Shown here one piece after another: positions 1 through 64,000 of a stretch of DNA of 64,000 nt. The stretch lies in assembly GCA_963920705.1 (NCBI GenBank), contig CAWUCO010000169.1:684501-748500 (forward strand), in the 5' to 3' direction. Position numbers and translations under genes: made by a program. How positions within the stretch are numbered: position 1 is the stretch's first letter; the number at the start of each line of letters is the position of its first letter. This DNA comes from Odiellus spinosus. Taxonomy: Eukaryota > Arthropoda > Arachnida > Opiliones > Phalangiidae. The notes below the pieces were generated by a model that was not told the origin of the DNA, ran no database searches, and worked only from the letters and a program-made list of their open reading frames with translations.

Positions 1-1697
1 AAGGAGAAGCCGTCAGTAAGGAGTCAAAACTTCGGAACCTTTATCCAATCCTCGACGAGGAGGGACTGATTCGCCTCGGCGGGCGACTTCAAAACACTAC
101 GTTCTCATACGCCGAAAAGCACCCGTGGATCCTTCCGGCGAAACACCGACTAACGAACCTGAGAGTGGACTATCACCACGAAAGAACGATGCACTCGGGG
201 GTGAACGGTACGCTGACGGAGCTTCGCGAAAGATACTGGATTCTGAACTAGAGACAAAAGGTGAAATCAAGACTGAAACTTTGCATCACGTGCAAAAAAT
301 TCAGAAGCCATCCAGGAACAGCTATTACAGCGCCTCTACCAGCCGATCAAGTAACAAGAACTCCAGCTTTCGACACTACTGGGATCGACTTCGCCGGTCC
401 GCTTTATGTCAAGGACGGACAGGAAGTCAAGAAAGCTTACATCGCATTTTTTACCTGTGCGGTGACCCGCGCTCTGCATTTGGAACTTGTTCCTGATCTT
501 TCGGCGGAGACTTTTATTTTCTCTTTCAGAAAATTCGTAGCCAGAAGGGGACTTCCACACGTTATCTACAGCGACAACGCTCGGACTTTCAAACGGGTCG
601 ACCAAGACCTGACGGATATCTTTGAAACAATCAGAAGCCCCGAGGTCGAAAACTACGTCGCTGGTTGCAGAATCAAGTGGAAATACATAGCAGAGAGGGC
701 GGCTTGGTGGGGTGGATTTTGGGAACGCATGGTTCGCTCCGTCAAGACCGCTCTCAAGAAAACTCTAGGGAAGGCTTCCCTAACCGCAGAAAAAATGGAA
801 ACTATAGTTATAGAAGCCGAGGCCACAATCAACTCAAGGCCTCTAACCTACATCTACGGAGACAAGGACGAGCCGTCACCTTTGACTCCCGGACACTTCC
901 TGACAGGAGGACGTTTAACAACCTTGCCGTTCAGGACCTTCAGCGAACCAACGCACTACCGCAGCTCGAACTGATTCAGAGGTACAAGCACCACCAGACG
1001 CTGTTGGATAGATTTTGGGACAGATGGCGTAAAGACTACGTTCTGGAACTGCGCTCAGCTCACGAAAGAAAGAAAGAAGCCGGGGCGTGGTCCTGGATTC
1101 AAGATCGGCGACATCGCTCTAATTGAAGACAAGGTTCCGCGCCTTATGTGGAAAACAGGAATTATCGAAGAACTTTTCGAAGGACGAGACGGAATCGTTA
1201 GATCTTGCAATATAAGATTACCCAACCGGAACATTATTAAAAGGCCCATACAATTAGTATACCCACTTGAAATTGACATTGAAAACGAATCTTAATGAAC
1301 TTTAACATTCATTAGGGGGAGTGTTGAAAAAAGTTATCAATTTTATATATGTAAAGGGGCGAAGACCCAATTTCAGTGTCCCTTTAATTTTCGAAGAAAA
1401 TTGTAACTCATTTTTACTTTTTGGCAAAAATAAGACCACCTGGACGGTTAAACTAGAGCGTCATTTTTAAACATTCCCCTTTTTTGACTAGTACAGGTGG
1501 GCTCTTCTTACAAAGAAAATAGGAGTATAAAGAGAGAAATTTTCTCAAAATATAAACATTCCATCTTCGAACCGCGATTTTGTCACTCGGGACAAAACAG
1601 TATTACTAAGAAAATTTAGAACGAATAAAGTTGTTTTTTTTTTTTGTTAAGATATTACTTTGGCTCTTATTGGTAAGAGAAGTTAAACTTTAATACA
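1..1697 (+). mobile_element. BEL/Pao LTR retrotransposon, 3' part (fossil)
   Basis: This is the 3' end of a BEL/Pao element entering from the left edge. In order it shows an integrase zinc-binding region (about 150-250, with the HHERTMHSG motif), an integrase core (about 340-740) with acidic positions in GIDFAGPLY, YSDNARTF and WWGGFWERMV, and the Pao-type C-terminal region with TPGHFLTGG. A purine tract at 1312-1321 is followed by an LTR opening TGTTGAAAA. The WWGGFWERM form of the last catalytic block is typical of Pao integrases and separates it from Gypsy and Copia. The visible coding part looks broken in one or two places; the rest lies outside the window. Confidence 0.9.
1322..1697 (+). 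repeat. 3' LTR of the BEL/Pao element
   Basis: The LTR starts with TGTTG straight after the purine tract AGGGGGAG. It holds a TATA-like AGTATAAAGAG near 1525 and an AATAAAG poly(A)-signal-like string near 1623, and ends near a CA dinucleotide at about 1697. The right boundary is estimated: PARP1-related sequence starts immediately beyond it. No 5' LTR is in the window for comparison. Confidence 0.7.
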
Positions 1698-1699
1698 CT

Positions 1700-2882
1700 A
1701 GCTACGGTTCCTCAACAATAATAACACACGTTGTATTTTTATCAATTTGCGAAACCACAATGCCTCCTAATCGAGCTACAGTTTTCTGTAACGCTTCTTT
1801 CGACGCTCGCAGATTACCTACCAAAACATTTTTTGCGTTATGTCGAGGCCGAGCCACTCTTTTGATTCCCGATGTATATGGTATAGTCTTTTCAACTGTT
1901 GGCGTAGGCTCGTTAGCTGCAAAATATCGATCACGCTTCTCGTTCTTATAACTCATTTAAAAGAAAGGAAATTCTCCTTTGGACTCGTTTGGAATGAGGA
2001 AAGGTTTTCTCGCGGGGAGTTTCGTAACGTTTAATCATTTACTCCACTCTCTTATATTTCCCGTACATTGATACCCGTTACTGGAAAAAACAAACTGTCC
2101 TTGATTGCATTCGGTGCATGGTACTAAAGCGCCAAAAGCCATAATATCAGATAGTCTATCGAGAATCTCGCCTTCTCCAGTTGGAATTTCCTGATCATTA
2201 TACTCTAAAAGTTCATCTTTCGCTTCTTTTTAAGCAGTTTTTCCAGAGAATCGCGCCACTTGTAAAGCATTTGAGATTGGTCTTCGAGCTTTTTCTTTTC
2301 TCCATCAAGGATTTCCGGAGGATTTTCAGTTTTCATTTTTTTTCTGGTCAAACGTCTATTTTCTTCAGTTTTTCTTTGATCGCTCTCTGATCTACAACAT
2401 CAAGTGTCATAAACCCTGGAATTTTGGAGCCATCATCGAAAAAATTCAAATCTTCTCTAGCTTGAGCGAAACAATCAACGTGATTCCAAAGTGGAAATGG
2501 ACCGAATCGCCTCGATTTATTACTTTCTCTACCAATTTTTGATATGCTAGGTTGGTCTTTCACGATGTATTCATCGCATCCCCTGCAGGAAGATTGGTTT
2601 GACTTCGCGTACTTTGTTGAAAATTCGCTTATTTGAGTAGGTCTGTATTTCCAGGCGTGTCCGTTGAGCTATCTCTTTTCGTTCCTTTTGGAGTTAATGA
2701 AGTTCCTGAACATTCACCAGTCATTTTATTTCGAATTTTTTCCTGGTCATCCCAACGTATTGATTCAAAATGCGAAAAGTCCGCCTCTGACTTCACTTTA
2801 AATTTTTCAAGAAAACATCCAAAATGGTACCAATTTGTAGAATTCACGAAAAAAAAACAACAACAAAATAATACGTTAAACA
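1700..2882 (-). pseudogene. PARP1: PARP1-like relic (zinc fingers 1-2, PADR1/Zn3, BRCT)
   Basis: Read on the minus strand, the segments follow the order of poly(ADP-ribose) polymerase 1. At 2850-2630 is the second half of zinc finger 1 (NSTNWYHFGCF, SIRWDDQEKIRNKM). At 2625-2350 is zinc finger 2 (STKYAKSNQSSCRGC, then GPFPLWNHVDCF). At 2330-2030 is the PADR1/third zinc-binding region (EIPTGEGEILDRLSD, FGALVPCTEC). At 1860-1703 is the start of the BRCT domain (VLVGNLRASKEAL, ARLGG). The pieces lie in three frames with stops between them, so it is not a working gene. No introns interrupt four domains in 1.15 kb, which suggests a retrocopy, though a large exon cannot be excluded. The catalytic part is absent: BEL/Pao abuts the BRCT end and a Copia LTR abuts the zinc-finger end. 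Confidence 0.85.
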
Positions 2883-5270
2883 TGTTGGTGGAAACTGTTC
2901 ACAGTTCCCGGTTGCTTTAATTTAACCAATTTGTGTAGGCAGTGTCGCCCTCTACCGAACATCAATACGACACAAATAAAAAGAAAGAGCGAGAGACAAC
3001 ACCTTTTTACTTTTACTTTTGTATTTAATAACATTAAAAAGTCACCTTATTATGTAACGCTTCTTTGTCGTCCTTTACTTATAAATAATAACTGGTTATG
3101 GGTCCAGTCGACGTACACTGCGCGTAAAAGAAGAAAACCAGCGTACGAAATAAGTGAACAAGAAGAAACGCTTTTAAGAAGAAACACGTTATTGAGAAGA
3201 AGTATATCGGAAGGACAAAGGCCTTACATAAAAGAAGAAACCAAATCGAATAAGAAATGGGTGACGAATACAATATTGAGAAGCTTAATGCTGAAAACTA
3301 TCGATATTGGTCTATGAGAGCGCAAGGCTTGTTAGAGGCAAAAGGGTGTTGGTCGGCTGTGGACCCGGGATTTGCTTTGATAACAGAAATAAGAGCTGAG
3401 ATGAGGGCGCGAGATCACAAAGCTAAATCCATTTTTTATATGATCGTCAACTACGAAAGCTTGGATAACTTAGCAGGTTGTGACTATGCTGCTGATGTAT
3501 GGGAAACCCTTAGAGAGATTCACACGGCTTATGACACTTGGCATGGTTTATTGCTTGTGAAAGATTTCGTTCTTACAGAGAAGAAACCAAGTGATTCGAT
3601 AGGCGATTATTTAACTCGCAGAAATGCATTATACTATAAAGTGAAAAATGCGGGCTACTTATTGGATGAAGTCCTTTTGGCTGGCTTCGCTGTTTTGGGA
3701 TTACCAAAAGTATACGAATTCCTATCCAGAAGCTTACGTATAGATAAAGATGATCTTTCGATGACATCATTAAAAGAAAAACTGACAGAAGAAGAAGGAA
3801 GGTTGGCTTCGCTAAAGAAGATACTAGTGTGTTAGAAGAGAAAGCCAAGTCACTAAAAGCCCAGACACTTCAGGGTAGCAACGTACGAGGAAGAGGTAGA
3901 GAGCGTTATTTTAAAGATATACAAAGAGGAGATTCGGGTGGTCGTTTCGTACAATGATCAGATATCGGAGGAAAGAATGAAAGATGAACCGTTCAAGGAA
4001 AAACAAAGCAAAAGGAAGAGAGAAGAACGTTCTAATGAAGATACTATAAGTGTTTAGAATTTGGACATTTAGCGAGAGGTTTCCCATACGATACCAAAAG
4101 TAATCCAACATTGTAAACCACACCCAAACACATGGCTGGAGTTGCTGTACATCGCTTAGGGAAACAAGCTGGTTTCAAGCCCTATATATAATGCAAGCTG
4201 CACTGTCTGACACAAGAAATTCAACCACAATGGAAACTGGAATATAGGTGATGGACAGCGGGGCGACGGAACATATGAAGTCTCAACGAAACAAATTCAT
4301 GACGTTTAAAGAGTGTCGAAGCACAGTCGAAGTCGCAGAAGGTGGATTGTTGAAAGCCACGGGGCGAGGAAACGTCCGAATTAAATTAAGTGACGTTTGT
4401 GGAGAATGGATGCTCACACTGATGGACTCTCTCTTCGTTCCGGAGTTACTTGGAAATTTACTATCAGCATCGAAATATAATTGAAGAAACAAGCAGCTGA
4501 AGTTCTGAAAGACGAAACTATAATAGCGAAAGGTTTCAAAGAAGGAAAATTATTCCATTTCTATGAAGAAAACGTAATGACAAGAAACTTATCTAATGGA
4601 ATGGGGAAAGAAGAGCTGGCGTTTAAAGCGACGAACAACGAGATGACGCAAAATGAAGAGTTATGGCGTAGACGGTTAGGCCACTTACACAAAGCAGCCA
4701 TTAAACAAATGCCTAAACCCGTAGGTCCTAACATCACATTAGATGAAGAGATAATCAGTACAAATTGTGAAACGTGTACGAAAGGGAAACTTAAAAGCAA
4801 ACTGTTTCCGACTAAGAGTTTCACTAGACAAGAGAAACCTCTGACACTCATTCATTCGGATGTTGTTGGTTGAGTAGAACCTACATCGAAAGGGGGAAGC
4901 TCTAACTTCGTTACTTTTATTGACGATTTCTCGAGGTATGCGCAAGTCCATATGATGCGAAGAAAGAATGAGGTAGACGATAAATTTGACTCGTATCGAA
5001 GAAGGGTGCAAAATTATCAAGGAGCAACTATCTCCGAAGTGATAATGGGGTTGAATACATGACCAACTCATTCAGAGCCCTAGATAGACAGTTAACGATT
5101 CCAAAACGACCGGAGAGAGAAGAAAAACGTAAACAAGCTGAGGTTCAAACTGATTGGCTCCCAATTATCACGTGACACGACTTTTGCGGGAGTATTTCTC
5201 ACAGGGGAAAAACGTGTGCCAAAATCTCGTCTAAGCTTGAAGGAGGAAGCTTCAAGCCTGCAAAAAAAAA
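2883..5270 (+). mobile_element. Copia-type LTR retrotransposon, partial (fossil)
   Basis: A probable 5' LTR opens with TGTTGGTGG at 2883. A primer-binding-like string TGGTTATGGGTCCAG (3093-3107), matching the initiator-Met tRNA type used by Copia elements, follows it. Then come a Copia gag domain (3257-3835, starting MGDEYNIEKLNAENYRYWS), an aspartic protease with MDSGATEHM (about 4249), a GAG-pre-integrase region with WRRRLGHLHKAA and CETCTKGK (about 4660-4800), and the start of an integrase (LIHSDVVG, then FIDDFSRYA-like coding). Reverse transcriptase and a 3' LTR are not seen. It is truncated and broken in several places. It sits against the 5' side of the PARP1 relic. Confidence 0.85.
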
Positions 5271-5599
5271 GAGTAAAATTACTGCGAATATCTATATATA
5301 CATTAAATATTGAAAAATATGAAAGATATTTCTTTGCACAATTAAACGAATCAATATACTGGTCAACAAACCTCAGGTCACGTCAAATTAATCTAATCAC
5401 CAGGGGCAACATTGATTAGCACATTCCTCGTGTAATGATATTTAATTTTTAAGAAATCCGCGAACTGAGCATACCCACACGAGTATTAATTCTGCAAGAA
5501 GAAACTTGTTATATATTTAACACGTTTATTTTTCAGATATTCCGCAAAGCTTGCCATAATTATTGACTAAACTGGGAGTTTTGAAGAAAAGCTACTTCC
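5271..5599. other. No gene recognised
   Basis: AT-rich sequence after the Copia fragment. No coding, RNA or repeat signal was seen. Confidence 0.5.
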
Positions 5600-6133
5600 G
5601 CCATTTTTTTCAATTCAGTATAATGAGAAAGTATTATGGTGCAAAATTTTTCCACCGGAAAGCATTATTAAGAAAGTTACAAATAATTGAAATTTGAAGC
5701 TTTCTATGTAAAAAACCCATAGACATAGATCAAGAGTTTTTTCACAACACGAAAATTCAATTAAATCTGTAACACAATGCCATAATTACTTATGCCTAAC
5801 CTAACTTGAATTAAATTTACCTAACCTAAATTAAACTAAACTAATTAGGTATTGTTTTCTTATGTATAAATATTCACGAAAATAATTTTTCAATTTTGGA
5901 GTCCTTTTCTACATTTTAGTGTCCCTGCATTTTTATCAACCTTTTAACAGTAAGGTGCTAATTTGCTTAGAAACGTTTTAGCGAGGAATTTCTCGGGAAT
6001 TTAGCAACCGAAGGTAAGCCTCTGCTTAATTTATACCTCTCGGGAATTTTACTGGGCAGTGCGACTGCCGCACTCCCCGAGTCCCCAGTCTCATTATACT
6101 GAATTGAAAAAAAAAATAATAATAAAAAATGGC
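5600..6133. repeat. Short element with inverted ends (MITE-like)
   Basis: The left end reads CCATTTTTTT then CAATTCAGTATAATGAGA (5601-5627). The right end (6089-6132) is its reverse complement, with a perfect 20-bp core and an expanded A-rich stretch. The 534 bp between have no coding potential and include degenerate CCTAA-type strings near 5801-5850. No clear target duplication was found, so the class is open. Confidence 0.5.
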
Positions 6134-7080
6134 TGGAGTAGCTATTCTTTAATCTAGCCGACTAAACTAGTTAAGTTAAATTAACACGCGCTTTGGATCA
6201 TTCTAACGTCGTTTATCTCTACGACGCCGTCTATTACGAGCCGAATGACTTATAAATATTTTTGACGCCGCCGAAACTCATAAAACCTGATCACGCCGCT
6301 GCCCCTTTTTTTCGGAGTCTAGTCTAGCGGACGTATTAACTTAATGCGCCTTGTTGCCGAATCGGGGTGCTCGAGTTCCTCAGCCCCGTTTGAGTTTTTC
6401 CCCCCTTTTCTGGTGGTACCTAAATCTCTCACAAGGGGGGGGGGGTATATGCGTAAGCGCACCAAGATTAGATGTAAATGCCGGCACCTTTGCTTCTTTG
6501 GATGAGTCTAACTTATGGTAATTATTTTTCTTGTGGATACTCCGATTAAGAGTTATTCCGGTAATACTGTTTTATAATTTATTCCGATTATGAATTTTTC
6601 CTCTTAACGTAACTAAGATTCTGTAAAATTATTTCGGTTAGAACTCCCAATTTAAAAGACTTAAAAAGGTTTAGTTCGAAATCACTAGCTAACCCTAAAA
6701 GGTTTCGTAGATATAGATATCCATTCGAAACATCGCTTTTTCTTTTGGCCACTTAGAGATAATAGTAGCCTTATGGTTTTCCTGATAAAACAAAATATAA
6801 ACCATAGGTATTTAAAAAATGGTGACAGCCTCACTTTAAACGAATAGGAATGGTATGAAAATTAAATTTTGTCGGAACGCATTTGCACTTTTTGGGTTAT
6901 TATTATATAAGATCCTGAAATAAATATACTTTATGAGCGCTGTCAGTCAAAATGTGACAAATCTTTAGATGCTTATTTGATATATCACACATTTTTTCAA
7001 CAAAGAATTTCACTCCATAGTTTCCGTTAGTCATAAATTCCTTCGAGATAAGATATATATTTAATAAATATAGATACTGC

Positions 7081-7118
<38 letters not shown>

Positions 7119-7180
7119 CGTTCACCATTTGTTAGTCTTTCCAAGATTCTCAATAAGCTTTAATCGTATTTCTGTCAGTA
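6134..7180. other. AT-rich intergenic region upstream of LACTB
   Basis: No coding region is supported. It holds a run of eleven G at about 6425-6435 and ends in the TA microsatellite just before the LACTB start codon. Confidence 0.5.
7085..7115. repeat. (TA)n microsatellite
   Basis: An uninterrupted TA run of about 31 bases, some 65 bp upstream of the proposed LACTB start codon. If transcription starts here, it could lie in the promoter or 5' leader. Confidence 0.95.
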
Positions 7181-9676
7181 ATGTTTCGAAACGGCGTACA
7201 CAGTATTTTACCAAGTTTTTCGAAGAAATTAGGTTTACTTTTACAATTGAGAAAAATAGGCTCGAACCCGCGTTTCATTTTCAATGCTGCTGGAATAAAA
7301 ACTGAGGGCTTCAACCAAAATACATTTGAAAACAAAAAGGCGACTAATGTTCAAGAAGGTAAAAGAATTTATTTTTAACATATACGCAAGCTCGTAGGAG
7401 GGAATACCAGTCAACCCTCCCAAGTTTAGTTCTTGTATTCGCCCCTTTAACCAGCAAAGAATATATAATCATCGAAAAATATTCTAAAATTTAAATAAAA
7501 TGACCCAATTCAAACTACGGAAATAGCTGCAAATATTAAGTATATTATTTAATTTTACAATTTTTACGTCATCGGTCATTTGGCGCCAAAACGAGAGCTA
7601 TATTATTTAGAGATACCCCAGGTTGAGCTCGTCTAGGCCCGTCCATTAAAGGTTGTATATATTTCTCATTTTTCCACGATTGTCCCAATGTCTAGTTTTG
7701 TAAAGCGGTCCTCATCCGTAAAGTCTAATTCTTTCATTTCGGCGTATATAAATTATTTGTTGCTTCACCCCTATATATAGTATTAAGCAATATTGCTTAG
7801 TGGAAAAACTTACGCAAATTTTCACAAAAACCCGCTTTCACCCCCTTATGTGGGCTTCTTTAAATATGAATAAAAGATACGCACACTTAGCTGTTCCCTG
7901 ATTGAAGATCGGTTCAGTAACGTTACCGAAGCGTCCCATAGATTACTGTCTAATGCATTTTACTTAGGGATAGTTTTCGTGACGTGGCAATGAATTTGGG
8001 TATAATTTTACTATAATTAAAGGGACAAATCTTTGGGATGGAAAACTGAACTGTACTCTTCGCGGGGTGCATTCGTTTGAATCGTTTTTAACCACACTTC
8101 ATGTGTAAGAAGAATCAGAAGCTAGAATAAGTGGCGTCGTTTCCCTTGACTCAATTCATTCGATTCTGTCCAGGACAAATCTTGCAAAAACTGATTTTTT
8201 TAAAGCTCGTTTTCTTTACCCGTCTTTAGCCGAGTTAAAGAGAAATTTTCAAACAGAGAAGCGATGAGCCAGTTTTATTCCCTATTTTTAATATTTTTGT
8301 CGTTACAAACGCCGCTCGAAGACTAGCGAAATTTCAGGAGTTAAAGGAAGAGCTAGAACCAGGTAGCCTTTATCCAAATCCCGAGATTGTCCATGAGAGA
8401 AAGGAAACAAGACGTCGTTCCTTTCGAAGCTCTATAAATAATTAGCTTTCGAATGCAGATTATAATTAAGCGTAAAACACTAGCGCTTCTTCCTATGTTC
8501 TTTCTAAGATACGAAATCGTTAATATTAGCCACGGTACATTACGATATCTAAATTGGTAAATTATTTCATCTACAGGAATTGCAACCAACGCTCACGGAA
8601 TCCCTGGAATGACTGTAGCCGTGAGCGTGGATGGAAAATTGACCTGGGCTGAAGCATTTGGTTATTCGGACTTGGAAAACCAAGTACCGTGCCGAGCAGA
8701 CACCATCATGAGAATTGCCAGCGTAAGCAAATCAATGACCGCCACAGCCGCTGCTAAACTCTGGGAAGAGGGAAAATTAGACATGGACAAATCAATTCTC
8801 GAATATATAGAAGACTATCCACAGCCCAAATTCGATGGAACAAACGTCGTCATTACACCTAGACACCTCGTTTCAAATCTTAGTGGCATAAGACATTACT
8901 CGAAACCGACTCTGGATGGTAAAGACGTTTTTCAAAACGAAGAGTTTTATAACTTGAAGCATTACGAAAATGTGAGAGACGCCCTAAAGGTCTTTGATAA
9001 TGAATCGTTATTGTTCAAACCTGGCGAGAAGTATTCTTATTCATCGCACGGTTTTAGCGTACTAACCGCCGTTATCGAAAACGCCGCGAAGGAATCGTTT
9101 CAAAACCATATGTCCAAAATGTTTGAAACGCTGGGATTGGAAAATACATCTTTCGATCTAAACGATTCTCTGACTTACGGTCGAGCGAGATATTACACGA
9201 AAAAGAATGGATCCATAGTTAATAGTCCGTATATTGACAGCTCGCTTTATTGGGCTGGAGGAGGTTTTCAATCAACAGCGGGAGATTTAGTTAAACTTGG
9301 AAACATCATGCTCTATTGCTACCAGGGTAAAGAAAATGGTTTTCTGAACGCAAATACGGTTGAAAAACTTTGGCAACCAACTGAACAGAGTCAATTAGTC
9401 AAGCAATATCCGTACGGCATGGGATGGGGTATAATTCCACGTAAAGAAGCGTGTAATTTATGTAAATTACAAAAGTTTGCCGTTTTCCACGAAGGTTTAA
9501 ATTCAGGGGCAGCTTGTGTACTTTTAATACAACCAAATGATAATACCAGTAATGACGAGGAAATTGTAAATAAAAGTCAAATGGCAGATACTCCACGAGG
9601 TATTGTACTGGCAATTTTAACCAATTCTGATCAAAGTTCAATCCTAGGTGATTTAGCGGTAGGTATTGTGTGTTGA
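7181..9676 (+). CDS. LACTB: Mitochondrial serine beta-lactamase-like protein (LACTB), two exons, last codons displaced by a transposon
   Basis: LACTB is a filament-forming serine protease of the mitochondrial intermembrane space, related to penicillin-binding proteins. Exon 1 (7181-7358) encodes a start rich in Arg, Lys, Ser and Leu with no acidic residue in the first 40, as expected for mitochondrial import. It ends at a good donor (AAG|GTAAAAG) with one base left over. Exon 2 begins at 8577 after TTTCATCTACAG and needs two bases, so the phases fit. Exon 2 shows HGIPGMTVAVSVDG, GYSDLENQVPC and MRIASVSKS. The SVSK block is the catalytic SxxK, about residues 108-111. SNLSGIRHY, YSYSSHGFS (the YxN-like site) and WAGGGFQSTAGDL follow. 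The KTG-like HTG of vertebrate LACTB reads HEG here. A Copia element enters at 9671, so the frame now ends after one foreign codon. The original ending, KCFDEDTV, lies at 18863-18889, for about 432 residues. An extra small exon in the 1.2-kb intron is not excluded. Confidence 0.85.
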
Positions 9677-9864
9677 GACGGATTTTGCGATTAAACTGAA
9701 ATAATTTTATTATCTTTATCGTCAAAGTAAACGTTACAATAAAAACACTTCCTGATAACAAAGTCTACTATGATAAATGGTTATCAGTTAAAAAACAAAA
9801 CAATAGAACTCAACAACAACAAAAAAAACTAATGCGAGAACATATATAAAAAATAACTTCAACA
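9671..9864 (-). repeat. Copia 3' LTR (194 bp)
   Basis: It runs from TGTTGAGACGG to AACTTCAACA in plus orientation. It is the partner of the split LTR at 13980-18857. Its first base follows the last unaltered LACTB codon GTG. Confidence 0.92.
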
Positions 9865-9993
9865 CACCCTCTTGTTCAAGCAATTAAACCTATACCAAAA
9901 CAAAAATTAAGTAATCGAGGTTTATGGAGTGGCTTCGTGAACATATCTGCAAGCTGGTGTTCAGTAGGAATGTACTGAACATAAATTTCACCT

Positions 9994-12900
9994 TCAGTTA
10001 CTTTCTCGCGAACAAAGAAATGATGAATCTTGATGTGTTTGATTTTCGGGATTTTGAGCTAAACAAATAGCCGCATTATTATCAACGTAAAGAATAGGTA
10101 TATATTCAACGTCGACCAAATCCATAAGTCGCCTTTTTAACCAGATCATTTCTCGAGCGGCAGCACTAGCCGCCATGATTTCTGCTTCTGTAGTAGATAC
10201 GGCAGTTGAATGTTGGCGCTGACTAAACCATGATACGGCTCCTCCCGAGTATTTGCATACAGTTCCTGATGTAGATCTTCTGTAAACAACCTGCATAGTC
10301 AGCATCACTGAATCCCTCAAGGATCGCACTGTCTCGATTTGATTTGTAAACAATACCGTAATTTAAAGTCCCAGTTAAATAGCGCAAAAGTCTTTTAACC
10401 ATTACGATAATCATACTGGTTGGGTGTTCTAAAGTTCTTGACAGGACACCAACCGCATACGCGATATCCGGACGAGTTCCTGTCATCAAATACATAAGTG
10501 CGCCAACAGCTTCACGATATGGAAATGTAACTACCGGTAAGGGCTCTACTTCAGCTTGTGAATCTTTGAGGATTGGTGTAGAAACGGGTTTACAATCCGA
10601 CATCCCAAATCGTTCAAGTATTTTCTTCGTATAACTCGTTTGAGAAATTTTTATTGATCCATCACTCCGTTTGTCAATTTCGTAACCGTGATAATATATT
10701 GCTAGCCTTGTCGTAATCTGAAATTCTCTTTGTAATTTGGCGATAAACATTTGAACTTCTTCTTCATCTGATGCGACTACTAGACCATCGTCAACGTAGA
10801 TAGCCAGTATTATTTTCCTTTCCCCATTGTACTTGACGAACAGACATGGGTCAGCTTCACTAGGTTTAAAAGCCAATTTAATTAAAAAGTTTCCAAAACG
10901 TTTATTCCAACATCTTGAGGCTTGCTTCAAGCCGTACAGACTACGATGTAAACGACAAACTTGACCACTACCATCATTATAGCCTTCCGGTTGCTGAATG
11001 TAAACTTCTTCGTCAAGTTTACCGTACAGAAAAGCAGTCGAGACATCAAATTGTATCATTGACATTCTTTCACTTGCTGCTACGGCAAGTACTGTTCGAA
11101 TAGTACTACTTCTTGTTACAGGACTAAAAGTTTCTGAAAAATCAATGCCTTTGCGCTGCTGGAAACCCTTGGCCACTAATCGAGCTTTATATTTATCAAT
11201 AGATCCATCTGAGTTGGTTTTAATACGATAAGTCCATCTGCATTGAATAGCTTTGTGATTCTGGGGCAGAGGTACCAAGGACCAGGTATCATTTTCTTGC
11301 AAAGATTGCATTTCCTTTTCCATGGCCAGTTTCCACATTTCTTTATCATCACTTGAAATGGCTTCGGAATACGTTTCTGGTTCAACGGCAACCAGGTTTA
11401 TTTCATGTGAAAGGTGTGCTTGGTAACGGTCTGGAATTCGCAATTTTGAGCGATCACGAAGATTTCGGGTAGTTGCGTTATCGTTTAGGATTCTTTCTTC
11501 CTCTGACTCATCGTTCACGTCTGATATTTTTGATGGAACTGAAATAGATGAATTATCCACTGATTTCTTGATTAATGTATCTCCTGATTGACCTTCAGTG
11601 TCAGGTTCAGTAGCCATATCATGACTAACTGGATTCTTTATTGATTCTTCAAGGAATGATACATCTCGAGAGCGGATAACCTTGTGATTGGTACCATCAT
11701 AAAGTCTGTAACAATCATCTTCGTCATACCCAATTAATACGCATTGCATTGACTTACGATCTAGTTTTCTTCTAGTTTGCAATGGAAGATGTACGTATGC
11801 GGTAGTACCAATTACACGAAGATGTTTAATTGCTGGTTTACGTCCAAACCATAACTCGTAGGGGGTTTTATCTTCAATTGATGATTTTCCAGTACGATTT
11901 AAAAGGTATCCTGCTGTGTGTATAAGTTCAGCCCATAGGTTTTTCGACAGATTTCCGTGAGAATATAGCATTGATCTCGCGGACTCGACTATTGTTCTAT
12001 TTTCACGTTCAGCTGATCCATTTTGTTGTGGCGTATAAGGAGTACCAATTATTTGCTTTACTCCGTATTTGGCAAATATCGTTCGAACCGTGTTACTGTC
12101 ATACTCTCCACCACCGTCACAACGAAAAGATTTAACCGTATGTCCCAAGGTTTTGGCTTCGTTAAGAAACTGTTCAATTTTATCTGGAACTTCTGACTTG
12201 TGCTTGACAAAATATACAATACGAAAACGAGAAACATCATCTTTAAATAGAACGAACCATTGCTTCCCTCCAAGCGATGCATCAAAAGGTCCACATAAAT
12301 CCGAATGAACAATCTCTCCAGGTTCTTTAGCTCTATATGGATCCCGAGATCCGAACGGTTTTCGATGAGCTTTACCATAGTGACAACCCTCACAACTGGA
12401 ATTATCTTTAGGTAGGCAGACGTTGAGTTCACGTTCGACAATCTTCCTTACTTGACGCTTATCCTGATGACCCATTCGTTCATGGTACAGTTGCAGTAAA
12501 TTTTCACTAACAACTGAGTTAGCATGCGAAGCTGTTGATGGTTTAACGACGTGAATATGCAACTTGAAGAGACCTCCTCCTTGTTCACGAGAACCCATCA
12601 AATGCACCTGCCCATTCGTAGATAAAGTGCAAACTTTGGTTTGTGACTCAAAAATGCTTCCAGGAACGTGGTCGTGGGCAGCTAGAACTGAGAAGAGATT
12701 CATTTGTAATTTCGGAACGAACCAGACATCTCTAAGGTTAATATTAAATTCTCTTCCGTGAACATTTGATTTGATCGCTACTACTCCCTTTCCAAATGCC
12801 ATAGCTCGTTGACCATTTGCTGTGGTTACACCATGTGCGGTTTCAAAATTCTCAAACGTAATAAAATTTCCTCGTTCGTTCGTGATATGTGTAGTGGCTC

Positions 12901-13894
12901 CATTATCAACATACCAACCATTATCGAACGACGGTGACAGGAAAGCTAATTCATCCGTAACCATTTGAGTAACAGTATATGAAATATTCGTAAAACTTGA
13001 ACTTGCTTGTGCTTTAGATGGAGTATCAATTTTTCTTCCACCATTGAAAACTGGATTGTGGGATTTATCGGGTCGGCCATCTTTAATCCATTTCTTACAA
13101 TATCTGACGATGTGTCCATGCTTCTGGCAGTAATTGCAACGATATCTCTTGAAGCGTTCTTTCAAATTTGAATTTTGTTGTCCATCTTCCACGACGTTCC
13201 CTTTTTCAGTATTTCTTACCGCTTTCGTACGAGCGATTAACGCTTCTTCAACATGACCATGATGCGAAGAATTATCCAAATCTCTCTGGAACGCGCAGAC
13301 TTGCGTTGTTAGATTATCTATTGTGCGATCCGATTTACTAAGTAACTTCCAGGATGATTTAAACGCAAAATAAGAAGTCGGAAGCGAACTCAAAATCTTG
13401 CACATCAAAAACGTTTCCCTATAGTCAACCTTAGTTCTATCAATTTCCGCGACTGTTTCAGACCATAAAGTTCGCAAATTTGAAATGATAGTAGTTACGT
13501 CTTCATTAGAGCTCGGTTTATACTCGACGAAACGCTGCATAAGATCATACACTTTCACATCAGTAGCTCCATCGTAGAGCCTATGAAGCTCATTCCAAAT
13601 ATCAGACGGCGACGTAAACCGCATAACTTTTTGTAGTATATCGTCTGGTAATGAACTTAATAAAATTGCAATAGCATGATTTTCAGCGTTCTTGAACTTC
13701 GTAACTTGCTGTTCGTATAGCTTCAGATCTGCAGCTGTAGCTGAGACTGCCGGCTGAGCAGGTCGTACGTGTGTCCCGTTAACTACATCTTCCGCACCAT
13801 CAACCATACCGAGTACCATTCGCACGCGAAATTTCCAGGTCGTCCACCCGGTTTTACCATCCAATGGTTTAATCTGCATTCGTAACATATCCAT
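9994..13894 (-). CDS. Copia gag-pol polyprotein (fossil)
   Basis: The main frame (10223-13894, 1,223 codons) covers nearly the whole Copia polyprotein in the usual order. It holds a gag domain (MDMLRMQIKPLDGKTGWTTW), a CCHC zinc knuckle (CNYCQKHGHIVRYC), an aspartic protease (WYVDNGATTHI), a GAG-pre-integrase region (YHERMGHQDKRQV), an integrase (VHSDLCGPF, RCDGGGEYD, NGSAERENRT) and a reverse transcriptase with the active-site block LAIYVDDGLV. Sequence matching RNase H (STTEAEIMAASAAARE, LYVDNNAAICLAQN) continues to about 9994. Integrase before reverse transcriptase is the Copia arrangement. Judged as a fossil: nearly intact, about one break. Confidence 0.9.
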
Positions 13895-13979
13895 CGTATT
13901 AACGCGCCGCTTAATCGAACGATTTATCGAGTAAAAATGTATACGAAACTACGCGCACGGGAGCGTGGTGCCCATAACC

Positions 13980-14163
13980 TGTTGAGACGGATTTTGCGAT
14001 TAAACTGAAATAATTTTATTATCTTTATCGTCAAAGTAAACGTTACAATAAAAACACTTCCTGATAACAAAGTCTACTATGATAAATGGTTATCAGTTAA
14101 AAAACAAAACAATAGAACTCAACAACAACAAAAAAAAAACTAATGCGAGAACATATATAAACA
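13980..14163 (-). repeat. Copia 5' LTR, first part, split by a nested insertion
   Basis: It matches 9671-9850 almost base for base and then breaks off in CATATATAAA. The remaining bases, AAATAACTTCAACA, are found at 18844-18857. The interruption must therefore be younger than the Copia insertion. Confidence 0.9.
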
Positions 14164-14288
14164 AGTTGGGAAACCAAAATATAACCTCCCCGACCCCAAC
14201 GTTAAGGTAATCTAACCTAACCTAACCCTACCTAAAATAAAAGATGAAAAGAAATGTAGAGTATTGGATGAGTAGAAGAAACAGCGAA

Positions 14289-15043
14289 ATAGGCAAAATA
14301 TTATATCACATTGAACCTATATGCATTTCTTCAGTATACCAACACAACCCTAAATAATTCTCTACTTAAAACCAAACCTAACTAGAGAAAAAAAGGAAAA
14401 TAAATAAGATATAACCACATAGATTTCAAGATAAATAATCCAGTCCATAATTCAGTATTAAAACAAAAAAATCAGAATTAAGACAACTGAAATTAGCAAT
14501 CTTTGGTAATATGTAAAATAGCCCTTACACGAACAATTTAAGTAAAGCAAATTATCAAATAAACGCCAAATAAGTCAATTAAAATTAAAAATATTAATCT
14601 TACCACTACCAAATAGCGGGCAGAAAACACAGACATCAAGATAACATTAGCAAAATAAATTTTCAACACCGGTAATCCTGAGAACTAGATTCTACAAAAT
14701 CTTCTGGAATAATAAATTTATTTTAATCTAAAAAATATAAAATCTTAAAAAAAATATCTATACAAATAACATATTGATAAACCAATTAAAATTAGATGCG
14801 AAAAACATTTAATCTCGATATGAGATTAAATACACAAGGTCAAGGTTCTTCTTTTAAAACCATATCAGAATTTTGACGGTTGTAGAGTATTTGTAGACCA
14901 AGTAACGTGAAAAGGCAAAATGTTATATCAAATTGAACCTATACATGGCTTCAGTATACAACACAAGTTGTGAAACAAACGTTATTTTACGTGACTACAC
15001 ACTAGCTAAAACGTCACCGAAAATAAACGACAGTAGGCATTAA
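14289..15043 (+). repeat. Direct repeat A, copy 1
   Basis: About 755 bp, nearly identical to 16547-17304. It starts ATAGGCAAAATATTATATCA and ends in AGGCATTAA. A partial internal duplication of its beginning lies near its end (about 14833-14970), so A is itself built from related pieces. No coding potential. Confidence 0.9.
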
Positions 15044-16198
15044 AAAGCATAGTTCTACTATACTTAATTGGGATAAACATTAATTTCATGTGGGGAAAAG
15101 TGTGAAACTAAAACTAGCAGTCATTAAGAGATCCAATCACGTGATTCTTTTCCCCACTCGGTCTACATTTCACTATAGGATGAACCATATCATATATACC
15201 AATTAAAACACAAGAAAATTCAATGTCAATCCGGTTTAAGAATGATAGTCAACTGTAAATTGTGGTATAAATAACCTGGTTCGATCTGCGCATGCGTACA
15301 CGCAACAATTTCGCGTGAAATACATTTGGAAACGTGCGAGGCTTATAAAATATTAATTTGAAAACCCGTGCTAGTTATTAAAACCAATTCTTACGCCACT
15401 CTTCGAAAATTTGCCAGAAAATTACAGTATTTCCCCATACATTAAACTGATTTTCCCAAGAATATCAGAATCGCTTTGATATTTTGCACGCGTAAAGTGG
15501 TTTCGGACTTGAAATTTAGTGGGCTACACATACTCGCGTGCTGATGAACTCGATTTTACGCAAGTCGCAAATACACATATGTTCCTTTGCTTAAATGACG
15601 TTATTATGCTTTAAAGGTGTGCAAAATTGAAGCTTAGCTTGTTTACACGCACTTATTTACTTTAGACATTCGGAGAAATTGAAAAAAAAAAATTAGAACT
15701 CTAACGTTTTGGCCATTTAGATCTACCAAACATACCAGCACGCGTTCTTCGTAAATCTATTTATATCTTTACGCTGATGACGTGAATGCACCAATTAATA
15801 TCCTTAAGAGAGCGCATTAGACGCGATAGATGCAAGGAAGTCGCCTAGACATTAATGGCGTTTTGCGCGAGAAATTGCAAATATTAATGAAGAATTTACT
15901 TCAAATCCAGCGTTTCTTGTGAATTATACCCTTGCGTATACGCGGCATTTTCGTGCGAAACAAATTCGCAAATATAGCAAACACGCGAGCAATTGAAAAA
16001 ATGAAATTGAAAGCGCGTGCTAGAAACTTGTTCTTATAACAAAGTCCCAATACATTGTTTCCAGCTTGGCTAGGAAGTAAGTTTATCCCGGTACATAAAG
16101 CTAATTCTCTCAATATTCAGCCGAAAAGAAAAAAATAATACTAGAAGTCTGTTGCAGACTTCCAGTCCCTGTACTCGGCCGGTTATTCTATTAAATAA
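15044..16198. other. Spacer between repeats A and B
   Basis: AT-rich and unique within the window. A small inverted pair built on GTGGGGAAAAG lies about 15100-15160, and a short hairpin (GAAGTCTG/CAGACTTC) lies near 16145-16162. A minus-strand 70-codon frame here has no recognisable motif. Confidence 0.5.
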
Positions 16199-16412
16199 AA
16201 GTTTGTGGCAGGTTATTCAACATGTAGACCTCAATTATCATGTCTCCTAGCCTACGTGGTAATAGTTGGTTTGTTATTCAATGGCGAATTATTAAAGATT
16301 GGGTTTAAAGCACATTCCAGTCACGGAACTCAAGTACATGAAAATCAAAGTAGGTAATGGAGAAGTTTAAGTTAGATATACGGGTACATTCGCTCCAAAA
16401 GTCAAGTGCAAA
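16199..16412 (+). repeat. Direct repeat B, copy 1
   Basis: 214 bp starting AAGTTTGTGGCAGG and ending GTCAAGTGCAAA. It is nearly identical to 17307-17520. Confidence 0.88.
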
Positions 16413-16546
16413 AAAAAATTTGCTGAATAATGAATTAATTTTAATATAAATGCGTATCGAGTGAAATAAGCAAGGTCAAGGTTCTTCTTTTAAAACCATA
16501 TAATAATTTTGAAGGCTCTAGAGTAATTGCAGACCAAGTAACGCCA

Positions 16547-17304
16547 ATAGGCAAAATATTATATCACATTGAACCTATATGCATTTCTTCAGTATACCAA
16601 CAAAACCCTAAATAATTCTCTACTTAAAACCAAACCTAACTAGAGAAAAAAAGGAAAATAAATAAGATATAACCACATAGATTTCAAGATAAATAATCCA
16701 GTCCATAATTCAGTATTAAAACAAAAAAATCAGAATTAAGACAACTGAAATTAGCAATCTTTGGTAATATGTAAAATAGCCCTTACACGAACAATTTAAG
16801 TAAAGCAAATTATCAAATAAACGCCAAATAAGTCAATTAATTAAAATGAAAAATATTAATCTTACCACTACCAAATAGCGGGCAGAAAACACAGACATCA
16901 AGATAACATTAGCAAAATAAATTTTCAACACCGGTAATCCTGAGAACTAGATTCTACAAAATCTTCCTGAATAATAAATTTATTTTAATCTAAAAAATAT
17001 AAAATCTTAAAAAAAATATCTATACAAATAACATATTGATAAACCAATTAAAATTAGATGCGAAAAACATTTAATCTCGATATGAGATTAAATACACAAG
17101 GTCAAGGTTCTTCTTTTAAAACCATATCAGAATTTTGACGGTTGTAGAGTATTTGTAGACCAAGTAACGTGAAAAGGCAAAATGTTATATCAAATTGAAC
17201 CTATACATGGCTTTAGTGTACAACACAAGTTGTGAAACAAACGTTATTTTACGTGACTACACACTAGCTAAAACGTCACCGAAAATAAACGACGGTAGGC
17301 ATTA
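16547..17304 (+). repeat. Direct repeat A, copy 2
   Basis: The second copy of repeat A. It differs from copy 1 by scattered substitutions and a few short indels and is directly followed by B copy 2. Copies of A and B alternate, which suggests a local duplication of an A+B unit. Confidence 0.9.
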
Positions 17305-17306
17305 AC

Positions 17307-17520
17307 AAGTTTGTGGCAGGTTATTCAACTTGTAGACCTCAATTATCATGTCTCCTATCCTACGTGGTAATAGTTGGTTTGTTATTCAATGGCGAATTAT
17401 TAAGGATTGGGTTTAAAGCACATTCCAGTCACGGAACTCAAGTACATGAAAATCAAAGTAGGTAATGGAGAAGTTTAAGTTAGATATACGGGTACATTCG
17501 CTCCAAAAGTCAAGTGCAAA
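17307..17520 (+). repeat. Direct repeat B, copy 2
   Basis: It is nearly identical to 16199-16412 and abuts the end of A copy 2. Confidence 0.88.
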
Positions 17521-17930
17521 TCACCCATAAGACCTTACATTATATGAGGCTTTTACGCAGGCCTTAAGGTTATGTACAAGTACGAAGCCCAAACACACGT
17601 GTATTAGCTCTCCTCGACACCGAGGTAAAGGAGGTATCACTCCACGGAGAGAAACGCCAGTCGAAGCAGCTAAGAGCCGCTGTCGAATTACCATCACACT
17701 AGTGAATTGGTACGGCGAGCGAAAAGGTAACCAGCTCTTCGATCCCAGCTTTTTCTCTGACGGCCGAAATAGTATTTCACGCTTTTATATATGCGATAAA
17801 CAAAATAAAAAAAAAACACCTACACATTTTAATAACTGAGGCTAAGCTAAAAAATTAAATCAATCAATTAAAATAGATAAAAAACAAGACTACTTCCATA
17901 TGCGTAGAAGTTGAACTGTATTAGTTTTCC

Positions 17931-18235
17931 AATCCACCCTGAGTTTGCAGCAAGCCTAAGCCTACAATACCTTTATACCTATGTTTTTGGACTAAATGGT
18001 ACATGGAAAATAGCTTAACGCGTGCTGCCAACTCGAGCTGGTATTGAACACACAAATTTCACAAAATTCTTAGACAATTTCTTAAATATCTTATAAAATA
18101 ACATTTAATTTTAATTTAATTTTCAGCGAAATTATTAATTAGACTAAGTTAAGTAATTTAAGAAATTTTAATTATAGTTTAAATGAACATTTCGTTTCAA
18201 TTCACTGAAAGATACCACGCCATAAGTGTAAAAAA
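17931..18235 (+). repeat. Interspersed repeat C, copy 1
   Basis: It starts AATCCACCCTGAGTTTGCAG, contains GTGCTGCCAACTCGAGCTGG, and ends near GATACCACGCCATAAG. It matches 22868-23193 along its length. A weaker relative is visible at about 21255-21350. No coding potential and no clear ends. Confidence 0.75.
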
Positions 18236-18375
18236 AGTGGTATATAAGGCGATCGAAAAACATTATCTGTAACTTAAAGCTGTGAAGAAAGGGGAACCCA
18301 CCCCCTGTTCAATGTCTGGATGTAGTTATTACACCAGGCGCTCAGTGTAGCTACGAACGAAAATCTGACCCGTAG

Positions 18376-18840
18376 AGGGGGCGAGTTGATGGTTGATGTG
18401 GACCATATTAGTGAGGGACGCCTCGCTAATATGGCCCGCTGAGATCGGAAACTGGAGGTTGGACCTTGGTGTGTTAGGATGGTCGGAGGTGATTATAACA
18501 GTGGGAGACGTCCCATTGTGTATAATCGCCTTCAACTGCCCAGCATCGAGGTTTGATGTGGATGGTGGAAGGCGGTAATATGCAATGGGAGACGTCCACG
18601 GTTGCATAAAATCGCACGACACCTGAAGCTTATCCATGTGGCAGCCTGATTATAGGAATTCCCGTTGAACGGAATTGAACGATAAGATGGCATGTTTACG
18701 TCTTGAGTCCCAAGATTTTTGCTCTACGTGCTAGGTCACGTGATATCCGGTTACACAGGATATCCGCTTACACCGGAAGTGACAGACACACAGACACGAC
18801 GAACGTAAAACCTCCCCGTGAACAAGTTCACTCGGGGAGG
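18376..18840 (+). repeat. Interspersed repeat D, copy 1
   Basis: It contains TGGACCATATTAGTGAGG, GGAAACTGGAGGTTGGACC and AGGTCACGTGAT, and ends with a CA-rich stretch and CGGGGAGGT followed by A residues. The second copy is at 27717-28700. A one-ended, CA-rich, A-following terminus would suit a retroposon tail, but no coding part was identified. Confidence 0.7.
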
Positions 18841-18857
18841 TAAAAATAACTTCAACA

Positions 18858-18889
18858 TTGTGAAATGTTTTGATGAAGACACCGTTTAA
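18858..18889 (+). pseudogene. LACTB: Displaced 3' end of LACTB coding sequence
   Basis: It starts with the second copy of the target duplication TTGTG. Reading on in the LACTB exon-2 frame from GTG gives KCFDEDTV and a TAA stop at 18887-18889. Vertebrate LACTB also ends in a short acidic tail (FDKDRSD in human, recalled from memory). This is what the gene encoded before the Copia insertion. Confidence 0.85.
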
Positions 18890-20268
18890 ATTTTAAGAAA
18901 CAATTTCTTTGGCCTTGAGCAAGGTTACTGTAGTGCTTGGCGTTTGGATAGTTACAATTTTTTGTTAATTTTATCGTTCATAATATAATACTTTATCGTA
19001 ATATTTAAATGTTAAATATTATAATGTATGTTAAATTTTTGGTAAACCGTTCATGAATTGGAAAAATTAAGACTAAAAGAATGAATAATAATTTAAAATC
19101 AATTTGAAATTCCACTTTCACGAGCACGAAAATGACGTAAAGACAAGCATTAGCCGAACACGTTTCCAATCCTGACCATGTAACTGATTTCACATAATTT
19201 TGTTATAAGTTTGCTATGATAGACAAAAATATTAAATTTAATGTACGCGAATCATTAGATATTCGAAAAACTCGAAAAAAAAAACAATTGGTTCTCAGTC
19301 GGGACGACGGTCCGGGGAGCTTCGTTACTGACCTTTGGTATAAAAAAACCCTATACACGCTCCTTTGAATCACGTGACGAAGTTGGTTTGAAGATAGATT
19401 TGGAACTCTAAAATTTAGAACTGATGTAAAGATCCACCAATATCAGTTAATCATAAAAAAATAATCGGAAAATTATTCGCAGTTTCATTGGATTTATCAT
19501 AGACTTCCCGTGGATAAATTATGAAAAAAAAAAAAAAAATAAAATGATCAGAAATTTCTTGTCTAAACCCCGATCTCTAACTGATGATGCGCCTGTAAGA
19601 CGCGAAACTAGTCGTCACTAACAGGAATGTTTATTTGTGTTTTTAAAGATTTTTGCTTAATTAAAGTTGCACTTTTTTTTAAGAAAACCAACTATTTATT
19701 ATACGCAAGTAGTCAATGTAATTTTTCTTTTTTTTTTGGAATTATGGGTTCGTTAACCTGTGTCTAGGTCACAATAGCGAAAACCAAAAGGTCCAAGGCA
19801 AGTTATCGAGGGTCAAAATAGCGAAACCAAAAAACTAAAAATATTTTAACGAAACGAACAAGAGCGAAAAATCAATTATTCCAAATAATATATCAGAGAA
19901 AGCGAGACTACAGTTTTCCAAATATGCGCTACTGCAATCGTAAAAATTTTAAACCAATTGGCAAAATGACAACATAAAAATACTTAGAGTACTCAAATTT
20001 CCTATGACCTTATTTTATGTCAGGTCGTAGGATGAGCAGAGACACACAAGGAAATGTTTATATTAAATGTAAATAAGTGATTACAAATTCTAGCCATATA
20101 AATAAAAGCATCTGTATCATTAGGCTGTACTGCTCAATTATCTTTTGTTAATTCAATGATTTGATAAAAACGAATGATTCAGTCTGGGGTGGCTTCCGTC
20201 CGGAAGAGATGAAAATAAAACGACGGAGATTATCCATTCAAGTTACTCTTGGACAAACCCAAGATATT
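18890..20268. other. No gene recognised; poly-A runs and a ribozyme-like motif
   Basis: AT-rich sequence that includes the former LACTB 3' flank. A run of 16 A residues lies near 19526-19541. The hammerhead-like motif at 19581-19616 is listed separately. No coding region is supported. Confidence 0.5.
19581..19616 (+). other. Hammerhead-core-like / Penelope-like tail motif
   Basis: It shows CTGATGA, a three-pair stem (GCG/CGC) closing a CCTGTAAGA loop, then GAAAC and a GTC. These are the conserved blocks of a type I hammerhead with a minimal helix III, as known from Penelope-like retroelements. One base is bulged next to stem II, and the flanks do not form a convincing helix I, so activity is doubtful. 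Similar strings also occur in generic repeat tails. Confidence 0.3.
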
Positions 20269-20485
20269 CTAGACTGCAAGTTCCATTAGCCCTTCCTCGG
20301 TAGATGATTGGCAATACTTCCGGTATTGATTTCGTCTGAATTCCTTGTTCTGACGTTCTAATAGAGGACCATTGCTGATGTTTTCATCATACGTGTGAAT
20401 GATCTCAGTCATTGGAAGAATCCAAGGATATAGCTTGTCAAAAACCGATGGCAGGCTGACAAGACCTTCTTCAGCACTCTTAAAA
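20269..20485 (-). CDS. Possible 3'-terminal exon of an unidentified gene
   Basis: On the minus strand an acceptor-like TTTTATTTTAAG is followed by a frame opening SAEEGLVSLPSVFDKLYPW and closing STEEGLMELAV before a stop. The segment has protein-like composition, with a Trp-containing stretch (YPWILPMTEIIHTYDEN) and a basic stretch (NKEFRRNQYRKY). I do not recognise the family. No matching upstream exon was found, so it could be a true last exon, a relic, or chance. Confidence 0.3.
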
Positions 20486-20496
20486 TAAAATACCAA

Positions 20497-22427
20497 ATTC
20501 CATACCGTTAGTATTTACACTTGAATAGTTATTTTTACATGTGACTATAGGCATCTGACATGTCGAGTCTCAAAACACTCGCTGCTTTATGTCCCAATTT
20601 TTCTAGCCAGGCCGTCTCTATCTGCTGTTATATGGAAATGGCACCAGTGAAGTTGCTCTGTTTAATTCAAATGGTGATGACATTCTGTGTTGGTTGATAT
20701 TCTCGAAGTTTAACTACTCTTCAGTACTCCTAAGCCTCCAACTTATATTTAACTATAATTTAGCTGAACGATAGTAACATACACAAACAAAACGAAGTCC
20801 AAAGGTAATAGCAGTCAATTACCTTTAATAACTATCTCTATAATGCCAACATCTCTAATACAATAAAAGCATGACTTAAATCTTTAGAGCTCTCTTACTA
20901 CCTTTGCTCTGCTCTGCTCTCTAACGAAGTTCACTGGACACGCCTGCTTTTGAAATTACTTTTTTGGGAAATGTTTCCCGGCTTTTTAGTGGAGATAACT
21001 GAAGCCTTTTTTTTCTCCAACATCAGATGCGCATTTTTTATTCAAATATAGACTGTTGGTTTTTTAAACACAAGAAACCTACTGTACTTCAAAGAGAGTT
21101 TCCATGACTATCATTTTACTTTTGATTTCTAACCTTAAGTATCAATCCGCCTAAACTTTAAATTTTATACTCAAATTCCGCTTGAACTGGTTATAATAAA
21201 TACTCCGAGTATAATCTATCAACTAGAGTGTAGTAGTAGAATTGTACTTAGATGATCCAAACCACATTGAGTTTACAGTAGCCTAAGATTACACTACCTT
21301 CGGTTGAACGTAGGCGCGTTCTGAGCACTCAAGCTGGTATTTAACACACAAGTGATATTTAATCCCTAGACCTTTCATTGTGTAATGTTCTTACAAAGAC
21401 ATAATAGATTAAATTAGCCACATTTCTAATTAATGCGATTTAAATTCAATCGCCTCAGTTTATTCGAGTACTCTACCCAAAAGATTGTGAAAGAAGCCTC
21501 TTATCACCGAAATATAGGCGAGAAACGATTGCCGACACAATCGAAGACGACACCATCGCGCCAGTGAGAGGATTCACCACAATTCTAAACGCTACCTTAA
21601 GCCACCCATTGGAGTAGTTTATCTATGAGTGCCGAATGTGTAAATCTCGATTATATAGGCCAAGAGATTTATTAAAGTTAAAAAATAAAATGATAAGAAA
21701 ATCTTGCCTACTTTTTAATTACGGTGAATTAAGGTGAATTTAATGGGATACTCATGATATAATATAATAGTCAAAATTAAAGGGCTGAAGAGGGCTACCC
21801 GAGTAGAAGAACCCAGTGAATGTAATTTTCAGTTATCGATAAAAAACACCATTAAAAATAGCTTATTTACTGTTTAATAAATTAAATTTTTGTTCATTAA
21901 TCTAGAACCACTTAATAAAGTTCGGCTAGGTTTATGTTTTAACCACTGCCTTCTTTAATAATAGGCCTATCCGTAGGAAAAGCAAGGGGGTGGCGTTACC
22001 GATTTCAAAAATGTCGTTAGACGTCGCTTTCTTGAGGTTAAAAAAAGCGGGAAATTCAAATGTAGGCCGAAAATTAAAAATAGATACGAATTTTAGGTTA
22101 ATAATGGAGAAAAAATTAATTAGGATTTAATTTAAATAATTAAACAGTGATTTTTAAATATTTACATTAAAAGCTAGTTCTAAATCAAATCGTAAATTTA
22201 AATCAAGATCTCTACGTTATCACCTAAATGTTGCTAGGAGTGCTACGATCTTACTTCGATAGAGCCTTATCTAATTGGTTCTTGGCGACGCGAGAATCGC
22301 GATTGGCTATTCATACATCAGGAAAGTGACATCTATCTCGGACAAATTGCAAATTAAAAATGTCAAGAAAAAAAGTTGTAGTTGGCATTTCGTGGCCTAG
22401 TATTACAGGCAGTGTATTAACCTTTTC
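20497..22427. other. No gene recognised; diverged repeat C piece
   Basis: AT-rich sequence. About 21255-21350 resembles part of repeat C (CAAGCTGGTATTTAACACAC). No coding signal. Confidence 0.45.
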
Positions 22428-22429
22428 GT

Positions 22430-22825
22430 AACCCATTCAGCCACCTTTCTCTCTATTGCTTCATATACCTTATCAATCTTTCGTTAAGGAGATCTTTGTT
22501 TAAACAAGAGAAGCATTCGTACTCAATAAACTATACTTTCTCTCTATTAACTCGAATTCAATGGATATTCCTTATCATTCTACTGTTTAAGAAAAGAAAT
22601 TTTTGTTTACCATTTTGAAGCAATTGATAAAGCTCGGCTAATCTTATGATTTCACCCTTAAGTAACAAATTCAGGCACCTTACTTTCTATTACTTCATGT
22701 ACTTTATCAATATTTCATTATTTAAATCTCTGTTTAACTAAAGATACTCTCGTACCCGAAAGAAGCCTTATCAAATTTTTTTAAAGTACCTTTGTCTCTA
22801 TTAATTCGAATTCAGTGGACGGTGG
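22430..22825 (+). repeat. Diverged tandem duplication, about 2 x 200-240 bp
   Basis: Two successive segments share TTCATATACCTTATCAAT, a CATTCGTACTC-like string and TCTCTATTAACTCGAATTCA in the same order. The copies are clearly diverged. A fainter third piece may lie near 21890-21960. Confidence 0.55.
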
Positions 22826-22867
22826 ATCTTGGATATCCGCGTAAACGCACTTTTATTTAGATTCTTT

Positions 22868-23193
22868 AATCCACCCCAAGTTTGCAGCAAGGCTAAGCCT
22901 ATACTGCCCGTTATACCTTTGCTTTTGAATGAAATATGGAAAACAGCTTAGCGCGTGCTGCCAACTCAAGCTGGTATTAAACCGTCACATTTCTTTAAAT
23001 TTTTGGACTAATTCTTAAATATTTTCTAAACTATGTAGACTTTTAAATTAATTTTTCAGCTTCGTGATTAATTAGATTTAGTTAAACAATACTATTATTT
23101 TAAATTAAAATTTAAATGCATTGTACGCTTCAATTCACTAAAAGATATCGCGGCATAAGGCCAAAATAGTTAGGGCAAGGAAAAGGGGTATAT
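22868..23193 (+). repeat. Interspersed repeat C, copy 2, interrupted by a hAT-like element
   Basis: It matches 17931-18235. The repeat appears to resume after 24514 for roughly 80 bp (GGTATATATAGC to the C-rich run at about 24578), so the element at 23194-24514 landed inside it. Confidence 0.7.
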
Positions 23194-23206
23194 TAGGGGT
23201 GTGCGA

Positions 23207-23405
23207 GCCCTAAATTTCAGACTTCGAGCCGAGCTCAAGCCCTGGAATTTTTCCTTGGCGAGCCCGAGCCGAGCTCAAGCCCTAAAAATTTTCCTTGTCA
23301 AGCTTTATTCGAGCTCAAGCCCTAAAAAATTTACCTTGTCAAGCTATAGTCGAGCTCAAGCCCCAAAAAATTTTCCTTGTCAAGCTTTAGTCGAGTTCAA
23401 GCCCT
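23207..23405 (+). repeat. Minisatellite, about 50-bp unit, four copies
   Basis: Units carry CGAGCTCAAGCCC and TTTTCCTTGTCAAGCTT in order. The unit sequence is related in its GAGCTC core to the second array in the same element. Confidence 0.75.
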
Positions 23406-24159
23406 GATTTGCATTGATCGAGCTTTTATTTTATTTTCAGCCTATATATAATAAAAATAAGTTAAATAACTGACTAACTACAGCAACGCGTACGCTCCTA
23501 CTTAGAGTCTTAGAGATAAAGAAATTAAATGAACTTCCAAAATATCCAACTCAAACCAAAACCAAAAGTATACAGCTAAACTGCAATGAAAAGCATCATA
23601 CAAAAAAATGTTGGGTTTATTTTCTTTACTCCTCCTACTCTAGAGGGGTAAAATATCACACCTACAAAACCCCTTTCCAAGATAGAGTAATAGCATCCAA
23701 TGCGAGTGCTACCTGGTATTTACTAAGGTCAAGCATAAAGTGTGTCGAACTCCTCTAGAGAAGATCACGTGACTCTTAAAATACCCCTTAAAAAATGGAA
23801 TAGGTCCTAAAACCAGGTGGAAAGGGGTTGGCAGTCAATTCACTTTCTTTTGTCAAGTCGATTCACTTTCTTTTGTCAGTACATACAAAGCTACGCTATA
23901 GATTGTAATAGATAATGGAAATATCCACAAAATAGATTTGCAGGCGATGCAAATTTAAAGTGTAAACTAACAAAGAAATTCAGAATTTGTAAAGAAAAAG
24001 TTTCCCCTCAAAAAAGTCTATTTCACTTGTCACTACGTATAAGCCTACGCTCCTTATTACACCTATGATTGGGTTTAAAGCGATAGAAGGCTTACAAAGT
24101 TACAATACAGAGTGACGACGATTACAACGTTTTTTGTTCAGGGCTCGCCGAATTCTAGT

Positions 24160-24425
24160 AATAGAGCTCGACCCCCCACAAGCTCTAGGATTTGAGCTCG
24201 ACCCCAGACAAGCTCTAGGATTTGAGCTCGACCCCTGACAAGCTCTAGGATTTGAGCTCGACCCCAGACAAGCTCTAGGATTTGAGCTCGACCCCAGACA
24301 AGCTCTAGGATTTGAGCTCGACCCCTGACAAGCTCTAGGATTTGAGCTCGACCCCAGACAAGCTCTAGGATTTGAGCTCGACCCCAGACAAGCTCTAGGA
24401 TTTGAGCTCGACCCCTGACAAGCTC
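24160..24425 (+). repeat. Minisatellite, 30-bp unit, about nine copies
   Basis: The unit combines GACAAGCTCTAGGATTTG and AGCTCGACCCC with one variable base (CCAGA or CCTGA). Successive units are almost identical, so the array is young. Confidence 0.95.
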
Positions 24426-24769
24426 TTGAAAACTCGCTAGTCGAGCTCGAGCCAAGCGCTCGAGCTCGAGCTCGAGCGAGCGCTCGAGAAATTTCGAGCG
24501 CTCGCACACCCCTAGGGTATATATAGCTTTCGCGGACCTTTATTCATCGAGCAATTAACCGAGAAGAGTTGGGGAACACCCCCCCCCCTTCTCAGCGTCT
24601 AGACGTTTATCGTAACCAGTGTTGGGTAAAATACTGCACTTTCGGTATTTAAAATAAAATACTAAATACTCGGACGATAAAGTATTTAAAATACTAAATA
24701 CGTAAAATACTGTTATGTTAAGGTCTAGCGAAAGGCACGGTCCCAGACCGACTGTTCATCCTCGTAACA

Positions 24770-25620
24770 CTGGAATTCTTATTGCTACTTCAATGCCATT
24801 ATAGTCAGTCCTCCTAAATCTGAACGCTTCTATTTCTGAACACTTTCATTTAAAAATGTATAACTTAAATTTGATTGGGTCTGTTTAAAGATGGAAGAGC
24901 TCATTTTGTAGATTAAGAATGGGGCTATTCGCGGAACACAACTTCAATACTCTAGAAAAAGACACACCACTAATTAGCCAACCGCGATAATTAGCCTAAT
25001 TAATTAGACCGTTTTTAAGGGAATGTTTTCCTATGCGGCCCAGGAAATAAGGTTTTACGAATTTCGGAAAAAATCCTGGGCCTACGCGCTCGATTTGGTC
25101 GTAAAGTTTGAGTTTCTCGCTACAAAATAAACTTCTCAAATTTTAAAATATATCCAAGAATTTCAAATTCAGAACTGTGCGAAATCAAAATTGGGAACAC
25201 GCATTAATATATTTGAGAATCAGCAAAATTTGCTAAAGGAAGCATATCGAAACGAGAAATGAGTGTCACCAATGGATTTCTTGGCCGAATTTACCGAGGA
25301 AAGGCGGAATTAGCGCGCTCGAGCCAGTATTTGCAAAGTTATTGACGATTTCCTTTGAAATAAGGATTCCTTTATGGTTTCTATGCACAAGCAATGCCTA
25401 ATTTTTAAATCGCCGATAACTTTGCAAATACTGGCTCGAGTGCGCTAATTCCGCCTCTCCCTTGGTAAATTCAGCCAAGAAATCTATTGGTGACACTAAT
25501 TTCTCGATTCGAGGTGGGCAAGTGGTTGCTTTTGCAAATCTGGGATTTTTTATATAGGCTCTAAGATAGTCAGATTTAGAAGCAGGGGGTGTTTAGAATT
25601 CGAATCGTTCGTTCAGAAGT
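24770..25620. mobile_element. Palindromic repeat F, copy 1
   Basis: It matches 56453-57108 in the opposite orientation over much of its length (AAATCTGAACGCTTCTATTTCTG-type and TTAGCCTAATTAATTAGACC-type strings). It also contains its own inverted repeat: about 25205-25350 pairs with about 25392-25537 around a 40-bp loop, with GCCAGTATTTGCAAAG as a marker. End points are approximate. Non-coding. Confidence 0.7.
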
Positions 25621-25663
25621 AGAAGCTGCTATTGCCGTTTTAAAACCGCATCCGCGTCAAAAG

Positions 25664-26679
25664 GGTATGTGCCTATTAGCGCAGTTCCTTTAGCTCAGTT
25701 TCCCATTAGCGCCGCTCCCATTTGCGACGTTCCCATTAGCGAGGATCCCATTTGCGCAGTTTCCCATTAGCGCAATTTCCCATTAGCGCCATTCCCATTA
25801 GCGCCGATTCCCAATAGCGCCGATTCCCATTTGCGCAGTTTCCCTTTAGCGCATTTCCCATTGGCGCAATTTCCATAAGCGCCGTTTCCCATATGGAGAT
25901 AAATGTTTTTTTAATTGAGTGGCCGTGGTTCGGTAGCGCAATGGTTAGCATAGACGGCTTCTAACCAGAAGATAGAGAGTTCGTGCCTACATGCGGAAAA
26001 TGAATTGTTATAGTTTTCGATTTATTTGGTTCATGTAAATTTTAATAATAATTGTGGTTCATTTCAGTTTTAATTTTTGTTAGCAGTTTCATATAATGTA
26101 GGAAAAACTGAAAAAAACGAAATAGATTGTGTGGTCATTTTACGTACGTGTTTCTGTTAAGTTTTGCATGATTTTGCTGTTTTCCGGGTTGTGGGTCAGT
26201 TTTGTAAATTTTACGTCGGGTTTAATTACAGATTTAATTTAAATAGCGGTCAAGTTATTTTTAATGCTAAAATAAAAGACAAAGTGTTACTACTAAATTA
26301 CAAATTTTTCTTTTAAGTAATGCTCATTTGTTAATTCTCTTTTAGAAAACATCGTTTTTGAACGTGATCCAGTGGTTAAGGTTAAGTTAGGTTAGTTTTT
26401 CCGAGACAGGAAACCCTTTAGAAGGTAGGGTTAAATAAGTTTTAAGAAAGAGTGGATTGCGCGTCTAGGACATAGCGGTTATTGGGAAATTGCGCTAATG
26501 TGAAACGGCGTAAATGGGAAAAGGAGCAAATGGGAACGGCGCTAACGGGAAACTGCGCTAATGGAAAACTGCGCTAATGGGAACGGCGCAAATGGGAACG
26601 GCGCTAATGGGAAACTGCGCAAATGGGAATGGCGCTAGTTGGAACTGCGCTAATAGGAACTGCGCTAATGGACATAATT
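25664..26679. mobile_element. Foldback-like element with tandem-repeat inverted ends
   Basis: It is bounded by the 9-bp direct repeat CGTCAAAAG (25655-25663 and 26680-26688). The left end (25669-25892) is an array of about 16-bp units of the type CCCATTAGCGCCGATT. The right end (26478-26672) is the same array in reverse complement. Long inverted ends built of short tandem repeats plus a 9-bp duplication are the description of Drosophila Foldback elements. Some Mutator-like elements also give 9 bp. The middle is non-coding and includes a tRNA-like segment. Confidence 0.75.
25921..25993 (+). repeat. tRNA-like segment (possible SINE head)
   Basis: TAGCGCAATGG (25934-25944) is a perfect A-box-type string. 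GAGTTCGTGCC (25977-25987) resembles a B box, 8 of 11 positions by eye, at tRNA spacing. The anticodon arm and acceptor stem pair poorly, so it is not a working tRNA gene. A tRNA-derived SINE head or a decayed tRNA is the best reading. Confidence 0.4.
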
Positions 26680-27172
26680 CGTCAAAAGTACTCTTCGTTA
26701 AATGATGAAAACTAGCGCAATGGATGCAAAATACAAACTTAATATTAGATTCTTAATTTCGTCGCTAACAATTCCAGAGCAATCGAGATCTCGGATTTCT
26801 TAAAATGTGTTCAGAGATAGGCGACCCTACCCTACCGGCGATAAGCGGTATTTTTCAAGCTTGTTTCTTCCGCTTGCATCTTGATGATGTTTTTCCGGAC
26901 ATTTTAGTTGTATGGAGATTTTTTGATAGATAAAGTATTTCGCTAATAATATTCAGTATCTTGTTTAAAATACCAGAAAAAATGCATTTAAAATAAAATA
27001 CTAAATACTTTTATTTAAAAGTATTTAAAATAAAATACAAAATACTTAAAAAGTATTTAAAATAGTATTTAAAATACAAGTACTTAAAATACTACCCAAC
27101 ACTGATCGTAATCCTAGGCATTCGGTAACTGCACCGCAAAGACCCAGAGAGGGAGGAGTTGAGTGGAAGGTT

Positions 27173-27708
27173 CAGCGTTGCCAACCGTACGATAACTATC
27201 GTATTTGTATGATATTTCGAGCTCAAGTACGATGTACGATAGTGGGTCGACTATCGTGCGCAAAACGTACGATAATTTTAAATTTTCAAATTATCGTACG
27301 CGAAACGTACGATAATTTGAAAACAGGTCAAGTCAAGACTATAAATCAATATGACATTGCATAAAGAACACGGTTAATATTGTTATATACCTTCTAGCTG
27401 GCAAGGTAAATCAGTCTAGATCTAGAGACTAGAGGGCAAAACATCTCATGAGCAGTGATGGAGTAAAAAACTACATGTTTTAGTTCTTTACAATTCCCGC
27501 AGGCCGCTTTTTTCCATTAAATAGACCGGCTAGAGCTAAGACAGACTTACAGCTCCAGCTTGTATTGCTCAATGCACATAAAACGCTTAAAAATCCGTAA
27601 ATAGTTTGCTATTTTCTAGCACTTTTATGCGTACGATAATTTTAGCAAAAATACGATAGTTTCGAGCCCTTTGTACGACAATCGATTGTTCAAAGGTTGG
27701 CAACGGTT
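27173..27708. mobile_element. Small element with inverted ends GTTGCCAACC (hAT-like)
   Basis: Flanks are GGAAGGTT (27165-27172) and GGAAAGTT (27709-27716), an 8-bp duplication with one change. The tips share CGTTGCCAACC, and the ends carry repeated TACGATA strings. It is 536 bp, non-coding, and inserted at the left edge of repeat D copy 2. Confidence 0.7.
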
Positions 27709-27797
27709 GGAAAGTTGATGTGGACCATATTAGTGAGGGGCGCCTCGCTAGTATGGCCCGCTGGGATCGGAAACTGGAGGTTGGACCTGGGTGTGGG

Positions 27798-28341
27798 CAT
27801 CAAGAAATCACCCCCAGCAGGAGTCGTAAGGCAAGCAAAATAATTTTAGACCGTATTTTCCCGCTTAAGGAGCCGCGCGCCCTCCAGCGTATGTCTCTGG
27901 AGTCTTAAATCTGCCGCAATATGGCTTCGTCGAACAGAGTCAACGAAATTTGTCAATAGAGGCCAAGCCCCAACCGCTGTTTATTAACCACTTCTCAAAC
28001 TTTATAAATTGTTTTTTTTTTTGATTAGGAAACCTACGGTTAGTTATTCCTTTCACTTCTCGCCACGAAAGTAAAATGAAAATTCTGCCCAGTCGTTCAC
28101 GGGAGAGCTGAGAGACGCGACGTCATACGCCGATACGTTACGCCGCTACCTGGGGAAAAAACTCGGCGCGCTGCCATCGAAACACTCTCACGCCGCTGGC
28201 GGGTTTTGTATTCGCGGCGTCTAAGTCTAACCCGACGTACTTACGGTGGCGCTATGCTCGTTATACGGGACCGTTTTGGGAAAAAAAATCAATAAAGACT
28301 TTTGCTTGCCTTACGACTCCTTCTAGAGGTGATTTCTCGAT
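27798..28341. mobile_element. Small inverted-repeat element with 8-bp duplication
   Basis: It is bounded by GGTGTGGG (27790-27797 and 28342-28349). The ends share ATC.AGAAATCACC and, further in, GAGTCGTAAGGCAAGCAAAA. 544 bp, no coding. The uninterrupted equivalent in repeat D copy 1 supports its limits. Confidence 0.8.
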
Positions 28342-28635
28342 GGTGTGGGGATGTTCGGAGGTGATTATAACAGTGGGAGATGTCCCATTGCATATAATCG
28401 CCTTCAACTGTCCAGCATCGAGGTTTGACCGTAAAGTGGATGGTGGGAGTCGATAATATGCAATTGGAGACGTCCTCTTATATATAATTGCACGATACCT
28501 CAAACTCAATGTAGCAGCCATTCTTAAAGGAGGTAATTCCCGTTAAACGGAATTGAACGATAAGCTGGCATGATTACGTCTCTAGACTTTTGGCTCCACG
28601 AGCTAGGTCACGTGATTTCCGTTTACACTGAAAGT

Positions 28636-28668
<33 letters not shown>
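28636..28668 (+). repeat. (CA)n microsatellite
   Basis: A run of about 16 CA units at the end of repeat D copy 2. The matching place in copy 1 has only a few units. Confidence 0.95.
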
Positions 28669-28829
28669 ACACAGACACGACCCTGTCGGGGAAGTAAAAA
28701 GAAACTTAAAGAAGACGGTATTCAAGAATCGAATGAGTTCATTCTCCTTGACTCTCAATCCAAAGCTTTTTTCACAAAATTTGCGCTTCTTTTCCAATAA
28801 AAGAGGAAAACTCCTCGGAACGGCAATTC

Positions 28830-29600
28830 TTGCGGAATGAAAACTTGAGTTCGACGGTCATCCACGTTAAGAGAGAATACCTCAGTGATTCCAACGAGTC
28901 TCATACCGATTCGAACCAGTTAATTCATTCGCCAACTAAGCCTTTTAAACGGGATCAATGTTCATATTCTTGTAAAAAGAAAACTTTCCTCAATAAACAC
29001 AAGTTGGCCCATTCAACTGATAAGTAATTTAAACGCGAAGTGTTCATTTGCTTCAAAACAAAAAAAAATAATAAACTTAAAATACATAAGTTAATCCATT
29101 TGCAAAATAATCCATTTCCACGTAGCGATGCGGCTTTGGCGGCAATCAACGAAGAGAAGGAATGCCTCAGTGATTCTAGCCGGGAGGTGAAACTAATTGA
29201 CAACGGTGATGATGCATTGCTGGAGCCACAACTGATAAGTCACAAAAGCGATCAGTTTTCAAACGTTACTAAAAAAAATAAACTATATAAAAGGAAATTC
29301 GGACATTCCCCTTTTAAACGCTTTAAATGCGATCAATGCTCATTTAATTCTAATAAGTATCATTTTAATAGCCACGTGTTGATTCATTCTTCCGATAAGC
29401 CCTTTAAATGCGACCAGTGTCCCTACTCTTGTCGTGATAAACATAGAAACAAGTTAATCCATTCGTCCGATAAGCCCCTTAAATGCGACCAATGGTCTTA
29501 CGCTTGTAGATTAATACACCAACTACAGAAACACGGGTTAATTCATTCGCCCGATAAGCCCTTTAAATGAGACCAGTGTTCTTACGCGAGATTTTGGCAA
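28830..29600 (+). pseudogene. Decayed C2H2 zinc-finger gene
   Basis: Several classical C2H2 fingers are readable on the plus strand: CSYSCKKKTFLNKHKLAH, CSFNSNKYHFNSHVLIH and CPYSCRDKHRNKLIH-like. They are joined by linkers of the type HSSDKPFKCDQC. Fingers normally bind DNA in tandem. Here the series is split over two frames (28830-29027, 29040-29570) with stops between fingers. One finger has Trp in place of the second Cys (CDQW), and another is shortened. A stop also falls in the linker before the last finger start. It is most likely a relic of a multi-finger gene. No start region or other domain was identified. Confidence 0.75.
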
Positions 29601-29640
29601 ATATCGCAATCGCCTAGGATGCCAACAACCAATTTGGAAA

Positions 29641-30509
29641 CGGTTATGCAGTTGACGGTTTAAACATGACAGCTACAAGATGATGGGCACCAAAGTACCC
29701 ATCATTTTTTTCTGGTAAAATCAACCTATAAAGAGTATATGTCTACATAAGAATTCTCAGCGTTTACTTCTATAATTTTTTATCATTCTTTGAATTGCAC
29801 TCTATAATCTACCATCTTCGAGGTTTCGTTATAATGATATTTTTTGTAGTCGTATTTTTGGTAATAGATTTGGTTTTATCATTGGCTTTATCTCTAATGA
29901 AATGTCTCGGGTGAAATCTGCCCAAGGAGAAATCTTGGCTAATATATGACGGCGTAAGATCGTCTGAACGAAATTCATTTCATCAGTGTGACGTTTGATC
30001 GAATGTTGACAGGCACTCGAAACGTTGATGAAGCTCTGAAGAGGAGGGAAAAAGAGAGAGGGGTTTAAAAATAAATACCAGTATCATCCAGCAACAATTA
30101 CTATATGTGCAGCAATAAACAAGGGCGGATTAACATGGGAGACCCCCTAATGATTATTATGAAATTTTGCACAGACAATCTATATACCAAGGTAAGAACC
30201 CGTGCCAAGTTTTCGGTTCTATTCTATATGTATTATAGACGATGATGGGCCCATAACATAGAGCGCTATCGCGTTCACTGAAGTGGTAGTTTTACTTTTT
30301 TCAATCTTAATATTATTCTTTTCAATATTAAATTATAATTACAAATTCAGAAAAATAAATAATAAACAAAACTGGCATTAAAACGTTAGTAAATAAAGTA
30401 TCTTCAAAACGTAATTAAAATCCAATGTCCGTAAGTACGTCCGTAACTTTTCTCTACCTTTCCACCTCCACCTTGGCGTACAAGTCTGGAGGATTAGCGA
30501 AACCATTAT
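29641..30509. other. No gene recognised
   Basis: AT-rich sequence. A CGAAACGTTGATGAAG-type string at about 30019 is like the tails of some retroelements, but nothing else supports one. Confidence 0.45.
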
Positions 30510-33500
30510 GCGCTTTGTGATGAAAGCGTGAAATTTTGGATATTGTCAAATTAAGGTATTTGTAATTAATTGAAGATTAGAGCCCATCCCTTACTCGTTT
30601 GTGACAGTTGTGACAAGCTGTCAAAAGTTCGCGAGACGACATATATATTTGAAATCTTAGTTTTATTGAATACCCCTGTAAAACGATAGCGTATCTTTTG
30701 TCCCGCCGCTACTCGGTTGAGTCATTTTGGCCGGGGGCGTCCCTAAAGGAAAATGTGTCTTTCGCTCTGGGCTATATATGTATTTATTCTACTAATAGCT
30801 ACTGAATATATAAATAAGGAAAGAAAATTAATTCCCACTAAATTATTTTAGTTCAGAATGAGCATTATAGGATATGATTTAACGCAAATTAAAAGTTATC
30901 GATATAGAAATTAACATAACGTGAAAATAAGAATAGGAACATGAAAAGATGATTGGGAAATTAAAATAAATTATTGTGATTTTAAATTTGGATAAAATAT
31001 CAGAACGAAGCTTAAAGAGATAATGAAGCTCTAAAAAATGACATTTAATTTTTATTCTTGAAACTTCCAAATCGAACGAAAAGATTTACAATGTTTTCAT
31101 GCAAATTTTATATGAGCAGATAAATAAAAAATCTAGTGGTTTAGGCTCCGCTTGTATTTCGAAAGTTAATTTTCACACCCGCCACATTTACATAGAGCGG
31201 TGCAGGGTAAATGCGATTTTGCGCACTTGCAATTTCCATGGCAGCCTTTAGTGCTCCCGCATTTAAGCATTTCTCGGCACGCATCGCCAGCTGGTGGTAT
31301 GGTCAACCAGATTGGTTGCCACTCGATTGAACCATTTGATTGAATTGCTTTGGACCATCCAAAGCTGGATGGATCTGGTAAACTGGGCATTTTGACTAAA
31401 CACTGTCCCCAAATGTGGCCAGCCTGGTAAGCCACTCGAAAAAGGTGTTGCAATAACGCGTCCTCAGTTGGAGGGATATTCTCGATATCGCGATTTTTTT
31501 TGGGTGAATAGGCTTTTTCTGGATTGGTTGACTTTTTCATCGTCACTACATCGATCATACATAAGCACGACGAATCTCTCTACTGTTGGTAGAATTTCTT
31601 TCACTGCTAAATAAGAAGGACTAGTCGATATCGATTGTAGAGCCTGTGTTAAATCTTCGAATACGTTCCAAGTTGACCAAGCGGTTTTTTGTCCCTTTCC
31701 GTTAAAACTTGAAGTCGTATCGCACCCTGTTAGAGCGTGAAAGACCGGGATCGCTTCGCATTTCTCTTTTCCTAATTTATCAGCCAGGCGAGTCGCGTCT
31801 ATATATCGGAAGGCTCGACCTTTCCCATACGCGATCACAAGGCGATCGCAACAAATCTTACGCGCCAGAGAAACGCTTAAAACCAAGACATCAGTGTCCA
31901 CTGTTCTAACAAGTATGGATTTATGCCCTCGCAGAGCACCGTTAAAAACATGAAGCAACATCCTGGTATCCGCTTCTTCGTGCGAGCAAGGAGAAACACC
32001 TTCGAGATTGGTTTCAACCGAACAAATAACATTGATTCCATTCGTGATGTACACGGCTCCTGGAAACTGAGAAGCAACAGCCACCTGACTCAAAAAATTA
32101 AAATGTTCCTTTTTAATTTCTTGGTGTCTTAGAAACTCTGGCCAATTGCGGGGCAAATATTTTCGACCATCAACTCGTACTCTCACTCCTTTTCCCCGCT
32201 TCTTTCTTGTAGATTCTTTAAGGCTTTCATCCAGGTATACGTCGAAGACAACATCTACACGACGAACGCAACCGATAAACTGCGAACTTATGTATTTTGT
32301 AAACACAGTTGCGTAATCTAAAAACGTTCTAGCGGTTCCTGGTTTTATGAAATTCACTATCACAGCACCATCAAGCGCAACCATGTCTGATACGGGAGTT
32401 GATGTGATCTCGTCGTCTTCTGTCAAGATATCTTCTAACAATGTGTTAAATCCGATTTCGTACCGAATCGTATGGCATCATTGTCGGACAATGAGGGTGG
32501 GTAAGGTTGGTTTTCGTGTCTAAAAAAATCCTCTAGGTCGCCCATTCGTCCTTGACAACCTATATATATAGTCTCGAAAATAAATTTCGGTCATTCCTCA
32601 TGGCCGTGATTTGAAGTTGGTTCTTCGATTTCTCTCGCTCTGGTGGTCGACTAAAAAGTGGAAACTTATTTTTCTTCAAAACATCTGTAGGTTCTATCTT
32701 GCACTGAACCAATCGATTTTCAATTTTATATGTTGTTTAGCGAAATAGCTATTCTTTTATCCAAAATTTGTCGCGTATCGAGTACCAGCAAGTCCGTAGT
32801 CACATCGGTAAATGGGTTCCTCATATCATTAATGATAAACTGCAGACTTCACACGTTCCAGAAGTTTTATTTGTTTGCTTGGAGTATCTTCGTGATGTCG
32901 CGTTTTACTAGACGTTGCTCCCTTTTCAATGATTGCCAGAAACTCATTGACAATTCGACAAGTTTCGGGCCCCGATACCATCCACCTCAAGAGAGTTGTA
33001 GGCTTTTCTGTGAGACAGATGGCTCCGCCATCTCCTTTGATGATTGCATTCTTGAAAAAGGCCTCTCAGTTTTGTTGATTTAAATTTTCCCTGGCAGAAG
33101 TTGTTGAAAATTTCCGGATGTTTATCTTTAAGACTTGATATCCTCTCCGTATACATCTGGAAATTTCCATTGAATTTCTTTGGCAAGTTAGAAGAGTGGC
33201 TGGTCACAAGCAATGACGGGTACTTGACCTGGGTTTAAAATGGTGGTTGCTTGTTTAACTACTCCTAAACATACTCCTAAGGCATTCATAATAAAGGCAC
33301 ATTTTCGCTTGAGGGATGGCCCCGGTCCCAATGCCTCTAGCGAGTAGCGGCGGGACAAAAGATTGCTTTCGTTTTACAAGGTAAATCAATAAAGGCAAGA
33401 TTTCAAATATATATGTAATCTAGGGTACCTTTGACCGCTTGTCACAACTGTCACAAACGAGTTAGGGATGGGCTCCAATCTTTAATTACTTTTATTTACG

Positions 33501-33546
33501 CTAATGTAGCTTTGTGCCAAATATCACGCTTTCATCACAAAGCGCG
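30510..33546 (-). mobile_element. Decayed XPG-nuclease/CXC DNA transposon (Academ-like)
   Basis: The ends are inverted. About 30511-30745 (GCGCTTTGTGATGAAAGCGT, then GTTTGTGACAGTTGTGACAAGC) pairs with about 33305-33546. The coding strand is minus. Its pieces are an N-terminal part near 33213-32950 with FCQGKFKSTK and, in a second frame, KGDGGAICLTEKP; the nuclease part at 32441-31464; and the CXC part at 31558-31166. It is broken by at least two frame changes, and the first half of the gene is missing or unreadable. Exact tips and a target duplication could not be fixed. It belongs to the same broad family as 38382-44147 but is clearly diverged. Confidence 0.78.
31166..32441 (-). pseudogene. 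XPG/FEN-like nuclease plus CXC domain, broken
   Basis: The frame at 32441-31464 shows EADTRMLLHVFN, VRTVDTDVLVLSVSL and FHALTGCDTTSSFNGKG. They correspond in order to the metal-binding acids and the helix-hairpin-helix block of FEN1-type nucleases (AEA, ED.D, LGCDY..GIG in FEN1). A second, overlapping frame (31558-31166) carries WGQCLVKMPSLPDPSSFGW and a CXC-type tail with GCHGNCKCAK and ALCKCGGCEN. A frameshift near 31480-31560 separates them. Expected role by family: nuclease/DNA-binding part of a transposase. Confidence 0.75.
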
Positions 33547-33574
33547 TGATTTAACCCAGAGGACTGAACATTAA

Positions 33575-33990
33575 TTTGAATAATCTTTCATTATAAGAAA
33601 ACTGAAAACCTTTAAGGGGAGTTACGACTAAAAATCTGTAAATTTATTTCAGAAAAATAGTAAAAGCCTTCAGGAACGTGGAATCTTCAAACATGCGCAC
33701 ATTGGGACAAAATATATTTACTGCAGATGATTCCACACCTTTATTTCGCACTTTTTAATAGTTTAAAGGCTGTATTATGTTAGATTGTATCTCAAATTAA
33801 AATAAAGCTAATATTGTATCATTATACTATTCATTTTATTATATTTTTAAATCAGAAATTGTAATTTTTATTTATTTCCACGAAGCTAACAATCTAGGGA
33901 AATGAGAGTTTAAAGCTTATATCCGTGAAAACTAAGAGAAGAAATTAAGATCTAAACGGAAGTGAATTATTGAGAAAGAACAACCCAAAC
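33575..33990 (+). repeat. Interspersed repeat R, copy 1
   Basis: It shares AAACTGAAAACCTTTAAG, CACATTGGGACAAAATAT, GATTCCACACCTTTATTTCG and a TTCCACGAAG-type segment with copies at about 54990-55430 and 61745-62035, both in the other orientation. Non-coding, AT-rich. It may be a MITE or a solo terminal repeat. Confidence 0.75.
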
Positions 33991-34651
33991 TCCCCATAGG
34001 AATTTGGGTAACGTAATGTTAAATTTTTTTGTTTCGCCACTGGTAAACTTTTATTGTGATAGTAAACTAGGGTTGTGTTCTCACCTTTCTACCACAAAAG
34101 TAATCATTTAACCGTTATAGTCTGCGAATGCAAATCAATTTAAGTTTAGCTCGATAATGTTGAAGATATGCCACATCGTTGGATTCGACGATGGAGTAGA
34201 CTGTCTTCCCCCACCTGAAATCAGTTGAAATTTTGAATATTGGTAGATACCCGATGGATAAAGATTCTGGGAAAATATCGTTTTGTAACTGCCATGGGAT
34301 TTTTCTCAGCAACGATTTAAATTACCCGGAATTTTGACATAATTTGAGGTGCGGAAGCCCAAAATGCCTGTAAAAGTGTTCAACCTGCCGAACAACAAAG
34401 TTTTGCAGCAAAGCAAATTCAAGGAGCGAGGCACAGACTATACAGCTAACTCGTATAGTCTTTGTGTTCTGAAAAAACCAAGAGAAATAACACCGAAAAA
34501 GTATACTGTAGTGGTTTTTATTTATAAACACTTTATGAGTAATTCGAAGAAAAATAACAATTTTAAAGGCATTATATATCAAACAATGTTAGGTAAATCG
34601 TCCAAATCACCAGCATCGTCGCACACTGCACGCAATTTAGATTGATACCAG
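33991..34651. other. No gene recognised; short unassigned frames
   Basis: Minus-strand 34312-34115 could encode 65 residues with KIPWQLQNDIFPESL and SNDVAYLQHYRAKLK, which looks protein-like but matches no family I can name. A plus-strand 98-codon frame (34349-34645) overlaps on the other side. Both are weak. Confidence 0.25.
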
Positions 34652-34774
34652 CTCTGAGACAGACGTACAATAAATTGATTTAGTTATAAAAGTTGGCGGG
34701 AAATTTAAATTATGTTGCAAAATTTAAAGGAGTCTAGAAAGGATACGGATATAAGAACAAAATTGGACACACGC

Positions 34775-34905
34775 GCGATAGGACACAATAACGATGGGAT
34801 ATAATCTCGATGGGACGCAATCTCGACAGAACATAATGTCGATGCGACACAATCTTGATAGACCATAATCTTCATGTACATAATCTCAAGTGGAATCTTT
34901 ATCGA
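34775..34905 (+). repeat. Degenerate about 20-bp tandem repeat
   Basis: About six imperfect units around GATGGGACGCAATCTC. It is mirrored at about 49200-49335 in the other arm, where it can be read as an unlikely 74-residue frame. Confidence 0.6.
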
Positions 34906-35560
34906 TAGTTCACAACCTCGAATGGACATTTTGTTTCCTTGCCCTTCTTGTAATATTTTAGGTAAGGTTACGTTAGTTAATCACTCGAACTACGTCATCC
35001 CTCCAACTCGCTCTAACCCATCCCTCTTATAATATTATAGGTAAGGTTACGTTAGTAGAGTGCAACAATCTCAGTCTGATTTAGTTGCAGTCGACGCAAA
35101 GTCAGCCCCTTTAGAGTATTCGAACTTTCGGTACTATCACGTGTTCGACATAACGAACTTTCGGACTCGTCGTCCAATTCTTACAATGGGATGTAAATAC
35201 GTTTTTCAGTTGGCCTATCGACAGTAGGCCAAATCCTTTTTTTAAGGGACGTCGACGTAGTTTTTCGAGAGATAAAAGTCATTTGCGCCTATGGATAGAA
35301 CACATTCTCTCTCTGTCATTCATGCATTCAACATCGTGTAAAAAAAAAAGTCAACGTCTCTTGCCTGCTGCAGAGGTGGAAGTTCCGTGGTGACGCCTAG
35401 AATGCCCTAGCCTTCAAGGATTAGGATAGGCCAAGTAGAGGACAAGTAGTGGAAAGATGCCTGGGCCATCATCCAGTACATCTTTTGGACAGCAGAGTAA
35501 AGGAAGACTTACGTTTCTTTAGGAACAGTGCGGAGGACTTGCCATAGTTTTTTGCAAATA

Positions 35561-35762
35561 TACATAGTTTTCAGTAAAGGGGCAAAAGAAAATTCCACCC
35601 CTCTTACCCAGCTTTGCTTTCATTCCCAGGTTGCCAGGAGCTTGTGAGTGCAGTTCAGAACAGATCAGTTTCAAAACTGAACTCTAGCCTTTCCCTCTGC
35701 ACTCACAAGTGGCTGGCAACATGGGGGGAATGGCACTTACCCCCTTTAGTGAAAACTATGTA
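35561..35762. mobile_element. MITE inserted in the left arm only
   Basis: The ends are TACATAGTTTTCAGTAAAGG and its near complement. An inner inverted pair is GCTTGTGAGTGCAG/CTGCACTCACAAG. The right arm has the uninterrupted sequence GCAAATATGTTC at about 48532-48543. The site suggests a TA duplication, as in Tc1/mariner MITEs. It arrived after the two arms were formed. Confidence 0.8.
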
Positions 35763-37469
35763 TTGTTCTTTAACGCGATGTTGTTTTTACGACTTCGTTT
35801 TTCTTGCAGGGCTCTCTGAATTTATGAGAATTATACTTGTACTAATAATATTTAATGTTTATTCTGGTCTCGATCGTCTCGTTAATTCTCGAGTAGATAT
35901 TTTAGTATCTTAGTGGATGTTCATGGTAATCACTTTTAGTTATCTTTAAGTTAGCAGATTAAAACAACGCTAGTAAGGTCACGTCAGGCTAGTATATTTT
36001 ATCCCTCGAATTAGCCAATATCAATTTAGCTAGTAATCCCTTGGTATCACCCTTCTCTCTTGTAATTGACGAGTTCGGAGTTGAAGCGAATCTTATAGAT
36101 CCATGGCGCGATTGAGGTATAACTTCGTTATGCGCGGATTTGTTACGAGGTGCCGCTTTCGTCGTTCTTATTCTAAACTAAGCGTAGTGGACGAATAAAT
36201 GGATGGAAACAAAGAGTCATCATATTATATGTAACGGCAAATTCGGACTTTATTTATATTTTCCTATATAACCTTTAAAATCTTTGACTCCTACCCTTTA
36301 ATTCGTAAATACTTTTATTTGTAAACGGCAGAGACTCCCCCCAGGACAATTACAGTCGTAGGGTGTTTTTTCTTTTAGGTCTTCCGATTCGCGTATCTAG
36401 CTAGCGCGAGGTCGGAGGTTAGAGTTGTAATGGTTTTTCTTGCACATGGGCTTCCTTTTTTTACAAATCGGTCCCATGTGTACTCAATTTTAAGAAAACT
36501 TTAAATTCCTTTTAGTTGCCATGCCCGCGTATGCCGCGGCATGGTACCAATTATATATTTTTCTACTTACTGGTATCCTGAGGTTGGACTGGAGACTTAA
36601 AAGCGAGAGGTCATAATTTTAAAATTGAGTTTAAATCTACGGAGTAAGAAAAAGGCTCGATCGCCATGTGCAAAATAAAATCTAACCGGGCAATCGGAGG
36701 ATTCGAAATCACGCGATGACGGGACGTCAGCGACCAGTATTCTGTATACATTTCAACCTTTAATTGTGCGCGTGCTTCCACGATTATTTGTGCGCGTCGT
36801 GTATCGCGTCCTCACAGGAAAACGAGTGAGTTCAAAGCTATTTTAAAAGGGTACCAATTAATTAGGTCAAAACTATTATTCTAATAGCCCATGAGGTGCA
36901 CCATGGCAGACCAGTATTTATTAAGTGTTGTTAATAATTTTCATTAACCGGCAAATAAACTGAATGGTTTCATTTTAAATCTAAATGAAAAATGAAAATT
37001 AAACGGTATAAACCATCAAAATGAAAACAACGGCTTAAGCGATGTTAATATTCAACTAAATCGAAAGAACTTCTGAAATAAACTGTGTGAAATGAAATTT
37101 AAGAACTATAGTTTTATGCTGAGAGTATTGACGTGTTCTTTCTGCGGGAGCTCGAGGGAATATTTTTGAATATGGCAAAAACAAGAACTTAATCAATTTA
37201 CTTTTAAAAAGATCAAATAACGTGCTGCGATCGAGATTAAAAAAAATGTCGCGTGCACCATAGGATATTTAATATTAAACCACAGTTATAGGGCCCCATA
37301 ATTTAGAACAACATTAACCGATTATAAAGTTTCTACAATATAAAATAATCATATGTATTAAATCATTTCAATTTAAACTTGTAAATTTGCAATTTTAATT
37401 ACCTACCACTAAATAAAAAAAATGGGTTAATTGATTTACTAGTGTTTAATTTTTCCAAAAGCAAACACT

Positions 37470-38264
37470 AATTATACAAAAACGTTGTTTTGCTTCGCAC
37501 TTCAAAAAAGTGCATTTATAGGTAAGAATATCAAACCCGTGAAGTGACAGAAATTATAAATTATCGTTGAAAGAAATATGAATGTCACAGTCTAAGAAAT
37601 CAGAAAGCTATAATGAAATAATTAATATGAATAAAAAAATTACATATAAATTCGGCCTATTGAAACTTTAAATTATGTAGAAGTTATTCGTAGAAATCAC
37701 TCTTGGAAAGGGTAACTTAAAGCCTACTATGCGTTTAATGGTAGAATTGCGTAATACCAATTAGTTTAAGCTGGCGCTTTTGAAATGTTTAGTTTTTAGG
37801 GTGAAGAATTATAGTTCCTTAAGAGGGGTTGCCGTTTGGATGCCACTCGAGATTTTGAGCATGTTTGACCACGGGGTATACACTAACAAACCTTTACTTG
37901 TGCCTTATCGTCACCTGACACCTCTGCCAAAGTTTAGTTGATTCTTACTTTTTCCCTTCTCCTAGACTTTGGTGATATCTTATGGTGATGGTTGCAGTTT
38001 CCAGCTTGTAAAAGCAAACACTCCGTTTTTTATAACCTTTACATTCTTTAACTCTACATAATTTAAAGTTTCGATAGGCCGAATTTATATGTAATTTTTT
38101 TATTCATATTAAATATTTCATTATAGCTTTCTTATTTCTTAGACTGTGACATTCATATTTCTTTCAACGATAATTTATAATTTCTGTCCCTTCACGGGTT
38201 TGATATTCTTACTTATAAATGCACTTTTTTGAAGTGCGAAGCAAAACAACGTTTTTGTATAATT
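37470..38264. repeat. Palindromic module P, copy 1
   Basis: About 220 bp at each end are inverted copies of each other (AATTATACAAAAACGTTG and GCTTCGCACTTCAAAAAAG as markers) around about 350 bp. A second complete copy is at 46058-46852. It forms the inner boundary of both arms and joins different sequence in each case. Confidence 0.85.
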
Positions 38265-38381
38265 AATTTCTGCTTCCTTCACGGGTTTGACCCGAATCGG
38301 ATAAAGAGCTCTTCTTACAAAATGGTGTTTTTTGGCAGGAGAAGACGGCTCTTCCAATTTTCGATTGCGATTCTTCCTATG
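38265..38381 (+). repeat. Repeat X, first part (interrupted)
   Basis: It matches 60557-60677 (CACGGGTTTGACCCGAATCGG as a marker). It breaks off at CTTCCTATG and resumes at 44148 after the transposon. Confidence 0.88.
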
Positions 38382-38775
38382 TAGCCCAGGGAAAATAAAA
38401 TCAAAATAAGCGAAACCTGGAATAAATTAGGAAAAAGCTGAATTTTTGCAGGATGATAGTATATGACTAGTTAAACAAAATCCCAAAACTCCCCATCATT
38501 CCGAGCGCCGCTCCCCCTTTTACGCCCCCCCAAAGTTGGGAAAATCCACTTACGTTTATTTTTGCTGTAACTTCGGAACGAGATGAGGCAGAGGCGCAAA
38601 TCAGCATTCGTATTAAAGGTTATAATCATGGCTACAATTTATTATACTATGAGAAACCTGTAGCTCGAAAGGTTTGGCTGGTATTAATTAATTTACATTA
38701 AATCGTAATGATTTTTAATGCTAAATTTTGAAAAACTTGGAAATTTACACTCATATATATGAGGAAATATTTAAA
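38382..38775 (+). repeat. Left terminal inverted repeat of the XPG/CXC transposon
   Basis: It pairs with 43765-44147. Long identical stretches include the GCCGCTCCCCCTTTTACGCC region and the block around GAAACCTGTAGCTCGAAAGG. The outermost ten bases are perfectly matched. Confidence 0.93.
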
Positions 38776-39282
38776 GAAATACACAAAATATTCATTTAGC
38801 GATCTATGAAATCTCACTAAAGAAGTAAAAATTTGAAAATTGTGAGCCTAAAATATCTAAAAATATATTACAAGATCTAACCTTTGTTGAAAGCCGCTGA
38901 TGTATCCTTTCTAGTCAGTAATAAATTCGCGTATACTGGTCAAGTGAGAGCAAAGTCTACAGGCCATAAAACCGGAAAAAAACTTACTGCTTAATATATA
39001 GAGAGGTTAAGTTCCATTTTTTTTTCGTGTACGTAAATAACACGCATTGACACTATAGATAGCTACATGTAAAGGGTATTCTTATACACCGACTGTTGTT
39101 GTTTTTGGGAAATTTTTATTATTTTTCTCCAGAATTTGTTTTAGTTGGAATGGAAAACAGTTTCTTGTTAGAGTTACTCCGGACGTTGTCATAGTTCGCG
39201 GTGTTAAGTTTAAGGTTGTGTCTTCTCAATAACTTTTACATTACGAAGTTATGGAAAATTGCGACAAGTCGCATTTTTATAA

Positions 39283-41043
39283 ATGGAACGGTGTATATTG
39301 TGTGAAAATGACATTAAAGAAGAAAGACTCGTGAGAGTAAGCAAAGGATTAACGACGATCATTCAGTCTAGTATTGAAAGAAAGGATGGCTTACACGAAA
39401 AGTTAAGTAATCTCTCAGAAATAAGTGTGCATGAAATATGTAGAAAAAACTATACGAGAAAAAGTAGCATTAAAGCTGCTAAAGAAGAAGAAAAAACAGA
39501 TGTCGATGGGCAGGGTTCTTCTCGTTTAAGAACACAAGTCGAGTTTGACTTTAAAAAACAATGTCTATTTTGCGAAAAGGACGCTCGGTTCGATACTAAA
39601 CTAAGAATAGATAAAAGACAAAACATTCATTTAATTGAAACCCTTGAAATACGGGAAACCATTTTGGAATACGCGAAAAAACGTAGTGATGAATGGGGCT
39701 GCAAAGTTAGTAGGAGAGTTCGTGGTGTGTTAGATCTCGTAGCTGCTGAAGGTCGTTACCACAGAAACTGTTACATTCAATTCACTAAAGCAACTAGTGT
39801 TCGTCCGTCGGGTCGACCTAAGAGTGATGAAAAATCTAAAGCACTTCTCGCACTATTTGAGTGCCTAGAAAAGAGTGATGATACACAGTTTTCAATTAGT
39901 GAGCTTCAAGAACTGTTTGCAAAGTTTTTAGTTGATGAATCCGAATGCGCAACATATTCAGACCGATGGTTAAAAGAACAATTACAGTTGCATTTCGGAA
40001 ATATTGTTTTCACGGATAGACCCGGTAAAAAAAGCATAGTGTGTTTGTCTGACACCGCTAATAAACTTATGCGCGATAAATGGTATTCGGACAGAAAGTC
40101 AGACATGAACGATGAGCGCGAGAGAGTTGTAGAAGCAGCTGCCATGATAATACGAGAAGACATTCAAAAAATGATTTATAGTAGGGATGTTTATCCTAAT
40201 GCTGAAGAAATAAAAGTTGGAGGGACCAGTTTAATTCCAGCAACGTTAGAACTATTTACCGCTGCACTCACCAAAAAGAAAGGTTCCGATCAGGATAAAT
40301 CAAGCGATATGTTACGTAAACGCAAGGTGATTAACCACGCCATAATATCAAGTTTGAGACCCCGATCTTTTATGTCACCAATTCAAACGGGTTTATCCTT
40401 GTACTTAGCTCGCCGCTATGGTTCGAAGCATTTACTTGAAATTCTCTCAGCTATGGGCGTTTGTGCCTCATACAAGGAAGCCCAATTATATCAACAATCT
40501 CTTATTGCTTCTGGCGCTCCTTGTGTAGAGGAGCATGCATTTGTCCAATATGTATTTGACAATGCGGATGTAAACATAAGATTAATAGATGGGCTAAACA
40601 CATTCCACGCGATGGGTGGTATTCGTTATATAACTCCAAGCAGGTGTGTTGAAAACAGAGTTGAAGTAAATCGGGTAACAGTTCGATCGCTAAAAGCCAC
40701 ACCTGAAACCATTCCTATTGTTTCTTACAAGAAACCAACAAACTTGGGTCTAAAAAACGTAACTCTCAAAGATATTTCGGATTGCGGAGCAACATTTAGC
40801 CCGTTCACAGTGGGTTCGATGTCCCCCTCAAATTTCGTATGGCTCAGTGATTTTGCGAGTATACCGAACCCTTTTCTAGGCTGGAACGGTTTTATGCACA
40901 ACTTTAAGCCTAATGAGGATAACTTCGAGACGAGCTACGTCTTAGCTCTTCCATTTATTGACGTAGATCCTTTAAATCCAACGTCAGTTTATTCGGCGCT
41001 TTGTTTTGCAGCGCAACAGTGCAAACAAAGAAACCAAATATGA
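39283..41043 (+). CDS. Transposon protein, N-terminal half: paired CxxC...HxxC fingers and first transposase motif
   Basis: 586 codons. Two related zinc-binding-like modules open the protein: C4-x2-C7 with H50-x2-C53, and C94-x2-C97 with H160-x2-C163 (AEGRYHRNCYIQFTKA). A middle region (about 185-300) is probably helical. Residues 417-446 hold EEHAFVQYVFDNADVN and DGLNTFHAMGG, which I recall as strongly conserved in uncharacterised animal proteins of this family. The DN.D could supply the first acid of a transposase triad (inference). The frame ends in TGA at 41041, but the same frame continues beyond the stop with IVTFDQPLFLKAAEMM and VVRLGGFHLLMSFLG. That part belongs to the family, so the stop truncates the protein. 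Start chosen at the first Met, directly before the first CxxC. Confidence 0.8.
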   Translation: MERCILCENDIKEERLVRVSKGLTTIIQSSIERKDGLHEKLSNLSEISVHEICRKNYTRKSSIKAAKEEEKTDVDGQGSSRLRTQVEFDFKKQCLFCEKDARFDTKLRIDKRQNIHLIETLEIRETILEYAKKRSDEWGCKVSRRVRGVLDLVAAEGRYHRNCYIQFTKATSVRPSGRPKSDEKSKALLALFECLEKSDDTQFSISELQELFAKFLVDESECATYSDRWLKEQLQLHFGNIVFTDRPGKKSIVCLSDTANKLMRDKWYSDRKSDMNDERERVVEAAAMIIREDIQKMIYSRDVYPNAEEIKVGGTSLIPATLELFTAALTKKKGSDQDKSSDMLRKRKVINHAIISSLRPRSFMSPIQTGLSLYLARRYGSKHLLEILSAMGVCASYKEAQLYQQSLIASGAPCVEEHAFVQYVFDNADVNIRLIDGLNTFHAMGGIRYITPSRCVENRVEVNRVTVRSLKATPETIPIVSYKKPTNLGLKNVTLKDISDCGATFSPFTVGSMSPSNFVWLSDFASIPNPFLGWNGFMHNFKPNEDNFETSYVLALPFIDVDPLNPTSVYSALCFAAQQCKQRNQI

Positions 41044-41170
41044 ATTGTAACCTTTGACCAGCCACTTTTTCTAAAAGCAGCCGAAATGATGACATCGGCA
41101 GAGAAGGATTCTGAAGTTTCAAAAGTCGTAAGACTTGGGGGATTTCATCTTCTAATGTCATTTTTGGGTT

Positions 41171-43648
41171 ATGGAAGGAAGTGGAATAGAGGAACTTTGG
41201 CAAACAGTGTACGGTACTTCCACCGTTAACCACATGCTCTCTGGACACGCTTACGCACGAGCAATAAGAGCCCACATGATGACTCAAGGCGCGCTGATGA
41301 TAATACTGGTTACAGAATCTCACGAGCTGAAGAACCTTTTTCCACAGAATATACCCGAACTTTACAACCAAATTTTAAACCACAAACTTACATTAGAAGA
41401 GTTATCACAGTGCAAGGATATTAAGCCTTTGCTCGACCGTTTTTCGAAAATTTGTGATTCAATGAAATCCCAAAGCCGCACTACAAAACTATGGATTCAG
41501 TACATCCAATGCGTCGAACTCATGCAAAAGTTTATTTTCGCCGAACGCACATGGAACTGGAAATTACATATAAAAACGGTTATAGACATGCTTCCGTTTA
41601 TCCATGCTGCTGGGCACCTCCCCTACGCGAAGTCAGCTCACCTCTATGTTCAGTTAATGCAGAGCATTGAGTCAAAGATGAATGAGAAAGATTTTAATGA
41701 ATTCATGCATAAAGGACTTTTCACAGTTAGGCGAACGGAGAAATATTTTTCGGGAACTTGGACGGATATGTGCATTGAACAATCCCTTATGCGATCTTTG
41801 AAGTCAATGGGTGGGCTAACGCATGGAAGAAGAATAGCTGAGAATACTCTAAGTAACTGGATCCTCTGTACACCTGCATTTCTGAACATTAGCGAAGCAT
41901 TGCAGCACTTTACAGACACGTCATCGGATTTTAACGAACAACATGTCGAGTTACGTGAAAGTAGGAAAGCCAGAGATTCTAAAGACTTTGAAAAATTCAA
42001 GGAGTGGCTAACTGATCGTTCACCATTTGGAATGCTATCAGGGGACTTAGTCGGCTTATCTTCTGGATTAGTCGTCGATGAAAGTGTAACTTGCGATAAA
42101 GCTTATGAAATTGGACTGTCTTGTATTAAACAAATGGTTGGAAAAAACTTTCAAGACATAAAATTGCGCAGGAAGGACATGGTTAAAACAATCGCCTTCT
42201 CAAAGTCCAGCATCAAAGTACGGAATGAGATGGTTACCGTAAACTCACAGCAGCTGTTTAATCGCTTAATCTGCGTTTGTCAAAGTCAGAATGATCTCAG
42301 ATCATATTTCAAATATGAGTTAGCAGCTCGTCCCCCTTCTTTGTTCGACGATGTATCTCTACGTAAAGGAACTAAATCATCACTCGTAAAAGCTTTCAGC
42401 GATGGAATTGTTCCAGAGAAAGCTATTCGAAAGGATGTATCTGTAATCTTGGATGGAGGTCATTTACTTCGCAGCTTTGTGTGGCCTAAACCAGACAGTT
42501 TTACAGACATTGTAGAAAGTTACGTAAAACACGTAAAATACCACTTCGGAACTAACTGCACGGTCGTATTTGATGGCTACCCAAACAAACCTACAACAAA
42601 AGATATCGAGCACCTTCGACGTACTAGCAAGAGAACTTCGCCAGAAATTCGTTTTTCAACCTCTATGGTATGCACGGTTCCCCAAGTAGAGTTTCTTGGT
42701 AACGCGAAGAACAAGAAGAGATTTGTTTCGGTGCTGAAAGAAAGCCTTCTTTCCGAAAATATTGACGTTATTATTGCTGAAGATGACGCTGACCGTGACA
42801 TCGTTTCGATCTGTCTTGAAAAACATTTAAGAGGAGGCGCTTGCGTGGTCGGCCAAGACACCGACTTACTAGTAATGTTGATTGCTCTTACCCCAGAAAA
42901 ACCCAACAATATGTTTTTCATGAAACCGTCCACAAGATCTAATCCTAGCGTGGTTTACGACATCAATAATCTAGCAAAGAAATATGCAAAAGCCCGAAAA
43001 TGTTTGCTTTTTATTCACGCGATAAGCGGTTGCGACACAACATCAGCTATATACAGAAAAGGAAAGATGCATGCCCTACAAATTCTGAAAAAAAATCCGC
43101 ACCTTCAAACCGAAATTGAAATATTTCTCAACCCGGATTCTACCCAAGATAAAATTGCCGAAGCTGGGGAAAAATTTATTCTACAGATGTACGGAGTTAC
43201 TAAGCAAAACACTTTAGATGAGAGTAGATATTATCTGTACAATAAAGCCACGGCGAAATTAAATTTGAGGTCCAAATTTGAATTAGCATGTTTACAACCA
43301 ACCAGTGCAGCAGCTCGACAACACTCTTTAAGAACATATCTTCAAGTACAGCAATGGCAAGGAAACTGTCTTAACCCAACCGATTGGGGATGGAAATTAT
43401 CTGCTGGAACGCTACAGCCTGTTCCTACTCTAGTAAACGTGGCTCCGGACACATTGTTAAATATGGTGTCATGTAACTGTAAAACGGGATGTAAGCAAGC
43501 TTGTGGTTGTCGAAAGAGTGGGCTCTTGTGTACGTCAATGTGCGGTCAATGCAATGGCTTGTCGTGTACAAACTCCCCTGAAATAAATCTGAACAATGAT
43601 GATGACGATGATGCTGGCATAACAGTGTCTGAAGACATCTTTACGTAA
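41171..43648 (+). CDS. Transposon protein, C-terminal half: transposase core, XPG/FEN nuclease fold and CXC domain
   Basis: 825 codons. Residues 1-35 (EGSGIEELWQTVYG, HMLSGHAYARAIRAH) continue the upstream protein; the Met is internal to the ancestral protein. Residues 195-221 show GTWTDMCIEQSLMRS and GGLTHGR, a likely transposase acid. Residues 422-645 fit a FEN1/XPG nuclease: VILDGGHLL, CTVVFDGYPNKP (FEN1: VFDGKPP), AEDDADRDIV, VVGQDTDLLV and AISGCDTTSAIYRKGKM. Residues 767-800 are a CXC (tesmin/TSO1-like) cysteine cluster with CNCKTGCKQACGC and CGQCNG, a probable DNA-binding zinc module, followed by an acidic tail with six Asp. The acids expected for metal binding are all present, so the nuclease half may still be able to fold. 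A frame change of about a dozen missing bases near 41160 separates it from the upstream half. Confidence 0.85.
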   Translation: MEGSGIEELWQTVYGTSTVNHMLSGHAYARAIRAHMMTQGALMIILVTESHELKNLFPQNIPELYNQILNHKLTLEELSQCKDIKPLLDRFSKICDSMKSQSRTTKLWIQYIQCVELMQKFIFAERTWNWKLHIKTVIDMLPFIHAAGHLPYAKSAHLYVQLMQSIESKMNEKDFNEFMHKGLFTVRRTEKYFSGTWTDMCIEQSLMRSLKSMGGLTHGRRIAENTLSNWILCTPAFLNISEALQHFTDTSSDFNEQHVELRESRKARDSKDFEKFKEWLTDRSPFGMLSGDLVGLSSGLVVDESVTCDKAYEIGLSCIKQMVGKNFQDIKLRRKDMVKTIAFSKSSIKVRNEMVTVNSQQLFNRLICVCQSQNDLRSYFKYELAARPPSLFDDVSLRKGTKSSLVKAFSDGIVPEKAIRKDVSVILDGGHLLRSFVWPKPDSFTDIVESYVKHVKYHFGTNCTVVFDGYPNKPTTKDIEHLRRTSKRTSPEIRFSTSMVCTVPQVEFLGNAKNKKRFVSVLKESLLSENIDVIIAEDDADRDIVSICLEKHLRGGACVVGQDTDLLVMLIALTPEKPNNMFFMKPSTRSNPSVVYDINNLAKKYAKARKCLLFIHAISGCDTTSAIYRKGKMHALQILKKNPHLQTEIEIFLNPDSTQDKIAEAGEKFILQMYGVTKQNTLDESRYYLYNKATAKLNLRSKFELACLQPTSAAARQHSLRTYLQVQQWQGNCLNPTDWGWKLSAGTLQPVPTLVNVAPDTLLNMVSCNCKTGCKQACGCRKSGLLCTSMCGQCNGLSCTNSPEINLNNDDDDDAGITVSEDIFT

Positions 43649-43764
43649 AAATGGGGAATCGACAAATTTAAGGATTCTGACGATATGGCATGTTTGAATA
43701 ACTGATTAAATTCAAAAGATTAATAAAGTATCTTCCTATTCCATAAGATATGATGGAGCTTTAT

Positions 43765-44147
43765 TTTATATTTCTCTAAATATATGTGTGTAAATTTCCA
43801 AGTTTCTCAAAATTTAGCATTAAAAATCATTACGATTTAATGTAAATTAATTAATACCAGCCAAACCTTTCGAGCTACAGGTTTCTCATAGTATAATAAA
43901 TTGTAGCCATGATTATAACCTTTAATATGAATGCTGTGTTGCGCCTCTGTCTCATCTCGTTCCGAAGTTACAGCAAAAATAAACGTAAGTGGATTTTCCC
44001 AACTTTGGGGGGGCGTAAAAGGGGGAGCGGCGCTCGGAATGATGGGGAGTTTTTGGGATTTTGTTTAACTAGTCATATACTATCATCCTGCAAAAATTCA
44101 GCTTTTTCCTAATTTATTCCAGGTTCAATCCTATTTTCCCTGGGCTA
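43765..44147 (-). repeat. Right terminal inverted repeat of the XPG/CXC transposon
   Basis: The complement of 38382-38775, ending CCCTGGGCTA and followed by ATG. Differences from the left end are a few substitutions and small indels near the tip. Confidence 0.93.
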
Positions 44148-44687
44148 ATGTTTAATTTTAAGGAAACAACATCGCTAGTTATACGCGGAGTTTCAAAGCC
44201 ATTGTTTTCCTAATCTAAAATAATTGTTGATGAATTATCTATACGAGGGTACTGCGGGCCTATTCCATAGCAGTCTAATAAAATTCATTCGTATTTAAAT
44301 TAATTTTAACTGAAATTTTGGGATAACGGATAATTCGTAATCAAAACAGATAACTATATTTTTCGAAAATAAGAAAAATAATTTAAAAACTCACGGTTTT
44401 TATATTCAAACTTCTATACGACGCGAAACGAAAGCTACAGATGTTTTAACTCGACTTGAGAAGCCGCTTTTTATGTAGTACATTTGCAATTATAATTAAT
44501 TGTCAAAGTTAAAAGAATTAAGAAGCATTGACGTATACTCTGCGTATGAAAGCAATCATAATCTCATTACTTCGCTTCTTCATAAGTACATCGATAACAA
44601 AACTTAATTGCTTTTTGTGAATATGACAACGAATAAAAATATGATTTATAATCTTAGTTTCGTTGTTTTATTTTATATATCAGAAGC
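44148..44687 (+). repeat. Repeat X, second part
   Basis: It resumes repeat X after the transposon and matches 60680-61230 (TAATTTTAAGGAAACAACATC, ACTGCGGGCCTATTCC). Non-coding. Confidence 0.85.
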
Positions 44688-45010
44688 CGATGAAACCCTC
44701 CTTTGAAGTCTATTACTCCCTGGTCTTGTCTACCCCTCTCTGTATGGGTTAGTCTCAAAAATCGCGATTCGTACGCCTCCTAACGGTAGATATTTTCGGA
44801 GCGGGAGTTCGTCGTTCGAATATCTCTAGCAGCCTTGGAGTTCGTCAAAAAAACGTCGTCGTTTTTGGAGAAAGAGAATTTCCAATTTTCCGTAGACAGG
44901 GGACCCCTCCGATCTCGTAAAATTGGGAATTTTACCCATACAGAGAGGCGCGCTATATGGAACATTAGAGTAGTAGACTTCAGGAGGGTTTCATCGGCTT
45001 CTGATAATAG
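44688..45010. mobile_element. MITE Y, copy 1
   Basis: The tips are ATCAGAAGCCGATGAAACCC and the complement of that, with GAAGTCTA further in. It matches 60219-60482. A piece of its right end is also present at about 51190-51230. 320 bp, non-coding. Confidence 0.8.
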
Positions 45011-45330
45011 TGGCTAATGTACCGGCAGATTCTGATTCGAGACACTCTAGCGGCCGCAGACGGCGTAAACAGTGAAATCGGAAGCGCCCCTATTGGGGAG
45101 TTGGGGGGAAGTCAATATAGCCAAGCGTGGCCCGCCTATATTCCGTCCCTCTCCCGAATCAAAATATCGAAGAAGAGTCCAAATTACTTGATAGTATTAA
45201 GCTACGGGGCGTTGTTTACTTTTATGGAATAATATATGTTGCTAATATATATTTTTGACATTTTAATTTTAAACTTTCTTAACTAGGGTAGAATGCAACT
45301 TAATTACAATTAAAGTTATTTGTTTTATTA

Positions 45331-45643
45331 AGAATCCATTCAGGTTCCATAAGAATATGGGAGCATAGCTTTCGCCTCTGGCACCATCCCCCCAAACTTT
45401 GTAACAAAAGTTCGTCAGCAATTTTCGCAACATTTGTACGCTTAGATCTTTTTTCGGTCGGCTCCATTTTTATTACCCAAAATATTATGTCAAGGTCGTT
45501 AGTGGCGTGGGCTAATAATAGATTTCAGGAGTGATTTACTTGAAAAATCGATTCGAAGCGGACGAACTTTTGCTACTAAGTTTGGGAGGATGGTTATTGA
45601 ATCGCGGCCCTCCCATATTCTTATGGAACCTGAATGGATTCTT
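45331..45643. repeat. Small fold-back repeat
   Basis: AAGAATCCATTCAGGTTCC (45331) is repeated inverted at 45625-45643. A second inverted pair contains AAACTTTGTAACAAAAG and CTTTTGCTACTAAGTTT. About 310 bp, non-coding. Confidence 0.7.
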
Positions 45644-46057
45644 GGTTTTATCGATTCCATATTGTTTAAATCGGCATAATCCACTAGTGAAAAAAGTTGC
45701 AATCAAATATTAAACTAGAAATTAATTCGAATGAGCCGCGTTTGTATAACTTTAAATATGTGGTATAAAATCATTTATTTGAAATAATTTTAATATTTTC
45801 AAATAAAAGCTAATTTGTATCCTGCATAATCCAAAATTTTGGATAATAAAATCCAATAAATACATTTATGGCTGGGTATTTCCAGTGTAGACAGTAAAGC
45901 CAGGGCTCCCAGACCACCTACAATACCTATAATTATCTATAATTCTGAAGTGATCCAATAAAAACCTATAATTTCACTTTTTAACCCATAATACCTATTT
46001 ATTGGGGAATTTGTTCAATTTCGGAGATAAAATTCGAAAGGAATGAACTATATAACT

Positions 46058-46852
46058 ATTATACAAAAACGTTGTTTTGCTTCGCACTTCAAAAAAGTGC
46101 ATTTATAGGTAAGAATATCAAACCCGTGAAGGGACAGAAATTATAAATTATCGTTGAAAGAAATATGAATGTCACAGTCTTATAAATCAGAAAGCTATAA
46201 TGAAATATTTAATATGAATAAAAAAAATTACATTTAAATTCGGCCTATCGAAACTTTAAATTATGTAGAGTTAAAGAATGTAAAGGTTATAAAAAACCGA
46301 GTGTTTGCTTTTACAAGCTGGAAACTGTAACCATCACCATAAGATATCACCAAAGTCTAGGAGAAGGGAAAAAGTAAGAATCAACTAAACTTTGGCAGAG
46401 GTGTCAGGTGACGATAAGGCACAAGTGAAGGTTTGTTAGTGTAAACCCCGTGGTGAAACATGCTCAAAATCTCGAGTGGCATCCAAACGGCAACCCCTCT
46501 TAAGGAACTATAATTCTTCACCCTAAAAACTAAACATTTCAAAAGCGCCAGCTTAAACTAATTGGTATTACGCAATTCTGCCATTAAACGCATAGTAGGC
46601 TTTAAGTTACCCTTTCCAAGAGTGATTTCTACGAATAACTTCTACATAATTTAAAGTTTCGACAGGCCGAATTTATATGTAATTTTTTTATTCATATTAA
46701 TTATTTCATTATAGCTTTCTGATTTCTTAGACTGTGACATTCATATTTCTTTCAACGATAATTTGTAACTTCTGTCCCTTCACGGGTTTGATATTCTTAC
46801 CTATAAATGCACTTTTTTGAAGTGCGAAGCAAAACAAAGTTTTTGTATAATT
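46058..46852. repeat. Palindromic module P, copy 2
   Basis: The same palindrome as 37470-38264, here flanked on its inner side by the hAT-like left end rather than by repeat X. Confidence 0.85.
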
Positions 46853-49456
46853 AGTGTTTGCTTTTGGAAAAATTAAACACTAGTAAATCAATTAACATTT
46901 TTTTTTTATTTAGTGGTAGGTATTTAAAATTGCAAATTTACAAGTTTAAATTGAAATGATTTAATATATATGATTATTTTATATTGTCCAAACTTTATAA
47001 TCGGATATTGTTGTTCTAAATTATGGGGCCCTATAACTGTGGTTTAAGATTAAATATCCTATGGTGCACGCGACATCTTTTTTAATCTCGATCGCAGCAC
47101 CTTATTCGATCTTTTTAAAAGTAAATTGATTAAGTTCTTGTTTTTCCATATTCAAAAATATTCCCTCGAGCTCCAGCAGAACGAACACGTCAATACTCTC
47201 AGCATAAAACTATAGTTCTTAAATTTCATTTCACACAGTTTAATTCAGAAGTTCTTTCGGTTTAGTTGAATATTAACATCGCTTAAGCCGTTGTTTTCAT
47301 TTTGATGGTTTATACCGTTAAATTTTCATTTTTCACTTAGATTTAAAATGAAACCATTCAGTTTATTTGCCGGTTAATGAAAATTATTAACACTTAATAA
47401 ATACTGATCTGCCATGGTGCACCTCATGGGCTATTAGATTAATAGTTTTGACCTAATTAGCTGATACCCTTTTAAAATAGCTTTGAGCTCACTCGTTTTC
47501 CTGTGAGGACGCGATACACGACGCGCACAAATAATCGTGGAAGCACGCGCACAATTAAAGGTTGAAATGTATACAGAATACTGGTCGCTGACGTCCCGTC
47601 ATCGCGTGATTTCGAATCCTCCGATTGCCCGGTTAGATTTTATTTTGTACATGGCGATCGAGCCTTTTTCTTACTCCGTAGATTTAAACTCAATTTAAAA
47701 ATTATGACCTCTCGCTTTTAAGTCTCCAGTCCAACCTCAGGATACCAGTAAGTAGAAAAATATATAATTGGTATCATGCCGCGGCATACGCGGGCATGGC
47801 AACTAAAAGGAATTTAAAGTTTTCTTAAAATTGAGTACACATGGGACCGATTTGTAAAAAAAGGAAGCCCATGTGCAAGAAAAACCATTACAACTCTAAC
47901 CTCCGACCTCGCGCTAGCTAGATACGCGTATCGGAAGACCTAAAAGAAAAAACACCCTACGACTGTAATTGTCCTGGGGGGAGTCTCTGCCGTTTACAAA
48001 TAAAAGTATTTACGAATTAAAGGGTAGGAGTCAAAGATTTTAAAGGTTATATAGGAAAATATAAATAAAGTCCGAATTTGCCGTTACATACAGTATGATG
48101 ACTCTTTCTTTGTTTCCATCCATTTATTCATCCACTACGCTTAGTTAGAATAAGAACGACGAAAGCGGCACCTCGTAACAAATCCGAGTTATACCTCTCT
48201 ATAAGATTCGCTTCAACTCTGAACTCGTCAATTACAAGAGAGAAGGGTGATACCAAGGGATTACTAGCTAAAGGGATATTGGCTAATTCGAGGGATAAAA
48301 TATACTAGCCTGACGTAACCTTACTAGCGTTGTTTTAATCTCCTAACTTAAAGATAACTAAACGTGATTACCATGAACATCCACTAAGATACTAAAATAT
48401 CTACTCGAGAATTAACGAGACGATCGAGACCAGAATAAACATTAAACTTTATTATTACAAGTATAATTCTCATAAATTCAGAGAGCCCTGCAAAAAAAGA
48501 AAACGAAGTCGTAAAAACAACATCGCGTTAAAGAACATATTTGCAAAAAACTATGCCAAGTCCTCCGCACTGTTCCTAAAGAAACGTAAGTCTTCCTTTA
48601 CTCTGCTGTCCAAAAGATGTACTGGATGATGGCCCCAGGCATCTTTCCACTACTTGGCCTCTACTTGGCCTATCCTAATCCTTGAAGGCTAGGACATTCT
48701 AGGCGTCACCAAGGAACTTCCACCTCTGCAGCAGGCAAGAGACGTTGACTTTTTTTTACACGATGTTGAATGCATGAATGACAGAGAGAGAATGTGTTCT
48801 ATCCATAGGCGCAAATGACTTTTATCTCTCGAAAAACTACGTCGACGTCCCTTAAAAAACGGATTTGGCCTACTGGCGATAGGCCAACTGAAAAACGTAT
48901 TTACATCTCATTGTAAGAATTGGACGACGAGTCCGAAAGTTCGTTATGTCGAACACGTGATAGTACCGAAAGTTCGAATACTCTAAAGGGGCTGACTTCG
49001 CGTCGACTGCAACTAAATCAGACTGAGATTGTTGCACTCTACTAACGTAACCCTACCTATAATATTATAAGAGGGATGGGTTAGAGCAAGTGTTTAACTA
49101 GTTGGAGGGATGACGTAGTTCGAGTGATTAACTACCGTAACCTTACCTAAAATATTACAAGAAGGGCAAGGAAACAAAATGTCCATTCGAGGTTGTGAAC
49201 TATCGATAAAGATTCCACTTGAGATTATGTACATGAAGATTATGGTCTATCAAGATTGTGTCGCATCGACATTATGTTCTGTCGAGATTGCGTCCCATCG
49301 AGATTATATCCCATCGTTATTGTGTCCTATCGCGCGTGTGTCCAATTTTGTTCTTATATCCGTATCCTTTCTAGACTCCTTTAAATTCTGCAGCATAATT
49401 TAAATTTCCCGCTAACTTTTATAACTAAATCAATTTATTGTACGTCTGTCTCAGAG
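46058..49456 (-). repeat. Right arm of the 14.8-kb inverted repeat
   Basis: The reverse complement of 34652-38264 without the 202-bp MITE. It ends in GTCTGTCTCAGAG. Small differences are scattered. Palindromic module P (46058-46852) is at its inner end. No gene recognised. Confidence 0.9.
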
Positions 49457-49756
49457 TCCATTTTCTACGACACTTCAAAATCTTACCGTTATATACCATT
49501 TGGGCTAATGTATAATACCCAAGTTTATTTACCCAGCGGCTTATAATCCTTGATAAAAAAATCCAGTTCGCACTATAAACCTTAAAAACACTGTTTTGCA
49601 TTAGACTCAATACGTAGAATTCTAGGTATCGTCCTATATCTTTTAAAACAAAACTTATATCGTTTGTATCTCTCGTGTTTTGCTTTATTATTTATATTTA
49701 ATTAGACACATTTTTTTATTCAACTTCATACACCAACGTTATCATTTTTCCCGTCT

Positions 49757-50045
49757 TTCTTTCTAATGTTATCAAAGCTACTGTTATTCAGTCTTAGTAT
49801 TCAACAAAATAAAAGTAAAATAAAAGTATAATAGAACACCCTTGTAAATCTAACACATTTATCTCTTTCGAATGCAAACTCCCATTGAAACGCCGTCTTT
49901 CACGGTGTTTCAACGTTATCTATAATAAAGCTTTTGTTATCTCAGTCTTAGTATTCATCCGAAACGTATAGAAAAATATAAGAGTACCCCCATGATCCTA
50001 ACATATTGTTCGCTCTCGAATGCAAACTCTCAATGAAACGGCTCG
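49757..50045 (+). repeat. Tandem duplication of about 150 bp
   Basis: Two consecutive segments share TCAGTCTTAGTATTCA and CTCGAATGCAAACTC followed by ATTGAAACG-type sequence. It lies between the right arm and the hAT-like right end. Confidence 0.65.
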
Positions 50046-50589
50046 CGGTCGGGAGACGAAGGAGACGAAGATTCCAGTTATCAAGACGAAAAAAATTACC
50101 ACCTCATAAGGGTAATCTCCATAGATGTTTCTGATGAAATTGTGAGAGACCTATAAATAAACCTGGCCGGCAACGGCCCGGTTTTAATAAAAATTTTCCT
50201 TTTGCTTGAAAAAGTGCAAATGATTGGTCACTGGTAATTATAATTTTTTTAGATGTTAGGTGGACTGTCGAGAGGGGGCGTGAGTAGCTAGTAGTGCCAA
50301 AGAAAGGCAGAGGGACGGGTCTAGAACCTATATTGCATTACGTGTCAGAGAAACCTACCTATAAAACCCCTATTTTTCGAAACTAAAAACCTATAAAAAG
50401 TCCTATAAATTGATATTTTTGGACCTATAAATTACCTATATTTTTGGCTTTTAAAACCTATAATACCTATAATTTTTTCTGGGCTATGCGCTGGGAGCCC
50501 TGTAAAGCTCTTATTCAACTTACTTTTTAACGGAGTGAGTGGTGGTCTGTCGAGAAATACGGACAGAATTAGTAGTGTTCTGTTATTGA

Positions 50590-50820
50590 ATAAAGCTCGC
50601 AATTTTTACTAACTCGAATTTTTTTAAATATTATTACATTCAACGCGGTAATTTATTCGAACACAATTTTATTGATTTTTATCTCGTGAAAACGTATCTA
50701 TTCAATTACTCTAGTTTAATAATCTTGATCACGAGTGAGCAGTTTGAAAATGAACAAAATAAAACGTGTTTTTGGGAAATGGAGAAATTAAAATATTTTT
50801 CACGCTTCGCCGATGACGTT
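50590..50820 (+). repeat. Diverged direct repeat E, copy 1
   Basis: It shares ACTCTAGTTTAATAA, AAAATAAAACGT and TTTTTGGGAAATGGAG with about 54375-54600. The copies flank 3.5 kb of inverted-repeat elements. No LTR features were noted. Confidence 0.5.
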
Positions 50821-51040
50821 TAAGCCGCGTTCATACTAGGCAGCTTGGAATCGATTTAAACCGTTTCAAAACGTTTCGCTAGAGTCGTGTGAACGGGAAA
50901 TCGTCTTTTCTCGAATCGATTTGATTCGATTTTTCGAAACCGCTTCGAGGACCAGTTTCATACCGATTCGGTTTCAACAACCGATAGATGAAGCTACGAC
51001 CAATCGATTAATAAAGATTAAGTGTGAACGCGAGACGATT
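50821..51040. repeat. Possible small MITE
   Basis: GCCGCGTTCATACT near the start is answered by AAGTGTGAACGCGAG near 51022-51036. The middle is a short palindromic stretch of TCGAATCGATT-type sequence. The ends are similar in wording to those of 53471-53903. Confidence 0.4.
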
Positions 51041-51278
51041 AAAAGGATTCCTGAAGATATGAATATCGGTTTGATTTTTAGCGTTTCAAACCGATTAAGA
51101 GTTCATTGTTTAGAGAATGTTGGGTTTAACCTCAGTCTCAACTTCTCAAGAAATAAAAACACTTAATAAAAAAACTTTTACCCCATCAGATAGGTGCGCT
51201 ATATGGAACATTAGAGTAATAGACTTCAAAGAAGTTTGCTTTCTGCTAACAGAAAGCGCAATATATCTTAGCGACAAT

Positions 51279-54143
51279 CAGCGTTGCCAGATTTGAAAAA
51301 CCAAGTTATGGTATTTATAACCGAACCTCTTTTTTATCCGGGGGGTTTCTTCATCTCGAACGGGGGTCTCTCGTCTCTTAATTTGTTGTGACGTTATTTC
51401 GAGCGATCGAGAGAAACAACCCCTCCCGAAGAAGGTTATAGAAAAAAAGTTTGTTGGGGGCGGGTAAATTTGATAGATAGTTTTTAATTAAGGGGGAGAA
51501 GAGGAAAATTGGACTTGATCAGCATTCAGTAATGGAAACTCGTATCACTTGGTAACTCAACCCTTTTTTTATTAAATCAACTACTAATTCACAAAGAATA
51601 ATCATATACACTCGGGGAAATAACTGTTTAAACACAACTAAGGCTATTCGTACCGAGAGTACGATACTATCACTTTAAGAGGGGGAGAGGTTTTTCGATC
51701 TCTTTTTCTAACTATGGTTTTTCTCTTTATTTCTTCGTTAATTAGTTCAAACGTTTATTCTAATTTTAATCGTGGGGATTCTATAAATGCGCGGAAGACG
51801 CGACAAGTTCTTTTCCCAAAGAATGGCGTGGAAATTAATGGTTTTTCTCAGTTTACTTTAATTTTATCCCTTTCACAATATTCTAACAAACACCTTGGAT
51901 CTTTTAGATATAGAGGGGCAGTTGAAAGTTATAATTAGTTATCAAATTGGTTAAGCTTACATTGGTTATAATTATTTGACTGTCTCTTAGGAGGTTAGAG
52001 TTTAGAATGACCAACTTTCTCTTTCGGACCTAATCTTTACTCGACAAAAAAAAGATAAGGGGGGTTCTTTCGGGAAATACCTTCACTTTCTCTGTGAATT
52101 TCAATACTTTTAACTGTCTAGACCTTTTCTAAAGGGTTAAGGGTACGTTATTTTCTTACTCTCGGATTTTCTACTTTTCTCAACTAACCCGACATTAAAT
52201 CTGGCTTAAACACGAGGGGAGGGGGCAAAATCTAAATGTTCTCATCACAACGGGTCCAAACGGCGATTATAATACAGTTTTATCCTCAGATTTCGTTGAC
52301 AACGGGCTACGCTTCTCAATCGGTTTCTCAGATTTCCTCTTGGATTAATTACGTTCTTCTCATTTGATTCTCGATAAGGGTCATCTGGGGTTTCAATGTA
52401 TGTTTTTCGTCAGCTTTCCGGGTGGATTACGTTTCGATCGGTTTCTGATCCCAGAGGGATAATCTGGTTCTGTCCTTTAGGCGGGGTTTTCGAAGTCTCT
52501 GGCATTGGATTCCTTTTGAAAGCAATGATTCTCCTTGATTTTAATATTTTACGGGTTAACTTTATAATCTTCCGTCCTTTAAATGGTTCCAACCGTGCGA
52601 TATTTTAATGTCCCAGCGGGGATCTTTTCTCCTTCGGCCTTAGCCGCCGTCCCGTCGGACTTGACTTCCACTCTTTTTACCACGACCTTTCTCAGTTTTT
52701 GCTCTCCAACCCACTGTTTTTTTTCTCTCCCTCTTTTTTTCTATATATACCCTTTTCATTTTCTTTGTCGCCCGGGCCGAAGCTTCTAGAACTTTCCATC
52801 CAGAATTCGCTCAGGTGGTCGTGCGTCATTTGTTTTTCGAACCTCGGTTAACTGACCATGTTCGTATTTGTCGAGGGAGGTGTCGTTTTTTCTAATTGGT
52901 CAACTCCTAGAGCGACGTCATTTTTCTACCTGATTATTGGCTCTTAGCTATTTTCGAGGGGAATGTATCTTAGCTAATTTAAGTGGAAATAGGTCCTTGG
53001 TGACCCAAAAAAACATTTCTCAGAATTTGGAAGTTGATGTCAGGACGACTCTTAAATAATGTCGCTGAGGGATAAGGTTTTTCTTAGTTAAGGTTCTATA
53101 AGATCGGTCGACTTGGGATGTCGTTTAACCCTGAGGTGTGAAAAGTTTATATTATATTTTCCCAAAGTTTTTAAAGGTTGAGGGGCAGAAAAAAGTGAAA
53201 AACCTTTAAATTATTGGCCTATTTTACCCTATTTGCCTTTAAATTGAGGGGAAATTAAGTTTAAAAGTGATTAAAACGAAAAAAATTAAGGGGGATTTGG
53301 ACGGGAAGGGTTACATATTTTTGCTTCAAAATTATTGAATATTGGGCAAAATTATGGTACGTCTTTTTTGGGCGGAGTTAAAGTTAAACGGTAGTTTTCA
53401 ACTTAAAAACAAGTTATAAAGAACTCCAAAGTTGGCTATTCCCAAGGATAACCGGGCAAGGTACGCGGAGTAAAGCCTCGTTCATACATAGACCTAAATG
53501 CGCTTCGATTTCTATAACTGGTTATCAAACCGATGTGAGAAATCAGTTCGTGTTGGTTCGGGAAGCAATTTGGTCAAGTCGCTGCGGTTCAATCCGCCAA
53601 GAAAATAGCGAGACGGGGAGACAAATTTGCCGATAAATCTTAAAATAACGCGATTAAAATTATAGTTTCCGTCAAAAATTATTAACCAACGAGTTACAAA
53701 CACGATTTACTGATTAGTTTGAGATAATTATTTAAAAATTTTAAATTCTGGGCATTTTTTAAAACGACGCTAGGCCTTGGCTTAGGTCGAACCGGGGCGA
53801 ACGGCCGCGAACCGTCGTGTCAGCGTTGTGAACTAGGGAAAACGGAAAACGCTTCGTGCTGGTTTTGGAACCAATTTTGCCTTCAAGTATGAACGAGGCT
53901 TTAAGCTATCTCGACTCGTCTCGCGCTAGTTTGGCTTAGCCGGGAAGTTAGCCCAATACATACAGGGCTAAACAGATTAAAATTTATTGTCTTTTAGTTT
54001 TTATCCGCTAAATATTAAAAATACGGTACTTATTCGAAAAATATGGAAAATATTGCACTGTATGAAAAATTATTGAAATTATGGTTGCAAATTAACGTAC
54101 CATATGGTACACCATTAAAATTATGGTACGTCTGGCAACGCAA
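51279..54143. mobile_element. Element with inverted tips CAGCGTTGCCAGA (hAT-like)
   Basis: The left tip CAGCGTTGCCAGA is answered by TCTGGCAACGC at 54131-54141. TTAGCG occurs close outside both ends, but an exact duplication was not established. The 2.9 kb between are AT-rich with no transposase motif. The 433-bp MITE at 53471 lies inside. Confidence 0.55.
53471..53903. mobile_element. MITE with tips TAAAGCCTCGTTCATAC
   Basis: GTATGAACGAGGCTTTA at 53888-53903 is the complement of the left end. A TAA at both edges could be a 3-bp duplication as in PIF/Harbinger. 433 bp, non-coding. Confidence 0.75.
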
Positions 54144-54374
54144 GTTAGCGTCTGGTAAAACTGTTTATTAATTTGCCTAGACATTTGTGAAGTTTTAAGA
54201 AATATTCCTCAAATCGGAGTGTCATCAATTGATTTCAAGACTTAACGATGAAATTATTTTTGTAAAGATATGGCTCAAATGGTTTTGATTATTTTATTTA
54301 TGTCGGGTATATAACGAATATTTGACTATTATTTTAACAATCCAATTCTACCGCGCCAAATAGATGTTAGGAGT

Positions 54375-54600
54375 TCAATAACTCTAGTTTAATAAACTAG
54401 TTCACGAATGTGCTAGATCCGGATTAATACAGAATTTCCCCATGTATTCGTAAACGCGTACATGACATCATTTTTCGAATACCGTAGTTCGTCGATTGAT
54501 TGGTAAAATGAACTAAATAAAACGTAGGTTTTTGGGAAATGGAGTGAAATAAATACTTATAACGCTTCGCCAATAACATTTCTTGACATCAGCGGGCAAG
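54375..54600 (+). repeat. Diverged direct repeat E, copy 2
   Basis: The partner of 50590-50820 in the same orientation; recognisable but clearly diverged. Confidence 0.5.
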
Positions 54601-54989
54601 CTCAGGTCTTTATCCAAAAGAATTTGATATCTGCAAATTTTCAGTTTAAATTATTTGTATCTGTCCATTCCAAGATGCTACTTATTATCTGCCACAAAAA
54701 AGCTTTTTCTTCTAGATGTGAAGCCCAACTGGGTTTTTAATTAATATATTTTTTTATCATAGGCGACGTAATATTAAGGTTAGGCACTAATAGTTACGGT
54801 GAATTTCTTATAGTGTAAGTTAATAATTGCTCGATATTACATTTAAATTGCTTCGAATATTTAAAATCCGATTAAACACATTCTAAATAATACGCTTCCG
54901 TTTATTTCTCAATTTCCCGGATTTTTTAAATATTATAATATCTCATCGTACAGTTTTCCCTCGCTTTATAATAATTAATAATGATACAA

Positions 54990-55430
54990 TAGAAGTTTTT
55001 CTTATTTCTGATTTAATATTATAATAAAATTAATGGTATTATAATACAATATTAGCTTTCTCTTTATTTGGTCAAGAAGGATCAGACGAGGAGAGGAAAA
55101 GTGGGGCTGCGTTGGGATGTGGCTATAGGTATCCGACAGCGTCTACATTAATATTTTGCCTTAAAGTGTTAGTCGAAAGGAGAAACTAGGAGAAAAACTC
55201 AGCTTTAACAAGTTATTTAAAAATCTTATATTAAATTTCATAAAAGGTGCGAAATTAAGATGTGGAATCATCGTGAAGTCTGCAGTAAACATATCTTGTC
55301 CCAATGTGCAAGGTTGATGATTCCACGCGGCTGAAGCCCGTTTACTTTTTTCCTGCAAAATTACAGTTTTTTTTAGTCGTAACTCCACTTTAAGGTTTTC
55401 AGTTTTCTCATAATACAAAGATCATTCAAA
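54990..55430 (-). repeat. Interspersed repeat R, copy 2
   Basis: It matches 33575-33990 reversed (GATGTGGAATCATCGTG, TTGTCCCAATGTGC, GTCGTAACTCCACTTTAAGG). It contains an extra short duplication of the GATTCCAC block near 55315. Confidence 0.72.
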
Positions 55431-55639
55431 ATTCAATCATTTCTCTAATAAAAGCAATCATTAATATCAATAGTATATGAAGAGTGATTCGCCATAAACT
55501 GGTTAACGACGAGGTTTCAAACTCACTGTAGATTTCAGCCTACTTTCCAAGCTAGAACAGTTTTCTACCCTATAGGCCTATTTAATCGAGAATGATAGGA
55601 AAACTTGCATTTCCATTTAATTAGTAGAGAATGCGTTTC

Positions 55640-58330
55640 TAGTATTAACCAAAAAAAATTATTCTTAATCCATTAATAAATTATACTAACCACCTGCAGA
55701 TTCCATTGGTTATACAATTATGAAACGGTGTTCGTTAGTTTAATATTATATTATTATTAATCCATAAATAAATTATACTTACAATCTTCAGAATCCATTG
55801 GTTACGCAATTATGAAAAGTCATTCATTAGTTCGTTTAAAATTATATTATTATTAATCCATAAATAAATTATTCTTACGAACTGCAGAATCCATTGTTTA
55901 TACAATTATAAAACGGTGTTCGTTAGTTCAGGTTTAAAATTATATTATTATTAAACCATAAATAAATTATTCTAACGAGCTGCAGAATCCATTGGTTATA
56001 CAATTATAAAACGGTGTTCGTTAGTTCACGTTTAAAATTATATTATTATTAATCCATAAATAAATTATACTTACAATCTTCAGAATCCATTGGTTACACA
56101 ATTATAAAACGGTGTTCGATAGTTCGCGTTTAAAATTATATTATTTTTAATCCATAAATAAAATATAATTACGAGCTGTAGAATTCATTGGTTATATAAT
56201 TTTTAAAATGTATTCATTAGTTCACGTTTTAAATTATATTTTTATTAATCCATAAACAAATTATACTTACCAGCTGTAGAATTCATTGGTTACACAATTA
56301 TGAAAAGGTGTTCATTAGTTCACGTTTAAAAAAATATTATTAATAATCAATAAATAAATTATACTTACGACCTGCAGAATCCATGTGTTTACAATTTTTA
56401 AAATTTGAATATTATTAGCTAAAAAATTAGCTATACCAAACCCCTGCAGAAACTAGTGCTCGGAATCGAATAAAAATTATCTTACGTTACTCCTATTTTT
56501 ATCTAGACCCCCACTCCCGTAGTCGTCGGCGTCGAAAAACGTCATAGTCTCTTATCCACCAGACGTCCGAGCCAAGTTTGAAATATAAACTCGAATTTAT
56601 AACATCTGCCTCCAAGCCACTGACCGCGCCCGATGCTGCTAAGGAATCTATTAGTGACACGTCGTTTCACGATTCGTCGAGGCGCGAAAGTGGTTCCTTT
56701 AGCAAATTTTGGGATTTTTCCATATATTTTGCCGCGCCGTTCAGCGAAGAGTTTTGTGGCCAAATTCTGGGTTTGAGAAGTTTATTTTGTAAGCCCGCTC
56801 GTAAAACTTTATTTCCCGTAAAGGGAAACATTCCCTTAAAACGGTCTAATTAATTAGGCTAATTATCGCGGTTGGTTAATTAGGATCGTATCTTCTCCAG
56901 GTATTGTCCTAGAGCGTTGAAGTCGCGTTCCGCAAATGGGGCTTAGCCCCATTCTTAATCTACAAAATGAGCCCTTCCACATTTAAATAGACCCAACCAA
57001 AGTTAAGTTATACATTTTTAAATGAAAGTGTACAGAATTAAAAGCGTTCAGATTTAAGGACTGTAAATCTATCCAATTAATAAACGTTATACAAATTCCG
57101 AGCACTAGCGGAAACCGTAATCCACAAAATGTACTTACTGTCAGCTGAAGAAAAGTAGGCGATACAATTAAGAAATGGTTTAGAACTTGTTTGTTCACTT
57201 TTGAAATTAGATTATTATTATCCAATAAATAATTTAAACTTACCATCTGTAGAATTCATTTGTTACGCAATTATGAAAAGGAATTCGTTAGTTTTAAATT
57301 GGGTTATTATATATTAATTATAATATATTAAATAAGTTATACTAGCCGCAGAATGCATTGGTTACACATTTATTATAAATTTATTTATTACTTAACTTTT
57401 ATAGTTCTGTTTTTTAACCAAGCAATAAATTATACTTACCCACTGCAGAATCCATTGGTTACACAATTATGAAAATATATTTATTAGTTCAACTATAATA
57501 TTAGATAATTATTAACCAATAAATAGATTATACACACAAGCTGCAGAATTCATTGGTTACACAATTATAAAAAGATATTCATTAGTGCTTTTTTAAATTT
57601 TATTAATTTTAGCTTATTAATAAATTATACGCACGTCTGTTATTATCTGGATTACTTTTATTTTGTTAATAAAAAATGCTACCCACCAGCTGCAGAATCC
57701 ATTGGTTACACAATTATGAGAAAGGTCTTCATTGGTTTACTTTTAAAACTAGATTATTATTACCCAATAAATGAATTAAACTTACAGCCTGCAGATTCCA
57801 TTTTCATACAATATTAAAAAGGTATTGATTAGTGCGTATTTAACATGTCAATATTATTAATTAGTAAATAATTATGCTAACCATCTGTAGAATTCATTGG
57901 TTACACAATTATGAAAAAGTCATTCATTGGTTTACTTTTCAAAACTAGATTATTATTACCCAATAAATGAATTAAACTTACATTCTGCAGAATACATTTT
58001 CATACAATATTTTAAAGGTATTGATTAGTGCGTATTTACCATGTCAATTTTATTAATAATTATACTCACGATCAACTGCGAAGAATCGATTGGTTACACA
58101 ATTATGAAAGGTAATCATTAGTTATTTGAATATTATTATCCTGTAAATGAATTATACTTACAGCCTGTAGAATTCATTTGTTATGCAGTTTTAATTAATA
58201 TTTATTAGTGCATTTGGAAATTTGAATACTATTAGCTAATATATAATTGCAGAATCCATTTTTTACGCAATTATGAAAAGATATTTATTTGTTCACTTTT
58301 AAAATTTGATTACCACCTAAACCAGTAAAT
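55640..58330 (-). repeat. Satellite of about 97-bp units, roughly 20 copies, interrupted once
   Basis: Each unit carries, on the plus strand, TTATACTTAC, then CTGCAGAATCCATTGG, TACACAATTATGAAAA and TTCATTAGTT. Period about 95-100 bp. Eight units lie at about 55640-56450 and about twelve at 57110-58330, with considerable drift between units. On the minus strand the conserved core reads TTCTGCAG followed within a few bases by GTAAGTATAA, which resembles a splice donor. No reading frame runs through the array. Confidence 0.9.
56453..57108. mobile_element. Palindromic repeat F, copy 2, inserted in the satellite
   Basis: The tips CTAGTGCTCGGAAT and ATTCCGAGCACTAG are inverted. The inside matches about 24770-25620 in the other orientation. 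It cleanly interrupts the satellite array. Non-coding. Confidence 0.72.
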
Positions 58331-60218
58331 TGATCTTAGTTTCCTTTTTATTACGTCTTAAGCTCACGTGACTAATGCAGTTCTTTGATTGGCTATTTAA
58401 TTAGTTGGTGCATTTTTGCTGGTCGGTACTTTAGTCCATAATCGCCGTTACTTAGTGGGGAATACGTTTGCGGTCATCGTGTCTATTTCATTTCCAAACC
58501 ATCTAAACTACCATTATTTGGAAACACTTTTGGACACAAAAGGAGATCGATTTTTATTTTACCCTAAAAACAATTTGAAGGGAGACTGAAGGATATACGA
58601 AAAGCTTTATTTTGATAATAAAATGGTGATTCATCTAAATAACTCTTTGCTGCCTTTGAAATACTTTTATTTTACTTAATTTCATTGAAATTAACGTTTA
58701 AAATGAGCATTTTACCCTCCTGACATATTTAAACTGTCCGCCATCTTTGTTAATGTGCCAAACGGGAGGCCAGCCAATCAAAACATATCTTTGGGAAAGT
58801 CTTACGCGTTATGTTAGATGGCGCCACAGTCTCCGAATACTTCTCTCGAATTGATATCAATTGTGGCGCCACCTTTTGGGGACTGCCCCTTATACTATTG
58901 GAATAAGAAGACGAGATTTGATTGGCTCGCCTCCCCTTAACTCCAGAGCGTTATTCAAAATGGTAGTCAAACTGTTCGAAATTAAAAAATTCTTATTTCT
59001 ATACCCTTTATTCGCAATTTAACTATTTTAGATACATTTTTTGGTACTAAATAATATATTTTATGGTCTAAGAAATCCAAAAATTAAGTTATCGCTTTTT
59101 ACACAGGATTTTCTTCTGTCTCCCTTTAATTATAAATTCTCGAACCCAGACTTCCTAGGTTCTTTAAACGCTTTTTCACGAGAGAAACAATATTATACGT
59201 ATTATTGGTTTTCCCTATGCCTTAGCCACTTTGAGGCCCTAAAATTTGAGACTACGACCTGTCAGGGACTCAGGGAATAAAATTAAAAAAGTGCGCAAAA
59301 AATATGATTTGACTTGATTGGCTTTTTCATTTTAATTACGCTGGGAATAAGCCGCGTTTGCCAGAAGAAGGGCCATGGCTATGAACACGACGAATCGTAA
59401 AGTAAAACGGTGGATCATTTGGTTGGATAGCATCTTTCAGATTTTAACACCTGATTTGGAAAAACAGTCGATAATTAAATTTATCTTTTTAATCGATGGT
59501 TATCTATTATAATCAAAAGCGGATGAGATGAAATACACTACTGCATTGATTATTCAACGCGATAATCCCCTTCATCGGTATAAGATGATAGAGAATTTCA
59601 AATTTGCTAAAGGGCATTATGAAATAGATCACAAAACAGTGAATAAAGGAGAAACAAGATGATAAAGTTTATAAGATAACCCACACCCCGAGAGCCCATT
59701 GTGACGCTATTTTGTTCGGAATCGGATATCCATTATCTTCTGTTATTCGTATATTTTCAGATATTTTATTTTCGGATAATTGTTAAATGTATAAGGTTTA
59801 CCCGAAGATAAGCGTTTGGCGCTTTATCTACGAACAAATTACTCGTTTTCAAACGTATAATGATGGATAAGAATATTCGCGTTTCCAGAATTAGTCTAAA
59901 ATATAAAAAAAATATTTCAAATTCACTAAATTTGAAGGATTTAAATAAAACAACGAAACTAAGATTTTAAATCATCTTTTTATTCAGTATTTTCCACGAA
60001 AATAAATTTTGAATTTTTTTATCCGAACGTATAACGCGGATAATATTCTAAGATAAGGCCATTTTTGGATAAAAACGGATATGAATTGTTTTTTAATAAG
60101 TTAATTCGAATGAAAAATAGCCTATTTTTAATCATACAGATAATATACATCAGAATTTAGTACATTTTATCCAATTATTAAAAAGTTGACGAATTCCGAG
60201 CTCTACTACTATTACTAC
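58331..60218. other. No gene recognised
   Basis: AT-rich sequence. A pair of TGGCGCCAC strings near 58809 and 58863 and several GATAACGGATAT-type stretches are present. No coding, RNA or bounded repeat was supported. Confidence 0.45.
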
Positions 60219-60482
60219 CACCAGAAGCCGATGAAACCCTCCTTTGAAGTCTATTACTCCCTGGTCGTGTCTACCCCTCTCTGTATGGGTTAGTTTCAAA
60301 TATCGCGATTCGTACGCCTCCTAACGGTAGATATTTTCGGAGCGGGAGTTCGTCGAGCGAATATCTCTGACAGTAGGACCCCTCCGATCTCGTAAAAATT
60401 GTGAGTTTTACCCATACTGAGAGGAGCGCTATATCGATCATTAGAGTAGTAGACTTCAAAGGAGGGTTTCATCTACTTCCGC
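60219..60482. mobile_element. MITE Y, copy 2
   Basis: It matches 44688-45010 but lacks about 60 bp of the middle. The left tip is CAGAAGCCGATGAAACCC and the right end GAGGGTTTCATC. Confidence 0.75.
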
Positions 60483-60556
60483 TACCACTACCATAACCTA
60501 CAACCCCTGTTATGGGCCGACGATCAAGTGTAATATTAAATTGCTCTTTCTCCTAC

Positions 60557-61230
60557 AATTAATTTCTGCTTCTTTCACGGGTTTGACCCGAATCGGATAA
60601 AGAGCTCTTCTTACAAAATGGCGTTTTTTGGTAGGAGAAGTCGTCTCTTCCAATTTTCAATTGCGATTCTTCCTATGTTTAATTTTAAGGAAACAACATC
60701 ACTAGTTATACGTGGAGTTTAAAAGCCATTGTTTTCCTAATCTAAAATAATTGTTGATGAAGTGAAATATAAATTTTAGACATTATCTATACGAAGGTAC
60801 TGCGGGCCTATTCCGTAGCAGTCTAATAAAATTAATTCATATTTAAATTCATTTTAACTGAAATTTTGGGATAACGGATAATTCGTAATCAAAACGGATA
60901 ACTATATTTTTCGAAAATAAGAAAAATAATTTAAAAACTCACGGTTTTGATATTCAAACTTCTATACGACGCGAAACGAAAGCTACAGATGTTTTTATTC
61001 GACTTGGGAACCCGCTTTTATGTAGTACATTTGCAATTATAATTAATTGTCAAAGCTAGGAGAATTAAAAAGCATTGACGTATACTCGGCGTATGAAAGC
61101 AATTATAATCGCGTTACTTCGCTTACTCGTACAACGATAACAAAACTTAATTGATCTTTGTGAAAATGACAACGAATAAAAAGATGATTTACAATCTTAG
61201 TTTCGTGGTTTTATTTTATATTCTTCCAAT
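60557..61230 (+). repeat. Repeat X, uninterrupted copy (empty site of the XPG/CXC transposon)
   Basis: It matches 38265-38381 joined to 44148-44687. The junction reads CTTCCTATGTTTAATT with a single ATG, which defines the target and the 3-bp duplication of the transposon at 38382-44147. Confidence 0.88.
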
Positions 61231-61744
61231 CAGTGGTGGATTAGGCCTATTTAAACGATAAGGAATCGATAAAAAATCAATTATTATTTGGTTGCATTCT
61301 CCCTTTAAGAACGCGTCAACCATTGATTAATAATAACCAAGAGCTAAGAAATTTTGAGTATGGCATTTTAATAGTATGACAAAATTAAAAATATAATCCA
61401 TAAGCGTTTTAATAAAAAGTGACAGCCCCACTTTAAGTGAATTGCACTTTGAATTTAAAGTTTACGACAACCAATAACGGACCAACACGCGCTTCGAACT
61501 TAAAAATTAATATTTAAACTTGTGTTTTTATTCTTACCAAAGACGCGTCAACTAAATCTGAACTCAAATTTCAGTGATCGCGCTAGCGGGAGAAACAAAA
61601 ACATCAATAGCCTTTTTCTAATTGAGGTAGGGTGTCTAATACTCGATCGGGCCGGACCGGGCCGGGCTTTTTATGTTTTAAAAATTCAACGGGCCGGGCC
61701 GGGTAATTATAAAATAAGAATAAGGCAATTAATGAATTTCTCAA
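61231..61744. other. No gene recognised
   Basis: AT-rich except for a short GC island of GGGCCGGGCCGGG-type repeats at about 61650-61705. No gene. Confidence 0.45.
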
Positions 61745-62035
61745 TAATTCACTTCCGTTGAGATCTTAATTTCTTCTCTTAGTTTTCACGGATATAAACT
61801 TAAAACTCTCATTTCCCTAGATTGTTTGCTTCGTGGAAATAAATAAAAATTCCAATTAATATGTTCTGATTTAATAAAATAAAATGAATAATATAATGAT
61901 ACAATATTAGCTTTCTTTTAATTTGAGATACAATCAAACATAATACAGCCTTTAAACTATTGAAAAGTGCGAAATAAAGGTGTGGAATCATCGTGGCGTC
62001 TGCAGTAAATATATTTTGTCCCAATGTGCGCATGT
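61745..62035 (-). repeat. Interspersed repeat R, copy 3
   Basis: It matches 33690-33990 reversed and lies just beside the end of the Copia element. Its left part is complete; the part equivalent to 33575-33690 is missing. Confidence 0.78.
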
Positions 62036-62144
62036 CTCCCCTTTTTCTTAGATAATATAACAATTACATAATTTTGAATAAAAAAATTAATTATTTAGTT
62101 TAGTTAATTAGTTATTAGCTTAGTTTATAACAAATCGTTAATTC

Positions 62145-64000
62145 TCAATATTTTAGTTTTAACAACATACACATTTCAATAAATTTTCTTTTAGGTATTA
62201 TTTTCTTAAACATATCTGCGAGATTGCCATGAGTACTAACATATTTAATATTAAATAGCCCTTTTTGTAAACAATCTCTAACATAATGATATCGCAGATC
62301 AATGTGTTTGGTTCTATTATTTTCTATATTATTTTCTGAAAAATATATAGCGGCTTGGTTATCACAGAATATTTGTGGTATTTCATTATAACCATTAAGT
62401 TTAAAAATAGTTATTAATTCGTTCAAATACACGAGTAATCCATGTAACTTCTTTAGCTGTATCAGCCAGAGCGATGTACTCTGCTTCCATGCTAGATAAC
62501 GCAACACTATTTTGTTTAACAGATCGCCACTCAATGGGGTTATCACCTAAATTTATAAGAAATCCGCTTGTTGATTTTCGGTCATCAAGATCAGATCCCC
62601 AGGAAGCATCACAAAACACGTTTATATTGAGTCTGTTCAAGCCCTGATAATGTAATCCATAATTACTAGTATCACAAACATATTTAAATACACGTTTAAG
62701 GGCATCACAATGTACTTGTCCTGGATTTATAGAATATCGAGCTAGGGTCGAGACTGCGTAAGTTATATCTGGCCGAGTTCGTTGTGAAAGATATAAAAGG
62801 ATACCAATCATCTGTTTATAAGGGAATTTAATGGGTTGATCGGGTGAAGGACAGGATTTATTTGAGATGGACAGTCCTTCTGGTAGTGGAGATTCAAAAA
62901 TTTTATTTATTTCTGTCTTCCAGGTGTTTTGTAATTTCTGTATATAAGCATTTTGATGTATGACGGCTTCGCCCCTACTAGGGAATTCAAACTGGATACC
63001 AAGAAAATAATGTAGAGGTCCTAAATCATTTACTTCAAATACAGTTGCCAATTTGTCGTGTAACATCTTTACAACCATATCATCTTTTCCAATTATAATA
63101 ATATCATCCACGTAAAGGATTAAAATACCAGATAACTTATAATAATAAATACAATTTGATCCCTGTAATTGAGTGTATCCTAAATTCAGTAGTTTGTTAT
63201 CCAACTCCGAATACCATTGTTTGCCGCTTTGTTTTAATCCATATAGAGCTTTATGTAAAACCATACATGGTCCTCCTTTCCTGGTACAACAAAACCCTTA
63301 GGTTGTTTGACATAAATCTCTTCATCGATATCACCATAAAGATACGCGCATTTGACGTCTAGATGTTTGTGAGACCAACCAAGACATACGATAAAGAGTA
63401 ATACGCAAATCCGGATGATAGTGAAATTTGCCACTGGTGCGTATTTTTGGTGATAATCACTTCCATATTCCTGGGCAAAACCCTTAGCAACTAATCGTGC
63501 CTTATGTCTTACAATTTCTCCGTTAACTTTCTTTTTCAACGCGTATACCCATCTTGTTCCGATGATTTTCTTATTTGAAGGTTTTGGCACAATTTTAAAA
63601 ACGTTTCTTTGTTTAATAGTAGCTATCTCAGCTTCCATTGCCTCTTGCCATTTTTGTGCATCCGTACTTTCCATTGCCTCTACGTACGAGGTTGGTAATT
63701 CTAAACAATGATGTTCTATATTTCCCAAAGCATTCGGTTGCACTTCAGGAATATTTTGTGTTGGCTGAAATGAAAATTTATATGTATCGCAAACTATATT
63801 ATACTTTTTCATATAGGATTTTAATTCATTTTCGGAACGGATTCTATGATTTTCAGGATCAAAGTAATAAACATCAATTCTATCACCAGATTTTCGAAGA
63901 TGTTCTTCTCGTCGCCATCCAATGGGAAAATCGTCCTTAACGTCTATTATCTTCACCTTTGGTTTACGAAAAGTTACAAAACCTTTATTTTCTACTAATG
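62145..64000 (-). mobile_element. Copia-type retrotransposon, 3' part of pol, running off the window (fossil)
   Basis: Minus-strand coding shows the start of the Copia reverse transcriptase region (AEIATIKQRNVFKIVPKP, RWVYALKKK, KARLVAKGFAQEYG, DVKCAYLYGDIDEEIYV), the YGLKQSGKQWY block, the active site ILILYVDDIII, and PDITYAVSTLARYS. RNase H follows (NVFCDASWGSDLDDRKSTSG, SSMEAEYIALADTAKE, FCDNQAAIYFSEN, HIDLRYHYVRD). It is a different lineage from the element at 9671. Integrase and gag lie beyond the right edge, and no LTR could be fixed at the left end. About two breaks are apparent in the visible part. Confidence 0.9.

Follow-up and report, generated by a model that had tools for sequence, protein, structure and literature searches.

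An Academ-like DNA transposon with an EXO1/FEN1-type nuclease domain in Odiellus spinosus: a damaged copy and its relatives in the same genome

AcademX transposons carry a nuclease of the XPG type. One source (PMC10045372) describes AcademX elements with target-site duplications of 3-4 bp and AcademH elements with duplications of 9 or 10 bp, and connects this difference with the nuclease of the former and the helicase of the latter. For curated Academ elements of bivalves, a second source (PMC10294476) gives a mean length of 5,565 bp. Our literature search returned no paper that contains both words, Academ and XPG. It also met no experiments on the role of the nuclease in such transposons, the Academ papers proper being outside its reach.

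Here, we study a stretch of 64,000 nucleotides from Odiellus spinosus (called the window in the following) together with the 443-Mb assembly (286 contigs) in which it lies. An autonomous cut-and-paste transposon is present in the window in broken form. It most likely belongs to the Academ superfamily and there to the nuclease-bearing AcademX lineage. This assignment is based on published descriptions of Academ. Respective features and their positions are provided in Table 1.

Table 1. Features of the transposon and of its target in the window (positions count from the first letter of the window)
Feature	Position	Strand	Remark
DNA transposon, Academ (AcademX)-like, damaged copy	38382..44147	+	5,766 bp
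Target-site duplication ATG, left copy	38379..38381	.	sequence read
Target-site duplication ATG, right copy	44148..44150	.	sequence read
5' terminal inverted repeat	38382..38770	+	389 bp
3' terminal inverted repeat	43768..44147	-	380 bp
Transposase-nuclease gene, first half: paired CxxC...HxxC fingers and start of transposase	39283..41043	+	
Candidate catalytic Asp (VFDNAD) in first half	40558-40560	+	from columns invariant in relatives
Candidate second catalytic Asp codon (VTFDQP), between the two open frames of the element	41056..41058	+	from comparison with relatives
Second half of the gene: end of transposase, XPG/FEN-type nuclease, CXC-like cysteine cluster	41171..43648	+	
Candidate catalytic Glu (CIEQ) in second half	41777-41779	+	
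EXO1/FEN1-type nuclease domain	42443..43230	+	right boundary approximate
Invariant Asp codons of the nuclease	42452, 42572, 42791, 42857, 42863, 43034	+	always-acidic position at 42785
CXC-like cysteine cluster	43472..43573	+	nine cysteines invariant in four sequences
Paralogous target repeat without insertion (related empty site)	60554..61233	+	single ATG at 60675-60677

Both ends of the element carry the tip TAGCCCAGGG, and the first 16 bases are identical between them. An initial annotation of this DNA had reported inverted tips of 10 bases, long terminal inverted repeats and an ATG duplication; all of these are confirmed, i.e., the tips turn out longer and the repeats and both copies of the duplication are found at the positions listed in Table 1. 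When the flanks of the element are fused with a single ATG, they align across the junction to the related empty site with small gaps and one 21-base gap. The uninterrupted copy of the target repeat, previously placed at 60557-61230, is therefore found again within slightly wider limits. Being a paralogue of the target repeat, this copy is evidence of an insertion into a repeat and not of excision.

Further features of the window lie outside the element. An inverted repeat of 223 nt (37459-37681 and 38053-38275, arms 96% complementary and 371 nt apart) lies close to its left end and is possibly another short transposon. Frames of Copia-type retrotransposons were observed at 10223-13894 (-), 3257-3835 (+) and 62401-63264 (-), one of them with 1,223 aa and matches to gag, integrase and reverse transcriptase. 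An ORF of 355 aa at 8609-9676 (+) forms a single frame and matches the Pfam beta-lactamase family (PF00144, 2.8e-48).

The gene of the element is interrupted in the window. That is, the first frame stops at a TGA (41041-41043), and the second half of the gene continues in a different frame. The two frames are halves of one protein, as is shown by a sister family (L009-L013, see below) that has the whole protein as a single ORF. Within the second half, the motifs VILDGG, VFDGYP, AEDDADRD, GQDTD and SGCDTT are found in the order given by the initial annotation, and the CXC-like cysteine cluster is present as well.

To place the nuclease, we rely on profile comparisons. A Pfam search of the window's own frames returned no XPG, DDE or TCR match, and a scan of the whole genome for Pfam XPG_I identified three places only, one of which is the host EXO1 (L034). 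An alignment of four family sequences was compared with the host EXO1 by hhalign, which gave an E-value of 6.3e-5 over 208 columns (21% identity) with the acidic motifs in register. The score of this comparison is 41.7, while the best score among 200 shuffled EXO1 sequences is 25.5. A comparison with residues 1-1066 of L013 (E 2e-22) overlaps the query alignment and hence provides no control. For a profile of seven sequences (window, L013, L018, L028, L037, L044 and a second fragment in the window, 31467-32441), the E-value against the host EXO1 is 4.6e-6. When the same profile is searched against 177,635 PDB sequences, five EXO1 sequences rank first (1.5e-6 to 5.2e-5), followed by weaker matches to FEN1 (0.0082 to 0.24, one archaeal sequence at 1.5) and RAD2 (0.08). 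Six further matches, out of 27 in all, are not significant, namely poxvirus F1-type proteins (0.14-0.2), a cellulase (1.2) and an endonuclease (1.5). Neither EXO1 nor FEN1 was found in PDB with a single protein as query, which matched a designed protein only, or with the four-sequence nuclease profile, which gave a chance-level match only. The NCBIfam search returned nothing, and two scans of viral contigs identified no relatives.

The seven-sequence alignment comprises 277 gap-free columns, 21 of which are invariant. Six of the latter are FEN-type aspartates that match the acidic motifs of EXO1, and a seventh position holds either D or E throughout. These acidic positions are catalytic in FEN1. 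The initial claim that the transposon contains an EXO1/FEN1-related nuclease domain is thus supported by sequence profiles (EXO1 at E 1.5e-6 in PDB). The domain would be expected to adopt a PIN/FEN fold, as judged from these sequence comparisons. A single-sequence AlphaFold2 model of the window's nuclease region is unusable (mean pLDDT 36.3, pTM 0.24).

For the transposase, six members were aligned, two of which are 22% identical to the first. The motifs FDNxD, VTxD, GxxH and DxxxEQ are invariant in 6/6, and the window's own halves, which stand outside this alignment, carry the same motifs. The D, D and E of the invariant motifs are candidates for the DDE triad. Searches of PDB with transposase profiles gave no significant match (one without any match, one with a chance-level match). 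The connection to Pfam is provided by a relative: L037 and L013 match over nearly their whole length (BLASTP 6e-57, 23% identity), and L037 scores above the cut-off of DUF6589 (1.5e-8), as does L036. L013 itself remains below the cut-off (E 0.032 for the whole protein, 0.011 for the transposase part). That is, the transposase region is tied to DUF6589 through L037 and not directly.

We also assessed how often transposase and nuclease occur together in the genome. Given two queries for the transposase (each taken from a lineage with the nuclease), best candidates only and nuclease matches from partial lists (18/83 from one search; from another, one match that ends before the nuclease was deliberately left out), 50/64 merged transposase loci show a same-strand nuclease match no more than 4.5 kb downstream. 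This leaves 14/64 loci without nuclease by this criterion, of which 11 are without any nuclease match when the full outputs are inspected by eye. The other three, of which two lie on C274 and one on C7, are wrongly missed by the criterion, since a single continuous match spans from the transposase into the nuclease.

With regard to the remaining parts of the protein, paired fingers (CxxC...HxxC twice) are present in the window protein, L013 and L044, while for the L028 fragment only the second pattern was found. A CXC-like end is found in the window, L013, L018, L028 and L044 and is missing in L037. L044 is 22% identical to L013 and nevertheless combines fingers, transposase, nuclease and CXC, such that the combination is common to deep lineages. 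The fingers and the CXC end had been put forward as an unusual architecture, which is not supported by this recurrence. The CXC end is optional: the lineages of L013 and L044 possess it, and L037 lacks it. For Pfam TCR (PF03638), five other places of the genome score 18.9-19.2 bits (cut-off 23.5), and 4/5 of them overlap regions that match L044 in its nuclease-CXC part.

Further copies of the window family were identified by 296 bases of the 5' repeat (38385-38680), which have 28 matches in the genome. We read the DNA of ten copies (window, L014-L017, L027 and L029-L032); matching terminal repeats at C13:20.35 Mb (88%) and C2:22.2 Mb (85-95%) are outside this set. Both tips are found in 9/10 copies, L015 being without the outer 3' tip. 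Of these nine, 8 show an exact 3-bp duplication, and all eight triplets are different (ATG, CTT, ATA, AAA, ACC, TAG, AGG, TTA). The triplets next to L016 differ from each other (ATG and GGG). As a duplication is expected in about 1/64 per copy, 8/9 are not explained by chance. The initial annotation had named copies with other tips or other duplication lengths as evidence against its reading. This check did not refute it: the nine further copies share the tip at every end found (17/18 ends).

Four of the copies, i.e., L017 (3592-6199), L029, L030 and L031, are 2.6-kb fold-back copies with one inverted junction in common and 98.0-99.4% identity. Read one way, they contain a portion of the nuclease-CXC frame, and read the opposite way, the CXC part. 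Every one of them is flanked by its own 3-bp duplication. In the numbering of the 825-aa frame, their nuclease frame starts near residue 446, such that the first conserved Asp (within VILDGG, residue 425 on) is left out. We considered whether these copies represent an independent 'solo nuclease' element and rejected this on account of the common fold-back junction and the missing Asp. They look like non-autonomous derivatives that are mobilised in trans. Two internal deletion junctions were read at the sequence level. In addition, a related copy with an open frame of 882 aa (L023, G000:C169:758000-767000) was observed about 12.7 kb past the right end of the window.

The sister family L009-L013 consists of five insertions. 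The inserted element is 5.72 kb long and has the tip TAGCCCAGTAAA. Each of the five encodes an ORF of 1,463 aa, i.e., the whole protein. Pairwise alignments show 0-2 substitutions and 0-2 gap columns, where one gap column stems from a flank base that had remained on the slice of L011. The flanks are different, and a duplication was read by eye for 5/5 insertions (ATA, CAA, TTA, TAA, TAG). Near-identical elements with 1,463-aa ORFs in different flanks, each with its own duplication, are strong evidence of very recent movement.

A third lineage (L036, L037) has the tips TAGACCGGGAG and duplications in 2/2 copies (CAA, TTA). Within the L044 family, a matching 3-bp duplication is found in 1/3 copies (TCA, copy on C1), while the copies on C6 and C8 are without a matching triplet. 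When the four families are pooled, 16/19 copies that are seen at both ends show a 3-bp duplication, and the tips of all four families start with TAG. Apart from these families, the window contains a 325-aa fragment (31464-32441, -) of another XPG-nuclease transposon family, which is distantly related to that of the main element. The fragment has 92 matches in the genome (E<=0.001), among them relatives of the main element, and its nuclease is 22% identical to that of the latter.

Given these results, we can sketch how such an element may move. What is conserved or directly observed are the insertions with 3-bp duplications, the recent movement and the conservation of both enzyme domains. In intact relatives, the work would be done by one protein, which is encoded by a single open frame and comprises about 1,460 residues. 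The terminal repeats would be bound by its N-terminal fingers and perhaps by the CXC end as well, and the DDE core would cut the 3' ends and join them to target bonds that are 3 bp apart. The XPG-type domain would cut or trim the 5' (non-transferred) strand in the manner of a flap endonuclease, i.e., it would either complete the excision or clear 5' flaps after strand transfer. A further reading is that two unrelated nucleases divide the strands between them, with the DDE core responsible for the transferred strand and the FEN/EXO1-type domain for the 5' strand as a dedicated structure-specific cutter. We rate this reading as somewhat unlikely. If it holds, both the DDE core and the flap nuclease would be needed for the donor break and perhaps for the 3-bp duplication too.

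The nuclease might instead act only after integration, i.e., by removing 5' flaps or by helping to repair gaps at the new or the donor site, while the DDE core makes both excision cuts. FEN1-type enzymes act on 5' flaps, and the FEN-type acidic residues are kept in the element. Phage Mu offers an analogy, and an analogy only: its 5' flaps on the transposon ends are resected after integration (PMC3325207). The sequence does not separate this post-integration role from a role in excision, and we consider the former a serious possibility, although short of probable. A different reading takes the XPG-like domain as a non-catalytic PIN-type module that binds DNA or RNA. While the identity to EXO1 of just 21% could be taken in its favour, six aspartates are invariant and the seventh position is always acidic among seven sequences, three of which are only 22-24% identical to the window's, such that we consider a loss of catalysis very unlikely. 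The role of the nuclease can be approached in the sister family, whose recent movement, undamaged ORFs and defined ends make it testable. Furthermore, the genome holds several diverged lineages in which the nuclease is kept, and the unnamed DUF6589 of Pfam is now linked to the transposase region.

Finally, we relate the element to known systems. The initial annotation had proposed an Academ-like or sister lineage, which is consistent with the 3-bp duplications, the nuclease and the shared tips; the likeness to Academ is one of description and not of protein comparison. Together with the weak Pfam support in the window family, this leaves room for a separate superfamily that has the nuclease in common with Academ and not the ancestry of the transposase. 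As size, duplication length and nuclease all fit the published description of Academ and AcademX, we regard a separate superfamily as quite unlikely. We therefore favour membership in Academ, i.e., the element is largely ordinary and most likely of a known kind.

A DDD/E transposase with an accessory nuclease or helicase is likewise reported for Kolobok lineages (PMC9587614), where the nucleases are of other kinds, namely DEDDh, lambda-exonuclease-like and His-Me finger. EXO1, FEN1 and RAD2 resemble the nuclease of the element in the order of the acidic motifs and in the profile match. They differ in that the nuclease of the element is fused behind a transposase, is about 21% identical and is missed by Pfam. 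Pfam DUF6589, whose function is unknown according to Pfam, is matched by the transposase region of L037, while L013 is below the cut-off and the window frames do not match. AcademH, as described in PMC10045372, is unlike the element, since it combines a helicase with duplications of 9-10 bp where the element has a nuclease and 3 bp; among the Pfam matches (E<=1) of L013, L037 and L044 there is no helicase. AcademX, in contrast, has several features in common with the element, i.e., terminal inverted repeats (389/380 bp in the element), a nuclease beside the transposase, 3-bp duplications (published 3-4 bp) and a length of about 5.7 kb (published mean 5,565 bp).
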